Below, one piece after another: positions 1 to 64,000 of a stretch of 64,000 bases of DNA. Numbering within the stretch: the first letter of the stretch is position 1; each line of letters begins with the position of its first letter. The notes below the pieces were generated by a model. It had not been told where the DNA came from and did no database searches. It saw nothing but the letters and a program-made list of their open reading frames with translations. Where the stretch lies: contig BQJU01000038.1 in NCBI GenBank assembly GCA_021604865.1, positions 1 through 64,000 on the forward strand. Reading direction: 5' to 3'. Both the position numbers and the translations under genes were made by a program. This stretch comes from Saprospiraceae bacterium (GTDB lineage Bacteria > Bacteroidota > Bacteroidia > Chitinophagales > Saprospiraceae).

Positions 1-1607
1 TCGCCCTGATGGCAAGCCACACAATCATTGGCAATGGGAATGTGTGCGCCCGTCATCACAAAGAATTCATCATGATTAAAGGTGGAAGGTACCCAGGCCG
101 TTTCGGTATGGCAGCTTTCACAATCTATGGGGAATTGGGCCGCTTCGTGATCAGGATCACTGGTTTGATTGAAATCCTCAGTATGGCAGCCCGCACAGGT
201 ATTTGGGGTATTGTTGTAATCCCCATTGTGGCAGGTGGCGCAATCATTGGAAATGGCGTTATGTGCTCCATTTAGCGCGTAATAATCGTCGTGGATATCA
301 AAGGTAGCCGGACTCCATCCTGGTTCCGTGGTATGACAGGTTGCGCAATCGGTGGGCAATGCTAATGCCGTATGATTTGGGTTGGTTGTATTATTAAAAT
401 CTATCGTATGACAGGCCTCACATTGTGTCGGTGTCCCTTCATAACCATTGGCGTGGCATAAGATGCAATCTGTGCCGATATGCGCGCCTGTCAAAGGGAA
501 TTCTGTGCTATTGTGGTCAAAACTATTGTCTGCATCTCCCATAGGATGGCAGGCCAGACATGCTGTGTTTTCATAAGCATAACCGCTTACCTCATCGTGC
601 GCTTCATCTGTTTCGGGATTGAGGTGACAGTTGATGCACGTAAATTCTCCAAAATCTGAAGGATTATTATGGCAATCGATACATTGCATCCATTCCCCGT
701 CATGGGCGCCGCTATAAATCGGGAAAATGGCGTCATGCTGGGCATATTCAGCGGGCATCCATCCCACATCGGTGCTATGACAGGTTGCACAGGTCGTTGG
801 GAAATTTGCACTTTGATGATTTGGATTCAGGGTACTTTCAAAATCCGTTTGGTGACAGGCAAAACAATCCGTTGGAGTCGTTGAAAAATCTCCAGTGGTA
901 TGACATTGCGCACAGTTTGAAATTTCATGCCCTTTGGTTAAAGGAAAAAAGTCATGATTAATATCTTCGGAGGCCCAATCGAATCCATCTCCTTGGTGAC
1001 AATCAATGCAATTGGTTGAAAAACCTGCTCCTTGGTGATTGGGATTAGTCGTCGCCGTAAAATCGGCCAAGTGGCAGTTGATACACTCATTTCCGATTCG
1101 GGGAAATTCCAGTGCCGATTCCGAGGTATGGCAATCCGTGCAGCTCGCTATGGCGTGTGCCCCCAAAAGCGGGAACCCATTATCCTGATGCAATTCGGTA
1201 ATATTGTCTACCAGCCAATTATCAGTAGCATGACAACGGGCACAATCCGAACCTACCGTGGTGCGGTGCATATCCGTGTGGCAGGAAATACAATCTGTGC
1301 TTGCTTCAGCAAAAACCAGCGTTTCATGACAAGCTCTGCAATCAACCGATGCATGTTGCCCTTCTAGTGGGAAATCAGTTTTGTAATGGTTAAATTTAAG
1401 AGTGTCTGAAGCTACTTCCCAGCCTGTGATATCGGAAACTTTGGGTTTTGCCTGTTCCTGGAAATCCCATGAATCAGCCGGAATATCCCAACTGACAGAG
1501 GAATGACAGGCGGCACAATTTATTTTAAAATCAGTGCCGTGAGGTGACTGTGAATATAAGCTGACCGTCAATCCCAACAATAATATTATTGGTGACAGAC
1601 TACGCAT
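1..1607 (-). CDS. Multiheme c-type cytochrome, partial (cut by window edge)
   Basis: The reading frame opens with an ATG at 1607, followed by a short hydrophobic signal-like segment (MRSLSPIILLLGLTVSLYSQ), and stays open to base 1, so the C-terminus is missing. In the roughly 535 visible residues I count 20 CXXCH heme c attachment motifs (for example CAACH, CISCH, CINCH, CATCH). Several are preceded by the module F-x-H-N-x-T-x-F-P-L-x-G-x-H, whose histidines could be distal heme ligands. Its start overlaps the end of the 23-heme gene upstream by about 22 bases, which suggests translational coupling and a shared operon. The likely role is periplasmic or outer-surface electron transfer. The electron donor or acceptor cannot be read from sequence. 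The start is well supported because the other possible start codons would lose the signal peptide. Confidence 0.85.
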   Translation of the reverse strand, partial: MRSLSPIILLLGLTVSLYSQSPHGTDFKINCAACHSSVSWDIPADSWDFQEQAKPKVSDITGWEVASDTLKFNHYKTDFPLEGQHASVDCRACHETLVFAEASTDCISCHTDMHRTTVGSDCARCHATDNWLVDNITELHQDNGFPLLGAHAIASCTDCHTSESALEFPRIGNECINCHLADFTATTNPNHQGAGFSTNCIDCHQGDGFDWASEDINHDFFPLTKGHEISNCAQCHTTGDFSTTPTDCFACHQTDFESTLNPNHQSANFPTTCATCHSTDVGWMPAEYAQHDAIFPIYSGAHDGEWMQCIDCHNNPSDFGEFTCINCHLNPETDEAHDEVSGYAYENTACLACHPMGDADNSFDHNSTEFPLTGAHIGTDCILCHANGYEGTPTQCEACHTIDFNNTTNPNHTALALPTDCATCHTTEPGWSPATFDIHDDYYALNGAHNAISNDCATCHNGDYNNTPNTCAGCHTEDFNQTSDPDHEAAQFPIDCESCHTETAWVPSTFNHDEFFVMTGAHIPIANDCVACHQG

Positions 1608-3412
1608 TCAAAACTATCAAATTGGTATTTTGTAAATGTTTTATCATTAAGTGTTACTGGTTTATGACAGGCATTACAGGCAATTTCAGCATGTTTACCT
1701 TCCAATTTAAAAGCCGTATTGTTGTGATTGAAATCACTGACGGCCCAACCTTCAAAGCTATGACAGCGGGCACAATCGGTGATTCCATTTTGTTCAAATT
1801 GCTGGTCGTGAACATTTTCATGGCAACTTATGCAGGTAGATGATACGTCTGTAAAACCTGCATATCTATTTTGTGGATTTTCGTCGGCTACCGCATGACA
1901 AGTCATACAGTTTTGCTCGGCATGAGCGCCCGATAAATTAAAGTCGGTCAAACTGTGGTCAAAGTGATTATCCCCCCAACTTGCTGTTGCATGGCATTTT
2001 TCACAGCTATGGTTCGGATAATATTTTTCAGCAATATAACCTGCATGGATATCCTCGTGACAATCAACGCAACCTTCCCCAATATTTCTGAAAGTCCATT
2101 TATCCTCTGATACATGACAGGCAAAACAAGGCGTAGCCAGGTGTGCCCCATCCAGAGGAAAGTCCGTTTTATTGTGATCATCAAAGGTGTACAAGGTGAC
2201 CTCAAAACCATCTTCTGTATGGCAGGTTGCACAATCCCGATTTATATTGTTGACAAGAAATTCTCCCTCATGGTAGTCCTGATGGCAGGCGGCACACTCA
2301 TTATGGGGTAGGGGTTCCACAAAACTCGTGGTATGGCATTGCCGGCAATCCACCACCTCGTGTTTTCCCACCAAAGTAAAATCCGTCAAATTATGGTTGA
2401 AATTGTTTGTATTTACCTCTTGAAAGGAGTTTTCATTATGACATTGCACACAATTGTTGCCAAACTTTTCTTCATGAACATCATCGTGGCAACGGATACA
2501 ATCATTTGATGCAATGCCCAATCTGTCTTGGAAAATGGCCACAGGCGTAGTATTCATATTGTGGCAATCATTACAATTGACTCGTTGATGGGCTCCTTTC
2601 AAGGGAAAATTCGTTCGACTGTGGTTAAATCGGTTTATCTGACTCAAAGAAGCAAAGGATTGCTCGGTATGGCATTGTTTGCAGTTGGTCCCCAAATTAT
2701 TTTGATGGGCATCCGTGTGGCAACTATTACAATTAGAAAAAGATATATCTGCAAAAACCTGAAATTCCCTCCCGTTTCGGATTTCTTTTTGGTGGCATTC
2801 AATACAGGCAACTTCTTTGTGTTTGCCCACAAGTGCAAAATCTGTTTCGCTGTGGCTAAATTTGCTCGCCGGTGCAAAGTCATCTGTGATGTGGCAACTC
2901 GTACATTTATTTGTGGATAATGTGTTTTGGTGATAATCATCATGGCAGGAAATGCATTCCTGGTTTAATCCCAAATAAGTATCCTCTCTTTTCTTTAAAT
3001 CCGGTTCATCAATAAAATCTGGAAGGTGGCATTGACGACAGTCTATTTTCTGGTGTGCACCGGTCAATTTATACCCGGTCAGGTTATGGTTGAAATTTAT
3101 TTCATCAAATCGAACCATGTCAAAATTCCTGCCGTGATGGTCACTGTGACAACTAGAGCAATCTTTCCCTTTCACATCCCTCGAAACATGATATCCCTTT
3201 TGTTGATCAACTAGATTTTTAATTTCTGAATGGCAAGCCAAACATTTATCGTTAGAGACTTTTTCACCTAGCGTATGGCATTGGGTGCAATTGGAAATTC
3301 CTTCCAAATTGGCATGCGCACGGGTTAAATCGCCGGGCGATAACTGAGCATGCAAATTTAAAAAGAAAAAAGTGTTCATTATGAAAATGATATTTAGAAT
3401 ACCTCGTCTCAT
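1586..3412 (-). CDS. 23-heme c-type cytochrome, exported
   Basis: A protein of about 608 residues with 23 CXXCH motifs, starting with an N-terminal signal peptide (MRRGILNIIFIMNTFFFLNLHAQ). I chose the internal ATG near 3412 rather than a TTG 12 codons upstream because it places the signal peptide at the N-terminus. The sequence is built from repeats of about 60-70 residues with the pattern F-N-H-x-x-T-x-F-x-L-x-G-x-H followed by CXXCH, resembling cytochrome c3/c7-type multiheme modules. The last heme motif (CVVCHQ) is at the very C-terminus, so there is no room for a type IX sorting domain. It lies between the ferredoxin/flavin oxidoreductase gene upstream and a second multiheme gene downstream, which it overlaps. 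The inferred role is a long-distance electron conduit outside the inner membrane. Confidence 0.88.
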   Translation of the reverse strand: MRRGILNIIFIMNTFFFLNLHAQLSPGDLTRAHANLEGISNCTQCHTLGEKVSNDKCLACHSEIKNLVDQQKGYHVSRDVKGKDCSSCHSDHHGRNFDMVRFDEINFNHNLTGYKLTGAHQKIDCRQCHLPDFIDEPDLKKREDTYLGLNQECISCHDDYHQNTLSTNKCTSCHITDDFAPASKFSHSETDFALVGKHKEVACIECHQKEIRNGREFQVFADISFSNCNSCHTDAHQNNLGTNCKQCHTEQSFASLSQINRFNHSRTNFPLKGAHQRVNCNDCHNMNTTPVAIFQDRLGIASNDCIRCHDDVHEEKFGNNCVQCHNENSFQEVNTNNFNHNLTDFTLVGKHEVVDCRQCHTTSFVEPLPHNECAACHQDYHEGEFLVNNINRDCATCHTEDGFEVTLYTFDDHNKTDFPLDGAHLATPCFACHVSEDKWTFRNIGEGCVDCHEDIHAGYIAEKYYPNHSCEKCHATASWGDNHFDHSLTDFNLSGAHAEQNCMTCHAVADENPQNRYAGFTDVSSTCISCHENVHDQQFEQNGITDCARCHSFEGWAVSDFNHNNTAFKLEGKHAEIACNACHKPVTLNDKTFTKYQFDSFECVVCHQ

Positions 3413-3567
3413 TCCTTGTTTTATGCGGATTTGAGATCGAAATACCAAATTTTGTTTAAAAACCCTAAAATGTATGCGCTAAAATTGCTGAACGGGAATA
3501 TTTTTTTGCTGAACGAGGAATAATTTACAAGAATTGAAATTTGAGAGCCCTCTGGCAGCCCAACTGG

Positions 3568-4899
3568 CTATTTGTGTTTTTTCATTGTATAACCGAACCG
3601 TTTGGAGATATTTACGCCTGCTTTTTGAAGGAATTGTGTTGGTAATTCGCCGCCTGCAAAAATGTAGACGAGGTCATTTTTTAAAATAATTTCTTCGCCT
3701 GGTTTATCGGTAGTCAGATAGACCTGGTCCTCTTCAATTCTGGACAAATTTGTATTGTACTTTACGTCCAAAAGCTCCTTATCAATTGCGTCGTTAATCT
3801 TTTCCCGGTTTTTGGGTTTGAGACGGCTAAATTTATCTTTCCTATAAGACAATACCACTTTGTTTTGCTCCGCCAATAATAGTGCTGACTCAATTGCTGA
3901 ATCTCCGCCGCCTACTACGATAATCTGCTTTTCATGAATGTTTTCCGGTTCCAATAAGCGGTAAGCCACCTTTTCGGTGCCCTCCTCACCAGGGATATTT
4001 AGTTTTCGGGGACTGCCACGCCTGCCAATAGCTAAAAGGACATTTTTAGTCTTAAAGGTATCTCCGTTTAGGGTTGTTAGTTTAAAATGGCCACCCTCGG
4101 GAATGATTTCCTCTACTTTCGTTTTTTCGCGGATCGTAATGTTGTTTTTAGACAGGGCCTCATTCCACAATTCCAATAACTCCCGCTTACTGGTGTCAAA
4201 CAACTTAACCTTGCCCATAAGGGGCAAATCCATAGGCGAAGTCATTACTATTTTGGAACGTGGAAAAGTGAAAACCGTACCACCCAAAGTATCCTGTTCC
4301 AACGTCAAAAAGTTCAATTGGTGTTTTTTGGCAGTCAAAGAAGCGGAAATTCCCGCTGGACCTGCGCCAATGATAATCAAGTCATAGGTCGAATCGTCTT
4401 TAGGAAGGCCGGCTTTGATCAGGTTTTCAACGGCCATCATGCCCTGTTCCACGCTGTTTTTGATCAATCCCATGCCACCCAGTTCACCTGCAATGTATAT
4501 ACCTGGCACGTTGGTTTCATAAGATTCATTGACATGTGGAAGGTCAACGCCTCTTTTTTCAGTACCAATAACCAGAGAAATCGCATCTACCGGACAGGCA
4601 TGGAAACATGCCCCATGGCCTACACAATTAGAGGCATTGATCAGTGTGCCTCCACCGTTTAGAATCCCCAAAATATCTTTTTCGGGACAAGCTGCCACAC
4701 AGGCGCCACTTTTGATGCAAGTATTCAAGTCAATAACCGGGTGCAAAGAAACAGGCTCGAATAAGCCCTCTTGTTTGGCTATTTCAATTTTAGCTTCAAC
4801 TTTCTGTGATGCTCGTTTAAGTTTATTTAAATAAATGAAAACCACTCCACCGCAAAACAGAAATAGGATAGCGTATATGATGAACTGTTCTAATATCAT
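3568..4899 (-). CDS. Membrane-anchored ferredoxin / FAD-NAD(P) oxidoreductase
   Basis: 443 residues. An N-terminal membrane helix (about 5-25) is followed by a two-cluster ferredoxin domain (about 55-110) and a pyridine-nucleotide-disulfide-reductase-like flavoprotein domain. The FAD-binding glycine motif GAGPAG is at about 178-183 and a second nucleotide-binding motif GGGDSA lies further on. No redox CxxC is visible in the flavin part, so it is not a thioredoxin reductase in function. Oddly, both ferredoxin motifs lack the second cysteine: C61-x5-C67-x3-C71-P and C92-x5-C98-x3-C102-P, with Ser64 and His95 at the expected positions. The gene is 3 bases downstream of the cytochrome b-like gene and precedes the multiheme genes. 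It probably passes electrons between NAD(P)H or another soluble donor and the membrane cytochrome. Confidence 0.82.
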   Translation of the reverse strand: MILEQFIIYAILFLFCGGVVFIYLNKLKRASQKVEAKIEIAKQEGLFEPVSLHPVIDLNTCIKSGACVAACPEKDILGILNGGGTLINASNCVGHGACFHACPVDAISLVIGTEKRGVDLPHVNESYETNVPGIYIAGELGGMGLIKNSVEQGMMAVENLIKAGLPKDDSTYDLIIIGAGPAGISASLTAKKHQLNFLTLEQDTLGGTVFTFPRSKIVMTSPMDLPLMGKVKLFDTSKRELLELWNEALSKNNITIREKTKVEEIIPEGGHFKLTTLNGDTFKTKNVLLAIGRRGSPRKLNIPGEEGTEKVAYRLLEPENIHEKQIIVVGGGDSAIESALLLAEQNKVVLSYRKDKFSRLKPKNREKINDAIDKELLDVKYNTNLSRIEEDQVYLTTDKPGEEIILKNDLVYIFAGGELPTQFLQKAGVNISKRFGYTMKKHK

Positions 4900-4902
4900 A
4901 AT

Positions 4903-5772
4903 TTAAAATGCCCATTTATATCCAAAAGCAATAGTAATGCCTACATGTAAAAGCACAATGACCAGCATGATAATCGCAAATGGCATGTGTGCTACATGCC
5001 AGTATTTAAACAGCTTTTGCATGGTCTGCAATCGTTCGATCCTATTGTTAAGAGAAATTTCATTTTTCAATAACTTGGTCACTTTCTGGATATCACTTTT
5101 TGATAAATTATTCTGTTTTAAGGCCTTTTTTATCTCCCGGACAGCTTTTTTATCTTCAAAGTATTTATTAATTATTCTGGTTAATAGATATCCCTTTTTT
5201 TCGCGATTTTGAATTTTGGTAGATTCCAGAATGGTCCGATAGCTTGTTTCATCTAATTGGTACGAACCACTCAGAATTTCTCTAACATCCGTTTTCATTT
5301 GTTTGACCTCATTTAAACTCAATTCCCGACCTTCGATTGTCCTGGGGATTTGGATGTAAATAAACCGACCGATGATCCCACTCGCTACCACAGCCACCAT
5401 ACTCCAGAAAGCAATAGATACAATCCCTCCAAATTTAAAAGCGGTGTGAAATAAAATCATTACCGGACCAAGGCTACACAGAAAAATGTGGAACTCCAGC
5501 CAATATTTTAACCTCCCAAAACGCGAAAGGAAATTGTACCTTTTGCGAGCGATATATGAAGTCACACCAATCAAAATAAGCAGTGTCCCGGTGATGCCCA
5601 AACCATGTCCAAACAATCCGCTGGGTTTGAAATAATCATGATTAGCTTGGTAAAATCGTTCTTCAATACTGGTCGAATAGTAAGTGTATCCATTGTATGC
5701 CAGGTAGATAGCCGTAAATAGAACAATACCTACCAGGGTAGAAATGTAAATTCGATGGACTGTTGGAGACAT
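4903..5772 (-). CDS. Cytochrome b-like membrane protein, predicted di-heme
   Basis: 289 residues with about five hydrophobic segments (near 9-30, 54-73, 93-112, 117-140, 262-284) and a charged, lysine-rich cytoplasmic stretch between 145 and 250. Two helices each carry a pair of histidines 14 residues apart (H95/H109 and H262/H276), the geometry of bis-histidine ligation of two stacked b hemes across a four-helix bundle. This is the first gene of the minus-strand operon, followed by the ferredoxin/flavin oxidoreductase and two multiheme cytochromes. The inferred role is to move electrons across the inner membrane between the oxidoreductase and the periplasmic multihemes. Heme binding is predicted from spacing only, and I cannot assign a named family with confidence. 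Confidence 0.75.
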   Translation of the reverse strand: MSPTVHRIYISTLVGIVLFTAIYLAYNGYTYYSTSIEERFYQANHDYFKPSGLFGHGLGITGTLLILIGVTSYIARKRYNFLSRFGRLKYWLEFHIFLCSLGPVMILFHTAFKFGGIVSIAFWSMVAVVASGIIGRFIYIQIPRTIEGRELSLNEVKQMKTDVREILSGSYQLDETSYRTILESTKIQNREKKGYLLTRIINKYFEDKKAVREIKKALKQNNLSKSDIQKVTKLLKNEISLNNRIERLQTMQKLFKYWHVAHMPFAIIMLVIVLLHVGITIAFGYKWAF

Positions 5773-6023
5773 AACTGAACGCAGTTTTTACAGTGTAATT
5801 TGTTGAATTTCAAATATAGGAAAATGTAAGATGGGAATAGCTCATATCTTACTGAATGAGTAAGATTTGAAGCTGAACGGGAATGAAGAACGAGCGAATC
5901 CGTAGGATGAAGTGGGACGGAATTGATTGGGAGGGGTGTGGTGTTAAATTATTGATCTTTACTTTCACAACTTGCTTTTGAAACCAAAACGACTGATCTT
6001 ACCCGAGAAAAAAACACACTAGA

Positions 6024-7010
6024 ATGACCAACAAAACGAGAAACATTATCCTTGCTATTGGTATACCTATTCTGTTTGCCTTGTTGATGCGTTTTGTTTT
6101 TGATGAAAACCTGAATAATAACTTGATGGTGGTAATGTCTACTTCTTTTTTAGTAGGGTTGCCGGTGTTAATGGGCTTTCTGACGATTTGGTTGTGGAAG
6201 GATACTAAGGTTTTGCAATCGAAAATTTTACAATTTGTTTACGCCGGAATACCTATCATTTGTTTTTTTTTGATCACACTTGTATTAGCCATTGAAGGTT
6301 GGGCCTGTTGGCTGATGATGCTTCCTGCTTTCCTGATCCTTTCGGGAATCGGGGGACTGATTGGTGGCAACTTGAAGAATAAACGGAACAATAAATTGTA
6401 TGCTTCGGTCTTAATCCTATTGCCCTTTATCCTTGGCCCGATTGAACATCAGCTTACACCTCCGAAAACCATTTACCGAGTGATTACCAGTATAGAAATA
6501 AAAGGAGCAGCAGAAACAATTTGGGATAATGTTACCAGAGTACGCACCATCGCTGATGCAGAAGACCACAGCCGGTATACCAAATGGCTAGGTTTGCCCC
6601 GACCTATTAAGGCTGAACTGGATTTCAATGGAGTTGGTGCGCATAGAAAAGCCATTTTTGACAAAGGCCTGGTTTTTGATGAAGATGTCACTGAGTATGA
6701 GGATTTAAAACGCATGAAATTTACTATTACAGCTAATCCCTACGATATTCCATCCACTACTATGGACAAACACATTGTCATCGGCGGAGACTATTTTGAT
6801 GTATTAACCGGCGAATATCGGCTAATTTCCTTAGCGGACCATCATTATCGCCTCGAACTGGATAGCGAATTTGTGTTGAGTACTACCTTTAATTATTATG
6901 CCGGTTTTTGGGCCAAACTGATTATGAAAGATATTCAGGTGAATATATTGAGGGTGATCAGGGAACGGGTAAATCCAACCCCGGATACTCCTTTCAAAGC
7001 GAGGGATTAA
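6024..7010 (+). CDS. Membrane protein with C-terminal SRPBCC (START-like) domain
   Basis: 328 residues. The first 145 or so contain four to five hydrophobic segments with short loops. From about 150 to the end it resembles a polyketide-cyclase/START-like SRPBCC fold, beginning with a segment of the type 'IKGAAETIWDNVTRV' and including aromatic-rich strands typical of hydrophobic ligand pockets. Such proteins bind or modify lipids or other hydrophobic molecules, but no substrate can be named. The gene is alone on the plus strand, and its last 17 bases overlap the 3' end of the convergent FAD/Fe-S dehydrogenase. The start has no visible ribosome-binding site, which is normal for this phylum. 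Confidence 0.7.
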   Translation: MTNKTRNIILAIGIPILFALLMRFVFDENLNNNLMVVMSTSFLVGLPVLMGFLTIWLWKDTKVLQSKILQFVYAGIPIICFFLITLVLAIEGWACWLMMLPAFLILSGIGGLIGGNLKNKRNNKLYASVLILLPFILGPIEHQLTPPKTIYRVITSIEIKGAAETIWDNVTRVRTIADAEDHSRYTKWLGLPRPIKAELDFNGVGAHRKAIFDKGLVFDEDVTEYEDLKRMKFTITANPYDIPSTTMDKHIVIGGDYFDVLTGEYRLISLADHHYRLELDSEFVLSTTFNYYAGFWAKLIMKDIQVNILRVIRERVNPTPDTPFKARD

Positions 7011-9888
7011 GGTTGGATTCAACCTCCAATACTTCCACCCAATGTTTAGCCCTACGTTCCGTAAAATGTTCAATTTGATGCCGGCAACTAAATCCATTGG
7101 CAATGATTATTGTATCGGGAGCAGAACTTCGAATCGGTGGAAACAATCCATTTTCTCCTATTTTTTGAGAGATGTCATAATGTTCTTTTTCATAACCGAA
7201 AGAGCCTGCCATTCCGCAACAACCGGAGGGTAATTCTGCTAATTTAACGTCCGGGATTTGATCAAAAATAAACTTCAGATGGGACGTTCCAAATAGTGCC
7301 TTTTGGTGACAATGCCCGTGTAGTAAAATGTTGCTTGCCTTGCTTTTAAAGCTTGCCTTAATTTGTTCGGATTCTATCGCTTCTGCTAAAAAGACTTCAA
7401 GAGGTTGTACATTGTCCTTCAGCTGTTGAGCAAGGTTTTCATCATCCAATAAGTCGGGCAAATCATCCGTCAAGGCCGATGCGCAGCTGGGTTCAAAAAC
7501 CACAATTTTTAAACCGTACTGTAAATATTTTTTTAGATTCAGCACCGTTTTTGTTCCATTGGCTTTTGCTGCTTTCAAAAAGCCATGTGATATTTTAGGC
7601 CGTTGGCAACACCCGGCATCTGCCACTAAGACTTCAAAACCACAAGCATCCAATAATTGGGTAGCGGCAATGCCAATACCCGGTTCATGATAATTCAGAT
7701 AGGTGTCGGCAAATAGAACCACTTTTTGTCTGCCCACTATTTCTGAGGTATAATTTTTTTCAAACCAGCTGGTAAAGGATTGTTTCGCATAAGCGGGTAA
7801 TGACCTTCTTTTATCAAAGCCTACTACCTTTTCAAGTAGAGATTGGACCAACGGATTTTTGACCACTGTATTGGCCAGCGGAGCCAAAAACCCAGAAAGT
7901 TTTGCCGCCATATTCGATGAATCCCGGATGAGTCTGTCCCGCAGAGATACGCCGTGCTGATCATAATGTTTTTGTAAAACTTCACTTTTGAGTTTTGCCA
8001 TATCCACATTGCTGGGGCATTCTGACTTGCAGGCTTTGCAGGAAAGACAAAGATCCAAGGTCTCTTTCAGGCGATCACTTGCGAGGCCTTCCTCATCTAA
8101 TTGACCCGACATGGCCAGGCGTAGCGCATTGGCCCGACCACGGGTGGAATGTTCTTCATCGCGAGTAGCTTTAAAACTGGGACACATGGTGCCGCCCAAC
8201 ATTTTGCGGCATTCACCCACACCGGTACACATGTGTACGGAATTTTCAAAACTCCCATCGGCTCGATATTTATAAATCGTTTCTACCGGCTGGTCTTTGT
8301 ATTGGGTGCCGTACCGCAGATTTTGATCGATCTCCTGTGCGTCAATAATTTTGCCCGGGTTCATCAGATTTTGAGGGTCGAATAACTGTTTGATTTCCTT
8401 TAATGCATTGTAGACCTGATCGCCAAAATACCGCTTGAGGTAATAACTGCGAACCAAACCGTCACCGTGTTCCCCACTCCAGGAACCACCATATTCTTTC
8501 ACCAATTCAAAGGTCTCATCAGCAATGTGTTTAAAGCGTTCAATATCTTCGGCCAAACGCAAATCCAATATAGGGCGAACGTGGATGACCCCAACGCTGG
8601 CATGTGCATACATAGCCGCTTCGGTACCGTGTTTTTTACAAACGTTAAGAACGCGATCGATATATTCCGGTAATACATCAGTGGGAATGCCCGCATCTTC
8701 AATAAAAGGTAGGGGCTTTTTCCCACCTTTTAACCCCAGCATCAAACCCAACCCTTTTTTTCTAATGACCCAAACATCATTGTAGGCTTTACCTTCCGGA
8801 AATAGGGGATAAGCATAACCCATGCCTAACGCTTTCAAACGGTCAATCATTTGTTCGGCCCTCTCCATGACCTCTTCAAGGGTATCACCATAAAACTCGA
8901 CAATCTGGATGGCTTTGGGATAGCCTTCAATAAAATGGCAATGCCTGCGAGTCGTCAAATTTTCCCTGCTTAATTTTACCACCGTTTCATCCAGTATTTC
9001 GATTGCAGAAGGATGAAAAGGCAGCATAGGTTTTACAGCCTGAATCGCTTGCAACAATTCAGAAAAATGAACCACGCAAACAGATTTAAATTTTGGTAAG
9101 GATTCCAGGTTTATCTTTGCTTCCAGAATGGTAGCTAATGTACCTTCGCTTCCACAGATCAACTTGCCGAGGTTCCAGTTTTCTTTCCCGGCAAATTCAT
9201 CCAGATTATACCCCTGAACCCGGCGCATAACTTTCGGGAATCGGGCATGAATTTCCGATTCGTTTTCCTTGATAATCTGACTGAACCGATGATAGATTTC
9301 GCCCTCTATTCCAGGGGTTTTCGCCTTAGCGGCAAATGCATCAGGAGAAAGGTTTTCTAAAAACAACTCAGTACCATCCGATAGAGCGACCTTTAATTCC
9401 AGAACATGATCCACCGTTTTGCCATACAAAATACTCTTGGTCCCCGAAGAGTTATTGCCTATCATACCGCCCACATTCGCCCGGCTTGATGTGGCCGGGT
9501 CTGGTGCGAAATGAAGCCCGTATTGCTTAAGATAAGTGTTTAACTCATCGCGTATTATGCCGGGCTGAACCCTAACCCAACCTTCGGCCTCATTTAATTC
9601 CAATACCTGATTCATGTATTTGGAAAAATCCAGCACCATTGAATGTCCAACTGTTTGCCCGGCAAGACTGGTGCCCCCACCACGAGGAAGAATGGTTGTT
9701 TTATGATCGCCAGCAATTTTTATGGCCGTCAAGACATCCTGATTATCTTTTGGAAGTACAATGGCTACCGGTGTTATCTGGTATACACTCGCATCTGTTG
9801 CATACATACCCAAACTCCCCTTATCCACCAAAACATCCCCCCGGACATTTAGCTTCAAATCGTTTATGAATAGATTGTGATTCATCAT
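6994..9888 (-). CDS. FAD/Fe-S D-2-hydroxyacid dehydrogenase (GlcD/DLD-GlpC fusion type)
   Basis: 964 residues. The N-terminal half is a PCMH-type FAD-binding domain (about 20-210, with the PRGGGTSLAGQ loop) followed by the FAD-oxidase C-terminal domain (about 240-520). It is fused to an iron-sulfur half with two cysteine clusters (CTGVGECRK...CP near 555 and CLSCKACKSECP near 640) and two CCG-type domains (DAGCCQRP and PSGCCGMAGS). This is the architecture of membrane-associated glycolate, D-lactate or D-2-hydroxyglutarate dehydrogenases that feed electrons to quinone. The specific acid cannot be decided from sequence. An alanine-glyoxylate-type aminotransferase lies about 1.7 kb away on the same strand, which would fit glycolate/glyoxylate use, but a repeat-filled gap separates them. 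Confidence 0.85.
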   Translation of the reverse strand: MMNHNLFINDLKLNVRGDVLVDKGSLGMYATDASVYQITPVAIVLPKDNQDVLTAIKIAGDHKTTILPRGGGTSLAGQTVGHSMVLDFSKYMNQVLELNEAEGWVRVQPGIIRDELNTYLKQYGLHFAPDPATSSRANVGGMIGNNSSGTKSILYGKTVDHVLELKVALSDGTELFLENLSPDAFAAKAKTPGIEGEIYHRFSQIIKENESEIHARFPKVMRRVQGYNLDEFAGKENWNLGKLICGSEGTLATILEAKINLESLPKFKSVCVVHFSELLQAIQAVKPMLPFHPSAIEILDETVVKLSRENLTTRRHCHFIEGYPKAIQIVEFYGDTLEEVMERAEQMIDRLKALGMGYAYPLFPEGKAYNDVWVIRKKGLGLMLGLKGGKKPLPFIEDAGIPTDVLPEYIDRVLNVCKKHGTEAAMYAHASVGVIHVRPILDLRLAEDIERFKHIADETFELVKEYGGSWSGEHGDGLVRSYYLKRYFGDQVYNALKEIKQLFDPQNLMNPGKIIDAQEIDQNLRYGTQYKDQPVETIYKYRADGSFENSVHMCTGVGECRKMLGGTMCPSFKATRDEEHSTRGRANALRLAMSGQLDEEGLASDRLKETLDLCLSCKACKSECPSNVDMAKLKSEVLQKHYDQHGVSLRDRLIRDSSNMAAKLSGFLAPLANTVVKNPLVQSLLEKVVGFDKRRSLPAYAKQSFTSWFEKNYTSEIVGRQKVVLFADTYLNYHEPGIGIAATQLLDACGFEVLVADAGCCQRPKISHGFLKAAKANGTKTVLNLKKYLQYGLKIVVFEPSCASALTDDLPDLLDDENLAQQLKDNVQPLEVFLAEAIESEQIKASFKSKASNILLHGHCHQKALFGTSHLKFIFDQIPDVKLAELPSGCCGMAGSFGYEKEHYDISQKIGENGLFPPIRSSAPDTIIIANGFSCRHQIEHFTERRAKHWVEVLEVESNLNPSL

Positions 9889-9981
9889 TTTTTAGATAAT
9901 TGTTCTTTATGTTTTGAGGGCTAAACATTGAGCAAAATAGCTTGTCGTTCCTATGGAACTCATTTGCTCCTCAGCCCATTA

Positions 9982-10000
9982 CCAGGGGCTGACCCCCTGG
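9982..10000. repeat. Short GC-rich hairpin (CCAGGGG / CCCCTGG)
   Basis: An inverted repeat CCAGGGG with loop CTGAC and CCCCTGG lies at the left edge of the gene-free repeat region, followed by TGTCATCCCTACGGGG. It has no T-tract, so it is unlikely to be an intrinsic terminator. It looks like a REP-type palindrome of a different family from the GACCGC palindromes further right. Confidence 0.5.
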
Positions 10001-10328
10001 CAATAAGCTGTCATCCCTACGGGGTTTTTGAACTGGAATGTAATACGAATCATTCTAAATAAAATTTGTGTTCCAACCATAGAGCGCAGCGGTCTGGCTT
10101 ATGACCTCTGACAGCAAAGCGACTTGGTGCGACCACGCTGAGGTCAAGGTTGCTAAATAAATCAATGTGGATGAAACAGTCCACAAAGTATTAGGGTGGA
10201 ATACCTTTTCCACTTGTCCGGTTTTCACCACCATTAGGGACCGCAGCGCGGTCCAAATACGTTAGCACGCCACAACGTTACGGTTTTTCGACTACAGCGT
10301 AGTCGCACTATTCTCCACCACCCCAAAG

Positions 10329-10538
10329 TCAATCAAGAAATTCAAAAAGATATCCTTCATTGAATTCAACATTAGACGCTTTTTTGATTTCTCTCACCAG
10401 ATCTTCGACCAATTCGTGCCCTTTATAATCAAAAAACAGGTGGATATGATCATTTGTGCCATTAACGGCTAAAGAATAATGCTCCCTTTTGTTAATGAAT
10501 GTGCGACCGCGCTGCGGTCGAATCAAAAGACCAACCAT
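10329..10538 (-). pseudogene. IS200/Y1-type transposase fragment (unit 1)
   Basis: A 69-codon open frame whose central part (about residues 17-55) resembles the HUH region of IS200/REP-associated tyrosine transposases: SLAVNGTNDHIHLFF followed by ELVEDLVREIKKAS. The HUH metal-binding motif (HIH) is intact in this copy, but the N-terminal strand and the C-terminal helix with the catalytic tyrosine are absent. The first codons (LIRPQRGRT) are simply a read-through of the GACCGCAGCGCGGTC palindrome. It cannot be an active transposase. The assignment rests on the HUH motif and its surroundings. Confidence 0.65.
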
Positions 10539-10756
10539 TCTGCTAACCTAGTTTGACCACGATGAGGTCAAGGTTGCTAAATAAATCAATGTGGATGAAA
10601 CAGTCCACAAAGTATTAGGGTGGAATACCTTTTCCACTTGTCCGGTTTTCCACCACCATTAGGGACCGCAGCGCGGTCCAAATACGTTAGCACGCCACAA
10701 CGTTACGGTTTTTCGACTACAGCGTAGTCGCACTATTCTCAACCACCCAATTTTCA

Positions 10757-10853
10757 ATCAAAAAACAGGTGGACAGGATCATTTGTGCCATTAACGGCTA
10801 AAGAATGATACCCCCTTTTGTTAATGAATGTGCGACCGCGCTGCGGTCGAATC
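10757..10853 (-). pseudogene. Shorter transposase remnant (unit 2)
   Basis: The middle repeat unit keeps only the part of the transposase fragment around the HUH motif. About 95 bp corresponding to the downstream coding part are deleted. The motif codons are changed as in unit 3 (ATGATC region replaced by AGGATC on the plus strand), so units 2 and 3 share a substitution that unit 1 lacks. Confidence 0.5.
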
Positions 10854-11081
10854 AAAAGACGAACCACTCTGCTAACCTAGTTTGACCACGCTGAGGTCAA
10901 GGTTGCTAAATAAATCAATGTGGATGAAACAGTCCACAAAGTATTAGGGTGGAATACCTTTTCCACTTGTCCGGTTTTTACCACCATTAGGGACCGCAGC
11001 GCGGTCCAAATACGTTAGCACGCCATAACGTTACGGTTTTTCGACTACAGCGTAGTCGCACTATTCTCCACCACCCCAAAG

Positions 11082-11291
11082 TCAATCAAAAAATTCAAAA
11101 AGATATCCTTCATTGAATTCAACATTAGACGCTTTTTTGATTTCTCTCACCAGATCTTCGACCAATTCGTGCCCTTTATAATCAAAAAACAGGTGGACAG
11201 GATCATTTGTGCCATTAACGGCTAAAGAATAATGCCCCCTTATGTTAATGAATGTGCGACCGCGCTGCGGTCGAATCAAAAGACGAACCAT
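11082..11291 (-). pseudogene. IS200/Y1-type transposase fragment (unit 3)
   Basis: This is the same 69-codon fragment as in unit 1 with a few substitutions. The HUH motif reads DPVH instead of DHIH, so the metal-binding pair is lost. It lacks the N-terminus and the catalytic-tyrosine helix of a complete Y1 transposase. It is embedded between the same palindromes as in unit 1 and was evidently copied with the whole unit. Confidence 0.65.
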
Positions 11292-11307
11292 TCTGCTAAC
11301 CTAGTTT

Positions 11308-11372
11308 GACCACGCTGTGGTCGAAAACCGTGGCGTCATCACGAGCTAACATATTTTGACCGCACTGCGGTC
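11308..11372. repeat. Two further GACC...GGTC palindromes
   Basis: After the third tandem unit there are two more palindromes of the same family: GACCACGCTGTGGTC at 11308-11322, where a fourth unit would begin, and GACCGCACTGCGGTC at 11358-11372. They extend the REP-like cluster. No coding potential is seen here. Confidence 0.6.
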
Positions 11373-11497
11373 CATGAGCCGGTGCTAAAATCTGGCTACC
11401 AGAAGATATGTTCCAACCATAAAACACAACCATCTGACCTCTAACAGCGCAGCGATTTCAAGTCTGACAGCAAAGCGATCTGACTCCTGACCTCTGA

Positions 11498-11566
11498 CCC
11501 CTGACAGCGCAGCGACCTGACCCCTGACAGCGCAGCGACCTGACCCCTAGCAGCGCAGCGACCTGC
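11498..11566. repeat. 23-bp tandem repeat, three copies
   Basis: Three consecutive copies of a 23-base unit, CCCCTGACAGCGCAGCGACC plus TGA, lie at 11498, 11521 and 11544, the last slightly changed. Looser versions (CTGACAGCAAAGCGAT) precede it from 11440. The array ends 12 bases before the stop codon of the aminotransferase gene, so it forms that gene's 3' flank. Confidence 0.75.
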
Positions 11567-11577
11567 CCCCTGCCTCC

Positions 11578-12693
11578 TTACAAAATTCCCCTCAACGCCG
11601 ACACCAACATATTCACATGATTAGCCGAAGAACTTTCCCCCATCAAACCAATGCGCCATAGTTTACCGGCAAATTTTCCGAGTCCACCGCCTACTTCGAT
11701 ATTGTATTCTTTCAAGAGCTGACTGCGGACAACTGCTTCATCCATACCTTCCGGAACTTTAACTGCATTCAGCATGGGTAATCGAAAACCTTCTTTTACC
11801 AAAAATTCAAACCCAAGAGCTTCTAATTCTGTTTTTAGCAATTCGTGGTTTTTACGGTGACGGACAAACCGATTTTCCAGGCCTTCCTCTAGCACCAATT
11901 GGTAAGCCTCACGTAAGGCAAACATGGCAGAAACGGGAGCGGTATGGTGATACGCTCTTTTGGCACCCGCCCAGTAATTTTTCACCAGAGAAAGATCTAA
12001 AAACCAGCTTTGCACTTTGGTCTTTCGATTTTCCAGGGCTTCGATGGCCGCAGCGCTAAAAGATACGGGCGACAAACCCGGAGGAGCACTCAAGCACTTC
12101 TGTGTACCGGAATAAATGGCATCAATGCCCCAGTCGTCTACCCTCAAATCGGTGCCACAATAGGAGGTTACGGCATCCACCACAAACAAAGCCCCTGCAT
12201 CGTGAGTCATTTTGCTGATTTGCTCCAACGGTTGTAAAACACCGGTAGAGGTTTCTGCATGAACGATGGCTACCATTTTGGGGTTGTCAACTTTTTCTAA
12301 GGCTGCTTTAACCTGTTGTGGGTCTATAGCCTCTCCCCAAGGTGCCTCTACTTTGGTCACTTTTGCACCACAGCGTTCAGCAATATCAGCCATACGTCCA
12401 CCAAAAACACCGTGAATACAAATGACAGCTTCATCTCCTGGCTCCAGGAGGTTGACCAGGCAGGTTTCCATACCCGCGCTTCCCGGTGCTGAGACAACAA
12501 AAGTGAGGTAGTTTTCCGTTTGCAAAGTTTGCTGCACCATGTATTTAATATCATCCATGGTTTCTACAAACTCGGGATCAAGGTGGCCAATTAAGGGTGT
12601 AGCCATGGCCTTTAAAACTCTGGGATGTACCTCACTGGGCCCCGGACCCATCAGAACTCTTTTACTGGTGTTGAGTGGTTTTTTATAATTCAT
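11578..12693 (-). CDS. Alanine-glyoxylate / serine-pyruvate-type aminotransferase
   Basis: 371 residues, the usual length for class V PLP aminotransferases of the AGT/SPT/PucG group. Visible features are the N-terminal GPGPSEVHPRV segment, the VDAVTSYCG stretch with the PLP-ring aspartate (D173), and the Schiff-base lysine K199 in SGTQKCLSAPPG. It transfers an amino group between small amino acids and glyoxylate or pyruvate; the exact pair is not decidable. It is the last gene of the minus-strand sialic-acid arm, 29 bases after the sialidase. Pyruvate released by the lyase in that arm could be a substrate, but this is inference. Confidence 0.82.
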   Translation of the reverse strand: MNYKKPLNTSKRVLMGPGPSEVHPRVLKAMATPLIGHLDPEFVETMDDIKYMVQQTLQTENYLTFVVSAPGSAGMETCLVNLLEPGDEAVICIHGVFGGRMADIAERCGAKVTKVEAPWGEAIDPQQVKAALEKVDNPKMVAIVHAETSTGVLQPLEQISKMTHDAGALFVVDAVTSYCGTDLRVDDWGIDAIYSGTQKCLSAPPGLSPVSFSAAAIEALENRKTKVQSWFLDLSLVKNYWAGAKRAYHHTAPVSAMFALREAYQLVLEEGLENRFVRHRKNHELLKTELEALGFEFLVKEGFRLPMLNAVKVPEGMDEAVVRSQLLKEYNIEVGGGLGKFAGKLWRIGLMGESSSANHVNMLVSALRGIL

Positions 12694-12722
12694 TTATTTA
12701 GTAGATTTTTACCCGGAAATTA

Positions 12723-14357
12723 TCATTTTTTTAATACCGAAAGTTGTATTTTTTGAAAAATCAGATCCGCCTGACTGCCTTCATACAAAATGCCGATGGT
12801 ATTTTCATCAATACTGGTCATACAGGAATAACCTCTGCCACGGCCTTCATCAATTAAGGTATGATCTTTTTCTGGCCAGGTCATGCCTTCATCCTCACTA
12901 ATTTTGATGGTCATATTTTTACGGGTATATTGATCAAAAGGGTTGGAAAATAAAAGTAAATCCTGTCCCTTTGAGGTGTGTTTGATCAAGCTTGCCATAC
13001 AAACAGGTTCAGGAAGTGCTTTGAAAGAAGTTTCATGCTCTGTCCAGGTTTTTCCTAAATCAGTAGTAATTGCAACTGAACGTGCCCCTGTGCCAGTTCT
13101 GCCGTCAGGTCCACTCCCCCGATTATCCCGCATATTGAGCATCAGGGAGCCATCTGCTAATTCTACGACCTGGGCTTCCGTGGTATTTGATTTGGCACCC
13201 GTACCGATATGCCAGGTTTTGCCATGATCTTTGCTGTAAATAAGTGTAGAATGAGGCATTTCTTCCTCATCCTTATATTGTGCGGGAAAAACCAGTGTGC
13301 CGTCCTTCATCGTAATGCCTTTTCCTGGGCCTTGTAAAAGCAGGTGCCATTTCGGGTCTTTAATTTGAGGCGTAATATTTATCGGTGGAGACCAGGTGAG
13401 GCCATCATCTTCACTTTTGACCAGCACAAATTGACTCGTTTCCTCTGGTTTCATGCCTTGTTTTGATGCAAACCAATTTCTTTTACCCGGCTGACCATGC
13501 GCCCAGACAGCTGCGACCCAAATAGTATTGGTTTGACGATCTACCAAGACGGATGGATCACCTATACCGTTTTGATCTTGTGGTAAGCCGCCCCATTCAC
13601 CCATATCCATGATGATTTCCATCTTTGTCCAGGTTTGGCCGCCATCAGTACTGCGATTCATGCCAATATCTACATCTTCCTGCAAATCCACACTGCTATT
13701 GTAACGAATATCGTAAACAGCAATGAGTGTGCCGTTATTCGTAGTAGCCAAGCCAGGAATTCGGTAAGTATCGACACCATCATCATTGTGTTGTCGCAGG
13801 GCATGGCCTAGCCTTTTTATGGTAGATTTTTCGGGAGGAGAGAGGGCTATTGATTTCCCATTGATAGTGGCTTCCGTGCTTACACAGGCGACTTTGTTAA
13901 GAATATCTGCAGTTTCATTTAAGGTAAGGGATATCCAAAAATAATTATCGCCATTTACCAGCGATTGCTTACCAGAAATGGATAACATTTCCGAAATTTC
14001 TGTAGTTTCTCCAAAAAGACTTTTATTAGAGAAATCGGATTTATTGGCATTGTAAAAAACGCTCACAGCCGAGATATCCTTTAGTTCACTCGTCCCTGTT
14101 AAGTCTATTTTAAAGGTGGTTATATCTGTTGCAGCGGTAACTGCTGAGGTTTGAACATTTATTTGGAAAACCGGATTGTTATCTTTTCCGATTAGCACTG
14201 GGTATTCCGGAGAATAGGTTTTTATTACTTGGTCTGCTGAATGCTCCACTGTTGTATTTGCATCATCGGAATGATTGCTGTGGACCATTTGGGTTTTATT
14301 ATTACAACTTCCTAATAATACCATCAAACAGGTGAAAATAGCAAAGGTATATCTCAT
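12723..14357 (-). CDS. nanH: Exo-alpha-sialidase, lipoprotein
   Basis: 544 residues with a lipoprotein signal (LLGSC18). An N-terminal beta domain (about 50-185) precedes the six-bladed propeller catalytic domain. The GH33 hallmark YRIP is at 198-201 (arginine-triad residue R199), followed by YDIR. Five Asp-boxes are visible (STDGGQTW, SEDDGLTW, SKDHGKTW, TTDLGKTW, SEDEGMTW). The domain order and length match Bacteroides NanH-type sialidases. As a probable surface or periplasmic lipoprotein it releases terminal sialic acid from glycans for the lyase and transporter encoded upstream in the same operon. A repeat element of about 230 bp separates it from the preceding esterase gene. Confidence 0.93.
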   Translation of the reverse strand: MRYTFAIFTCLMVLLGSCNNKTQMVHSNHSDDANTTVEHSADQVIKTYSPEYPVLIGKDNNPVFQINVQTSAVTAATDITTFKIDLTGTSELKDISAVSVFYNANKSDFSNKSLFGETTEISEMLSISGKQSLVNGDNYFWISLTLNETADILNKVACVSTEATINGKSIALSPPEKSTIKRLGHALRQHNDDGVDTYRIPGLATTNNGTLIAVYDIRYNSSVDLQEDVDIGMNRSTDGGQTWTKMEIIMDMGEWGGLPQDQNGIGDPSVLVDRQTNTIWVAAVWAHGQPGKRNWFASKQGMKPEETSQFVLVKSEDDGLTWSPPINITPQIKDPKWHLLLQGPGKGITMKDGTLVFPAQYKDEEEMPHSTLIYSKDHGKTWHIGTGAKSNTTEAQVVELADGSLMLNMRDNRGSGPDGRTGTGARSVAITTDLGKTWTEHETSFKALPEPVCMASLIKHTSKGQDLLLFSNPFDQYTRKNMTIKISEDEGMTWPEKDHTLIDEGRGRGYSCMTSIDENTIGILYEGSQADLIFQKIQLSVLKK

Positions 14358-14410
14358 GATTTTTGTTTTTGTAGTAATTGAGGAATCAGATTAGTTCAAA
14401 AAGGATTAAG

Positions 14411-14640
14411 AGCTTCATGTTTGGAGGCCAACCATACGCTTGCGCTGAAGCTTTCTCCGGGCGTCTGCGCCTTGCTTCGCCGTAGCTTCGCGAAGGCAGA
14501 GTAGGAGCATTGGCTGCATAGGATCAGTTTTTTAATGATACTTTCCCGACCTAGCGGGTTCCCTTCGGCGGGACAGGCTGTTACTTTTCTTGTCCGCTTC
14601 GGCTGAGCCGAGACGCTACAAAAGCCAACTTCCAACGAAG
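14411..14640. repeat. Dispersed MITE-like repeat, copy A
   Basis: It begins with CATGTTTGGAGGCCAACCAT (14416) and ends with CTACAAAAGCCAACTTCCAA, which is the reverse complement of the TTTGGAGGTGGGCTTTTGTAG end seen at 44383. The interior shares CTTGCTTCGCCGTAGCTTCG and AGGCAGAGTAGGAGCATTGG with copies at 33561 and 44377. It fills the gap between sialidase and esterase genes, and its end supplies the last codons and stop of the esterase gene. No transposase is encoded. Confidence 0.75.
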
Positions 14641-15293
14641 CGCTGAATCTCTGCAACCCATAATGAATATCCAGCTCCATTTAGATGTAAACCGTCATTT
14701 GTATAAGCGGAATCGAGTTTGCCGTCTTCATTGGCGAAGGCTTGGTGCAAATCAATATAGGTGACCTGTTTTCCAGCCATTTTTTGTAGAGCAACATTAA
14801 CAGTTAATACTGCTTCGGTTTTGTTAACATGTTTATCGAACTTTCCAAAACTATCATTTACGGGAAGCAGGCTTTGAATAAAAATTTCTGTTTTAGGTGA
14901 GGCTTCCCGGATGTGTTGAATGATGTCGTGGATGTTTTTAATGACCTTTCCTGTCGTTACCCCACGTGCCAGATCATTGATGCCGATCATTAGAAATACT
15001 TTCCGGGGATGTGATTCAGTCACCTCTTCCAGTCGGTCCAATACCCCTTGAGTTACATCGCCGCTGATGCCTCTATTCTTGATTTTTTTGTTGCCAAATA
15101 CTTCCGACCATTCGCATCCATCAGTGATGCTATCACCTAAAAAAATAATTTCTTTTTTAGTATTAGGCATCTGCTCAAAATGGGATTTCTTTTGATAATA
15201 ATAGGTAGAATGCATAGGTGCTTGTCCAGCTAGATGAATGCTGGAAAATATAAAAATGAAAAGCCCAATAAGTGAGATCGAATATTTTCGCAT
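14616..15293 (-). CDS. SGNH/GDSL-family esterase, exported
   Basis: 225 residues with a signal peptide (to about residue 23, LAGQ). SGNH block I is GDSITDG (S55 nucleophile), block III GINDLARG, and block V DGLHLNGAGY near the C-terminus with the Asp-x-x-His pair. The family removes acyl or acetyl groups. In this operon with sialidase and lyase, a sialate O-acetylesterase role or another carbohydrate deacetylation is plausible but inferred. The last 8-10 residues (RFVGSWLL) and the stop codon lie inside the end of dispersed repeat copy A, so the original C-terminus may have been replaced. Confidence 0.82.
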   Translation of the reverse strand: MRKYSISLIGLFIFIFSSIHLAGQAPMHSTYYYQKKSHFEQMPNTKKEIIFLGDSITDGCEWSEVFGNKKIKNRGISGDVTQGVLDRLEEVTESHPRKVFLMIGINDLARGVTTGKVIKNIHDIIQHIREASPKTEIFIQSLLPVNDSFGKFDKHVNKTEAVLTVNVALQKMAGKQVTYIDLHQAFANEDGKLDSAYTNDGLHLNGAGYSLWVAEIQRFVGSWLL

Positions 15294-15304
15294 AATAATT
15301 TTGG

Positions 15305-16090
15305 TTAGATTTTCTTTTCTTTTGCCAAGTCTTCAGATAGTTTTTTGGCATAGGCTTCATGCGCCGCCTTATCTTCCCTAGCTTTTTCACCATAATAGAT
15401 AAAACCCATGGCTTTGCGACTGCGGTTGGCACTTTTGTTGCCATCTGCCCGATGGATGGTTAGGGAATGATGCACTAGTAGGTCCCCTGCTTTTGTTGGA
15501 AAAAAAACTTCATTTTTAAGGTCCTCCGGTGTCCCAAAGTCTACAATGCCTTGTGAAAACCCCAGTACATTCGTGCGCCCATGGGCACGAATTCCTTTTT
15601 TATGAGACCCTCTAACATATCGAACACATCCATTCTCTTCATCCACATCTTCCAATGCCATCCACATCGTTACCGCTTCATTGGGTTCCAACATAAAATA
15701 GTAGCCATCCTGATGTGCAGGAGTTTCTTGGCCTATCTTTGCGGGCTTGTTAAAGTACTGGATATTTTTGCCAACCACCTTGTCATTCAATAAAATCGAT
15801 GCCAGTTTTTCAAAACGACTGTCAAACATCATCTGATGGAAAAAGTCATCAAATTCAAACAACCGTTGTAATTGTTTCAATGTATTAGGGGCTGATTTGT
15901 CTTCGTAATACACCATTTCCGAAGGCATTTCAGGTACCTTGTTTTGGATGAAATCAGCCAGCTTCTCTTTGACAGAAGTGATTTCTTCTTCGTTCAAAAA
16001 ATGGGGAAAGAAGATAAATCCATTTTCCTCAAAGGACTGTTTTAGGTTGACTTGCAAATGCTCATCCTGCAAATCTTCAATTCGATTCAT
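15305..16090 (-). CDS. Phytanoyl-CoA dioxygenase (PhyH) family oxygenase
   Basis: 261 residues with the Fe(II)/2-oxoglutarate dioxygenase signature: metal ligands H126-x-D128 (PAHQDGYYF) and a distal histidine (about H213 in LTIHRADGNKS), followed by arginines (R223/R225) suited to binding 2-oxoglutarate. It has no signal peptide, so it acts in the cytoplasm. It sits 11 bases upstream of the esterase gene and 55 bases after the lyase gene in the sialic-acid operon. It could hydroxylate or demethylate a modified sugar acid or amino sugar before entry into the pathway. The substrate is unknown and this family is very broad. Confidence 0.8.
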   Translation of the reverse strand: MNRIEDLQDEHLQVNLKQSFEENGFIFFPHFLNEEEITSVKEKLADFIQNKVPEMPSEMVYYEDKSAPNTLKQLQRLFEFDDFFHQMMFDSRFEKLASILLNDKVVGKNIQYFNKPAKIGQETPAHQDGYYFMLEPNEAVTMWMALEDVDEENGCVRYVRGSHKKGIRAHGRTNVLGFSQGIVDFGTPEDLKNEVFFPTKAGDLLVHHSLTIHRADGNKSANRSRKAMGFIYYGEKAREDKAAHEAYAKKLSEDLAKEKKI

Positions 16091-16145
16091 GATCGTTTGT
16101 TAATTTGATTCAACTGGAAACTTTAATGCGCCTATTTTTTGGTGC

Positions 16146-17057
16146 TTAAACTTTACTACAAAAATCAAAAAAACCAATTTCCTTCAGGTCCTTTTCTAGC
16201 GCTATAAGGTCTTTATCAGTAGGGGACTGAATCGGTGCCCGAAACCATCCACAATCTAAACCGATGATTTTCATAAAGGCTTTTCCCGCTCCAATACCAC
16301 CGTATTTTACCAATAACTCAATCATTTTGACCGACTTTTGCTGAAGTTGCTCAGCCTCCTGCATTTTGCCTTTTTGAAAAGCTTCGTTAATCTGGTTGTA
16401 CAATGGAGCAGCGTAGTTGTAAGTGCTACCCACAGCTCCCTTAGTTCCTGCCGCCAGGCCTGATAAAAATGCTTCATCAATTCCCCAAAGCATATCGTAT
16501 TTGCCGTCTTTAAACATCCGGCAAGTATGAAAATCCATGATGTTTGAAGCCGTAAATTTGATGCCTGCCAGATTGGGAATTTGGTCATCTGCCAGGGCTA
16601 GAAACTTGCTCATCATGAAATTACCTCCAGTCAATCCTGGGATATGGTAGTAATAGAAAGGTAATTCCGGTGTCGTTTCTGCCACTGATTTACAAAAACG
16701 GACCAATTGAGCTTCATCGGCAGGTCTGAAATAATAGGGGCATAATATGGAAATGCCATCCATATTGTGTTGGCGGGCATGAAGTGCCAGCTCTTGTATT
16801 TCTTTAAGACAAGTGCCGCCAAGCATAAATAGCGCTTTCAGCTTATTGCCTTTTATCTTGCCCCATTGCTGCATTACCTGCTTCTTTTCTTCAAAATTCA
16901 AGGATACACCTTCCCCGGTGGAACCACAAATAAAAGCAGCGGTAACATCATTCTTTTCATACAAGCGTGCGAGCTTTTCTATTTGCCCTAAAGCTAATTC
17001 ACCTTGTTTATCAAGCGGCGTGAAAGGCGCCGCTACTAATCCTTTTATTTTTTGCAT
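16146..17057 (-). CDS. nanA: N-acetylneuraminate lyase
   Basis: 303 residues, the normal length of class I aldolases of the DHDPS/NAL family. The GSTGEG motif is at 45-50, the catalytic tyrosine (Y137 in FYYYHIP) and the Schiff-base lysine (K167 in AGIKFTASN) are present at the positions expected for N-acetylneuraminate lyases. It splits N-acetylneuraminate into pyruvate and N-acetylmannosamine in the cytoplasm. The neighbours support this over dihydrodipicolinate synthase: the symporter fused to a sialic-acid mutarotase is 11 bases upstream, an AGE-family epimerase comes next and a sialidase lies downstream. Confidence 0.93.
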   Translation of the reverse strand: MQKIKGLVAAPFTPLDKQGELALGQIEKLARLYEKNDVTAAFICGSTGEGVSLNFEEKKQVMQQWGKIKGNKLKALFMLGGTCLKEIQELALHARQHNMDGISILCPYYFRPADEAQLVRFCKSVAETTPELPFYYYHIPGLTGGNFMMSKFLALADDQIPNLAGIKFTASNIMDFHTCRMFKDGKYDMLWGIDEAFLSGLAAGTKGAVGSTYNYAAPLYNQINEAFQKGKMQEAEQLQQKSVKMIELLVKYGGIGAGKAFMKIIGLDCGWFRAPIQSPTDKDLIALEKDLKEIGFFDFCSKV

Positions 17058-17068
17058 TTTGTATTGAT

Positions 17069-19768
17069 TTAAACGACAATTTTTTCACTCTTTTTCAAAG
17101 CGGTTGCATTTTTTAAAACCTGGTAGGTATACTGTTCTTTTTGAACACTGTTTCCTCCAAAAAGCAAACTGACGATATAACCGATAATTATACTCGAAGA
17201 CATACCCGTGAAGGCATACATCAACAAATGGATGTCGGTGTATTCCTTGATGAAATATTGTAAAAATCCACTTGCGATTAAGCCGGCAATAGCCCCGGTG
17301 CCATTGGCTTTTTTACTAAAAATGCCCAATAAGAAAATACCGCCCAATCCTCCGGTAAAAAGCCCAATGATCATATTAAATTGATCCCATAAGGACGAGA
17401 TACCCCAACTAGCCATGAGCAAGGCCAGACTTGTGCCCATTACACCAATTATAATGGTAATCTTACGGGCAAGTCTGAGGTATGATTTTTCCTGCTTAAG
17501 TGGTTTTAATCGGCGAAAAAAATCAGTAGTGATTACCGTTGAAACAGAGTTCATACTACTGTCCAAACTCGACATGGATGCTGCAAAAATGGCAGCGATA
17601 AGCAAACCCGAAACACCATTGGGCAAGCTATTGATGATATACCAGGGGAAAATGGCATCATTTCTTTCCATGATGGGATTTAGGGCTGCGGGATTCACTT
17701 TGTAATGTACAAATAGCAATGTTCCCAAGGAGAAGAAAATTAAGGCGGAAGGCAATGTAAGCCAGGCGCTTATCGTAATTCCCTTGGCAGCACTTTTTTC
17801 ATCTTTAGTGGTCAGGTAACGTTGGATAACCGTTTGATCACTACCATATTGCACCAGATTGGCGGCAAATCCACCGATGATAACAACCCATAGGGTAGGG
17901 GTGGCAAGGCTCAGATCTAAATCGAAAATTTGGGTCTTATTGTATTGGGTTATATAAGTGGAAATATCGTTGCTGTCCAAGCTAAAATAAAGTAAAGCAA
18001 GACTTAACAGTGAGCCTCCTAATAAAACCAGTACCTGCAAAACGTCCGTCCAGATCACTGCTTCGATCCCTCCTATAACGGTGTACAAAATACTCAAAAT
18101 GCCCATGGAGAGAATACAGAAATATACATCAATACCAGTGACCACAGAAAGAGCCAATGAGGGTAGCAATAAGACAATACCAAGTCTGCCTAATTGTAGG
18201 AAAACATACATTGAACTACCAATGAGCCTTGCAGCAAGATTGAAACGCAGTTCAAGATATTCGTAAGCAGTAGTCAGGTTGAACCTCCGGTAAAAGGGCA
18301 AAATGAAACGGATGATAAAAGGCGCCACCATGATGATGGTCATCAATAGGAAGAAATAGAGCCAATTGGTTGCAAAAGTCTTGGCAGGAATGGCCATAAA
18401 GGTGATCGCGCTCAATTGAGTGCCAAAAATACTCAGCCCGGCAGCCCACCACGGAATGCGATTTCCTCCTTTAAAGAAGTCGTCAGTACTGTGTTGATTT
18501 TTGGAAAAGACAAAACCCATGCCCACCATCAACAATAAATAGATCAGCAATATGGCGTAATTGAGGGTACCAAAGGAGGTTTTGTTTACAATATCGCCAG
18601 CCATTATATTAGGGGTGCGAATGCAGGGTGAAATTTCCCCTGAAGGGATTAAAATTTTATCGCCCCATTTTAAAGCGGTAGTTGTGACCTGGCTACCTTT
18701 TGGCAAGGCACTGATTTTTATCCACGTTTCCGTAATGGTATGAAAAGCCCATACTTCCTTGGAAAATCCGGAATGATTGATGAGAATGGAATCTCTTTCC
18801 TTTAGTAACGATGCATATTGATCACCTTCCTTTTCCAGTGCCAAATCTGCGCCCAATTGTTCAAGCCTGTTAAGTGTTTTTCCTTCAGCACCACCAAAAA
18901 GTAAAATATGGTTAGCGCCAATGGCAAGTCCGGTCCCGGCAGATATTGGCCATTCCTGTCCAGCCCCATTTTTATGCTGGCCAAGATTGGCCCATTGATT
19001 CGTTTTGGGATTATAAACATAAACATCTGAAAATAATTCGCTGGTGGCCTCCTCGCCTTTATACCGTCCTTTTATCAAATAGAAACAATCGTCTTCCCCA
19101 TTATTTTGTACCACGCCAACGGCATGCGTTCTGGAAGCGCCTTCCCATACAGGAAGTTTTTCCCAGCCCTGCTCAACTGCGGTCAGGTCCAAACTCCAAA
19201 AATATTTGCTATGGTCTCCCTCCCCGCTGGCCGCTATATAAATTTTATTGCTGATAATGCCACCTGACATATTTGCCAAAGGCACAGGTAGGGATGGTAA
19301 GTCTTCAATTTCAATCTCTTTTTGTTTTTCATCCCATTTCAAATAAAATACACTAGAAGATGGTTTGTCACCATTTGTGCCGCCTGCGCAAACCAATCCG
19401 TATGGAGTAGATACCGTCAGGCCATAAGCTATTTTTTGAGGCAGAATAAATTGTTTTTCCTCATACCATTTGTAGGTGTCATTGGCCAATCTTTCAAGGA
19501 TGAAAATATTTTTATGAAAAACCTTTTGCCCACCTTCCCAGGCCGGCCCATCTGGAAAATTCGCGCCACCTGCAATGATCAAAACATTGTTATGAATACC
19601 GGTAAAGGCTCCCGCTAAACCGGGTTGATTGGATTCTCCTTTTAATGGAGGAATAGTGGCCATTTCTGACCAATCAATATGGATAGGTGGCAGATGCTCA
19701 TTTTTACTTCCTTCAGCAAAACCAAAAGAAAAAGAGAAGACCGCAAACAGAAATAGAAATGCTCTCAT
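17069..19768 (-). CDS. Kelch mutarotase (NanM-like) fused to sodium:solute symporter
   Basis: 899 residues. A signal peptide (MRAFLFLFAVFSFSFGFAEG) leads into about 370 residues of Kelch-type repeats resembling the cyclically permuted mutarotase family related to NanM. From about 385 to 880 follows a sodium:solute symporter of the SSS family with some 13 hydrophobic helices, including the GGNRIPWWAAGLSIFGTQLS region typical of the first core helices. The fusion couples anomer conversion of released sialic acid in the periplasm to its sodium-driven uptake. It lies 6 bases after the epimerase gene and 11 bases before the lyase. The substrate assignment to sialic acid rests on these neighbours. 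Confidence 0.9.
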   Translation of the reverse strand: MRAFLFLFAVFSFSFGFAEGSKNEHLPPIHIDWSEMATIPPLKGESNQPGLAGAFTGIHNNVLIIAGGANFPDGPAWEGGQKVFHKNIFILERLANDTYKWYEEKQFILPQKIAYGLTVSTPYGLVCAGGTNGDKPSSSVFYLKWDEKQKEIEIEDLPSLPVPLANMSGGIISNKIYIAASGEGDHSKYFWSLDLTAVEQGWEKLPVWEGASRTHAVGVVQNNGEDDCFYLIKGRYKGEEATSELFSDVYVYNPKTNQWANLGQHKNGAGQEWPISAGTGLAIGANHILLFGGAEGKTLNRLEQLGADLALEKEGDQYASLLKERDSILINHSGFSKEVWAFHTITETWIKISALPKGSQVTTTALKWGDKILIPSGEISPCIRTPNIMAGDIVNKTSFGTLNYAILLIYLLLMVGMGFVFSKNQHSTDDFFKGGNRIPWWAAGLSIFGTQLSAITFMAIPAKTFATNWLYFFLLMTIIMVAPFIIRFILPFYRRFNLTTAYEYLELRFNLAARLIGSSMYVFLQLGRLGIVLLLPSLALSVVTGIDVYFCILSMGILSILYTVIGGIEAVIWTDVLQVLVLLGGSLLSLALLYFSLDSNDISTYITQYNKTQIFDLDLSLATPTLWVVIIGGFAANLVQYGSDQTVIQRYLTTKDEKSAAKGITISAWLTLPSALIFFSLGTLLFVHYKVNPAALNPIMERNDAIFPWYIINSLPNGVSGLLIAAIFAASMSSLDSSMNSVSTVITTDFFRRLKPLKQEKSYLRLARKITIIIGVMGTSLALLMASWGISSLWDQFNMIIGLFTGGLGGIFLLGIFSKKANGTGAIAGLIASGFLQYFIKEYTDIHLLMYAFTGMSSSIIIGYIVSLLFGGNSVQKEQYTYQVLKNATALKKSEKIVV

Positions 19769-19774
19769 ATGGTT

Positions 19775-20956
19775 TTATCTATTAAGATTTTCAATCGCTT
19801 TAAAATTTTTCCAACATTCAAATAATGCCCTGGGGAGATGAAAGCATCCTTTCCATTTTCCACCTTTAAGGGTCAACAATTTATTGCCCTCACGATTCAA
19901 GTAACCAAACCATTCTCCTTTTTCTCTATCGGGAAATCTTGCCCAGGTATAATGATGAACTTTTTCATACCATTCTTTTACATCATTGCGGCCGGTGAGC
20001 AGGTAAGCTCTTGACAAAGCCACCAAAGCTTCCAGGTGCACCCACCATAGTTTTTGGTCCCATTCCAATTGTTGAGGTGGCGCTCCTTTGCTATCCATGA
20101 AATAATAAATGCCACCATATTCTTTATCCCAGCTATGGTCCAGAATATGCAAACATAGGTCAGTCGTTTGGGTGATCAGTTCAGGGCGATTTAGCCTTTT
20201 GGCAATATCCATCAAAAACCACATCGCCTCTATGCCGTGTCCGGGATTGAGATGCCGACCTTCGAAGGTGTCCAGAAAACGTCCTTCAGTACCATTGTAT
20301 TCATGAATCAGTCCCGTTTGGGGATTGTAGTGTTTTGTAAGTATTTGTTGTACACAGTTTTCATAAATCTTTACGACCGCTTCTTTCGACAATAAGTCCT
20401 CCATCTCATAGGTCAGATAGGCCGTCATCATTGGTAAACCAAAAGATTCCAGAGGACGAACACCCGTGGATTTTTCAAATTTCCCTTTGGGGTTGTCCAA
20501 CCTATCCATGTATTTTTGATAGGTGGTTAACGCAATAGCCAGGGACTCCTGATCGCCAGATGCTTTTGCATACTCATAGAAACCTAATGCCGCAAAACAA
20601 TCTGAAAAAATATTAAAAGCATGGGTCAATGGTTTGCCTTCACGGGTCAAAGAGAAGTAAAAATTACCCTGCTCATCACGGCCGTGTTTTTTTAAAAAAC
20701 GAATGCCATTTTCGGCAATCTGTAACCACTTCTCGTTTTTTTCAAAACGGTTGTACAACATGGAAAAGGTCCAGATTTGCCGTCCCTGCAGCCACATGAA
20801 TTTATCGGTATCATACACCTTTCCTGTTTGATCCAGACAGGTGAAATACCCTCCAAATTCCTTATCTATAGAATGGTTTTCCCAAAAGGGGATAACACTT
20901 TCAAAGAGCTCTTTTTTATATTCAGAGCGGTAAGCTCTTGTCAATTCCGGTTTCAT
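19775..20956 (-). CDS. N-acylglucosamine 2-epimerase (AGE/RenBP) family
   Basis: 393 residues, full length for the AGE family with its (alpha/alpha)6 barrel. Recognisable stretches include FMWLQGRQIWTFS near the N-terminus, RHLNPGHGIEAMWFL with conserved histidine around 238, and EWDQKLWWVHLEAL. The reaction is interconversion of N-acetylmannosamine and N-acetylglucosamine. Placed between a sulfatase (4 bases upstream) and the sialic-acid symporter (6 bases downstream), and with the lyase in the same operon, it fits the step that turns ManNAc from the lyase into GlcNAc. No separate NanE or kinase gene is visible in the window. Confidence 0.88.
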   Translation of the reverse strand: MKPELTRAYRSEYKKELFESVIPFWENHSIDKEFGGYFTCLDQTGKVYDTDKFMWLQGRQIWTFSMLYNRFEKNEKWLQIAENGIRFLKKHGRDEQGNFYFSLTREGKPLTHAFNIFSDCFAALGFYEYAKASGDQESLAIALTTYQKYMDRLDNPKGKFEKSTGVRPLESFGLPMMTAYLTYEMEDLLSKEAVVKIYENCVQQILTKHYNPQTGLIHEYNGTEGRFLDTFEGRHLNPGHGIEAMWFLMDIAKRLNRPELITQTTDLCLHILDHSWDKEYGGIYYFMDSKGAPPQQLEWDQKLWWVHLEALVALSRAYLLTGRNDVKEWYEKVHHYTWARFPDREKGEWFGYLNREGNKLLTLKGGKWKGCFHLPRALFECWKNFKAIENLNR

Positions 20957-20960
20957 ATTA

Positions 20961-22484
20961 TTATTGTTTACCTAGTGCTGACCGGTCAAAATCAGCCACC
21001 CATTTTTCTAACTCCAGCTGCATTTCTTGTTTAACTTCAGGAAAAGCATCAGTAACATCGACGGTCTCTGCTTCGTCTTTTTTTAGATCATATAATTGAT
21101 AAGAGGCCCCGCCATCCACGCTTAATAACTTGAATGCTTCACCACTCATCGCAAATTGCCAGTTGTTGGCATTCTTCCGCCAATCTTTTCCCCGAAGTGG
21201 TGAAATGAAAAATATCGGTGCTTCTCTGAATTCTTTGGTTCCATCGAGAATGGGCAGTACATTTTCACCATCTATAGCATGGTTGTTTTCCAATTGAAGG
21301 GCAGCCAGCACGGTAGGATAGATATCCATAGTAGATATTGGTTGAGAAATGCTTTTTGCCTGAGGAAATCGTTTGGGTAAAGAAACAAATGCAGGCACCC
21401 GAATACCGCCTTCATATAAGGTCCCTTTCTTGCCTCTATATGGGCCTGCGGAATTAAAATCATGGATATAGGAAGGCCCATTATCGCTATTGAACCAGAG
21501 GAGGGTATTGTCGAAAATGCCCAGGCTTTTTAATTCATCTTCCAGTCTACCTACCTGTGCATCCATGGCGGAAATGCTGCCATACCAATGTTCTTCTTCA
21601 ATAGAAAGATTTAAGGAATCATAGATAGCGCGATGTTCGTTTCCCGCAGCGATTGGAGAATGAACAGCATGAAACCAGATAACGGCAAAAAAGGGCTTTT
21701 TATCAGCGGCCTGCTGTTTAATAAAATTTAAAGCCTGATCCATAATGATTCTGGAATCATCACCTTCCAAACCTTTTGTCACCTTTTGGCCTTCCCCTGT
21801 CCAGTAAGAACAGTACCAGGGATAAACTCCGGGAAGGTCGCTTGTTTCTCCTTTTTCAACGGCCCTGTCCATCAGCATTTTGTAATCAGGGCCTGGTTGG
21901 GGAAGCCTGAATTGGCCGGCACCCCAAACGGTGGGGTTATATAATGGCACCATCGTTTCAGTAGAAAAACAATGCTCAAACCCATTTTCCCAGGGAGGGC
22001 TATAAAATTTTTCATTTTCTGGAAGGCCACCACGGGTACCATCTCTTACTGTTCTTGAAAGTGTACCAGCGTGCCATTTTCCAAAATGTCCGGTGGCAAA
22101 ACCATGCTGCTTTAATTTTTCTGCAAGGGTCGTTTCTTCCAGCGGTATGGCTCCGGTGTCAGCCCATGGAACACCCACCCGGCAAGGTGTCTTTCCGGTC
22201 AGGCAGCTAGCTCTGGTAGGAGAACAAACGGGCGCCGCTGCGTAGAAACGATTCAGTCGTATATTGGCAGCTGCCAGTTGGTCTAACCGGGGAGTTTTTA
22301 CAATAGCATTTCCATTATAAGCTACATCCCCCCAGCCTTGATCATCAGACATCACCAAAATGACATTGGTGGGATTTTGAGTGACCTTTTCTGGCTTGGC
22401 ATCCGAGCAACCTATAAAACTAAACCCTTTCACCAGGAGAAGCATCAACAGGAACCATCGATAGGTTAATTTAGATTTCATCAA
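20961..22484 (-). CDS. Sulfatase (S1 family), lipoprotein
   Basis: 507 residues with a lipoprotein signal (FIGC26) and the alkaline-phosphatase-like sulfatase fold. The formylglycine motif C87-S-P-T-R91 (VCSPTRASCLTG) is intact. Metal-binding Asp residues appear in VMSDDQGWGD (46-53) and NSDNGPSY. The first gene of the minus-strand operon, divergent from susC, it probably removes sulfate esters from host or algal glycans. Activity would need a formylglycine-generating enzyme or anaerobic maturase encoded elsewhere; the SUMF-domain protein at 58250 is a GldJ-type protein and probably not that enzyme. The exact sugar position is unknown. Confidence 0.9.
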   Translation of the reverse strand: MMKSKLTYRWFLLMLLLVKGFSFIGCSDAKPEKVTQNPTNVILVMSDDQGWGDVAYNGNAIVKTPRLDQLAAANIRLNRFYAAAPVCSPTRASCLTGKTPCRVGVPWADTGAIPLEETTLAEKLKQHGFATGHFGKWHAGTLSRTVRDGTRGGLPENEKFYSPPWENGFEHCFSTETMVPLYNPTVWGAGQFRLPQPGPDYKMLMDRAVEKGETSDLPGVYPWYCSYWTGEGQKVTKGLEGDDSRIIMDQALNFIKQQAADKKPFFAVIWFHAVHSPIAAGNEHRAIYDSLNLSIEEEHWYGSISAMDAQVGRLEDELKSLGIFDNTLLWFNSDNGPSYIHDFNSAGPYRGKKGTLYEGGIRVPAFVSLPKRFPQAKSISQPISTMDIYPTVLAALQLENNHAIDGENVLPILDGTKEFREAPIFFISPLRGKDWRKNANNWQFAMSGEAFKLLSVDGGASYQLYDLKKDEAETVDVTDAFPEVKQEMQLELEKWVADFDRSALGKQ

Positions 22485-22824
22485 AAGGTTGAGTATAAAT
22501 GAATCAATAACCCAAAGATGTGCTATTTATCTATTTTTGAACGGCCGGATCATATCGGACAAGTCCTCATTTTTTATGCATAGGGGCCAATTTTCTCAAA
22601 CAGGTGGTCGAAAAGTCTCAATTTTCTAAAAAAGCCGTAAAATCGGAATTCATTTTACCGGAAATACTGATGATAAAGGCCAGATTTTTTTAAAAATATT
22701 TTTTCACGCCTAAGGAGCTTAGAGAAGATTCTTCCCTTTTTTGATACAGAATGGACCCTTCCTATACCTGTTTTCTCCCTAAAATTGCTGAACAAATGAT
22801 TTAATCACAAAATTTAAGCCCGTT
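22485..22824. other. Divergent intergenic region, sulfatase operon / susC
   Basis: A 340-bp AT-rich region that must hold promoters for both arms of the sialoglycan locus. I see one TAnnTTTG-like box on the plus strand (TATTTTTG, 22532-22539) but no matching -33 element, and it is nearly 290 bases from the susC start. No long inverted repeat or operator is obvious. Confidence 0.4.
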
Positions 22825-25800
22825 ATGAAAGAATATTCTACTACCTTTTTAAAAAGGGTATTATTCCTGGCAGTCTTGGTTGCAGGAATATTAAGTACGC
22901 CAACAGCAGTCTCAGGCTTTAGCTTGCCGCATGAGCGGAACCTGGATGAAATCACGGTAAAAGGCACTGTTACTGATGGGGAAGTAACCCTTATTGGAGT
23001 ATCCATAATAGTAAAGGGTACTTCAATAGGAACCGTTACTGATGCAGATGGCAACTTTGAAATCATTGCCCCCGGTCCTGACGAGGTTTTAGTCTTTTCC
23101 TATATAGGTTATACCACGGTGGAAGTCCCAATAAATGGAAGAAGTGAAATTACCCTCAAAATGGAATCTTCTTCTTCTGTATTGGATGAGGTTGTTGTGA
23201 TTGGTTATGGTGAGCAATCCAGAACAACATTAACAACTTCTGTTTCAAAGCTGGATGACAGAGTATTAGACAATATTCCCTTTTCTAATGCCGCCTCTGC
23301 ACTACAAGGAACGGTATCGGGCTTAAGAGTACAAACAACAACAGGGCAACCTGGTTCGGCTCCTTCCGTTATCCTCAGAGGCGGTACTTCCATCAATGAC
23401 CCGAATGGGGCGTCACCATTATATATTATAGATGGCGTGATCCGGGACAATATCAATGATCTGAACCCAAATGATATTGAATCACTACAAGTCCTGAAAG
23501 ATGCAGCGTCAACCTCTATTTATGGAGCAAGAGGTTCAAATGGTGTCATCATTGTCACCACAAAAACAGGGAAATTTGGTGAATCAAGAATTTCCTACAA
23601 TTATTCTATGGGTGCCTCAAATTTGGCAGAGCGTTATGATCTGGTAAATGCAAGAGACTACCTTTATTACGGCCGTCTTGGCGTAGCTGCCACGGGAGAA
23701 CGTCACCCGGAGCGGTTATCAAGATTAGATTTACCAGTAGGCTATGGTATAGGCAATGATCTGACTAACAATACTGGCTTTACGCCTCAGTACCTGACGC
23801 CGGAAAATGAACACAAGCTAAATGAAGGCTGGGAAAGCATGCCTGACCCGATTGATCCTTCCCAAACCATTATTTTTAAAAATACTGACTGGCAGGATGT
23901 TTTATTCCGTACCGGCATTACACACGACCATTATTTGTCTTTTTCTGGTGGCGGCGAGAATTCCAGCTTTGATTTGGGAGTTGGTTATCAGGACAATGAA
24001 GGTATTGGCATTGGTACAGGATATCAGCGATTTACGGGAAAACTGAATGGAGACCTTCGGGTGCGAGATAACGTCACCATCTTTGGAAAAGTGAGTTTTT
24101 CTAATTCAAAGGACGAATCTGTTTATAATACGAATCAATTGTTTCAACGGGCATTGGGTTTGCCTCCGACAGCAAAATATACTTTTGAAGATGGCACTTT
24201 TGCTCCCGGACAAAACAGAAGTATCGGAAACCCGGCCTACCACCTAAATAATCTGGACAGGTCCCGAGACCTCAAAAGATTGACGATGGTAATTGGTGGA
24301 AACTGGGAAATTGTAGAAGGATTGACCTTTGAACCTTATGCTGCATTTTATATGTCGCAGGAGAGAATTGACCAGTTTCAAAAATCCTATTTTAATAATG
24401 CTACTCAGTTTATTGATTCCCGCGACGCCATCGGTTTTTTCTCAGACTATCAGACTCAGCAATATGAAGGGGTGTTGACTTATTCCAAGAGTTTTAATAA
24501 TGCCCACAATTTTCAAGTAAAAGGCGGAGTATCTTATTACAATCGAGGAGCCTACGAATTAGAAGCGAGAGGAAGAGGCGCTGCATCTGATCTGATTTCC
24601 ACTTTGAATGCAGCAGCAGAACCAACAAGTGTATCCAGTGAATTAACCAACCAAAGAATTATCGGCTATTTTGGTAGAGTAACCTATGATTATCAACGCA
24701 AATATTTGTTCTCTGCCAGTGCGCGTTACGATGGTGCTTCCAACCTTGGAGACAACAACAAATGGGGATTCTTTCCCGGCGTTTCTGCAGGATGGAATGT
24801 CCACCGGGAACAGTTTTGGGATGCCATGCCCGATATGGTCAGCACTCTGAAGTTGAGGGCTAGTTATGGGGTGAATGGTAATTTGGGTAACCTTTCTGAT
24901 TTTCATGCACAAGGACAATATAGCGTTGGCCAGATATACAATGGCATAGCTGCCGTACAAAATACCCGCCTGGCCAATCAGGACCTGCAATGGGAAGAAT
25001 CTAAAACTTTTGACTTCGGTTTTGATTTAGGCATCCTGAATAACCGCATCAATATCTTATTTGATTTCTATCGTAGAGAGACCAATAACCTCCTGACTAA
25101 CCTGGACTTACCACAAAATACGGGCTTCTCCAGCATTTTGACCAACCTTGGATCACTGGAAAACAAGGGCGTAGAGCTGGATATCAATGCTAATATTATC
25201 AATACACAAGGCGGATTTCAATGGGATGTTGGTTTTAATGCGGCTTACAACAAAAATAAGATCCTGAAATTGCCTGAAAATGGAAATGAGAATAACCGTA
25301 TCGGTGGTTTTGAAGTGTTTGACCCAGGTTCAGGAAAATATATCTGGGTAGCAGGATTGCAGGAAGGACAAGCTATCGGAGAATTATATACCTACCAAAA
25401 ACTAGGTGTTTATGCAACAGATGAAGAAGCCGCTGCCGGTCCAATAGATTTATTGGTACCAGGTGCAGACAAATCCAAACTGGGTGGTGATGTTATTTTT
25501 CTGGATGTAGACGGTAATGGAGAGATTGATACCAGAGATCGGGTATATGCCGGAAATATCTATCCAGACTGGACCGGTGGGTTTTCCAATTTCTTTAGCT
25601 ATAAAGGTTTTGGATTGACTATTCGGACTGACTTTGCAATTGGGCATACCATTCGCAATAGAACAAATGCCACTTTTATGGGACAATTCCAAGGAGACAT
25701 TGGCATCCTGAATGATATTAAGAATTCCTGGGAAAACCAAGGAGATATAACCGACATACCAAGATACTATTGGGCTGACCAGCTGGCTCAAAACAGTCAG

Positions 25801-26088
25801 TTTAGAAATGGTGGTCCTAGTGATGCCGCAGGGAATATTTTCTTTAACTCTGACTACCACGAAAAGGGAGATTTCATCAATTTACGCGAGGTGACCTTGA
25901 GCTATAATTTTGCCGGACTTGGCTTCCTTGAAAAAATAAAGATTGCTAGCATCCGCATTTTTGCTACCGGTAATAATCTGAAATATTTCACCAATTATAA
26001 TGGCCTGATGCCCGAAGAGGGTGGTTTGGACAACGGTAGGTATCCCAATCCAAGAGTCTATACTTTTGGCGCAAATGTGACCTTTTAA
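22825..26088 (+). CDS. SusC/RagA-type TonB-dependent outer-membrane transporter
   Basis: 1087 residues, typical length for the family. A signal peptide is followed by a carboxypeptidase-regulatory-like domain (about 42-115, KGTVTD...GVSIIVKGT...GTVTDADGNF), the TonB box/plug with DEVVVIGYG at about 121-130 and the SusC signature SLQVLKDAASTSIYGARGSNGVI near 215-240, then a long beta-barrel ending in FGANVTF. Together with the SusD gene 55 bases downstream it forms the glycan import pair. The substrate is inferred from neighbours: sialylated and sulfated oligosaccharides. Confidence 0.96.
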   Translation: MKEYSTTFLKRVLFLAVLVAGILSTPTAVSGFSLPHERNLDEITVKGTVTDGEVTLIGVSIIVKGTSIGTVTDADGNFEIIAPGPDEVLVFSYIGYTTVEVPINGRSEITLKMESSSSVLDEVVVIGYGEQSRTTLTTSVSKLDDRVLDNIPFSNAASALQGTVSGLRVQTTTGQPGSAPSVILRGGTSINDPNGASPLYIIDGVIRDNINDLNPNDIESLQVLKDAASTSIYGARGSNGVIIVTTKTGKFGESRISYNYSMGASNLAERYDLVNARDYLYYGRLGVAATGERHPERLSRLDLPVGYGIGNDLTNNTGFTPQYLTPENEHKLNEGWESMPDPIDPSQTIIFKNTDWQDVLFRTGITHDHYLSFSGGGENSSFDLGVGYQDNEGIGIGTGYQRFTGKLNGDLRVRDNVTIFGKVSFSNSKDESVYNTNQLFQRALGLPPTAKYTFEDGTFAPGQNRSIGNPAYHLNNLDRSRDLKRLTMVIGGNWEIVEGLTFEPYAAFYMSQERIDQFQKSYFNNATQFIDSRDAIGFFSDYQTQQYEGVLTYSKSFNNAHNFQVKGGVSYYNRGAYELEARGRGAASDLISTLNAAAEPTSVSSELTNQRIIGYFGRVTYDYQRKYLFSASARYDGASNLGDNNKWGFFPGVSAGWNVHREQFWDAMPDMVSTLKLRASYGVNGNLGNLSDFHAQGQYSVGQIYNGIAAVQNTRLANQDLQWEESKTFDFGFDLGILNNRINILFDFYRRETNNLLTNLDLPQNTGFSSILTNLGSLENKGVELDINANIINTQGGFQWDVGFNAAYNKNKILKLPENGNENNRIGGFEVFDPGSGKYIWVAGLQEGQAIGELYTYQKLGVYATDEEAAAGPIDLLVPGADKSKLGGDVIFLDVDGNGEIDTRDRVYAGNIYPDWTGGFSNFFSYKGFGLTIRTDFAIGHTIRNRTNATFMGQFQGDIGILNDIKNSWENQGDITDIPRYYWADQLAQNSQFRNGGPSDAAGNIFFNSDYHEKGDFINLREVTLSYNFAGLGFLEKIKIASIRIFATGNNLKYFTNYNGLMPEEGGLDNGRYPNPRVYTFGANVTF

Positions 26089-26142
26089 TTGAAAAAGGCA
26101 ACAAGCTATTGTAATTTTTAAATAAAAAATTCAGTATTAATC

Positions 26143-27618
26143 ATGAAAAAAACACTAGCAATAATAATAATGGTTTGCACGGGGATGTTCTTCAATTCCT
26201 GTACAGAAGACCTTGAATTAGCACCCACAAGTATTATCTCAGTCAACTCCTTCTGGAGTACGGAAGATGACGCCAAAGGAGGACTTTATGGCATGTATAC
26301 CCGGATGCGATCCCAATGTTATGACAATTTATTTAGTTGGGGCGGGGCTCGTGCAGAGCTTTTAAGTTACGGACTTCAGGCTTCAGAGGGTTTAGAACGT
26401 TATTTTGAAAACACACTTGACCCAATCAGTGCAGGACCAGATTGGAAAGGCCTGTACACCGTAATCCACGATGCCAATTTGTTATTGAAAAATGTACCTG
26501 ATATTGACTTTAGAGATGAAAAAGTAAAAAACGAAACACTTGCCCAGGCACATGCCATGCGGGCTTATGTATATTTCATTATTGCGAGAACCTGGGGTGG
26601 AGCACCGATTGTAACCGCTCCTTCAGAGGGTTATGATGCTGAGGTTATTTTCAAACCTCGTGCCTCAATAAGTGAAGTGTACACTTTAATAAAGCAGGAT
26701 ATTGACATGGCCATTTCCCTTTTTCCTGATGATAGTTTTTCTCCAGGAAGAAGTATCTGGTCCCGGCCTGCCGTGAATGCCCTGAAAGGCGATGTATATC
26801 TGTGGACGGCTAAAACCCAGGGTGGTGGAAATGCAGACTTGCAAACGGCATTGACTGCCCTTCAAGCGGTAAAAACTGGAGATGTCGCTCTGTTGCCTGC
26901 TTATGACGACGTGTTCAGGTATTCCAATAAAGGCAATTCCGAAGTCTTGATGGCCATGCATCTCGAAGACTTAGAAGCTAGCAATATGTATAGCGATCTG
27001 ATGTACATCAGAAATGACCAGATTCCCGCAAATGCTACACAAGAATCCAAGGACCTGTTGGGTACAGGAGGAGGCCTGAATCGTTGGGCACCAGCAGAAG
27101 GCTTTAGAGATCAATTTGCCGATGACGATAGTCGTAAAGACGCTACTTTTGTAGCTATGTTCACCGATGATGGCACAGGTCCTGCTTATTATGCTTCTGC
27201 TACCTTGAAATACCGTGGGTTTGTTGATGCGGGATCTAGAAAGTTTTTGGATGATATCATTTTATACCGATATGCTGATGTATTATTGATGATCGCTGAG
27301 GCTAAAAACGGACTGGGACAAGACCCTACGGCAGAGATGAACGCCGTTCGGGAAAGAGCCTATGGTGCAAATTTTGCCGGTCATGAGTTCGTCTCTGGAT
27401 CACAAGCAGATAACGACGATGCCATTTTGCAGGAAAGGTTGTTTGAATTGTCCTTCGAAGCTAAAAGATGGTGGGATCTGGTACGGTTTGATAAAGCCTT
27501 TGAATTGGTTCCTTCGTTAAATGGAAGAGAAAATGATCGCTATTTGTTGTTATTTCCAATACCCATTACAACACTTAGCTTGAACTCCAGTCTGGTTCAA
27601 AACCCAGGATATAATTAG
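26143..27618 (+). CDS. SusD/RagB-type surface glycan-binding lipoprotein
   Basis: 491 residues with a lipoprotein signal (FFNSC20), then the SusD-like N-terminal region and the RagB/SusD C-terminal domain ending with the typical DRYLLLFPIPITTLSLNSSL and QNPGYN. TPR-like helices with LAQAHAMRAYVYFIIARTWGGAP (about 138-160) are conserved in the family. It lies 55 bases downstream of the SusC gene and forms the lid of the SusC channel. An intrinsic-terminator-like hairpin lies about 205 bases downstream, so the sulfatase genes may be partly separated transcriptionally. Confidence 0.95.
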   Translation: MKKTLAIIIMVCTGMFFNSCTEDLELAPTSIISVNSFWSTEDDAKGGLYGMYTRMRSQCYDNLFSWGGARAELLSYGLQASEGLERYFENTLDPISAGPDWKGLYTVIHDANLLLKNVPDIDFRDEKVKNETLAQAHAMRAYVYFIIARTWGGAPIVTAPSEGYDAEVIFKPRASISEVYTLIKQDIDMAISLFPDDSFSPGRSIWSRPAVNALKGDVYLWTAKTQGGGNADLQTALTALQAVKTGDVALLPAYDDVFRYSNKGNSEVLMAMHLEDLEASNMYSDLMYIRNDQIPANATQESKDLLGTGGGLNRWAPAEGFRDQFADDDSRKDATFVAMFTDDGTGPAYYASATLKYRGFVDAGSRKFLDDIILYRYADVLLMIAEAKNGLGQDPTAEMNAVRERAYGANFAGHEFVSGSQADNDDAILQERLFELSFEAKRWWDLVRFDKAFELVPSLNGRENDRYLLLFPIPITTLSLNSSLVQNPGYN

Positions 27619-27647
27619 GAATTACTCAGGTTCTAGCCAGGAAAAGC

Positions 27648-27716
27648 TTCGCCGCAGAGGTGCAAAATACGCTGATAACGCAGAGAAGATAAGCGTGTTT
27701 TGCACCGCTGCGGTGA
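27648..27716. repeat. Imperfect 24-bp palindrome downstream of susD
   Basis: CGCCGCAGAGGTGCAAAATA (27651) continues to CGCT and pairs with AGCGTGTTTTGCACCGCTGCGGTG on the same strand, with GATAACGCAGAGAAGATA in the loop. The arms differ at only a few positions. No T-tract follows. It looks like a REP-type intergenic element, different from the GACC palindromes at 10-11 kb. Confidence 0.6.
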
Positions 27717-27822
27717 ATAAAATATAGGTCACGGTTTATTCTTTTTGAATAATGCCTATGCCTCAATTTGGATTTAGACGACGTTGAATAGTTTATTTAA
27801 GTTTCGTAATTACTAGTGAGTT

Positions 27823-27847
27823 GGAGGGGGGGAGCCCCCTCTTTTTA
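27823..27847 (+). terminator. Probable intrinsic terminator after susD
   Basis: GGAGGGGG, loop, then CCCCCTC and TTTTT: a GC-rich stem followed by a five-base T run, 205 bases after the SusD stop and 72 bases before the next sulfatase start. In Sus-type operons such a terminator often lowers expression of downstream enzyme genes relative to SusCD. Confidence 0.6.
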
Positions 27848-27918
27848 ATTTGTTCCTGTTTCATGCGGCAATATCCCATTGCCTCTTGGATTATTTAATC
27901 TATTTTTCAATTTTAAAC

Positions 27919-29370
27919 ATGCCAAAACCTACTAACCTATTTTGTTACTGGCTGCTGTCTGTTTTTATAATGATTGGTTCTTGTACCAGTACCAACCTGC
28001 AAGATGTAAGGAGGTTAAATGGTTCATCTCCCAACTTCCTCATCATTCTCGCTGATGACCTGGGGTATGGCGATCTGGGATGTTTTGGCAACAAAATCAT
28101 TAAAACACCAAACCTTGACCAACTGGCCCGACAAGGTGTACTTTATACAGATTGTTATGCTTCTGCGCCTATGTGCTCGCCATCACGGGCAGGATTATTG
28201 ACCGGAAGGGTGCCTTACCGCACGGGTATTTACGATTGGATTGCACCCGATTCGCTGATGTATTTACCTCGAAATGAACACACTATTGCTACATTGTTAA
28301 AAGAACAAAATTACGCTACCAGTCTGTTTGGAAAATGGCATTTAAATGGCTCATTTGATCCTTCTATCCAAACACAACCCCAAGACCACGGATTTGATTA
28401 TTGGTATGCAACCCAATATAGTCCCGACCATAAAGACCCCAAAGGATTTTATAGAAATGGCAAACCTGCGGAACAACCCGAAGGTTATTCCTGTCAAATA
28501 GTGGCTCATGAAGCCGCCAATTGGTTGAAAAATATCCGGGATAAAGGAAAGCCCTTTTTCCAGTTTGTCGCTTTTCATGAACCCCACGAACCTATCATGT
28601 CTCCGCCTGCCTTAGTAAAACAGTACCAGAAATACGGTATAAAGGCAGAATATTATGCAAATGTAACCAATCTGGATAACGCAATCGGCAAGATTTTAAA
28701 GACCCTGGAGGCGGAAGGAATAGCTGACAATACCTTCGTCATTTTCACCTCTGACAATGGTCCTGCAGCATATACACCAACCGGCTATTTTAATAAATCG
28801 CACGGATCAGCAGCACCGCTTCGTGGTTACAAAAGGCATCAGTTTGAAGGGGGCATCAGGGTACCTGGCATCTTACGTTGGCCAAAAAGAACCAAAGCTG
28901 GAACAACAGAAAATACACCTATTTGTAATATAGATTTCTTGCCTACGTTATGCCACCTGGCAGGAGTTAAACTTCCTGTAGATCTTAAAATTGACGGCAC
29001 CGATATTTCGCCTCTTTTTGTTGGAAAAGAAATAAATCGGCCGACACCACTCCACTGGCATTTTTATGATCCCTGGGGTGGCCCGCAATCGCTGCTGAGG
29101 ACCGACAAGTGGATTTTAGGCGCAACGTGGGATGTAGGCGATTTTCATAAAAAAGGTCGATTTTATCCCGCTGAAGAATTGCCGATTATTAAAAAATCCC
29201 GGTTAGCTGAATTTTCACTTTACAATATTCGAAATGACCTTCATCAGGACCAGGATATAGCCAAACAATATCCTGAAGTGGTGCGGGATTTATCGCGACA
29301 ATTAATTCAATTGCATCAGGATGTGATGCAGGAAGCGCCATTGCCACAAGAGTTAAAAACACCAAAATAG
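27919..29370 (+). CDS. Sulfatase (S1 family), lipoprotein
   Basis: 483 residues when started at the ATG at 27919, which puts a lipoprotein signal (MIGSC22) at the N-terminus; an in-frame upstream start at 27850 would bury it. The formylglycine motif is C86-S-P-S-R90 (MCSPSRAGLLTG). Metal-site residues appear in LADDLGYGDLG and in FTSDNGPAAY. It lies in the plus-strand enzyme arm, 8 bases before the sulfatase-sialidase fusion. It probably removes a sulfate ester, at a different position or sugar from the other two sulfatases. Exact specificity is unknown. Confidence 0.9.
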   Translation: MPKPTNLFCYWLLSVFIMIGSCTSTNLQDVRRLNGSSPNFLIILADDLGYGDLGCFGNKIIKTPNLDQLARQGVLYTDCYASAPMCSPSRAGLLTGRVPYRTGIYDWIAPDSLMYLPRNEHTIATLLKEQNYATSLFGKWHLNGSFDPSIQTQPQDHGFDYWYATQYSPDHKDPKGFYRNGKPAEQPEGYSCQIVAHEAANWLKNIRDKGKPFFQFVAFHEPHEPIMSPPALVKQYQKYGIKAEYYANVTNLDNAIGKILKTLEAEGIADNTFVIFTSDNGPAAYTPTGYFNKSHGSAAPLRGYKRHQFEGGIRVPGILRWPKRTKAGTTENTPICNIDFLPTLCHLAGVKLPVDLKIDGTDISPLFVGKEINRPTPLHWHFYDPWGGPQSLLRTDKWILGATWDVGDFHKKGRFYPAEELPIIKKSRLAEFSLYNIRNDLHQDQDIAKQYPEVVRDLSRQLIQLHQDVMQEAPLPQELKTPK

Positions 29371-29377
29371 AGCATTT

Positions 29378-32005
29378 ATGAAATACCCATTATTTCAAAG
29401 AAACGGTTCTTTTTATAAGCTTTTGCTTCTAACTTGTATCCTCTTAACTTGCCTTCCTTATGCTAATCAGGCTCAAAAAAATGAAGAGACTACTCCTCCA
29501 AATATTTTACTCATTGTTTCTGAAGATAACGGCCCTGATCTAGGCTGTTATGGTGTCGAAGCCGTCAAAAGCCCTCACCTCGATCGTCTGGCGGAAGAGG
29601 GTGTTTTATTTGAAAATGCCTTTGTGACTTATTCGGTCTGCAGCCCTTCACGGGGTACCCTGTTTACGGGGTTGTATCCACATCAGAATGGACAGATTGG
29701 ACTGGCCACTCATAAATTCAGGATGCATGATGATTTAAAAACTTTACCCGTTTATTTGAAAGAAGCAGGTTATCGTACGGGGTGTTTGGGGAAAATACAT
29801 GTCAATCCTGAAACCCTCGTTCCATTTGACTTTCATCCTATCAAAAGCAGCAATTTTGCTAAAAAGAAACTGCCGGATTATGCAAAAGAGGCGGCAAAAT
29901 TTATCAATCAATCTGATTCTGCCTTTTTTCTGATGGTCAACTTCCCGGATGCGCATTTTCCTTTACAAAGACAGGTGGAAGGCATGCCGGCAAACCCTAT
30001 TGATGGCAAAGATTTGCAGCAGAGTCTACCTTTTGTTGGGGCCGATAGTGAGCGTTTGCGGGAATTTACAGCCAACTATTACAACAGCATGATGCGTCTG
30101 GATGAGTCAGTAGGCATGCTGCTCGATAGCCTTAATGCTTCGGGTAAACGGCGAGAGACTATCATCATTTACCTGGGAGATCACGGCGCTCAATTTTCGA
30201 GAGGGAAATGCAGCAATTATGAAGCGGGACTAAGGGTGCCTTTTATCGTTAATTGGCCGGGAAAAATCGAAGGCGGCCGAAGAAACGAGGCGTTGGTCTC
30301 CTCCATTGATCTAATGCCGACTATTTTGGAGCTGGCGGACGTGGAGATGCCAAATGAACTTCCTGGTATTTCACTTTTGCCAAATTTGAAAAACAAGGAG
30401 GCCAAATCGGATCGCCAATATATTTTTGCTGGAGGCAATGGCTCTACCTCCTTGCTCTATTTCCCCAGGCGCAGCATACGTGATGAACGGTATAAATTGA
30501 TCAACAACCTTTTATCCGATAGAGAAAATCCGAAATTTCGTTTTTATGCTGACCACCACAACCAACATTTTGCGGCAGGCACTACAGAAGCAGAAATTGC
30601 TGCTGCTCCGGAAAATATACAAGAGGCCTATGCCTGTTGGAAATCACCGCCACCTTTTGAATTGTATGATTTAAAAAATGATCCGTTTGAATTTAATAAT
30701 CTGATCGATGAGCAAACACACCATGCGATTTTTGAACGACTAAAAATGGCTTTGGAAAATTGGCAGGAAGCAACACAGGATCCATTTCGCAAACCGGAAA
30801 TCCTAGCAAAATTCAACGCTGAAATCGACGAAGTAAACCAAAAATACCCCAACCACACCTACGCTAAGAATCCCAACTTCGAATGGTCCTATCTGGATTA
30901 TTTTAGAGAAAATAAGGTATTGCAGCAAACGGATCTTTTTGTTGGTGGCGAAGATGGCATTGCCAATTATAGAATTCCTGCCCTGGTGACAACGACTAAA
31001 GGTACGCTTCTGGCGGCCTGTGATGCCCGGGTAGATCGAAGAGGCGACTTGCCCAACAACATTGATCTCGCATTGCGGCGAAGTACAGATAATGGAAAAA
31101 CCTGGTCAAAACCCAAAATCATTATCGATTATCCAGGACAAGAAGGTGGCGGAGATCCGGCCATGTTGGTGGATCAGGAGACTGGTTTGATCTGGCTCTT
31201 TTTTGTCTACGGTGCTGAGGGAATTGGCATCAATCAATCCAAACAAGGTTTTGGCAAAGATACGACGCAACAATTGATGCTGATCCATAGTACAGATGAT
31301 GGTTTAACCTGGTCAGAACCCCGAAACATCACCAAGGAGGTGAAAAAGGAAGACTGGTACGGCATCTTTTTCGCTTCAGGCCGCGGCCTACAGTTGAGGT
31401 CGGGACGATTAATGGTAAACCTGATGGTGAAAAAAGAATTTGGTACCAGCAAACAGGATCATGCCTATATAGCCTATAGCGATGACCATGGTGAAACCTG
31501 GCAAACCTCAGCTTCTGCCGGCGATAAAATGGGTGAAAGCAAGTCCGTAGAACTCGATGATGGTTCGGTGATGATCAATATGCGTAGCAAACACAAGCGG
31601 CACCACCGGGCGATCAATATGTCAAAAGATGGTGGTAAAACCTGGGGCGAGTATTCCCACGAAAGTGGCTTAATAGAACCTACCTGTAATGCCAGCATCA
31701 TCAGATATACTTCCGTCAAAGATGGCTTTGAGAAGAGTCGCCTCTTATTTTCAAACCCCGCCGATGAAAATAAACGACAAAATATGGCGGTACGGATCAG
31801 CTATGATGAAGGCAAAACCTGGTCGCCTCCAAAAGTCATTCATTCTGGCCCAGCAGCCTATTCTTCCTTAACTGTTTTAGCCGATGGCTCCATTGGTTTA
31901 TTTTATGAAAGAGGCGATCTTAGGGCCGATGAAAAAATTACTTTTGCCAGGTTTACCTTGGAGTGGTTGACGGATGGAAAAGATAAATTGTCGAAGAAAT
32001 ACTAA
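29378..32005 (+). CDS. Bifunctional sulfatase-sialidase fusion
   Basis: 875 residues in one uninterrupted frame. After a signal peptide (about 1-32) comes a complete sulfatase domain (about 38-475) with the formylglycine motif C88-S-P-S-R92, the metal-site segment VSEDNGPDLG and LGDHGAQF near 267-273. After a short linker (480-515) a GH33-type sialidase domain runs to the end (about 515-870), with YRIP at 531-534, CDAR at 548-551 and Asp-boxes STDNGKTW, STDDGLTW, SDDHGETW, SKDGGKTW and SYDEGKTW. Both halves keep their hallmark catalytic motifs. A joint action on sulfated, sialylated chains, such as sulfated sialic acids or sialyl-sulfo-glycans, is the natural inference. It lies 8 bases after a sulfatase and 1 base before a sialate O-acetylesterase gene. 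Confidence 0.92.
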   Translation: MKYPLFQRNGSFYKLLLLTCILLTCLPYANQAQKNEETTPPNILLIVSEDNGPDLGCYGVEAVKSPHLDRLAEEGVLFENAFVTYSVCSPSRGTLFTGLYPHQNGQIGLATHKFRMHDDLKTLPVYLKEAGYRTGCLGKIHVNPETLVPFDFHPIKSSNFAKKKLPDYAKEAAKFINQSDSAFFLMVNFPDAHFPLQRQVEGMPANPIDGKDLQQSLPFVGADSERLREFTANYYNSMMRLDESVGMLLDSLNASGKRRETIIIYLGDHGAQFSRGKCSNYEAGLRVPFIVNWPGKIEGGRRNEALVSSIDLMPTILELADVEMPNELPGISLLPNLKNKEAKSDRQYIFAGGNGSTSLLYFPRRSIRDERYKLINNLLSDRENPKFRFYADHHNQHFAAGTTEAEIAAAPENIQEAYACWKSPPPFELYDLKNDPFEFNNLIDEQTHHAIFERLKMALENWQEATQDPFRKPEILAKFNAEIDEVNQKYPNHTYAKNPNFEWSYLDYFRENKVLQQTDLFVGGEDGIANYRIPALVTTTKGTLLAACDARVDRRGDLPNNIDLALRRSTDNGKTWSKPKIIIDYPGQEGGGDPAMLVDQETGLIWLFFVYGAEGIGINQSKQGFGKDTTQQLMLIHSTDDGLTWSEPRNITKEVKKEDWYGIFFASGRGLQLRSGRLMVNLMVKKEFGTSKQDHAYIAYSDDHGETWQTSASAGDKMGESKSVELDDGSVMINMRSKHKRHHRAINMSKDGGKTWGEYSHESGLIEPTCNASIIRYTSVKDGFEKSRLLFSNPADENKRQNMAVRISYDEGKTWSPPKVIHSGPAAYSSLTVLADGSIGLFYERGDLRADEKITFARFTLEWLTDGKDKLSKKY

Positions 32006-32006
32006 T

Positions 32007-33560
32007 ATGAAGATTCAATTAAAATTTTACGGCTTCATCCTGTTTTTGGGATTGATTTTGCCAATAAATAGCAAGGCGCAACTCCACTTACCCAATCTAT
32101 TCAGTGACCACATGGTGCTACAAAGGCATCTGCCCATTCCGGTATGGGGTACTGCCTCAGCAGGCAGTGAAGTGGTGGTTCGTTTTGAAAAAGTTGAACT
32201 AAAAACGCAGGTTGATGCCGATGGCAACTGGAGGGTGAGTTTTCCGGCAAGGAGCGAAGGCGGCCCCTTTGAATTATCCATTTTGGGTGATGGCAAATCC
32301 ATTGTATTCAAAGATATTTTAGTAGGAGAAGTCTGGCTTTGTTCTGGCCAATCAAATATGGAATGGTCCTTAAAAAGGACTGCTGAAGGAGAAAGGGAGA
32401 TCCCGAATGCCAATAACCCCAATATCCGACTTTTTCATCTAAAGAAAAAGCACGATATGTATAAGTCGCCCTTTACACAGGAACAATTGGAAAGCTTTAC
32501 TGCTGGCGATTTTTTTTACCCGGCCAAATGGGAAAAATGTTCGCCAGAAACCGCTGCAGTGTTCTCAGGCGTGGGCTATTTCTTTGGAAAGACCCTACAA
32601 GATTCCTTACAGATCCCGATTGGACTGATTCAAAATGCAGTTGGTGGTTCTCCGATCCAATCCTGGATCAGTGAAGAAGCGTTTGCAAGCCATCCACAAC
32701 TGAATTATTTTGTAAAATTTCGGGAAGGAGGCAATTGGTTGGATTTGGAGAATATCAATCCCTGGCTAAAGGAACGTGCCCTACAAAATTGGGCCGATTG
32801 GGTTAACCAAGAAAAGAGTGGAGAACTACCAGGGCACCCATTTGCTCCAACCTATTTATTTGAAAGTGCAATTCAACCGCTACAAGATTATCCTCTGCGA
32901 GGAGTGATCTGGTATCAGGGAGAATCCAATGCGACTAATCCGGAAAATTATGCTGCATTGTTTGAATTAATGGTGAAAAATTGGCGCCAGACCTGGCAGC
33001 TGGATTTGCCTTTTTATTTTATCCAACTACCCAAAATTGGTACCCGTAATCTCTGGCCAGAATTTCGGGAAGCTCAGGAAAAGTGCCTGGCCATACAAAA
33101 TACGGGCATGGTGGTTGCCATTGATGGCGGACATCCAACAAATGTGCATCCCAAAGAAAAAGAAGGCATTTCACAACGCCTGGCCAATCTTGCCCTGGCC
33201 AAAACTTATGGCAAAATGCTTTTGGCAGAAAGCCCTATGTTGTCTACTTTTGAATGGCAGAAAAAGGATCGTCAAATTGTGCTTAATTTTAAGCAAACTT
33301 ACGGTGGTTTGAAGATTAGTAGGGGAGAAGTGCCCACTGGCTTTTTGCTTCAAGGATATTTGGAACAAGGCAGCCTGGAAGCCTTTATCATACCAGAAAA
33401 GATAAGGATAGAAAACGAAAAAATCATCCTCAATTATCCCGAAAATTTTCTACCAGTAAATGTAAAATACGCCTGGGCTCCAGCTCCTGATAATAACATA
33501 GTTAATAGCGAAAATTTGCCCTTGGCACCGTTTAAGATACTCTTGGGCGGTCGGGATTAA
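32007..33560 (+). CDS. Sialate O-acetylesterase
   Basis: 517 residues from the ATG at 32007, just after the stop of the fusion gene. An upstream in-frame ATG inside the fusion gene was rejected because only this start gives an N-terminal signal peptide (FILFLGLILPINSKAQ). The catalytic serine motif is SGQSNMEW and a second block YQGESNAT is present. The N-terminal beta domain begins LPNLFSDHMVLQRHLPIPVWG, as in Bacteroidota sialate O-acetylesterases. It removes O-acetyl groups that block sialidases, so it complements the sialidases encoded on both sides. Confidence 0.92.
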   Translation: MKIQLKFYGFILFLGLILPINSKAQLHLPNLFSDHMVLQRHLPIPVWGTASAGSEVVVRFEKVELKTQVDADGNWRVSFPARSEGGPFELSILGDGKSIVFKDILVGEVWLCSGQSNMEWSLKRTAEGEREIPNANNPNIRLFHLKKKHDMYKSPFTQEQLESFTAGDFFYPAKWEKCSPETAAVFSGVGYFFGKTLQDSLQIPIGLIQNAVGGSPIQSWISEEAFASHPQLNYFVKFREGGNWLDLENINPWLKERALQNWADWVNQEKSGELPGHPFAPTYLFESAIQPLQDYPLRGVIWYQGESNATNPENYAALFELMVKNWRQTWQLDLPFYFIQLPKIGTRNLWPEFREAQEKCLAIQNTGMVVAIDGGHPTNVHPKEKEGISQRLANLALAKTYGKMLLAESPMLSTFEWQKKDRQIVLNFKQTYGGLKISRGEVPTGFLLQGYLEQGSLEAFIIPEKIRIENEKIILNYPENFLPVNVKYAWAPAPDNNIVNSENLPLAPFKILLGGRD

Positions 33561-33757
33561 GTGCTTGTTTTGTAGCCCATGCTCGTACTCTGCCTTCGCG
33601 AAGCTACGGCGAAGCAAGGCGCTGAGTCCTTCGCCAAAGGCTACGGCCGCGCGCCGTCGTCGAAGCCTTTCGCTTGCGCCGAAGCTTCAGCGAAGGAGCA
33701 TGGCGCAGATACCCGGAGAAAGCTTCAGCGCAAGCGTAAGTTTGACCTTCAAACATG
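33561..33757. repeat. Dispersed MITE-like repeat, copy B
   Basis: It starts right after the acetylesterase stop with GCTTGTTTTGTAGC and ends GACCTTCAAACATG at 33757. The interior shares TCTGCCTTCGCGAAGCTACG, GGCGCTGAGTCCTTCG and GCGCCGTCGTCGAAGC with copies A and C, and contains several nested GCGAAGC/GCTTCGC inverted repeats. It fills almost the whole gap to the creatininase-family gene. Short open frames inside it are artefacts of this repeat. Confidence 0.75.
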
Positions 33758-33806
33758 TACTAAGTTCCGTTCACAACAAAAATTTATCATTAAAATATAA
33801 AAAATC

Positions 33807-34574
33807 ATGCAAATAAGACCATACATCCTGGCCGAAACCAACTGGAAAACCGTTAAGGATACTGATTACAAAGTAGCCCTACTTCCTTGGGGAGCCACCG
33901 AAGCGCACAATTACCACATGCCCTACGCCACCGACAATTACGAATCGGAATATGTCGCTGCGGAATCGGCACGCCAGGCATGGGAAAATGGTGCAAAAGT
34001 CATCGTTTTACCGGGCATCCCTTTTGGGGTTAATACTGGGCAACTCGATGTCAAACTATGCATGAATATAAATCCAAGCACCCAATATGCAATTCTTAAG
34101 GATATTGCTGATGTATTGCTTCGGCATGATATTCAGAAATTGGTCATCATCAATTCCCATGGCGGCAATAATTTTAAAAACATGATCCGGGAATTGTCGA
34201 TTAATTTTCCGGAATTATTCACGTGTAGCATAAATTGGTGGGCCATCGGAAATTCGAAAGACTATTTTGATGAACCAGGTGATCATGCCGGGGAACTTGA
34301 AACCAGTGCCATCATGCATATTCGGCCCGATCTGGTTTTACCATTGTCAGAAGCAGGTCCTGGCATTGACCGCAAATATAAAATTAAAGGTTTAAAAGAT
34401 GGATGGGCTACTTCCCAACGGCAATGGACCAAGGTGACCGCAGATACGGGCGTGGGTAATCCGGCTCATTCTACAGCTGAAAAAGGCAAAAGGTTTTTGG
34501 AAATGACCACGCTAGAAATTAGCCGTTTTTTAATAGAATTGGAACAAACTAGCCTTGACAACCTATATGAATAA
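33807..34574 (+). CDS. Creatininase-family amidohydrolase
   Basis: 255 residues. Metal-binding residues of the creatininase fold are visible: E and H in WGATEAHNYHMPYATDNY (about 28-45), H in INSHGGNN (about 115) and E in GELETSAIMH. The family includes creatinine amidohydrolase, FAPy deformylase and amide hydrolases of several pathways, so the name does not fix a substrate. It has no signal peptide and is the last plus-strand gene of the sialoglycan enzyme arm, separated from the acetylesterase by repeat copy B. A role in opening or deacylating an amide of a modified amino sugar is conceivable but unproven. Confidence 0.8.
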   Translation: MQIRPYILAETNWKTVKDTDYKVALLPWGATEAHNYHMPYATDNYESEYVAAESARQAWENGAKVIVLPGIPFGVNTGQLDVKLCMNINPSTQYAILKDIADVLLRHDIQKLVIINSHGGNNFKNMIRELSINFPELFTCSINWWAIGNSKDYFDEPGDHAGELETSAIMHIRPDLVLPLSEAGPGIDRKYKIKGLKDGWATSQRQWTKVTADTGVGNPAHSTAEKGKRFLEMTTLEISRFLIELEQTSLDNLYE

Positions 34575-34593
34575 AAAGGAACCAAGTTTTTAT

Positions 34594-34650
34594 TAGAGCA
34601 TCATGTTTGAAGGCCATCTTTTATATCGAAAAGTGATCTTTTGCCATCAA
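34594..34650. repeat. Dispersed MITE-like repeat, copy D (end fragment)
   Basis: AGAGCATCATGTTTGAAGGC is followed by a stretch containing CGAAAAGTGATCTTTTGC. The same CGAAAAGTGATCCTTTGC occurs inside copy C at 44404. This is a degraded or partial member of the dispersed family, again just after a stop codon (20 bases after the creatininase-family gene). Confidence 0.55.
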
Positions 34651-35125
34651 AAAAAATGAAGGCGCCCCATTATTTAATGCTCCAAATCTTAAACCTACCA
34701 CCAAAAATCAAACCAAAGACTTGCCTGCATAATGCCGATCTTTAATCTATTGCTGTTTGCGATCCCTCTAGCGGTAAACAGAAAGACTATGAGAAAACCA
34801 ATTCAAAACCTAATAGTGGCAAATAAATTGGCCTTGCAGGTTATGTTTTGACCTATTTGAATTAATTGGACAGATAAATGCAACATGGAAGAAAGCTGGC
34901 TTTCAGCGCTTTGCGGTCAACCAAATGAATTTGGTTGGTACTAAAAGCTATGGGCCGCTTTTTTTAGGCCAATCCTCCAGCCGGAATGTTTTTTTTGCTT
35001 CGTTCTTTTTTGCCATGCCACCAAAAAAAATGAAGACGCCCCATTATTTAAAGCCCCAAACCTTAAACCTACCACCAAAGCTCAAACAAAAGCCTTGACA
35101 CTCAAGCCATTCCTGCCATAACCTT
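34642..35125. repeat. Gene-free stretch with two diverged direct repeats
   Basis: Two imperfect direct copies of about 80-100 bp, near 34641-34735 and 35012-35115, share AAAAAAAATGAAG(G/A)CGCC, CCCATTATTTAA and CTTAAACCTACCACCAAA. Between them is a strong hairpin (CAACCAAAT GA ATTTGGTTG, 34918-34937) and otherwise no recognisable gene. The right copy runs up to the 3' end of the sialidase-like gene, so the left copy may be a duplicated gene flank. Confidence 0.6.
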
Positions 35126-36394
35126 CTAATCAATCTCTTCCATCTTGAACCGAACGCTGAGAATGTAGGGAGGTTCCCCTTCGTCCCAATGCCCGTAGGT
35201 TGTAGCAACAATCGTCCCGTCGGGGAGCAGCTCCATTGCGGGGTAGGCACAATCACCGCCTTTAGTGTTGTCTTTTAATCTGATACGATATTGCCCCTCT
35301 TTGCCTTCTTTCAAATCTTCATAAGTACCGACCCAAGCCACCCAATCACCAGCAGTTGGACTGACAGGGCCGGCTTGCTCAAACAATATTTTTTCATCGC
35401 AATTACTGCATTGATTTTTCAATTTACGAAAACGAGAGGTGCCTGGTGCATTGTCCCGGAAGGAAATCACCAAGCGGCCATCGAGGGTATATATGGCTTG
35501 ATGCCGATCGCCAGTGAGCGAGTTGGGAAGTTGGCGAGGAGTCGTCCAGGTTTTGCCGTCGTCTCTGGAAAACATAATGTACGAATTCATGCGACGGGCA
35601 TTTTCACGCAACAACATAGCGATTTCTTTTCCATCGGGAGAACGAATCAAGCCTGGTTCACACAAATGAATGACTCTTGATTGGAAAACTTCTTGTGGGT
35701 AACTCCAAGTGAGTCCACCATCGTAAGAAAATGTTTTGTAAAGCGTGAAAAGCGGTAGATTGTTCGTCGATTTTGCAGGTGCATCTAGTGGCCTTCCGTC
35801 TTTGGTCAAAAATCTTTCGTCATCGTGGAACAAAGCCATGTAATGGCCTTTGCCCGTCTGTAAGGGTACAAGATCGCCCATTACCACGATACCACCCCAG
35901 TCGCCCACAATTTCCAATTCCGACCAAGACTTACAGTCATCTTCCGAAACTGCCATACGAGTAGGATACAATCCAGAAAACATTATGACTCGCTTTTTGC
36001 CAGCTGCGTCCTCAACGGGAAATAATGTTGGTACCTCCTTTGAGGTCTCCCAGCTTTTTGGTGTCGGTAACCGCTCACTCCAATTCAGTCCGCCATCATC
36101 ACTTCTCTTCATTACGATGCCACCACGCCCATGGCCTTTTGGATATACGCAGTACATTGTTTTACCATCTTCCAATAAAACGGTGGTTGGATGCCCCAGA
36201 TACTGTCCTGCCTCTTTATCGACAATTATTTGCCGCTGGACATCGTCATTGAAGTCAATGAAGGGCAGGCTATAATAATTTTTTGAAAACCCTTCAAGAT
36301 CGATTCCCTTGTTGGGAATATCTTGAGCAAAAACGACTGAAAATAGAAAGCAGAATACAATGAGCAATTCAATTTTAAGGATACCTAATTTCAT
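35126..36394 (-). CDS. Sialidase-like BNR-repeat glycosidase, atypical
   Basis: 422 residues with a signal peptide (to FSVVFAQ, about 24). It is a propeller protein of the sialidase superfamily with Asp-boxes SDDGGLNW, SEDDCKSW, SYDGGLTW and SRDDGKTW. Where canonical GH33 enzymes have the (F/Y)RIP arginine motif, this protein reads YLGHPTTVLLEDG, so the usual first arginine of the triad is not in place. It may be a sialidase-family member with another specificity, or non-catalytic. It is convergent with the creatininase-family gene and divergent from the AraC regulator, at the edge of the sialoglycan locus. Confidence 0.78.
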   Translation of the reverse strand: MKLGILKIELLIVFCFLFSVVFAQDIPNKGIDLEGFSKNYYSLPFIDFNDDVQRQIIVDKEAGQYLGHPTTVLLEDGKTMYCVYPKGHGRGGIVMKRSDDGGLNWSERLPTPKSWETSKEVPTLFPVEDAAGKKRVIMFSGLYPTRMAVSEDDCKSWSELEIVGDWGGIVVMGDLVPLQTGKGHYMALFHDDERFLTKDGRPLDAPAKSTNNLPLFTLYKTFSYDGGLTWSYPQEVFQSRVIHLCEPGLIRSPDGKEIAMLLRENARRMNSYIMFSRDDGKTWTTPRQLPNSLTGDRHQAIYTLDGRLVISFRDNAPGTSRFRKLKNQCSNCDEKILFEQAGPVSPTAGDWVAWVGTYEDLKEGKEGQYRIRLKDNTKGGDCAYPAMELLPDGTIVATTYGHWDEGEPPYILSVRFKMEEID

Positions 36395-36708
36395 GAAATT
36401 GTGTTTAATTTTTCAAAAATCCATTTCTTGGTTAAAAAACAATAATGCTAAAGGTGGGATTCTTTTTTGGGGAAAAGGGGCCGAAAAATATCAAAATGGT
36501 ACCTCAATTTTCTCATTCAAAAACAAGTGCACCTTCCGCATCCCTTTTAGCCAACATCTTTCAAGGGTTTTAGGAAGTCGGGCTTCTTTTAATTTGCCCT
36601 ATTATTCTACTTGATTGTCATTTTTATTCCTATTTTTAGAGGTATCATTCAAACTAGTGTAGCTTTTCCAGCAATTATGAATTAGACCAACGATTATTGA
36701 TAAAATAG
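36395..36708. other. Divergent intergenic region, sialidase-like gene / AraC regulator
   Basis: 314 bp, AT-rich, separating divergently transcribed genes, so it must hold at least two promoters. A loose TAGCTTTT box is present on the plus strand near 36660, about 50 bases before the regulator start. I see no clear operator, RNA gene or open frame. Confidence 0.35.
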
Positions 36709-37563
36709 ATGAAAGCCCTTTTCGAGAAATTAGAGCAACCTGACAATAGTCCTTTTTTATTAAAGGAGGTAGTACTACCTGCGTTTAACGTCCCCTTCCA
36801 TTTCCATCCAGAATTGGAGCTGACATTGATACAGAAAAGTGAAGGCAGAAGATATGTTGGAGACCACGTGGGGAAATTTGGGCCCGGAGATTTGGTTTTT
36901 ATCGGAAAAAATGAGCCACACTTCTGGCAAAATACAAAACATGAAAATGGCGGATCCAAAGCAATAATTGTACAATTTGAAGAGCATTTTCTCGGGAAAA
37001 CATTTTTCACAAAACAGGGGATGCAGCATATTGGGAAATTGATGCAAAAAGCGCACAGAGGCATCCAAATAGGCGGGCATAGCAAAAAAGTGATTGAGGA
37101 AAAATTATTGGCGATGTTCGATTTGGATCCTTTCGAAAAAGTGGTATCATTACTTTCCATTTTAACCATTATTGCCTCTTCAAATGACCTGGAATACCTT
37201 GCTAGTCCAGGTTATAAAGCCACCTTCAATCAGGCGGATTGTGATCGGATTAATGCGGTTTGCCAGTACGTTTCAGACCATTATACGGTAGAAATCGATA
37301 CATCTTACGTAGCTGTTTCGGTTGCAAATATGAGTACTACAGCATTTTGTCATTATTTTAAAAAAAGGATGAATAAGACCTTTACCCAGTTTGTCAACGA
37401 AGTAAGAGTGGGTGAAGCCAACCAGTTGTTGATCCATTCTAATAAAGATATCGCAGAAATAGGCTATCTATGCGGATACCATAGTTTATCCAATTTTTAC
37501 AAACAATTTGGGCAGATTAACCACCTTTCACCTAAAAAGTACAGGGAAAAATTTAAATGGTAA
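36709..37563 (+). CDS. AraC-family transcriptional regulator with cupin sensor
   Basis: 284 residues. The N-terminal part (about 20-110, with FHFHPELELTLIQ and GDLVFIGKNEPHFW) is a cupin ligand-binding domain. The C-terminal 100 residues form a double helix-turn-helix of the AraC type (NMSTTAFCHYFKKRMNKTF and the second element DIAEIGYLCGYHSLSNFYKQFGQ split across it). Its last 7 bases overlap the start of the hybrid two-component regulator, so both are probably co-translated. The likely role is control of the neighbouring sialoglycan genes in response to a sugar ligand. Confidence 0.9.
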   Translation: MKALFEKLEQPDNSPFLLKEVVLPAFNVPFHFHPELELTLIQKSEGRRYVGDHVGKFGPGDLVFIGKNEPHFWQNTKHENGGSKAIIVQFEEHFLGKTFFTKQGMQHIGKLMQKAHRGIQIGGHSKKVIEEKLLAMFDLDPFEKVVSLLSILTIIASSNDLEYLASPGYKATFNQADCDRINAVCQYVSDHYTVEIDTSYVAVSVANMSTTAFCHYFKKRMNKTFTQFVNEVRVGEANQLLIHSNKDIAEIGYLCGYHSLSNFYKQFGQINHLSPKKYREKFKW

Positions 37564-40500
37564 ATAATTGTAAAACAACATATTATATTGTAATTGCTTT
37601 ATTGTTTTTGCTTGTCGTTTGTCCTTGGGGCAATGCACAGGATAACTATATAAAATTTGACAGAATCACCCCTGAACATGGTTTGCCTCAGGATCACGTT
37701 TTTTGTATTCTTCAGGATAGGAAAGGGTTTCTTTGGTTAGGTCAGGAAACGGGATTAGTGCGATATGATGGGTATAGTTTTAAAGTTTATCAGCACGATC
37801 CTGGGAACCCACACAGCATTAGTGGCAATATCATTAAGGCGTTACATGAAGATGGAAATGGGGATTTATGGGTTGGGACAGATGGCGGCGGATTGTGTCG
37901 GTTTGACCCTAGAACGGAAAAATTTGAAATCTTTAAACATGATCCGGAAGTACCCAATACGATTAGTGGAAACCGGGTGTATGCCATTAGTGAGGACAAA
38001 TCAGGTGCAATTTGGGCAGCTACGTTGGGCAATGGATTGAATAAGTTTGTTTTTGATCAACCTGACGAGAAGCAACCTTCTAAATACAAAGTAACTCGGT
38101 ACAAATTTAATCCTGATGATCCTACCTCCCTGGCGGATAATAATATTTGGACGATGATGATTGACCAATCTGAACGACTATGGGTAGGTACGGTCACGGG
38201 AGGTTTGAATATGCTGGATTTAAAAACGCTTGGCGCCGGAAAGGCTGGTTTTAAAAGATTTCAACATGACACATCAGATCCAACAAGTTTGAGTGGCAAT
38301 TCTGTGAAATCTATCTATGAAGATCAATCAGGTGAATTGTGGGTTGGGACGGAATTTAATGGATTAAACCGATTACTGAAAGGAAGCGAGCAGTTTCAAA
38401 GATATGTATACCAGAAGGGGAATATTAAAAGCCTGAGCCATAATTATGTCTCTTCTGTTTTTGAGGATAGAGATAACAGACTCTGGGTGGCTACCAATGG
38501 GGGTGGCCTCTGTCTTTTTGATAGATCGAGGGAGGGATTTACCCGCTATCGGCATGTGGCAGGCGATCCTTATAGTTTGAATAGCGATCTGATCAATACC
38601 ATTTACCAGGATCAGATAGGTGTTATCTGGATTGGGTTGGTCATCAACGGCATGAATTCTATTGATCCTCAAAAACAACAGATTAAACATTATTACCAGA
38701 TCGAAGGCGATCCTTATAGCCTCAATGGCAACCTGGTAAAAACCATCTACGAAGATAAAAAAGGGCAAATCTGGATCGGCACTTTTGGCGGCGGTTTAAG
38801 TTTGTTTGATATCAAAACAGGCCGATTTACCCACCTGTTACAAAAATCAGATACTTCAAATAATACCTCTAATAATAATGTTCAGGTTATTTACGAAGAT
38901 AGCCAGGGCAAATTATGGATCGGTACAGATGGCGCGGGCCTGCATCAGTATGATCAGCAGAAAAATAGCTTCTCCAGTTTTAACCATTCTCCTTCTGGAG
39001 CCACTTCACTGTCAGGAAATGGTGTGTGGTCAATCTGTGAAGATATCAGGGGCAATTTATGGATTGGAACAGCTGGTGGAGGGGTTAATAAATTTGACAA
39101 AGACACACAGGAATTCATTCATTTCAAAAATAATCCCGCCGACCCCAATAGTATTAGCAGCAACGATGTAAGAGCCATTTTTGAAGATCACCTGGGGATT
39201 TTATGGATTGGCACTTATGGCGGTTTGAACCGATACAATCCGGCCAACAACCAATTTTTTCAATATAAAAACCTGGCGGGGGATTCAACGAGTATAAGTA
39301 ACGATATCATTACCTCAATTTTTGAATCTCCAACTACAAAACAATTATGGATCGGCACCTTTGGCGGTGGCTTAAATCGGTTTGACCGGGTTACGGAATC
39401 GTTTAAAAGTTATCAGAAAAAAGACGGACTGCCGAATAGTGTAGTGAAAAGTATCGAAGAGGATGGAAAAGGCAATCTCTGGATAAGTACCCTAAAAGGG
39501 ATATGCCAATTTAACCCTGTGCATGAAACTTTTGTGAACTACAGCATCATTGATGGATTGCAGGGGGAAGGTTTTAACCTGGGGTCTTCCTGTCTGACCA
39601 AGGATAAGGTTATGCTGTTTGGTGGAACCAATGGCTTTAATGTTTTCTTTCCGGAAAACCCGGAAAAGGTGCAGGATGAAAATCCCCCTTGTTTGATTAC
39701 GGATTTGAGAATTTTCAATCGATCCATCCAACCGGGAGAATGGATCAACAAGCACCAAATATTGCCTCAATCGATTCACGAGGTAAAAGAAATTACGATC
39801 CCTTATCATATTGATGATTTCGCTTTTGAATTTGCCGCATTGGATTTTGCCAGATCCGGAGAGATAAAATATGCTTACCAATTGGAAGGTTATGATGAAA
39901 CGTGGCAAAATTCTGATGCAACGCGCCGTTACGCTTCTTATTCCAACCTTCCTGCTGGTGATTACACCTTTAAAGTCAGAGCAAACAATAAAGATGGTAG
40001 CTGGAGCGGACAAGCAACACAACTCAACGTGAAAGTGCTTAATACGCCCTGGAAAAGCTGGTGGGCTTATACGCTGTATTTTTTTATGCTGATGGGCTTT
40101 ATTTACCTGATCAGGCATTATGAAATAGGACGAATCAAGTTAATCAACGAATTGCGGTTAGAACGCCTGGAACAAAAAAGAGTACGGGAACTGAATGAAA
40201 TGAAACTGAAGTTTTTCACCAATATTTCTCACGAAATTCGCACACCACTTACACTGATTATCAGTCCTTTAGAATCATTGAGGTCCTCCTTTATCGGCAA
40301 TAATGAAACTAGGGAACAGCTCCAGATTATGCATCGAAATGCCAACCGGCTATTGAGGCTTATCAACCAATTACTCGAGTTCAGGGAGCAGGAAGCAGGC
40401 CACATGAAATTGAAAGTGGCAAAAGGAAATTTCTCGAAGTTTGTACATGAAATCTCCTTATCTTTCAGCGATATAACACATCAAAAAAATATTGACTTTT

Positions 40501-41765
40501 CACTGGAGTGCGAACCAAAAGTAATCGAGCTTTGGTATGATCGAAGTCAGATGGAAAAAGTTTTATTTAATCTATTGTCTAATGCCATCAAATTCACGCC
40601 TGAATATGGAAAGATTTCGGTCAAAGTGAAAGCACTGGAAGAGAGCATCCAATTGATCGTGGAAGATAATGGGAATGGCATTTCAAATAAAGACCTTCCA
40701 TTTATTTTTGACCGTTTTTACAAATTTGATAAAGATTATTCCGGCAACTACTTGGGTAGCGGAATAGGCCTTGCTTTGACTAAAAACCTGGTAGAGTTAC
40801 ATCATGGAAATATTACCGTAGAAAGCAAACCGAAGGAATACACTCGTTTTGTGGTGGAATTAAAATCTGGTTCAGCCCATTTTTCTGAAGATCAAATTAA
40901 TTCCGACTTTAAATCTAGCGAAGATGCCAGACATTATCAGCTAAATGAAATAGAACCAGCCGCCGGACCATTTATGGCTTCCAAACCACAAAAGAAGCAA
41001 GGCCCCAAAGTGCTGATTGTTGAAGACAATGAAGATGTAAGAAACTATTTGAAAAATATTTTTGCCTCAACCTATCAAATTTCTGAAGCTTCTGATGGAA
41101 AAAAGGGCCTTAAACTCGCCAATGAAATTTTGCCGGACCTGATTATTTCGGATATCATGATGCCAGAATTAGACGGCATTGAGCTTTGCCGGGTCATTAA
41201 GACCACTATTGAAACGAGCCATATTCCTGTCGTTTTACTTACGGCCCGCACTTCTGTGATGTCGCTGTCCAAAGGTTTGGATACCGGAGCAGATGATTAC
41301 ATTACCAAACCATTTAACCCGGGACTATTAAAAAAACGAGTCCATAACCTCATAGAATCCAGAAGGATCCTTAGAGAAAAATTTAGCAATGAACTCAAAA
41401 TAGAACCCTCAGAAGTTACCCTTACTTCTCCCGACCAGCAATTGTTGAAAAAAGCAATAGAAGCTGTAGAAAAACACCTCTCAGATGAAACTTTTGATGT
41501 CAATACCCTGGCCAAAGAAATTGGATTGAGCCGACCAGTTCTTTACAGGAAATTTCCAGCCATCACCAACTATACGCCCAACGGTTTTATCCGAGTGATG
41601 CGCCTGAAACGAGCTGCCCAGTTATTGTCTCAAAATGTTGTTTCCGTATCAGAGATATGTTATTCTACCGGCTTCAAAACGCCTAAATATTTTAGTAAGT
41701 GTTTTCGGGAGGAATTTGGGGTAAATCCTTCGGATTATGCGCGGAACCCACCCCCTCAAACATAA
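37557..41765 (+). CDS. Hybrid two-component system sensor/regulator (HTCS)
   Basis: 1402 residues. After a signal peptide come about a dozen two-component propeller repeats (motif LWIGTxGGGLNRFD) to about 700, a Y_Y_Y domain (about 740-815), one membrane helix (about 828-848), a HisKA domain (His about 890 in NISHEIRTPL), an HATPase domain (about 990-1105), a receiver domain (about 1148-1270; phospho-acceptor Asp about 1199 in ISDIMMPELDG) and an AraC-type HTH at the C-terminus (about 1297-1395). This is the standard one-protein regulator of Bacteroidota polysaccharide loci: the periplasmic propeller binds an oligosaccharide and the HTH switches on the locus. Confidence 0.95.
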   Translation: MVNNCKTTYYIVIALLFLLVVCPWGNAQDNYIKFDRITPEHGLPQDHVFCILQDRKGFLWLGQETGLVRYDGYSFKVYQHDPGNPHSISGNIIKALHEDGNGDLWVGTDGGGLCRFDPRTEKFEIFKHDPEVPNTISGNRVYAISEDKSGAIWAATLGNGLNKFVFDQPDEKQPSKYKVTRYKFNPDDPTSLADNNIWTMMIDQSERLWVGTVTGGLNMLDLKTLGAGKAGFKRFQHDTSDPTSLSGNSVKSIYEDQSGELWVGTEFNGLNRLLKGSEQFQRYVYQKGNIKSLSHNYVSSVFEDRDNRLWVATNGGGLCLFDRSREGFTRYRHVAGDPYSLNSDLINTIYQDQIGVIWIGLVINGMNSIDPQKQQIKHYYQIEGDPYSLNGNLVKTIYEDKKGQIWIGTFGGGLSLFDIKTGRFTHLLQKSDTSNNTSNNNVQVIYEDSQGKLWIGTDGAGLHQYDQQKNSFSSFNHSPSGATSLSGNGVWSICEDIRGNLWIGTAGGGVNKFDKDTQEFIHFKNNPADPNSISSNDVRAIFEDHLGILWIGTYGGLNRYNPANNQFFQYKNLAGDSTSISNDIITSIFESPTTKQLWIGTFGGGLNRFDRVTESFKSYQKKDGLPNSVVKSIEEDGKGNLWISTLKGICQFNPVHETFVNYSIIDGLQGEGFNLGSSCLTKDKVMLFGGTNGFNVFFPENPEKVQDENPPCLITDLRIFNRSIQPGEWINKHQILPQSIHEVKEITIPYHIDDFAFEFAALDFARSGEIKYAYQLEGYDETWQNSDATRRYASYSNLPAGDYTFKVRANNKDGSWSGQATQLNVKVLNTPWKSWWAYTLYFFMLMGFIYLIRHYEIGRIKLINELRLERLEQKRVRELNEMKLKFFTNISHEIRTPLTLIISPLESLRSSFIGNNETREQLQIMHRNANRLLRLINQLLEFREQEAGHMKLKVAKGNFSKFVHEISLSFSDITHQKNIDFSLECEPKVIELWYDRSQMEKVLFNLLSNAIKFTPEYGKISVKVKALEESIQLIVEDNGNGISNKDLPFIFDRFYKFDKDYSGNYLGSGIGLALTKNLVELHHGNITVESKPKEYTRFVVELKSGSAHFSEDQINSDFKSSEDARHYQLNEIEPAAGPFMASKPQKKQGPKVLIVEDNEDVRNYLKNIFASTYQISEASDGKKGLKLANEILPDLIISDIMMPELDGIELCRVIKTTIETSHIPVVLLTARTSVMSLSKGLDTGADDYITKPFNPGLLKKRVHNLIESRRILREKFSNELKIEPSEVTLTSPDQQLLKKAIEAVEKHLSDETFDVNTLAKEIGLSRPVLYRKFPAITNYTPNGFIRVMRLKRAAQLLSQNVVSVSEICYSTGFKTPKYFSKCFREEFGVNPSDYARNPPPQT

Positions 41766-41896
41766 CAATGAAAACACACGTAAAAAACTGACTTGTTCTT
41801 TCCTCTAATCTGTTACTTTCCCCAATCTCTGAGTTAATAAGATAAACTTTTCAACATAATTCTCGCCTCATAAATCGCTCATTTCCCATTAAGTTT

Positions 41897-41904
41897 TATC
41901 TTTG
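41897..41904 (+). promoter_or_regulatory. -7 promoter box before carA
   Basis: TATCTTTG matches the Bacteroidota -7 consensus TAnnTTTG, 30 bases upstream of the carA start codon. A clear -33 TTTG was not found at the usual distance. Confidence 0.5.
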
Positions 41905-41933
41905 CAGCGAATTTAAAGATGTAACCATAATTC

Positions 41934-43041
41934 ATGGGTGAATTGCAATCAGCACCGGCACTTTTATTATTGGAAGACGGAACACTTTTCCGAGGAAAGG
42001 CAGCCGGTAAAATCGGGACCACGGGAGGAGAGATTTGTTTCAATACCGGAATGACCGGCTATCAGGAAATATTTACTGACCCTTCCTACTTCGGTCAGCT
42101 CCTCGTCACTACTAATGCCCATATCGGGAATTACGGCACCAAAAAGACGGAAACAGAGTCACACAGCATCAAGATTGCTGGGTTGATCTGTAAAAACTTC
42201 ACCTGGCAGTATTCCCGGCAAAGGGCAGACGAATCCATTCAGGACTATTTTGAAGAAGAAGGTTTGGTGGGCATCTCGGACGTAGATACCCGGGCACTGG
42301 TCCGCCATATCCGCAGTAAGGGAGCCATGAACGCCATTATTTCTTCTGAAATTCTGGATGTCGAAGCTTTGAAGCAGAAACTGAAAGAGGTGCCGGATAT
42401 GAATGGGCTGGAGTTAGCCTCTAAAGTGAGTACCAAAGAAGTATACACTATGGGTGATCCCCATGCTTCATTGAGGATTGCTGTGTTAGACTATGGTGTG
42501 AAGCGTAATATTCTGGAATGTTTTGCAGAAAGGGGCTGTTACCTCAAGGTATTCCCGGCAAAAACAGAGCTGAAAACGCTGAAAGAATTTGTACCCCATG
42601 GCTACTTTCTGTCCAATGGACCCGGCGACCCAGCCCCAATGGATTATGCAGTAAATACCATAAAAAGTATCCTGGAAGAAGACCATCCGGTATTTGGCAT
42701 CTGCCTGGGGCATCAGTTGTTGGCACGTGCGGTCGATCTGCCCACTTACAAGATGCATCATGGACACCGGGGTATTAACCATCCGGTTAAAAACCTGGTA
42801 AACGGTAAATGTGAAATTACTAGCCAGAACCATGGTTTTGGCGTAGATCATGAAGTCATTAAAAAGAATTCCGATAAAGTTACAATTACCCACGTCAACC
42901 TCAATGATGATACGATTGAAGGGATTCAAATAGTGGGTAAAAAAGCTTTTTCAGTACAATACCATCCCGAAGCATCTCCAGGTCCGCATGATGCCCGATA
43001 TTTGTTTGATGAGTTTATTCGTCTAATGAAAAATGAACCTT

Positions 43042-43046
<5 letters not shown>
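41934..43046 (+). CDS. carA: Carbamoyl-phosphate synthase small (glutaminase) subunit
   Basis: 370 residues, full length. The N-terminal CPSase small-chain domain (GEICFNTGMTGYQEIFTDPSY) precedes a class I glutamine amidotransferase domain with the nucleophile cysteine in FGICLGHQLLARA and the His-Glu pair in QYHPEASPGPHD. It supplies ammonia for carbamoyl phosphate, the precursor of pyrimidines and arginine. The large subunit gene is not adjacent; enolase follows instead, 47 bases downstream after a perfect 10-bp hairpin. Confidence 0.95.
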
Positions 43047-44376
<1,330 letters not shown>

Positions 44377-44518
44377 AGCTTGTTTGGAGGTGGGCTTTTG
44401 TAGCGAAAAGTGATCCTTTGCAGCCAATGCTCCTACGCTGCCTTCGCGAAGCAAGGCGCTGAGTCCTTCGGGCCGTGCGCCGTCGTCGAAGCGTATGGTT
44501 GGCCTCCAAACATGAACT
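44377..44518. repeat. Dispersed MITE-like repeat, copy C
   Basis: It begins one base after the eno stop with AGCTTGTTTGGAGGTGGGCT and ends with GTTGGCCTCCAAACATGAAC, the inverted form of the start of copy A. The interior shares GCTGCCTTCGCGAAGC, GGCGCTGAGTCCTTCG and GCGCCGTCGTCGAAGC with copy B. TTTGGAGG and CCTCCAAA therefore form terminal inverted repeats. No coding sequence is present inside. Confidence 0.75.
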
Positions 44519-44609
44519 TAATTGCTAATTCCAAGAAAGGATAGACAGCATAACGGGATTTGAGATTGTTAAAATAGTAATCGAAGTTTTCAATTTTAAG
44601 CGTAGATGC

Positions 44610-44640
44610 TTGAACCAAGCCAATTTTTTCGCTTAATTTG
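44610..44640 (+). promoter_or_regulatory. Possible promoter for ftsB-like gene and sucD
   Basis: TTG (44610-44612) and TTAATTTG (44633-44640) are 20 bases apart, close to the phylum's -33/-7 pattern, and 26 bases upstream of the start codon. The second box has T instead of A at position 2, so this is a moderate match only. Confidence 0.35.
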
Positions 44641-44665
44641 GTATTTATAAACAATATCTTTTACC

Positions 44666-44998
44666 ATGGCAGCCAATAACAATCCCTTACAATCTTTGCT
44701 GGAGCAAATACCGCCGCCATTGCGCAATCGTTATTTTCTGGTATTAGCGGTGTTTTTTGCCTGGATGATTTTTATGGATAGACACGATTTTTTGACCCAG
44801 TGGAAATTACAAAAAATGGTCAACAAGCTGGAGCAGGACAAAGCGTATTATTCCAAAGAAATTGAAGCTGCCAGGCAGGAACGCCTGGATTTGGAAGTCA
44901 ATAAGGAAAAATTTGCCCGTGAGCAATATTATATGAAGAAACCTGGCGAAGATGTATTCATTATCGTCAAAGAAGATGAAAAAAATAAAAAAGACTAA
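44666..44998 (+). CDS. Septum formation initiator protein (FtsB/DivIC-like)
   Basis: 110 residues. A short cytoplasmic segment is followed by one membrane helix (about 20-38, [15 protein letters not shown]) and then a periplasmic coiled coil (about 45-85, rich in Lys/Glu with heptad leucines and valines), and a small C-terminal tail beginning [14 protein letters not shown]. That layout and the [11 protein letters not shown]-type motif fit the FtsB/DivIC family, which links the division proteins FtsL and FtsQ/DivIB. It lies 5 bases upstream of sucD, so the two are probably co-transcribed. Confidence 0.85.
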
Positions 44999-45003
44999 AT
45001 ATT

Positions 45004-45879
45004 ATGGCTGTACTTGTCAATAAAGATTCAAAGGTTATTGTCCAGGGATTCACAGGAAAGGAAGGTACTTTTCATGCTGAACAAATGATCGAATATGGAA
45101 CAAATGTTGTAGGTGGAGTGACTCCGGGAAAAGGAGGGAATAAACATTTGGATCGACCCGTATTTAATACGGTTTCTGATGCCGTTGAAAAAGTTGGTGC
45201 TGATACTTCCGTTATTTTTGTGCCACCTCCATTTGCAGCCGATGCAATTATGGAAGCTGCAGCAGCTGGTATCAAGGTAATTATCTGTATTACAGAAGGT
45301 ATTCCAGTACAGGATATGGTAAAGGTGAAAGCCTATATTGAGGATTATGACTGTCGTCTGGTAGGCCCTAACTGCCCGGGTGTTATTACGCCTGGCGGTG
45401 CAAAATGCGGAATCATGCCCGGTTTTATCCACAATCCTGGTAAAATTGGTATCGTTTCCCGTTCAGGGACCCTTACTTATGAAGCTGTAGATCAGGTAAC
45501 CAAGGCTGGTCTTGGTCAATCTACCTGTATCGGTATTGGCGGTGATCCGATTGTGGGCACCACGACTAAAGATGCCGTAGAATTATTGATGAATGATCCC
45601 GAAACCGATGGCATCATTATGATCGGCGAAATTGGTGGAAGTATGGAGGCCGACGCTGCGCATTATGTCAAAGAGTTTGGCACAAAACCTGTCGTTGGAT
45701 TCATTGCCGGACAAACAGCTCCTAAAGGGCGCACCATGGGCCACGCCGGCGCCATTATCGGTGGTGCAGATGATACTGCTGAGGCCAAAATGAAGATTAT
45801 GGCAGAATGTGGTATTCATGTCGTTAATTCACCTGCCCAAATTGGTGCAACGATGTTGGAAGCCATGAAAATGAACTAA
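45004..45879 (+). CDS. sucD: Succinyl-CoA ligase (ADP-forming), alpha subunit
   Basis: 291 residues, full length. The N-terminal CoA-binding domain starts [18 protein letters not shown]; the ligase domain contains [12 protein letters not shown] and the phospho-histidine region [13 protein letters not shown] (His about 246). It carries out the substrate-level phosphorylation step of the citric-acid cycle together with the beta subunit SucC, which is not encoded next to it. A strong intrinsic terminator follows 13 bases after the stop. Confidence 0.97.
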
Positions 45880-45891
45880 AAACTACTTTAA

Positions 45892-45944
45892 GGCCAAAAG
45901 GAAACCGACATCAAAGCAATTTGATGCCGGTTTTCTTTTGGCCC
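45892..45944. terminator. Long hairpin terminator downstream of sucD
   Basis: GGCCAAAAG-GAAACCGACATCAAA pairs with TTTGATGCCGGTTTTC-TTTTGGCC around a GCAA loop: a stem of over 20 base pairs between the convergent sucD and the minus-strand gene at 45957. The U-rich segments lie within the arms, so it may serve both strands. Confidence 0.75.
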
Positions 45945-45956
45945 CAAAACCATGCG

Positions 45957-46499
45957 CTAAGACAAGACCATAATGATGGCTATAATCAAAAGAACAATGA
46001 CCGCCAGCGTTAAATAGAAGCTATTGTTGTTTTTGTATTTGTTGAATAACAACTCCAGGGCTTCTCGCCATTCCAGTTTCCGGGCTATAGATTCTTTGAC
46101 CAGCACAAAATAGCGGCGGTCCATTACATTGGGGTTGCTATGTTTTTTAAGGATAAAAAATTCAGGATCCATAAATGCCAATTCATAGACCTCGCCCTCA
46201 TCATGAGTGATTAATAGTTTGTTGCCCAGGTGGCGCCACTCCCCATTGATCATCTTGCCATTAACAGATTTGATATATTCCTGTTCTGGATTAAAAATGT
46301 GAAGAACCAATTCATGAAAAGAATCGTCATCCCGCAATTCAATCCAATGATTGCCGACATAGAAATTTTCTTCTCGCAAATCCTCACTCCATCTTCTGAC
46401 TACAGGAATGATCTTGTCCAGGTATTCATCCATCGAATCTGCTTCAGGCAGATCGGTGTTGAAGGAATTGGCAATTTTATCCAGCAGCTTATTTTCCAA
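45957..46499 (-). CDS. Uncharacterised tail-anchored membrane protein
   Basis: 180 residues. A hydrophilic, acidic N-terminal domain (1-150) with no motif I recognise is followed by a single C-terminal membrane helix (about 158-178, FYLTLAVIVLLIIAIIMVL). There is no signal peptide, so it is probably a tail-anchored inner-membrane protein facing the cytoplasm. It converges on sucD across the shared terminator. I cannot assign a function. The composition looks like that of a normal gene, not a shadow frame. Confidence 0.65.
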   Translation of the reverse strand: MENKLLDKIANSFNTDLPEADSMDEYLDKIIPVVRRWSEDLREENFYVGNHWIELRDDDSFHELVLHIFNPEQEYIKSVNGKMINGEWRHLGNKLLITHDEGEVYELAFMDPEFFILKKHSNPNVMDRRYFVLVKESIARKLEWREALELLFNKYKNNNSFYLTLAVIVLLIIAIIMVLS

Positions 46500-46611
46500 A
46501 GTTCATGCATTTGATCATTACTCAATAGCGTTGTTTTGCAGGGGCAGGTCGTGGGAAAAACTATGGCCCCTGCGAAACAACTCTAATATAAGGACTTATT
46601 GTTGAAGTCCA

Positions 46612-47097
46612 TTATTTCGCCTCTTGTTCTTTCCAGGTCGACCGCTTTTTGAAAAATTTTGAACTAACCCAGAGCAAGCCAAAAGATTCACAATCCTCCT
46701 TGGTTTGTTTGGCATGATGCGCTCCATGTGCCCGTAGAATTCCTTTGGAGTAGGACGAATCAAGTTGTTTAAACCATTTGAATCGACGATGGATATACAC
46801 ATCATGAATCAGGAAATAGATCAAGCCATAAATGGAAATGCCGATACCCACAAACAACAACCAAAAATGGACTGTCCAGGCGCCCAGCATATAACAAAGG
46901 GCACTGGGAACGGCAAAGACTAGAAAGAACCGGTCATTTTTTTCAAAAAAACCTTCTTTTTCATGATGCGGTTTGTGGTGATCCTCATGCCAGTTCCATA
47001 ACAATCCATGCATGACGTATTTATGGGTAAACCAGGCCACAAATTCCATAGCAGCCACTGATGCCAGCGTAATAAAAATATAAAATAAGATTTCCAT
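46612..47097 (-). CDS. crtZ: Beta-carotene hydroxylase-like membrane di-iron enzyme
   Basis: 161 residues, the size of bacterial CrtZ. Membrane segments near 3-20, 60-78 and 82-98 and the histidine boxes of the fatty-acid-hydroxylase superfamily are visible: HKYVMHGLLWNWHEDHHKPHH (split as H-x4-H and H-x2-HH, about 24-45) and HDVYIHRR (about 98-105), then HGAHHAKQ near 127. CrtZ adds hydroxyls to the rings of beta-carotene to make zeaxanthin, a common pigment in this phylum. No other carotenoid genes are in the window, so the name rests on motifs and length. Confidence 0.85.
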   Translation of the reverse strand: MEILFYIFITLASVAAMEFVAWFTHKYVMHGLLWNWHEDHHKPHHEKEGFFEKNDRFFLVFAVPSALCYMLGAWTVHFWLLFVGIGISIYGLIYFLIHDVYIHRRFKWFKQLDSSYSKGILRAHGAHHAKQTKEDCESFGLLWVSSKFFKKRSTWKEQEAK

Positions 47098-47140
47098 TGT
47101 TTAACTTTTTACCAATTCCATCTGCAAAACAATAAAATAC

Positions 47141-50100
47141 TCAGATTGTTGGCAACTTTTTATTTTGCCCATTAGCTGCATCATAATAAGGCAATTCCAC
47201 AAAAAAGGTCGTACCCTGATTCAGGTCTGTTTCAAAATGAATTTTGCCGCCTGCTGCCTGGATGATATTTTTTGACATGGCCAGTCCCAACCCCATCCCT
47301 GATGTTTTTGTGGTGAAATTAGGATAAAACACCTTGGCCTTCATTTCTTCGCTGATCCCAGTACCATTATCCCTCACTGTTACAATTACCCGATCATCCT
47401 GTCGATAGATCCGAACCTCGACCTTTCCTTCCCGATCAGTTGGAATGGCCTGGATTGCATTTTTGATCAAATTGTTAAATACCCTCATGATCTGTGATTT
47501 ATCAGCAAAAACGGGGAATGAATCATTGATTTGTTCACAATACAATGCTACGTGTTTGGCCTGATTTTCAACAAAAAGATCACAGACGGATTTCACAACC
47601 TCATTCAGAAAGAACACCTGGTTTTCAGCCTTAGGCATTTTTGCAAAATTGGAAAATTCCGAAGCAATTCTGGTTAAACCTTCGATTTGTTCAATCATGG
47701 TTTTGGAGACCCTTTTTAGGATCGGTTCTATCGCTTCTGGTTGCGATTGGTAAGCCCTCATCAGATGCTGGATACTCAATTTCATCGGAGTTAGCGGGTT
47801 CTTAATTTCATGTGCCACTTGTTTGGCCATTTCCCGCCAGGCCCCTTCCCGTTCCGACTGTCGTAGTTTTTCAGTACTTTCTTCCAGCTTGATAATCATC
47901 TGATTATATTCTGCAATCAGTGCACCTATTTCGTCTTGAGTTTTCCAATCCAGAGGTTCGTTTTTTTCGAGACGGAAACCCCTCAACTTTTCGCCAATCT
48001 GTGCAATAGGACGGGTAATCGAATTGGCCACAGCAATGGCAATAACCCCGGCAATCAATAATAAAAAGACATAAACATTCAACAAAGTGCCCATGAAGGT
48101 GTACAAATCATCCCGCAGGTTGCGATCACTGGAATAGTAGGGCAGTTCCAGATAAGCACTGAGGTTACCCTGTGGATCACGAATGGAAACAAAGGCTGTT
48201 TTGTACTGGAGCTTTCCCAGGGTTTCCTCCTGCAGATATGGCCTGCCAGGATATTGCCGCAACTCATTCATCGCTCTTGGATTCAATATTTTAGGTCGGA
48301 TACCCCGATTGAAGATGAAGCTGGCGGAGGAAGCCATTAGATGCCCGTCGAGCCGGTAAATATTGATATCTATACTTTGAATGTCAGCAATAGGGCTAAT
48401 AATATCAGGCAAGTGTCTTAGGGTACTATCTCCTGGAGCCACAATAGCCATATCGTGCTGAATTTCTCGAAGTACAGAACTGACTTTCCGGCTTAGTCGG
48501 CTTTCGTGGTAAGTAATGGACGAATTTCTAAAATAGGTAACGGTTACAAATCCAATAAAAATGAAGGATCCCAGAATGAGCAAAACGACGTACATTTGAA
48601 TGCGGCTTCGTAGACTGGTGCGGGTCAGGAATGGAAATGCATGTTTGGCAGGAATCGCTTTTAGATAATGGTTGAGAATAGATAATAGGCTAATGGTCAG
48701 CAGGAGTAAAATAAACAAATAAGAAAATAGCGATAATGGTTTGAAATACCCTCCTGAATTACGGGCAATGATGACGTTTGTTGTTCCCTTTTTATACAAT
48801 AGATAGGACTGGTTGTCCCAGAAAAATTCGGCCCAGCTATCATTCTCCGTGTTTTCAGCTTCGTCTAGCAGAAAGGTTTCTATTTGACCTTTTTGCAGCC
48901 AGATATTGCCTGCCCGGGAAACGATGTAATCGTATTGATTAAGTCGGGGCAGTTGTTTGTATTCAGTAGGGAGCAATAATTCGGCATATACCCGGGCTGT
49001 ATTGAGTGCCTTGTTGTAAAAGAGCAAAACAAATCGATTGAATCGGCCATCGCTACCGGGGATTGGCACATCTAAATTTAGTAAATAACGATTGTTTTGT
49101 CCGGGGTCATGAATGAAAATCAAGCTGTCCTCTGTAAATTCAATTTCCTGATTCAGGCTTTTAAGCATATTAAAAAACTCCCTGCCTCCTCTTCCTTTAA
49201 TTAGGGACTTCTTTAGGAGTGGATCGATCAAAAAGAGGTCATAGTCATACACATTAAACAAATAATGAAAATTGGTCAGGTAACGGTTGGCTGTTTCACG
49301 TAGCATTCTCTCTTCCACACGCTGAGGGTAGGCCCTGCTTGCAATTTTTAAAAAACTGCTGTCCAGCTTTAAGACATCCGAGAGTTGCATCAGGTCATTC
49401 TCCGCCAATTGATCCTGAGGTTCTTCTAAGGCTTGGGCATAATTGAGGCGAATTTTCAAATCCAATTGCAAATTATAACGATACAACATAAATGCTGAAT
49501 AGGCAGAAAAGATCACCAGCCACAAAGCCATCCAGGTAAGACTTGAAAAAGGGCTATCGAGATAAAGATCGAAAATCAACAAATAAATAAAGGCAATCAG
49601 GCCGATCTGAAAGGTCGGAATTAACAGATCAAATGCATTAATGATGGGAATACAGAGCAAGAGGGCAACAATAATGGTCAGGATACGCCGATTTCGGGAA
49701 AGCCCTGTATGTAGGGCCATTTCTAATATTCTATGCGAGAAAAGAAAAAATGAAACTAGGGCAACCAATGCACAAATAATACCTAATATGCTGAAAAAAT
49801 CAAGCCGGAATACATTGTCAAAATCAAAAACGAGACCAGAGGCCAGCACCAGGCTCCTGAAGAGGTGGGTTAACAACAAAAATCCCAGGATAATCGAAAT
49901 ATAGCTAAGTGCGCTTAATAGTATTTGCCAACGCAGGGCAGCCTTTTTCACTGGCTGGGTTCGATAGGCCCAATGAAAAAACACCATTAGCCAGAGTAAA
50001 ATGAGGCTGTTGATCATCAGGTCACCTAACGAACTGTTCATTACCTCAGTAGAAAAAGTCTGCTCAAACAATTTTAAATCAGAAAAGGAGTGGGTCCATT

Positions 50101-50866
50101 TGTATTCAAGGCTCAACCACCGCAAACCGCCAACGCTCAAAAGTAGAAGGCTCCCTCCGAGCCAGGCCCGATTTTTACTGACCAACATTTTAGCCAAATC
50201 ATTCAACAATACCGCCAACGTAACAAAAGCCATACTGAAGAGCAACAATAAAATGCTTTGGCGCATAAGGTTGGGTAGGGGAATAGTAGCTTGCAAATGG
50301 CCAATAACCTGTCCACTTTGACTATGAATGGCAATGCCAATTTCTTCTTCTGATAATTTTAAAGATCTGGGTAAATTGGGACATCCGGCAAAAACATTGG
50401 GTAAATATTCGCTTTCCAAAGGGTAATCCCATTTGATTGGGAAGATCCCATAGAGTCGATAGCGTTTGTTTTTACTTTCTTTTTGACGAAAATGCACCAA
50501 AGTCAACGCATTTGGCACCTGCATCAGAAAGGGACGTCCTTCTGTAGCGCCTGTCAGGCTATCGAGGATGTGATAATTGGGAAGGGCTAATTTGTTATCG
50601 GTCCATTGTACCAAAAAACTATCCCGATAGTTATAAAAAGAATAACCTTCCTGATTTTGTCGGATTTGATCAGGTTTAAACCCCTCTTCAGGATCAATAA
50701 CCGAAAGCCAGTTGATGATGATCTCTTCCTGCTCCTGCACCCGGTCCTCCAACTCAGCCGCATACCGTTGCAACAAATGCTGGTCAGACGAAAACCAGTT
50801 GTAGGCTTCGGCGAAACAAAAAAGTGCGATTGCGATGATGGATAAATATTGCTGCCTTTTGGTCAT
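47141..50866 (-). CDS. NtrY-like membrane sensor histidine kinase, very large
   Basis: 1241 residues. A long N-terminal half holds about a dozen membrane helices in clusters (near 8, 205-220, 240-260, 285-300, 320-420, 430-465) interleaved with large extracytoplasmic loops. More loops, two further helices and a HAMP-like segment (about 935-990, ITRPIAQIGEKLRGF) follow. The kinase core has HEIKNPLTPMKLSIQHLMRA (His about 1020) and an HATPase domain ending DLNQGTTFFVELPYY. The HEIKNPLTP motif is typical of NtrY-type kinases. No response regulator gene is adjacent, so its partner is unknown. Confidence 0.85.
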   Translation of the reverse strand: MTKRQQYLSIIAIALFCFAEAYNWFSSDQHLLQRYAAELEDRVQEQEEIIINWLSVIDPEEGFKPDQIRQNQEGYSFYNYRDSFLVQWTDNKLALPNYHILDSLTGATEGRPFLMQVPNALTLVHFRQKESKNKRYRLYGIFPIKWDYPLESEYLPNVFAGCPNLPRSLKLSEEEIGIAIHSQSGQVIGHLQATIPLPNLMRQSILLLLFSMAFVTLAVLLNDLAKMLVSKNRAWLGGSLLLLSVGGLRWLSLEYKWTHSFSDLKLFEQTFSTEVMNSSLGDLMINSLILLWLMVFFHWAYRTQPVKKAALRWQILLSALSYISIILGFLLLTHLFRSLVLASGLVFDFDNVFRLDFFSILGIICALVALVSFFLFSHRILEMALHTGLSRNRRILTIIVALLLCIPIINAFDLLIPTFQIGLIAFIYLLIFDLYLDSPFSSLTWMALWLVIFSAYSAFMLYRYNLQLDLKIRLNYAQALEEPQDQLAENDLMQLSDVLKLDSSFLKIASRAYPQRVEERMLRETANRYLTNFHYLFNVYDYDLFLIDPLLKKSLIKGRGGREFFNMLKSLNQEIEFTEDSLIFIHDPGQNNRYLLNLDVPIPGSDGRFNRFVLLFYNKALNTARVYAELLLPTEYKQLPRLNQYDYIVSRAGNIWLQKGQIETFLLDEAENTENDSWAEFFWDNQSYLLYKKGTTNVIIARNSGGYFKPLSLFSYLFILLLLTISLLSILNHYLKAIPAKHAFPFLTRTSLRSRIQMYVVLLILGSFIFIGFVTVTYFRNSSITYHESRLSRKVSSVLREIQHDMAIVAPGDSTLRHLPDIISPIADIQSIDINIYRLDGHLMASSASFIFNRGIRPKILNPRAMNELRQYPGRPYLQEETLGKLQYKTAFVSIRDPQGNLSAYLELPYYSSDRNLRDDLYTFMGTLLNVYVFLLLIAGVIAIAVANSITRPIAQIGEKLRGFRLEKNEPLDWKTQDEIGALIAEYNQMIIKLEESTEKLRQSEREGAWREMAKQVAHEIKNPLTPMKLSIQHLMRAYQSQPEAIEPILKRVSKTMIEQIEGLTRIASEFSNFAKMPKAENQVFFLNEVVKSVCDLFVENQAKHVALYCEQINDSFPVFADKSQIMRVFNNLIKNAIQAIPTDREGKVEVRIYRQDDRVIVTVRDNGTGISEEMKAKVFYPNFTTKTSGMGLGLAMSKNIIQAAGGKIHFETDLNQGTTFFVELPYYDAANGQNKKLPTI

Positions 50867-50885
50867 TCTTTGGGAAGGTTCTTCT

Positions 50886-50911
50886 CAGAGCATGGTTGGC
50901 CTCCAAACATG
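50886..50911. repeat. Dispersed repeat, solitary end (copy E)
   Basis: AGCATGGTTGGCCTCCAAAC followed by ATG matches the right end of copy C exactly over GGTTGGCCTCCAAACATG. It lies between the histidine kinase start and the RNase P RNA gene. Only the end is present. Confidence 0.6.
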
Positions 50912-51015
50912 CGCTCAATAGCGATCTCTCTTTTCAGTCATACGTACCGGTTGTAAATAAGTTGTCAAATTAAGGAATTTTATTGTAAAGCGCCTCCTTG
51001 TTTTATTTAAACTGC

Positions 51016-51022
51016 TATCTTG
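51016..51022 (+). promoter_or_regulatory. -7 promoter box for RNase P RNA
   Basis: TATCTTG resembles TAnnTTTG and sits 8 bases before the predicted 5' end of the RNA at 51031, the correct distance for a transcription start. The -33 element is not convincing. Confidence 0.45.
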
Positions 51023-51030
51023 CCAGGGAT

Positions 51031-51500
51031 TGTGACGAACTGCTCTATCGCGGTCCTGTTTCGATGGGAATGAGGAAAGTCCGGACAACGCAGAGCGCCA
51101 CACCATCTAACGGATGGGCTTTAACTCACTTCGGTGGGCTGAAGACAGAAAGTGCAACAGAAAATATACCGCCCCGCCAATGGTGGGGTAAGGGTGAAAT
51201 CGTGCGGGGCCTTGGCCCTTAATGTAAGAGCGCACGCCTTCAGTTGGCAACAACTGAGGAGGGTAAACCTTGTGGGTTGAAATGCCACATACACCTCGAT
51301 TTCTTCGGAAGACGGGTTGCTCGCCTGTTTAATTTCCGGTTCGCCGGAATTAGTCGTGGGGGGTAGGCAGAAACCGTCCTGTGGTTTCGCTTCGGCGAGC
51401 CTCAGACAATGATCCCGTACCGTGAGGGCGGGACTAGATAAATGATAGAGGCTATTATCTTTGGATGATAGAACAGAATCCGGCTTACAGGTTCGTCACA
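51031..51500 (+). ncRNA. rnpB: RNase P RNA (bacterial class A)
   Basis: The conserved 5' core GAGGAAAGTCCGGACA (about 51072-51087) and the 3' core ACAGAATCCGGCTTACAGG (about 51473-51491) are both present, with GTAAGGGTGAAATCG, GTAAACC and GGGTAGGCAGAAACC in between. The ends TGTGACGAAC (51031-51040) and GTTCGTCACA (51491-51500) are exact complements and form helix P1. The ribozyme removes the 5' leader of pre-tRNAs. It is followed by a strong terminator and converges on porV. Confidence 0.96.
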
Positions 51501-51508
51501 ATTATTTT

Positions 51509-51547
51509 AAAAAAAGGGAGCAAATCAAATTTGCTCCCTTTTTTTAA
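51509..51547. terminator. Bidirectional intrinsic terminator, rnpB / porV
   Basis: AAAAAAGGGAGCAAAT, a three-base loop, then ATTTGCTCCCTTTTTT: a perfect stem with A-run and T-run on the two sides, which serves the plus-strand RNase P RNA and the minus-strand porV gene that ends at 51564. Confidence 0.9.
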
Positions 51548-51563
51548 AATATCTAGTGTATTA

Positions 51564-52790
51564 TTAGTTGTCCGCTGTTGCATCAAAAGCGCTAAAGTCA
51601 AACAACAAAGAAAAACGCAGGGTGTTATCCAGTGGATTGCGTTGATTGGTAGTGGGCACTAAATAAGAGAAATTCAAGCCAAAAATATTGTATTTGAGAC
51701 CCAAACCAGCAGTGAAAAACCGACGGCCACCTTTGCGATCGTTTTCGTGAAAATATCCTGCACGAACCGCAAATTGTTTGTCATACCAATATTCAATACC
51801 TACAGAATACATCAATTCCCGCAATTCCTCACTAAAGCCTTCGGGAGCATCACTGAAGGAAGTAAAGATTCCTTTAATGCTGGAATACTCCTTATAATCT
51901 GGAATATCATCGCCATTCTGATCGCAGTCAGGACCCTGACAAGGCGTTGGAACCAATAGCTTATTGATATCCGTAGCGAATGTGATGGTGTTGTAATCAT
52001 CGAGGTTTACTTCCCAGGCAGCACCTATACCGAGATTAGTCGGGATAAAATCCTTTACCAGTGAACGGGTATAAGTTACTTTTGACCCAATATTGGTGAT
52101 GGCCATTGCCACCATCAGATTAGAAGAACCTTTTTTTAATTTAATGGGCGTTTTGTAGGTGAAAGAAATATCAGCAGCACCGGCAATGGCTGTTTCAATA
52201 GTCTCTCCACCTTCAACTTGCTGACCGGAAGCCAGGTCCGAATAGATGAACTTGGCCGTCAAACCGGCTGTAAAGTTGTCTGTTAGTTTACGGGCATAAG
52301 CCACGGCAACCTCAAATTCATTGGGGCGTCCGGTATTCAGTGGATCACCGTTTACGTCGGTAAACTGAATGCTACCCAAAGAAAAATAACGGAGTCCGAA
52401 ACCAAGGGTTTGTAGATCATCCAGTTTATAAAAACCAGTTAGGTATGCCAGATAAACATCATTTAATCCCAAAGAACGTAACCAAGGGGTATAAGTGGCA
52501 GAGATACCAACCTTCTGATCTTCAATCAGCGCTAATTTAGACGCGTTGAAATGCATGGCGTTGGCATCAGGTGAAATAGCGAGACCAACATCACCCATCG
52601 CACCGGAACGGGCATCCGCAACAATGCGTAAAAATGGAACTGCTGTGACAACAGTATTGACACAGGGAGTACCATCGAGGTTGTAAAGTTTGCCATCAGG
52701 ACCTTCAGTACACTGAGCTTGTACCTCAACAACACTGAATAGGGCTACCACGATCATTGCGAAGGTGGACTTTAAGAGTAGATTCTTCAT
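51564..52790 (-). CDS. porV: Type IX secretion outer-membrane protein PorV (LptO)
   Basis: 408 residues from the ATG at 52790, chosen because it places a signal peptide (MKNLLLKSTFAMIVVALFSVVEVQAQ split here) at the N-terminus; a longer frame up to 52928 adds 46 residues without sense. The barrel shows PorV hallmarks such as DARSGAMGDVGLAISPDANAM, FNASKLALI and the C-terminal FDFSAFD region. PorV shuttles cargo proteins from the translocon to the attachment complex containing the sortase PorU, which is encoded just upstream. Confidence 0.93.
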   Translation of the reverse strand: MKNLLLKSTFAMIVVALFSVVEVQAQCTEGPDGKLYNLDGTPCVNTVVTAVPFLRIVADARSGAMGDVGLAISPDANAMHFNASKLALIEDQKVGISATYTPWLRSLGLNDVYLAYLTGFYKLDDLQTLGFGLRYFSLGSIQFTDVNGDPLNTGRPNEFEVAVAYARKLTDNFTAGLTAKFIYSDLASGQQVEGGETIETAIAGAADISFTYKTPIKLKKGSSNLMVAMAITNIGSKVTYTRSLVKDFIPTNLGIGAAWEVNLDDYNTITFATDINKLLVPTPCQGPDCDQNGDDIPDYKEYSSIKGIFTSFSDAPEGFSEELRELMYSVGIEYWYDKQFAVRAGYFHENDRKGGRRFFTAGLGLKYNIFGLNFSYLVPTTNQRNPLDNTLRFSLLFDFSAFDATADN

Positions 52791-52930
52791 GAGATTCTCT
52801 AGTATTTTATCAAAGAATTTGCAAATATAGTTCTTTATGTAGGGATTATTCCCAAATTTTGACTTAATCTGTCGTGGAAGTATTATCAAATTCCTTGCCA
52901 CTCCTTTATCAATACGTAAAATTTTCATTC

Positions 52931-55900
52931 TTATTTTAGGATAACTAATTTTTCAAACCCACTTTCTCCCTTTAGTGCAGTTTCGCCAGCATTGGCACGA
53001 ACCCGCACTTTGTAAAGATAAACACCCCTCGCTAGCTGGTCACCGTAATCATCTTTTCCATCCCATTCAATACAATCATCCAAACGTAGAGCACCATCGG
53101 TGAAAATCGAAGCGTCTAAAGTTTTTACCAATCGGCCGGAAACCGTAAAAATTTGAATCAGTACATCGATTTGCTGCCCCGCCAGATTGTGGTCAAACTG
53201 AAAACAGGTGAAATCTGTAAAGGGATTTGGATAATTCAACACATGGTTAAGGGCAACCTGGGCATTGGGCGCTACCACAAACTCAGTGTATCCTTCTGAG
53301 GAATTGTTGGCTACATCCCAAGCTTTAACCCGCATGGTGTGCAAACCTTCCGAAAGGGTCGACAAAGGATAACGCACTTCGCCTTTGGTATAATCATCAA
53401 GTGCCGATTCATAAAAATCATTGAGTAATAAGGTGTTTTGAGTATTGTCATCCAATACGCCTTCCAAATCATGACCAATACTATTGCCTACTACATTGAT
53501 ACCGAAATCATCTTCCAATTTGACCAGTAGGGTAGGGCTGTCATCGGTTACGCCACCAAAAATAAAATCAAAGGTATTCATATACACATTCACATCTGGC
53601 CCCTGATCATCAGCTAGTCCTTCTGGCGAGATACTACCAATAATAATATTGTCGTACAAGCCCGATGCATCTTTCATCTGATCGGTATCGGCAGCATAAT
53701 AACTTATTTTTCCTTTTCCGTATTCGTAATTGATATCCTTGGGCATTACAAAAGTGAAGCTGAATCGACCATTGGTTACCGATGCCCGACCTTTAAAAAT
53801 AATATTTTTTTGAATTTTGAAACTGAATACCGGACTAGAATTGTCCTGCCCGAGTGTCGTAACAGTGGTGGCCTTATCAAAAATGGTGGGATAGACGATC
53901 CCGTTAAAATTGGATAAAAGCTGGCCTTGTTCATCAATCACTTGCCCCTCAATGGTTACTTTTTCCAAGGCCCGAAGGGTATCACTTACCCCTATAGTCA
54001 CATCATTTACATTGACTTTGGTGGTTTCTACTTCGTATTCCGGTATAGCCAGACGCATGGATGGATCACCTATAATGACAAACTTCCGGGAATTGAGTTC
54101 CGTAAAAGCATCATCGATCTGATTTTTACCAATCCGCATGGACTGTCCAAGGGGTAGAATTGCGCCACTATCTTTATTAAACAGTTGTAATAATGTCAGG
54201 TTGGTAAAGGCTTCATTTTGATTAGCGTAGACGGCACGTGTTGTGGTCAATAATGCAATAGCTCCTCCCTTGGGGTTGAGAAAGACTTCCTCACCTGCCG
54301 AAACAAAAGAAGGATCATCAAAAGCCGTGAAAGAACAGGTTGCCGTCACAAACAATGGCATCTCCAGTGGGTTTTCCCAGTTGGTAATATCAGAAATATT
54401 TAAAATTCTTTCTTGTGCCCAGCCTTTTGGCCCACCGTGCCCCAAATAAACGATTCCGAGAATTCCCTTAAAAATGGAACGATTGATAGATTCCGTTACA
54501 GAAGGAAAACGGTCGCCCGCTGGGGTAGACACCTGCGGGAAGGCATCAAGGTAAATTTTGTCAACATTCAAAAACGGAAAAGCAGCGGATATTTCCTCGG
54601 CAATGCCATTGGCATCCTTGGAATGCTGGCTTCCGTCCTCGTCATCGCCTACAAATAATAACCGGTTGCGCCAATCGCGCATTGTAGCAGGATTGGCATC
54701 GTAATTCTTCAATTTGTTGACAAAACCGGAAGCTTCCTCTGGCGTATTTACCGGGAAACGACCGATGGCAATCTGCAAATCTCCTTTAAGCGGATCATTC
54801 TCATTGGAGTTGTACAAAAGGCCGTAATAATCGTCGGTAGGGAAGGCATAAAGGGGATTGGTGGAATCCCGCTGGTACGAGATGACTTTATTGTTCCCTA
54901 AACCGTAGATCTCCCGAAAGTCAAAAGAAGCGTCTCCGAATAATAAGAGACTTTTAAATTGATCCGTCCGGTCGTATAACATCCGGGCAAAATCACGGAT
55001 AGCGGTCGCATCCTGAGCCCCTGAAGAAAATTCATTAAAAACCTGATCGATGGAAACCGCCAGAATAGAAATATTACTGTGGCTACTGCGATGCTGAACA
55101 TAATCTTGTACCTGTTCCTGAAAATCAGGGTGGTAAATTACCACCATATCCACATTATTAGCTCCGTGAATATTTTGATTGCCAATCGGCCCGATTGCTT
55201 CAGCACTTTTGAGCGCATCATTGGGATTAAAAACGACAAAGGTTTTCAGACTACCGGTATTGACCCCAAAGCTGAGTTGGTTATTGTTAAAATTGGCATT
55301 TTGCAATTTAGGTTGCAAAGTGTTGGAAATATCCCAAATGCGTAAATTGTTGGTGGCATTTGCGAGGTTAAAGGTAGTTGATGGGTAATTCAAACTTTCC
55401 AAATCGCTGAATGTCATTTGTGATCCACTCATTGTCAGTGCTCGTCGCACATTGAATTGAATGTAGTCCAGCCACCCTTCACTTGGTTGGGATGTATTGG
55501 GTTGGGGATACCTGACCTTCAAATCGATTTTCCCATTTGTCAAAGAAATGGTCTCATTGAGTTTTGCCGGTTGAGAATAGTCGATCGTGTTATCATTACT
55601 ACCGCTGAGGGTTAAAATTTTGTTGGCATTGGAACTTTCCACAGTTGTTCCCTGCACATCGATGTAAAACTTGGAATTGATGGCAGCTCGTAAATTCATC
55701 CGGGCACTTAGATGAGCAGGAGCCTGGGGCAGTAGGTTGGGAAAGCTAAACAATTCTGTATAAGAATATTCTCTGGCAACTTTAAAATAATCGCCAAACC
55801 AGCTTTGTCCTGAACCTTCAGCCTTTTCCCATTCATGCATCAGGTTTACCTTATCCTGTTCAACACGGGCATAGTCGTTAAATCCTGTTGCAGTATGGGC

Positions 55901-56800
55901 GGTATTGCTGATACTATTCTGGGTTTGTAACCGGGCACCATTACCTGGACTCACCTTAATAAAGTAGTAGGCCCGGGTATCGTAGATATTTTTATGCATA
56001 TCAAATATCCCGTTCTCAGCATCAAATTCCCAATTGTCCGGACCTTGGCCATAAAAAAGCAGGTAGTCATTCTGATCAAAACTTCCGTCAGATTCTCCCT
56101 CAATATGGATATGATTTTCTATCAGATCATCATAGCGTTCTGCTTCTGAGTAAACAGGGAGCATGCCTCCACCATTACCATATAATTTAATGGTCCGTGG
56201 GTCAATATTATCCAAATCCATGCCCAAGTCATTTTTTAGGAAGCTATAGGTCAGTTTGTGGATACCATAAGTGCTGGTGGCAATTTTGTAAATTGATCCA
56301 TCGCTCAATACCGAAACTTCCGTATTATCCGGCCCTCTGGAAGAAGTAATGGCTTCCGGAATTAGGTTTACACGTAATCGGATGGAGGTGAGGCGCTGGT
56401 ATTCATTACCTCTTTTGATGATCGGTATAAAAAATACTTTGCCATAATAATTATTGCGATCGCGGTGTACTGAAGTATTAAAATTGAGGCGTTCACTCAA
56501 ACCTTCATCGGATGATGAAGGCTGATGATCTAAAGGCTCAAACTGGGCATCCAGGATTTCTACCTCCAAACGGCCCGGCCCGTTAAGGTCAATCTTTTTA
56601 CTCAGATAGGGTAGACCAGGAAACTCAGCAGACATGATCCCACCTTCAAAACGGTGGATGTCGTAAGTCTCGTTAATATCGGCTCTAAATGAGTTGGTTG
56701 TATTTTCCCACGTAAAATTTTGTTGAATGGTATATTGGGAAAATACAAGGAAAGGACTGAAAAGTATGCCTAAAACCAGGGTAAAAATAATTTTCTTCAT
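52931..56800 (-). CDS. porU: Type IX secretion C25-family sortase PorU
   Basis: About 1289 residues with a signal peptide (MKKIIFTLVLGILFSPFLVFSQ). The gingipain-like C25 peptidase domain contains the catalytic His (about 790, YLGHGGPKGW) and Cys (about 827, VTATCSFTAFDDP). The C-terminus has an Ig-like region and a type IX sorting-domain-like segment with YPNPF and GVYLYKV. PorU cuts the sorting domain of exported cargo and joins the cargo to surface lipopolysaccharide. The start at the internal ATG rather than a GTG three codons earlier fits the signal peptide. porV follows 140 bases downstream. Confidence 0.94.
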   Translation of the reverse strand: MKKIIFTLVLGILFSPFLVFSQYTIQQNFTWENTTNSFRADINETYDIHRFEGGIMSAEFPGLPYLSKKIDLNGPGRLEVEILDAQFEPLDHQPSSSDEGLSERLNFNTSVHRDRNNYYGKVFFIPIIKRGNEYQRLTSIRLRVNLIPEAITSSRGPDNTEVSVLSDGSIYKIATSTYGIHKLTYSFLKNDLGMDLDNIDPRTIKLYGNGGGMLPVYSEAERYDDLIENHIHIEGESDGSFDQNDYLLFYGQGPDNWEFDAENGIFDMHKNIYDTRAYYFIKVSPGNGARLQTQNSISNTAHTATGFNDYARVEQDKVNLMHEWEKAEGSGQSWFGDYFKVAREYSYTELFSFPNLLPQAPAHLSARMNLRAAINSKFYIDVQGTTVESSNANKILTLSGSNDNTIDYSQPAKLNETISLTNGKIDLKVRYPQPNTSQPSEGWLDYIQFNVRRALTMSGSQMTFSDLESLNYPSTTFNLANATNNLRIWDISNTLQPKLQNANFNNNQLSFGVNTGSLKTFVVFNPNDALKSAEAIGPIGNQNIHGANNVDMVVIYHPDFQEQVQDYVQHRSSHSNISILAVSIDQVFNEFSSGAQDATAIRDFARMLYDRTDQFKSLLLFGDASFDFREIYGLGNNKVISYQRDSTNPLYAFPTDDYYGLLYNSNENDPLKGDLQIAIGRFPVNTPEEASGFVNKLKNYDANPATMRDWRNRLLFVGDDEDGSQHSKDANGIAEEISAAFPFLNVDKIYLDAFPQVSTPAGDRFPSVTESINRSIFKGILGIVYLGHGGPKGWAQERILNISDITNWENPLEMPLFVTATCSFTAFDDPSFVSAGEEVFLNPKGGAIALLTTTRAVYANQNEAFTNLTLLQLFNKDSGAILPLGQSMRIGKNQIDDAFTELNSRKFVIIGDPSMRLAIPEYEVETTKVNVNDVTIGVSDTLRALEKVTIEGQVIDEQGQLLSNFNGIVYPTIFDKATTVTTLGQDNSSPVFSFKIQKNIIFKGRASVTNGRFSFTFVMPKDINYEYGKGKISYYAADTDQMKDASGLYDNIIIGSISPEGLADDQGPDVNVYMNTFDFIFGGVTDDSPTLLVKLEDDFGINVVGNSIGHDLEGVLDDNTQNTLLLNDFYESALDDYTKGEVRYPLSTLSEGLHTMRVKAWDVANNSSEGYTEFVVAPNAQVALNHVLNYPNPFTDFTCFQFDHNLAGQQIDVLIQIFTVSGRLVKTLDASIFTDGALRLDDCIEWDGKDDYGDQLARGVYLYKVRVRANAGETALKGESGFEKLVILK

Positions 56801-57096
56801 ATCTTGCACGAGTTAAATTTGAGGTAGAGAGCAGAAAGATCACAATGAAATTTGTTATAGGAACGTTAAGATAATACAGGTATTGTTTTTTTAACTTACC
56901 AAGATTCAAAAAGGTCGCCTATTTAACTTTTACTGCTTGCATTTATGGTGACTGCATTACATTTTCGCGCAAACTACTCTATATTAACGAACAACCGATA
57001 AAAGAATTTACTACATTTAAGCCTGATCGTTTAATACTGTTGAGTATGTATCAGTACTCGGGAAAATTGATTGTTCATCATTTGATACCAGGATCT

Positions 57097-58125
57097 ATGC
57101 GAAAACTATTACTCCTACTATGTATCGGTACAATAACATATACGGCTTCAGCTCAGGATCCGGTTTTTAGCCAGTTTTATGCTGCGCCATTACATTTGAA
57201 TCCTGCTTTTGCAGGAGTGACCTATGCACCGCGGATAACTTTGAACTATCGCAACCAGTATCCCGCTTGGCCAAATGCTTATGCTACTTATTCGGCAGCT
57301 TATGAGCAATCTGTAGAACAGCTCAACAGCGGGTTCGGTTTAGTACTGATGACCGATGCTGCAGGAGATAAGGTATACAAAAGTACCCGGATCAGTGCCA
57401 TTTATGGTTATCAGGTGCGGGTGAATGATGTATTCGGCATCAAGTTTGGTGTAGAAGCCGGAATTATACAAACTACAGTTGATTGGGATCGCCTGACTTT
57501 TGGCGATCAACTGGACCCGATTACTGGACCTGTTGACCCAGGTGGCAATCCACAGCTTTCTGACGAGCAAAGACCGGAATCCTTAAATAAAAATATGTTT
57601 GATGTCTCGGCTGGACTGCTGGTTTACAGTGAACAATTTTATGCAGGTCTCTCTGTAAAACACCTCAATACCCCGGATGAAGATTTGCTGAAAGTCAATG
57701 AAAACCTGAGCGCGGGAATTCCAATTCGGTTTACCTTGCACACGGGGATGGAATTTGTACTTGAAAGAGGCAATAATCGAAATAGTGCGTCGTTTATATC
57801 ACCAAATATCATGTTTATCAAACAGGGAGATTTCGGACAAATCAATGGTGGTGCTTACGCAGGTGCAGGAAAAATTTTTGGCGGTTTGTGGTATCGGCAC
57901 ACCTTTTCTAATCCGGATGCCGTTATAGCTTTGGTAGGATTTAAAGAAGGCATTTTCCGAATCGGATACAGTTACGATCTCACGCTTTCTAAATTGTCAT
58001 CTGCTCCTGGAGGTACAGGAGGGACCCACGAAATTTCCTTAAGCATCAATTTTGAGGATGGTCAGAACTTCAAACGTAGGCGAAATGCCTCTCGTTACAA
58101 TGACTGTTTCAAAATGTTTAATTAA
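57097..58125 (+). CDS. PorP/SprF-family type IX secretion outer-membrane protein
   Basis: 342 residues from the ATG at 57097, which gives a signal peptide (MRKLLLLLCIGTITYTASAQ); an upstream ATG at 57040 would add 19 residues before it. The start of the mature protein, DPVFSQFYAAPLHLNPAFAG, is diagnostic for the PorP/SprF family. Members of the family help secrete or anchor specific cargo such as adhesins in Flavobacterium. It is divergent from porU across a 296-bp gap in which I see no other gene, and upstream of gldJ. Confidence 0.92.
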   Translation: MRKLLLLLCIGTITYTASAQDPVFSQFYAAPLHLNPAFAGVTYAPRITLNYRNQYPAWPNAYATYSAAYEQSVEQLNSGFGLVLMTDAAGDKVYKSTRISAIYGYQVRVNDVFGIKFGVEAGIIQTTVDWDRLTFGDQLDPITGPVDPGGNPQLSDEQRPESLNKNMFDVSAGLLVYSEQFYAGLSVKHLNTPDEDLLKVNENLSAGIPIRFTLHTGMEFVLERGNNRNSASFISPNIMFIKQGDFGQINGGAYAGAGKIFGGLWYRHTFSNPDAVIALVGFKEGIFRIGYSYDLTLSKLSSAPGGTGGTHEISLSINFEDGQNFKRRRNASRYNDCFKMFN

Positions 58126-58206
58126 GTAAGGTTCTGGTTATCAAAGGATAGCTGGTCTGATAAGTGTTAAAATTTTTAGACCAATAGCAAACAAAGACAA
58201 TTTCAC

Positions 58207-58214
58207 TATATTTG
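58207..58214 (+). promoter_or_regulatory. -7 promoter box before gldJ
   Basis: TATATTTG is a perfect TAnnTTTG match 35 bases upstream of the gldJ start codon. No convincing -33 TTTG is seen at 17-21 bases. Confidence 0.55.
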
Positions 58215-58249
58215 TTGGTCATTTCTCAAAAACAAATTCGTAAAGGATA

Positions 58250-59755
58250 ATGAAAAATCTGTTGAAGCTTGGCTTAATCCTTTTGGGTGCAGTGATGGTA
58301 CTCAGCTCCTGTAGTCGGAAAGAACGCTCCGATATTACTGGTTGGAAATACAACGACCAGAAATGGGGAGGTTTTGAAAAGAAATTAGATTATGAAGGCC
58401 AAATTGCTGGCCCGAATCTAGTATTAGTAGAAGGAGGTACATTTACCATGGGAGTTACTGAACAAGATGTAACTTACAGTTGGGATAATATCCCAAGAAG
58501 AGTAACTGTTTCTTCTTTTTATATGGATGAAACCGAGGTTTCTAATAACCATTATCGGGAATATCTGTATTGGATCAACCGTGTATTTGGTGAATCCTAT
58601 CCGGAAGTAGTGCTCAATGCCTTGCCCGATACCTTGGTATGGCGTGAAGAACTTGCTTTCAATGAGCCTTTGGTAGAAACTTATTTCCGCCATCCAGCTT
58701 ATGATGATTATCCAGTAGTTGGTGTATCATGGTTGCAGGCCAATGACTTTTGTAAGTGGCGTACTAACCGGGTTAATGAGATGCTCTTGATTGAAAAGGG
58801 GATCATCAATACCAACCCTGAACAAAAGGATGAGGACAACTTTGATACCGACGCCTATTTGTTTGGTCAATATGAAGGAAACGTTCGCAAGAACCTGAAA
58901 GACTTCCAGACAGGAGGTGAGCGTCGGGTTCGTTTTGAGGACGGTATCTTGTTACCTGAATACCGTTTGCCCACGGAGGCTGAATGGGAATATGCAGCAC
59001 TTGCCTTGCAAGGTAACCAGATAGGTGGTCAGGATGAATTGATCTCCGATCGCCGTTTATATCCTTGGGATGGAAACACCGTACGCTATCAAAGAAGAGA
59101 TAAAATGCAAGGTTTGATCCTGGCTAACTTCAAAAAGGCGAAGGGTGATTATATGGGTATGGCCGGCCGTTTGAATGACAATGCTTGTCCTACGGCACCA
59201 ATACGTTCCTACCTGCCTAATGATTTTGGTCTTTATAACATGGCTGGCAACGTCAATGAATGGACGCTTGATCTTTATCGTCCATTAACAAGTACGACTT
59301 TGGTCGATGTCGACAACCAGGACTTGAATCCTTATCGGGGTAATAAATTTGAGGAGCGTATCCTTGATGAAAATGGCCGTCCGGTAGAAAAAGACAGCCT
59401 TGGACGGATTCGCTACCGCTATATCGATGACGATCAGGCTGCCAACCGCGAGAACTATAAGCGTGGTCAGGTATATAATTACCTTGATGGTGACCAGGAA
59501 TCTCAAGCTTATTACGATTATGGTGCTCATACCCTGATTAGTGATAAAGCTCGTGTATATAAAGGTGGATCATGGGCCGACCGTGCCTACTGGATGTCAC
59601 CAGGTACCCGCCGCTACAGAGAAGAAGACAAAGGGGATCGTTCTATCGGTTTCCGTTGTGCGATGATTCGTGTGGGTGCACCTTCTGGTAATGATCAGGC
59701 CAGTGGCAATCAGTTCAAAACCAAGACTAAGAAGCGCAAGAGAAGTCGCTACTAA
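58250..59755 (+). CDS. gldJ: Gliding motility / type IX secretion lipoprotein GldJ
   Basis: 501 residues with a lipoprotein signal (VLSSC21). The rest is a formylglycine-generating-enzyme-like (SUMF) domain with GGTFTMGVTEQD, FYMDETEVSNNHY, LPTEAEWEYAAL, AGNVNEWTLD, KGGSWAD and SIGFRCAM. A SUMF lipoprotein next to porU, porV and a porP/sprF gene fits GldJ, which stabilises the type IX machinery ring. A role as a sulfatase-maturing enzyme is unlikely because the paired active-site cysteines of that enzyme are not obvious, but this was not tested by alignment. Confidence 0.88.
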   Translation: MKNLLKLGLILLGAVMVLSSCSRKERSDITGWKYNDQKWGGFEKKLDYEGQIAGPNLVLVEGGTFTMGVTEQDVTYSWDNIPRRVTVSSFYMDETEVSNNHYREYLYWINRVFGESYPEVVLNALPDTLVWREELAFNEPLVETYFRHPAYDDYPVVGVSWLQANDFCKWRTNRVNEMLLIEKGIINTNPEQKDEDNFDTDAYLFGQYEGNVRKNLKDFQTGGERRVRFEDGILLPEYRLPTEAEWEYAALALQGNQIGGQDELISDRRLYPWDGNTVRYQRRDKMQGLILANFKKAKGDYMGMAGRLNDNACPTAPIRSYLPNDFGLYNMAGNVNEWTLDLYRPLTSTTLVDVDNQDLNPYRGNKFEERILDENGRPVEKDSLGRIRYRYIDDDQAANRENYKRGQVYNYLDGDQESQAYYDYGAHTLISDKARVYKGGSWADRAYWMSPGTRRYREEDKGDRSIGFRCAMIRVGAPSGNDQASGNQFKTKTKKRKRSRY

Positions 59756-59789
59756 TAATAATTTATCCTACCCATAGGGTAAAAACTGA

Positions 59790-59827
59790 AAAGTCTCTAT
59801 ATTGGCAGGTCCATATAGAGACTTTTT
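59790..59827 (+). terminator. Intrinsic terminator of gldJ, abutting murF
   Basis: AAAAGTCTCTATAT, loop TGGCAGGTCC, ATATAGAGACTTTTT: a perfect 14-bp stem followed by T's that ends 3 bases before the murF start codon. It would end gldJ transcripts and would fold over the murF translation start in any read-through transcript. Confidence 0.85.
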
Positions 59828-59829
59828 CT

Positions 59830-61161
59830 ATGAAAACAACTATTGAAGAACTTTACGATATTTTTTTAAAATATCCGGGTATTTGTACAGACACCCGTAA
59901 ACTCCAACAGGGAGATCTTTTTTTCGCGCTGAAAGGAGATCGTTTTAATGGAAATCTTTTTGCTAAAACAGCCCTGGATGCTGGAGCGGCCTTTGCGATA
60001 ATTGATGACCCGACTCTTGCCGATGAACCTGGAATGATCTGGGTTGACGATACGCTAAAATGCCTGCAAGACCTGGCCCATCACCACCGCAGCCAGCTAG
60101 ATATTCCCATCATTGCTCTGACAGGATCAAATGGAAAAACCACTACCAAAGAATTAATGGCTGTAGTTATGGGCAGCCACTACCCTTTACAATATACTAA
60201 AGGAAACCTGAATAATCATATTGGTGTACCTCTTTCCTTACTTTCCATTGGCCCTGACGCGGAGGTGGCCATTATTGAAATGGGGGCAAACCATCAGGGA
60301 GAAATTGATGCATTATGCCGAATTGCAGCGCCTACTCACGGTTTGGTTACCAATATCGGCAAAGCTCATTTGGAAGGTTTTGGAGGCGAAGAGGGAGTTC
60401 GTAAGGGCAAATCTGAGTTGTTTCGTTATCTGGAAGAGACGGGCGGGGTCGCCTTTGTTAACCTGAGTGAGCCCCATTTGTTAGCGCTTTCCGAAGGAGT
60501 AAATAAAAGAATCTTTTATAAGCAAGATGAAGTATGTCGCAACACTGGTCCTTTCTATGCTGTTCGCCTGGTTGAGGCCAATCCGTTTGTAGTTGCGGAA
60601 TTTTTAGGGGAAAATAGTCAACCCTTACAAATTAACAGTGAGTTGATTGGGCAGTATAATTTTAGTAATATCATGACAGCGATTGTTATCGGGTGGTACT
60701 TTAAAGTCCCCGGTGACCAAATCAAATCAGCAATAGAAAGTTATGTGCCAGCCAATAACCGTTCACAATTGTTGCACTTGGGAAGCAATACTTTGATATT
60801 GGATGCGTATAATGCCAATCCCAGTAGTATGCAACAGGCTTTGATGGCTTTAAAAGTAATGAAAGGGGAGAAGAAAATGGCTATTTTGGGGGATATGTTG
60901 GAACTGGGGCAGGAAAGTGAAAATGCTCATCAGGAGATTGCCCAATTGGCGAATGAACTACTTCTGGTCAATTTGGTATTGGTGGGCCCACATTTTGCAG
61001 AAATTGCCCACACTTTGAACCTTAAACATTTTGAAGATGCTACCGCATTGGGTACCTGGTTTCAGGAACAGGTTTTTGAAGATACCCTGATCCTCTTAAA
61101 AGGATCAAGAGGCATGGCCCTCGAAAAGATATTGCCTAAAGAAAACGCCGGAAAGCATTGA
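59830..61161 (+). CDS. murF: UDP-MurNAc-tripeptide--D-alanyl-D-alanine ligase
   Basis: 443 residues, full length for MurF. The N-terminal domain includes CTDTRKLQQGDLFFALKG; the ATP-binding loop is TGSNGKTTTKE (about 97-107); the central domain has EMGANHQGEI and NIGKAHLEGFG; the C-terminal domain has LDAYNANPSSM and ILGDMLELG. It adds D-Ala-D-Ala in peptidoglycan precursor synthesis. The start codon is 3 bases after the gldJ terminator. Its last 26 bases overlap the convergent arginase-fold gene. Confidence 0.96.
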   Translation: MKTTIEELYDIFLKYPGICTDTRKLQQGDLFFALKGDRFNGNLFAKTALDAGAAFAIIDDPTLADEPGMIWVDDTLKCLQDLAHHHRSQLDIPIIALTGSNGKTTTKELMAVVMGSHYPLQYTKGNLNNHIGVPLSLLSIGPDAEVAIIEMGANHQGEIDALCRIAAPTHGLVTNIGKAHLEGFGGEEGVRKGKSELFRYLEETGGVAFVNLSEPHLLALSEGVNKRIFYKQDEVCRNTGPFYAVRLVEANPFVVAEFLGENSQPLQINSELIGQYNFSNIMTAIVIGWYFKVPGDQIKSAIESYVPANNRSQLLHLGSNTLILDAYNANPSSMQQALMALKVMKGEKKMAILGDMLELGQESENAHQEIAQLANELLLVNLVLVGPHFAEIAHTLNLKHFEDATALGTWFQEQVFEDTLILLKGSRGMALEKILPKENAGKH

Positions 61162-62248
61162 GTAACCGGTCGGGGAGTTCTTCTTGACAAGCCAATCGAT
61201 AATCATTATAAGAGCAGGGGATAAGGCGGTGCCGATCGTATTTTTTTCTAGTTTTAACCGGAACCTGTATCCACCACCGGCCACTTCTTTTACTTTTCCA
61301 AAAGACAATCTGATCCTGCTGAAAATCAACAATGTATTCAACTAGTCCTTCTGTAGATACCGGAAAATCTTGTTTTCGGCTGTAAAACCCATCCATAAAG
61401 TACCAGATAATCTGTGCTGCTACTTGGGCAGTATATGGAATTGATGTTTCCACTGGCTGGAACCCCGTGAGGCTAAAGGCACGCATCTTATCACTCATTC
61501 CGGCGTATCGGCTGATTTGGCAAGCCTCCTCAACGGTAAATCCACTTGGCGAAGAAACGAGGTCAGGTGTCTCGGATTGTTTTAGAGACCGCAGGTGGAA
61601 GTTTAATAAATCGGCATCCCGTATAATGGGTTCCAACTCATTTGGTTCCGCTTTGCCTTTACCAAGACGGACACTTTCAAAGTTGTTGGCCTCAATCTTT
61701 TCCATCACCAATGGAGATGCAAAATGGACCTGATAACCAATCAAGCCCAAATGAAAAAGTCGGCTACGTTTTGCTGAAATGATTTCTTCCAGGTAATTTT
61801 CTTCCAGTGATGCTTCGGAATTGCCTAAGGGGATTCTTTCGTCAACAATGGCCAAACTAACCATTTCCCTGAAGGATTTATACAACGCAAGAATATGGTG
61901 TGGTTCTGCACCCAGGAGTACCGGGACTATCTTATTTTCCAGGAGTTCTTTAAAAAGGGGAATCAGGAAGGAAATGCCTGTTTTACGAACATCCCCTAAA
62001 TCTACAGGTAAGGCTCCGGGGAAGAAATTACTCAAGCTGTACAAAGATTTGCGAATGTCTCTTGCTATCAATGCATCAATGCCAATAAATGCAATTCCGG
62101 ATGGCTCCAGCTCGGGAAATTTATCCTGATATTTAATCAGATGTTTACCCAGTTGATAGGATTTGTAAGTGTTCTCCTTGAAGTCTTTTTTGTCAATGGG
62201 TCGTAACCAGTTTTCAAACATGCACCAAATTTTCGCTAAAATAATCAA
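61136..62248 (-). CDS. Arginase/formimidoylglutamase-family protein, metal motifs degraded
   Basis: 370 residues with the length and overall order of Bacteroidota arginase-fold proteins usually called formimidoylglutamase. The canonical metal-binding motifs are not recognisable: where GGDHS is expected the sequence reads LLGAEPHHILAL (about 115-126), where DAHxD is expected it reads IVDERIPLG, and where SxDxDxxDP is expected it reads FSLTGFQPVETS. It is therefore probably not a manganese hydrolase. It converges with murF (26-base overlap), and its start lies about 40 bases from the divergent dehydrogenase reading frame. The function is unknown. Confidence 0.72.
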   Translation of the reverse strand: MIILAKIWCMFENWLRPIDKKDFKENTYKSYQLGKHLIKYQDKFPELEPSGIAFIGIDALIARDIRKSLYSLSNFFPGALPVDLGDVRKTGISFLIPLFKELLENKIVPVLLGAEPHHILALYKSFREMVSLAIVDERIPLGNSEASLEENYLEEIISAKRSRLFHLGLIGYQVHFASPLVMEKIEANNFESVRLGKGKAEPNELEPIIRDADLLNFHLRSLKQSETPDLVSSPSGFTVEEACQISRYAGMSDKMRAFSLTGFQPVETSIPYTAQVAAQIIWYFMDGFYSRKQDFPVSTEGLVEYIVDFQQDQIVFWKSKRSGRWWIQVPVKTRKKYDRHRLIPCSYNDYRLACQEELPDRLLNAFRRFL

Positions 62249-62297
62249 TCTCGCAAAATAGCCACTAATCCGGTAAAACTTGTGTATTGAAAAATTT

Positions 62298-62305
62298 TAC
62301 CTTTG
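62298..62305 (+). promoter_or_regulatory. -7 promoter box before the dehydrogenase gene
   Basis: TACCTTTG matches TAnnTTTG and would start transcription near 62312. It lies inside an upstream extension of the open frame (from 62287), which therefore cannot be translated; this decides the start codon at 62356. Confidence 0.55.
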
Positions 62306-62355
62306 CGCTGCCAAATTTCGAAAATAAAAGTGATAAACCATTAAGCCTAACCAAA

Positions 62356-63606
62356 ATGAATGAATTATTAGCACAGTATAAAAACAAAAGGCCAGAAATT
62401 GTTTTTGAATGGAAAGATTCAGAAACGGATGCAGAAGGCTGGATCGTCATTAATTCCCTGCGCAATGGTGCTGCTGGGGGAGGTACACGTATGAGGGCTG
62501 GTCTGAGCAAATCAGAGGTTATTTCTTTGGCTAAGGTCATGGAAATTAAATTTTCAGTTTGTGGCCCTGATATTGGAGGCGCAAAATCTGGTATCAACTT
62601 TGATCCGGCTGACCCACGCCGTAATGATGTACTCCGCCGCTGGTACAAAGCTGCTTTTCCCATTTTAAAAAATTATTATGGTACTGGTGGTGATTTAAAT
62701 GTAGATGAGCTGAAAGATGTGATCCCCATTACAGAGGCACTGGGCCTTTGGCATCCTCAAGAAGGTATTGTAAATGGCCATTTTCATTCAACCAAAGGAG
62801 AGAAAATTAACATTATAGGACAGTTGCGTTTTGGTTGTGCTAAAATCGTGGAAGACGGCTTATTTGTACCTGATGGCCCCTACAAATATGCAGTGGCTGA
62901 TCTGATTACCGGATACGGAGTTGCGGAGTCAGTGAAACATTATTACCATATTTTCCGTAAAGAAAATACAGTCGGCAAGACGGCGATCATTCAAGGCTGG
63001 GGAAATGTAGCTTCTGCTGCTGCTTCCTATTTGACATTAATGGGCGTGAAAATACTTGGCGTCATTGACCGGGAAGGAGGAATTATCTGCGAGGAAGGCA
63101 TGGGAATAGAAGAAGTGAAGCAACTTTTTGTTCATAAGCAGGGCAACAAACTGGTATCTGACCAAATGCGTCCATTCCACGAGGTAAACGAAAAAATCTG
63201 GGAACTTGGAGCAGATATTTTTGTGCCAGGTGCTGCTTCTAAGCTGGTAACCCGGCAGCAGGTTGACAAAATGATAGAAGGTGGCCTTGAAGTGATTTCC
63301 TGTGGAGCAAATGTTCCCTTTACAGATGACGGAATCTTTTTTGGACCAACAGCTAGTTTTGTCGATGAAGAGGTTAGCTTAATTCCGGATTTTATCGCCA
63401 ATTGTGGCATGGCCAGAGTTTTTGCTTATTTTATGCAGCGAGGAGCTCAAATGACTGATGAAGCGATCTTCGGAGATGTGTCTGAGACTATCGGTAAGGC
63501 ACTAATTGATGTCTACAATGTACACCCGCAAGCAACGGGTATTTCAAAGGCAGCTTTGACACTTTCGTTGGATAAATTAATTAATAATGCAGTGGCTACA
63601 GAGTAA
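62356..63606 (+). CDS. Glu/Leu/Phe/Val-type amino acid dehydrogenase
   Basis: 416 residues from the ATG at 62356, chosen because the promoter box at 62298 lies upstream of it. The N-terminal dimerisation/catalytic domain has GGAAGGTRMRAG (about 40-50), a lysine in MEIKFSVC and GGAKSGINFDP. The NAD(P)-binding domain has the Rossmann loop QGWGNVASAAASYL (about 215-228) and ANVPFTDDG near 325. It oxidatively deaminates an amino acid, probably glutamate or a branched-chain amino acid, to the 2-oxo acid. The specificity cannot be read reliably; the unusual serine in GGAKSG may matter. Confidence 0.9.
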   Translation: MNELLAQYKNKRPEIVFEWKDSETDAEGWIVINSLRNGAAGGGTRMRAGLSKSEVISLAKVMEIKFSVCGPDIGGAKSGINFDPADPRRNDVLRRWYKAAFPILKNYYGTGGDLNVDELKDVIPITEALGLWHPQEGIVNGHFHSTKGEKINIIGQLRFGCAKIVEDGLFVPDGPYKYAVADLITGYGVAESVKHYYHIFRKENTVGKTAIIQGWGNVASAAASYLTLMGVKILGVIDREGGIICEEGMGIEEVKQLFVHKQGNKLVSDQMRPFHEVNEKIWELGADIFVPGAASKLVTRQQVDKMIEGGLEVISCGANVPFTDDGIFFGPTASFVDEEVSLIPDFIANCGMARVFAYFMQRGAQMTDEAIFGDVSETIGKALIDVYNVHPQATGISKAALTLSLDKLINNAVATE

Positions 63607-63621
63607 ACAGTCCGCTTTTAG

Positions 63622-63666
63622 GGGTATAAATAGGAATTTTTCACCGAATTCTTTGCTTTATACCCG
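63622..63666. other. Inverted repeat downstream of the dehydrogenase gene
   Basis: GGGTATAAA (63622-63630) and TTTATACCC (63657-63665) are exact complements 26 bases apart. A T-rich run follows at 63679-63685. It may be part of the 3' end of the dehydrogenase transcript. The long loop makes it a weak terminator candidate. Confidence 0.4.
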
Positions 63667-63682
63667 ATTTAGGGTAAATTTT

Positions 63683-63714
63683 TTTGGGACAAGTTAAAAT
63701 AAACAATAAATTTG
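63683..63714 (+). promoter_or_regulatory. Strong Bacteroidota-type promoter for the right-edge RNA
   Basis: TTTG (63683-63686) and TAAATTTG (63707-63714) are separated by 20 bases, matching the -33/-7 pattern of the phylum's primary sigma factor. Transcription would begin about 63718-63722, in the gene-free stretch after the dehydrogenase. Confidence 0.65.
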
Positions 63715-63719
63715 TACCG

Positions 63720-63980
63720 GATTATTATATTGCCTTCTTTGGCACCCGGTCACGGAATTTGTCAAAGAACCAAAATTGGTGGCAACACATTAATGAGAGG
63801 CGACAACCATACCATGAGAAAACCGGTTTTTCCGGTCATGTCAGTTGAAAGGTGGGTACTTTGAGAAAACTAATGACAATCGAGAAGCTAAAGTCTCTTA
63901 CATATATTAGCTTGGTACAGTTGCGTGTGCCAGGTTTAACAGAAAAGGTTTGGCGATTTTTAGTTGCCAAACCTTTTTTA
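63720..63980 (+). ncRNA. Candidate structured non-coding RNA or leader
   Basis: About 260 bases run from a good promoter to a strong terminator, without a convincing gene. Several complementary segments suggest a multibranched fold: TGGCAC (63740) with GTGCCA (63927), TCAAAGAACC (63762) with GGTACTTTGA (63855), ACCGG with CCGGT (63822-63836), and AAGCTAA (63885) with TTAGCTT (63907). An ATG occurs at the last bases of the window, about 18 bases after the terminator, so the element could instead be a terminator-type leader or riboswitch for the next gene. I do not recognise tmRNA, SRP RNA or any common riboswitch in it. Confidence 0.45.
63943..63980 (+). terminator. Intrinsic terminator at the right edge
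   Basis: AAAAGGTTTGGC, loop GATTTTTAGTT, GCCAAACCTTTTTT: a perfect 12-bp stem with a T run. It ends the candidate RNA transcript and lies just before an ATG at the edge of the window. Confidence 0.85.
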
Positions 63981-64000
63981 TTCATTAACCACATTCCATG

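Follow-up and report, generated by a model that had tools for sequence, protein, structure and literature searches.

The fused protein and its locus

The window analysed here is a 64,000-nucleotide stretch from a Saprospiraceae bacterium (positions 1 to 64,000 of contig BQJU01000038.1, assembly GCA_021604865.1). It harbours a gene in which a sulfatase is joined to a sialidase, surrounded by what is, judging from the encoded protein families, a sialic-acid catabolism set:

12723-14357 (-): second GH33 sialidase, stand-alone, with a BNR_assoc_N domain
14616-15293 (-): SGNH/GDSL esterase
15305-16090 (-): PhyH-family dioxygenase, recurrent in such loci
16146-17057 (-): N-acetylneuraminate lyase-like protein (163.3 bits to PRK04147, below the cut-off of 281)
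17069-19768 (-): NanM-type mutarotase fused to a sodium:solute symporter, putatively for sialic acid uptake
19775-20956 (-): N-acylglucosamine 2-epimerase family, probably for the ManNAc step
20961-22484 (-): third sulfatase (sulfC)
22825-26088 (+): SusC/RagA TonB-linked outer-membrane transporter
26143-27618 (+): SusD homologue (best NCBIfam model NanU, 303.8 bits, below the cut-off of 425)
27919-29370 (+): second sulfatase (sulfB), start picked by eye
29378-32005 (+): S1 sulfatase–GH33 sialidase fusion, 875 aa
29492-30916 (+): sulfatase half, residues ~39-513, sulfamidase/S1_8-like fold, formylglycine site C88
30923-32002 (+): sialidase half, residues ~516-875, GH33 catalytic propeller without an extra N-terminal domain
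32007-33560 (+): SASA-family sialate O-acetylesterase (PF03629, 2.4e-23), 1 base downstream of the fusion
33807-34574 (+): creatininase-family hydrolase, also found in Arenibacter and Maribacter loci

The original prediction described an uninterrupted 875-residue frame with two complete domains and intact catalytic signatures in both, and each of these elements was confirmed. Translation of 29378-32005 stays in one frame for 875 residues before the stop codon, and the Pfam search that had been proposed recovered both domains: Sulfatase (PF00884) at residues 41-322 (3.5e-49), with a score above the curated cut-off for this S1 fold (168.2 bits against 25), together with SGSH_C (PF16347, 4.1e-24), and BNR_2 (PF13088) at 543-840 (5.9e-34). 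The S1 maturation motif CxPSR is present as C88-S-P-S-R92, and the sulfatase catalytic set, comprising E49, D50, C88, R92, K139, H141, H193, D268, H269 and K277 in what are presumably their usual roles, is kept. The sialidase half has the hallmarks of GH33: YRIP at 531-534, a propeller fold and five Asp boxes exactly matching S-x-D-x-G-x-T-W, at 569, 638, 701, 749 and 808. Alignment to the M. viridifaciens sialidase (1eur), whose catalytic set we take as the reference, identifies R532, D557, E720, R736, R800 and Y828 as counterparts, corresponding to the Arg triad (R532, R736, R800), the acid/base (D557) and the Y828/E720 pair. The stand-alone second sialidase likewise keeps all six catalytic columns.

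By eye, the fusion begins with a signal peptide lacking a canonical lipobox, and the protein is probably secreted; mean hydropathy is +1.1 to +1.3 at this N-terminus, whereas it is negative in the stretches tested at the junction (within residues 495-530), where no remnant signal peptide was detected. As such a remnant would be expected had a sequencing error merged two secreted genes, a merger of this kind is unlikely. Although the assembly is a draft of 161 contigs, the same frame runs throughout without a stop, and independent fusions exist in other relatives (L064 and L065, the tail of the latter matching the former as far as the L065 contig end); the probability that an assembly or sequencing artefact joined two genes is consequently negligible, and this explanation was rejected.

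The fusion's TAA stop has its last base at 32005. At 32007 there is an ATG whose encoded N-terminus resembles a signal peptide; taking this as the start, the acetylesterase gene is separated from the fusion by the single base originally predicted. The longest open reading frame in the esterase frame begins at 31974 and overlaps the fusion.

The locus is presumably comparable to Bacteroidota nan loci with a NanU-type SusD. It has SusC/SusD, sialidase, SASA, NanM, NanA and epimerase genes in common with them, but adds three sulfatases, the PhyH dioxygenase and the fusion itself. Close relatives of sulfB adjoin the S1 sulfatase in Arenibacter, Maribacter and NORP150, while relatives of sulfC are found next to GH33 in NORP150 (L059) and also in the Arenibacter and Maribacter loci.

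Similarity to characterised enzymes

Both halves match solved structures in sequence above chance (sulfatase ~1e-54, sialidase 5e-63). The sulfatase half was folded and structure-searched separately, sialidases having filled the match list of the whole-fusion model. Its best solved relative, by both sequence (1.3e-54) and fold, is the sulfamidase SGSH (PDB 4mhx/4miv; VIA-align Z 41.0, rmsd 2.4-2.5 over 423-424 residues of the model), with which it shares a CxPSR-type site and most catalytic positions. However, the clade of the sulfatase half has E49 in place of the first metal aspartate of SGSH, H269 in place of Asn, and R275, K277 and E282 where SGSH has S, R and W, with R275 and E282 identical in every clade sequence aligned; moreover, the sulfatase half is joined to a sialidase and has no glucosamine N-sulfate context. 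S1_8A, S1_8B and S1_8C of a lambda-carrageenan locus (9bb9, 9bbd, 9bba) are also relatives in sequence and fold (model Z 37.1 against 9bb9), and S1_8A has E, H, R and K at positions 49, 269, 275 and 277 in common with the clade. These three perform exo-desulfation before or after a glycosidase, as proposed below for the fusion, but target carrageenan galactose-2-sulfate and are encoded by separate genes, and the portion of the source consulted does not mention sialic-acid genes (PMC12549532). With SGSH and S1_8A as the nearest solved chains, the sulfatase half appears S1_8-like in sequence and modelled fold. Characterised S1_8 enzymes remove N- or 2-O-sulfate from glucosamine or galactose (PMC10154612, PMC12549532), activities that would, by analogy, count against the substrate favoured below.

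The sialidase half resembles the GH33 enzymes of M. viridifaciens (1eur) and P. gingivalis (PG_0352) in sequence (5.4e-63), in fold (Z 44-45; for the model against the P. gingivalis structure 8feb, Z 45.0 and rmsd 2.2 over 345 residues), in its six catalytic residues and in its five Asp boxes, differing in being joined directly to a sulfatase. The BNR_assoc_N domain of the second sialidase in the locus is absent from the fused half. A precedent for combining a glycosidase with an S1 module is FA22250 of Formosa agariphila (PDB 6hr5), although this pairs a GH78 rhamnosidase, rather than a sialidase, with a sulfatase of another subfamily, S1_25.

Distribution and genomic linkage of the sulfatase clade

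The suspicion that this is not a standard architecture was only partly upheld: no second copy of the exact fusion was found among the 199 same-family or 395 phylum genomes searched, yet sulfatase-sialidase fusions arose elsewhere. Members of the S1 clade are fused to, or lie beside, sialidases in Bacteroidota, Planctomycetota and Verrucomicrobiota. The domains are ordered S1-GH33/BNR in the window, L064, L094 and L090, GH33-S1 in L086, and second sulfatase-GH33-SASA-S1 in L093, L097, L104, L106 and L115. The largest of these proteins, at ~2,200 aa, comprise sulfatase, sialidase, acetylesterase and sulfatase, and the Planctomycetota examples carry the second sulfatase family N-terminally. Arenibacter and Maribacter instead have the same gene set in one locus with sulfatase and sialidase as separate genes, the fused-type sialidase being 8-10 kb from the stand-alone S1. 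On the S1-clade tree, left unrooted as SGSH fell inside the tree beside another long branch when used with S1_8A as an outgroup, the fused state requires seven changes. Enzymes that would act together on a single sugar have been joined repeatedly and in swapped order. In the sialidase tree, the window's sialidase half grouped with no marked set.

Linkage was counted for the 82 S1-clade domains in the best 80 of 325 relatives. Fourteen are fused to a sialidase and one to SASA only, while a further 18 have a GH33 within 10 kb; six have only NanA or NanM nearby, and 16 only divergent sialidase-like BNR proteins, many of which still align the Glu and Arg positions of the sialidase catalytic set. 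The other 27 are unlinked, with sialic-acid genes absent from summed flanks of at least 12 kb in 15 cases and from shorter contigs in 12. Genes found repeatedly alongside S1 encode sialidase, SASA, NanA, NanM, epimerase and PhyH. In 12 Bacteroidota genomes, 6/17 clade sulfatases had a GH33 within 10 kb, compared to 2/96 other listed sulfatases (Fisher p 1.1e-4), with a weaker contrast within 5 kb (2/17 against 0/96, p 0.02). The clade is genetically linked to sialidases and sialic-acid catabolism above the level of other sulfatases. The co-occurrence survey originally suggested found fusions in several phyla and domain orders, but also branches without a sialidase link, such that linkage does not extend across the whole clade. 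The Latescibacterota branch, whose members had no nearby sialic-acid genes when the window's proteins were used as probes, seems to lack the link, as do some Planctomycetota/Verrucomicrobiota members; in eight PVC genomes chosen for linkage, one of five clade members outside the reason for selection was near GH33. No residue separating sialidase-linked from unlinked members passed the threshold.

Candidate substrates and alternative readings

Sulfated sialic acids have been recorded in sea urchin gametes and in vertebrate tissues. Both 8-O- and 9-O-sulfated forms are on record for sea urchin, and the 8-O-sulfated form also for vertebrates; vertebrate sialate O-sulfotransferases are known, and medaka without WSCD1 or WSCD2 failed to grow to adults (PMC9630641, PMC9304399). 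The authors of a 2023 review were aware of no published microbial sulfatase with sulfated sialic acid as its substrate (PMC10017367), and no later sialate sulfatase or sulfatase-sialidase fusion was found in the literature searched, which included few subscription papers.

The recurrent fusion or proximity of the clade to sialidases in several domain orders and phyla favours a substrate carrying both sulfate and sialic acid. The original prediction had placed the two groups close together; the wider genomics supports such a joint substrate, although the unlinked branches do not conform. We lean towards the fusion being a secreted exo-enzyme that would process sulfated sialoglycans in two steps, first desulfating terminal sialic acid and then cleaving it. 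Conversion of C88 to formylglycine would activate the N-terminal sulfatase, which may take an 8-O or 9-O sulfate ester off the terminal sialic acid itself, rather than off the next sugar. Desulfation would precede cleavage and expose the residue to the attached GH33 sialidase, which could then cut the alpha-ketosidic bond; the adjoining SASA esterase would strip O-acetyl groups, and the NanM/transporter protein, NanA and epimerase would catabolise the released sugar. The clade would then comprise candidate enzymes for digesting sulfated sialic acids, and would, if this holds, supply the missing sialate sulfatase, a tool for mapping these sugars and a test of how microbes overcome sialic acid sulfation. 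Tempering this interpretation, the exact fusion is confined to one genome among those searched, and the two further sulfatases in the locus may process other sulfated sugars too.

A bolder extension, which is conceivable but which we hold only tentatively, is that the S1 clade and the N-terminal Planctomycetota sulfatase family contain the first sialate O-sulfatases, acting at different positions such as 8-O and 9-O. The ~2,200-aa proteins would then, in one piece, strip both sulfate and acetyl from sialic acid before releasing the sugar. If so, sulfated sialic acids would be a common food source of aquatic bacteria.

Alternatively, though this is rather unlikely, the sulfatase may target the sugar adjoining sialic acid, which in sialyl-sulfo mucins or N-glycans could be Gal-6S, GlcNAc-6S or GalNAc-6S, for instance, working either after or before the sialidase. 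That the locus has three sulfatases points to at least two sulfated positions, those gut sulfatases characterised as processing O-glycans of colonic mucin act on 3S-Gal or 6S-GlcNAc (PMC10017367), and GH20 is encoded elsewhere in the window's own genome and in eight other Bacteroidota genomes searched. By contrast, the recurring partners of S1 are those listed above; as far as the contigs reach, the 10 kb on either side of 24 S1-clade genes from 16 genomes contain no GH20 or GH2 match, and all seven Planctomycetota/Verrucomicrobiota genomes among these, which have fusions or a fusion-neighbour, lack any GH20 match. Desulfation of mucins or N-glycans as the main role is made less likely by these absences, and of the two substrates originally put forward, sulfated sialic acid is consequently favoured over sialyl-sulfo mucin chains. 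No glycosidase family was present among the 25 commonest of the 132 families assigned to 73/145 otherwise unassigned neighbours.

The GH33 pocket accommodates the glycerol side chain of sialic acid, and a sulfate on this chain should hinder cleavage. This makes it improbable that the sulfatase takes sulfated sialic acid as a free sugar once the sialidase has released it, the fusion merely co-localising the two enzymes, although S1_8A, second to sulfamidase among the solved relatives, could serve as a model: it is monosaccharide-specific, enclosing its substrate and acting on galactose-2-sulfate (PMC12549532). Least plausible among functional readings is an incidental fusion, in which the enzymes would deal with separate portions of a heterogeneous sulfated glycoconjugate, so that either might be dispensable; the single genome with the exact arrangement among those searched and the clade members without a sialidase link are consistent with this, but the same clade has been fused repeatedly, in differing orders, in several phyla. 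GH29 matches were present in six of 12 genomes searched and, excluding the window's own, were exclusively weak in three of the remaining five.

Domain structure and gene context of the fusion

As predicted originally, translation of 29378-32005 on the plus strand gives a single frame of 875 residues with no interruption. The claims of two complete domains with intact signatures were likewise borne out: a Pfam search places Sulfatase at 41-322, SGSH_C next and BNR_2 at 543-840, with the formylglycine motif C88-S-P-S-R92, YRIP at 531-534 and five perfect Asp boxes (569, 638, 701, 749 and 808). In an alignment to the M. viridifaciens sialidase, all six positions that we take to be catalytic in that enzyme are conserved (R532, D557, E720, R736, R800 and Y828), and the sulfatase half carries the presumed catalytic residues E49, D50, C88, R92, K139, H141, H193, D268, H269 and K277. 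When aligned with other sulfatases, this half stops approximately where its stand-alone relatives do and the sialidase half begins immediately afterwards, with no hydrophobic stretch found at the junction (around residues 513-516). By eye, the N-terminus has a signal peptide and lacks a canonical lipobox.

The predicted full-length structure (mean pLDDT 82.5, pTM 0.63) has GH33 sialidases as its listed matches (8feb; Z 45.0, rmsd 2.2 over 345 residues). Modelled alone (pLDDT 89.9, pTM 0.92), the sulfatase half is closest in fold to sulfamidase (4miv; Z 41.0, rmsd 2.4 over 423), followed by S1_8A (Z 37.1). Judged by PDB names, a Formosa rhamnosidase with an S1_25 module (6hr5) is a known precedent for a glycosidase and a sulfatase in one chain.

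The locus, in a source genome of 7.97 Mb and 161 contigs, comprises:

Plus strand: SusC, SusD, sulfB (second sulfatase), the fusion, an esterase of the sialate O-acetylesterase (SASA) family, a creatininase-like protein
Minus strand: sulfC (third sulfatase), a GlcNAc 2-epimerase family protein, a NanM-sodium symporter fusion, a NanA-like lyase, a PhyH dioxygenase (15305-16090), an SGNH esterase, a second GH33

The SASA gene, whose longest ORF begins within the fusion, has an ATG at 32007, matching the predicted one-base gap after the fusion stop. NanU is the best NCBIfam model for SusD, at a score below the NanU cut-off. Just beyond the operon, a further BNR_2 protein (35126-36394, minus strand) precedes an AraC regulator and a hybrid two-component regulator (36709-41765). 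At 57040-59755 (plus strand), PorP/SprF is followed by a protein with a Pfam FGE-sulfatase domain, which we presume to resemble GldK and which is likely to be a lipoprotein of the gliding/type IX secretion machinery rather than a genuine sulfatase-maturing enzyme.

Separate and fused counterparts

Relatives of the sulfatase half (the S1 clade, sulfamidase/S1_8-like) were sought by scanning genome_contigs (84,980 species) with a sulfatase-half alignment; of the 325 recovered, the 80 best loci were retained. Arenibacter and Maribacter ulvicola have a nearly complete counterpart of the window locus, in which S1 and the sialidase are encoded separately:

Near S1: SusC-SusD-sulfB-S1, NanM-symporter, epimerase, PhyH
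Farther out: fused-type sialidase (8-10 kb from S1), creatininase, sulfC, second GH33, SGNH, SASA

NanA is also present in one locus of this type (L135). Because these loci hold S1 and sialidase apart, the window fusion joins two genes separate elsewhere in the same locus; support in the sialidase tree is not strong enough to name their fused-type sialidase as donor of its sialidase half.

Within the family (199 genomes, its own included; up to four candidates scored per genome, E up to 1e-60), no second match covering both halves was found among the matches listed, in which the closest sulfatases are stand-alone genes at 47-59% identity. A strong sialidase lies 32-961 bp from S1 in L039, L042 and L044, with NanA and NanM close by, and a GH33 1.5 kb away in L045, where both are also present; L038, L040, L041 and L043 have only divergent BNR proteins (sialidase-like, with no strong GH33), and no sialic-acid genes were found near S1 in L046. 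Across the phylum (395 genomes, up to two candidates scored per genome), matches at 1e-90 were confined, among candidates scored, to the genome itself and G085. The suggestion that this is not a standard architecture therefore holds for the exact fusion in the listed family matches, but sulfatase-sialidase fusions do occur in other loci.

One Bacteroidota locus (L064) encodes an 889 aa S1-sialidase followed directly by a 903 aa protein (12524-15235) joining a different sulfatase subfamily to another sialidase; the L065 contig ends within a similar tail. In Planctomycetota/Verrucomicrobiota (PVC), the order is S1-BNR (L090, L094), GH33-S1 (L086) or, in long proteins, GH33-SASA-S1, in front of which L093, L097, L104, L106 and L115 add a second sulfatase family, combining all four domains in chains of 2,146-2,206 aa (of these five, only L106 was scanned with Pfam). 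Elsewhere, a separate S1 gene overlaps a second-sulfatase-GH33-SASA protein (L083, L085, L092), the second sulfatase adjoins S1 (L042, L045) or is the ORF directly upstream (L113), or both sulfatase types share a chain without a sialidase (L103, L132); L110, L117 and L120 begin at the edge of their contigs, and in L101 the chain is broken into two ORFs. The acid/base Asp column is Ser in the sialidase domains of the 889 aa protein, L060:2843 and L082:7520. L066:1936-3723 and L138:10602-12395 each encode a sialidase (595-597 aa) carrying a fused SGNH esterase domain.

Linkage of the S1 clade to sialidases

The survey of sulfatase-GH33 co-occurrence suggested with the original prediction covered 82 S1 domains in the best 80 loci of the 325 relatives, with flanks read to 10 kb or the contig end and the window's proteins serving as the main probes for neighbours. 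Fourteen domains are fused to a sialidase (Planctomycetota 9, Verrucomicrobiota 4, Bacteroidota 1) and one to SASA only, with GH33 664 bp off; 18 have a GH33 within 10 kb, six NanA/NanM without GH33 and 16 only divergent BNR proteins, while 12 on short contigs and 15 with longer flanks have no link. On a quick tree of 90 rows, not rooted by its outgroup and with long branches in clade rows L115_521 and L046 (four duplicate loci and two sulfatase fragments excluded), the sialidase-fused state (15 rows including the window) requires seven changes versus 14.0 when shuffled, with 0/500 shuffles as low.

Twelve Bacteroidota genomes of named isolates, chosen after labels were known and with loci ranging from linked through weakly linked to unlinked, served as a control, their best 150 matches listed comprising 113 sulfatases and 37 sialidases. 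Among these, GH33 lies within 10 kb of 6/17 clade sulfatases versus 2/96 others (p 1.1e-4), one of the latter two being S1's own neighbour, and within 5 kb of 2/17 versus 0/96 (p 0.02). Among the best 150 matches listed in eight PVC genomes, a set biased through being chosen for fused or linked S1, 9/13 clade members and 2/120 other sulfatases have a GH33 fused or within 10 kb; of clade members listed that had not motivated genome choice, 1/5 is GH33-linked. These counts therefore indicate strong sialidase linkage in some S1 branches, not all.

The PhyH family recurs within 10 kb of 15/82 S1 domains in the same loci, including L041, L043, L055-L058, L086, L115, L116, L123 and L130, directly adjoining S1 in some. 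One possible target of this putative dioxygenase is a modified sialic acid, perhaps one with an O-methyl group.

Probable position of the sulfate

The original prediction offered sulfated sialic acids and sialyl-sulfo mucin chains as examples of the substrate. GH20 (PF00728) matches were found in 9/16 genomes, comprising all nine from Bacteroidota, and in 0/7 from PVC as assembled (completeness not stated); GH2 (PF02836) matched 5/7 PVC genomes, strongly in G603 only. None of 108 typed GH20/GH2 positions lies within 10 kb of 24 S1 genes, some on short contigs, the nearest being 12.3 kb away (G112), and no GH2, GH20 or GH29 was found in the subset of window ORFs scanned against Pfam. Without a hexosaminidase, desulfating GlcNAc or Gal beneath the sialic acid would gain little, whereas freeing sialic acid would pay; gene content thus favours sialic acid as the probable bearer of the sulfate.

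According to PMC9304399 and PMC9630641, vertebrate WSCD1/2 install sialate O-sulfate at C8, and 8-O- and 9-O-sulfated sialic acids are on record from sea urchin. A review (PMC10017367) states that, to its authors' knowledge, a microbial sulfatase for sulfated sialic acid is unreported, and our later literature searches showed none among the papers listed, nor any described sulfatase-sialidase fusion; characterised S1_8 enzymes (PMC10154612 and PMC12549532) target N- or 2-O-sulfates. On these grounds, the fusion arranges known domains in a new way, and its specificity is likely to be new as well.

In the divergent BNR proteins found next to S1 in Cyclobacterium, Membranihabitans and other genomes, the Glu, one or two Arg and often the Tyr of sialidases can be aligned, so this S1 branch may serve another ulosonic acid. 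At L067, L070, L072, L074, L075, L078 and L084, at least two such proteins surround S1, most retaining the Glu and Arg positions; these proteins are possibly enzymes for another ulosonic acid.
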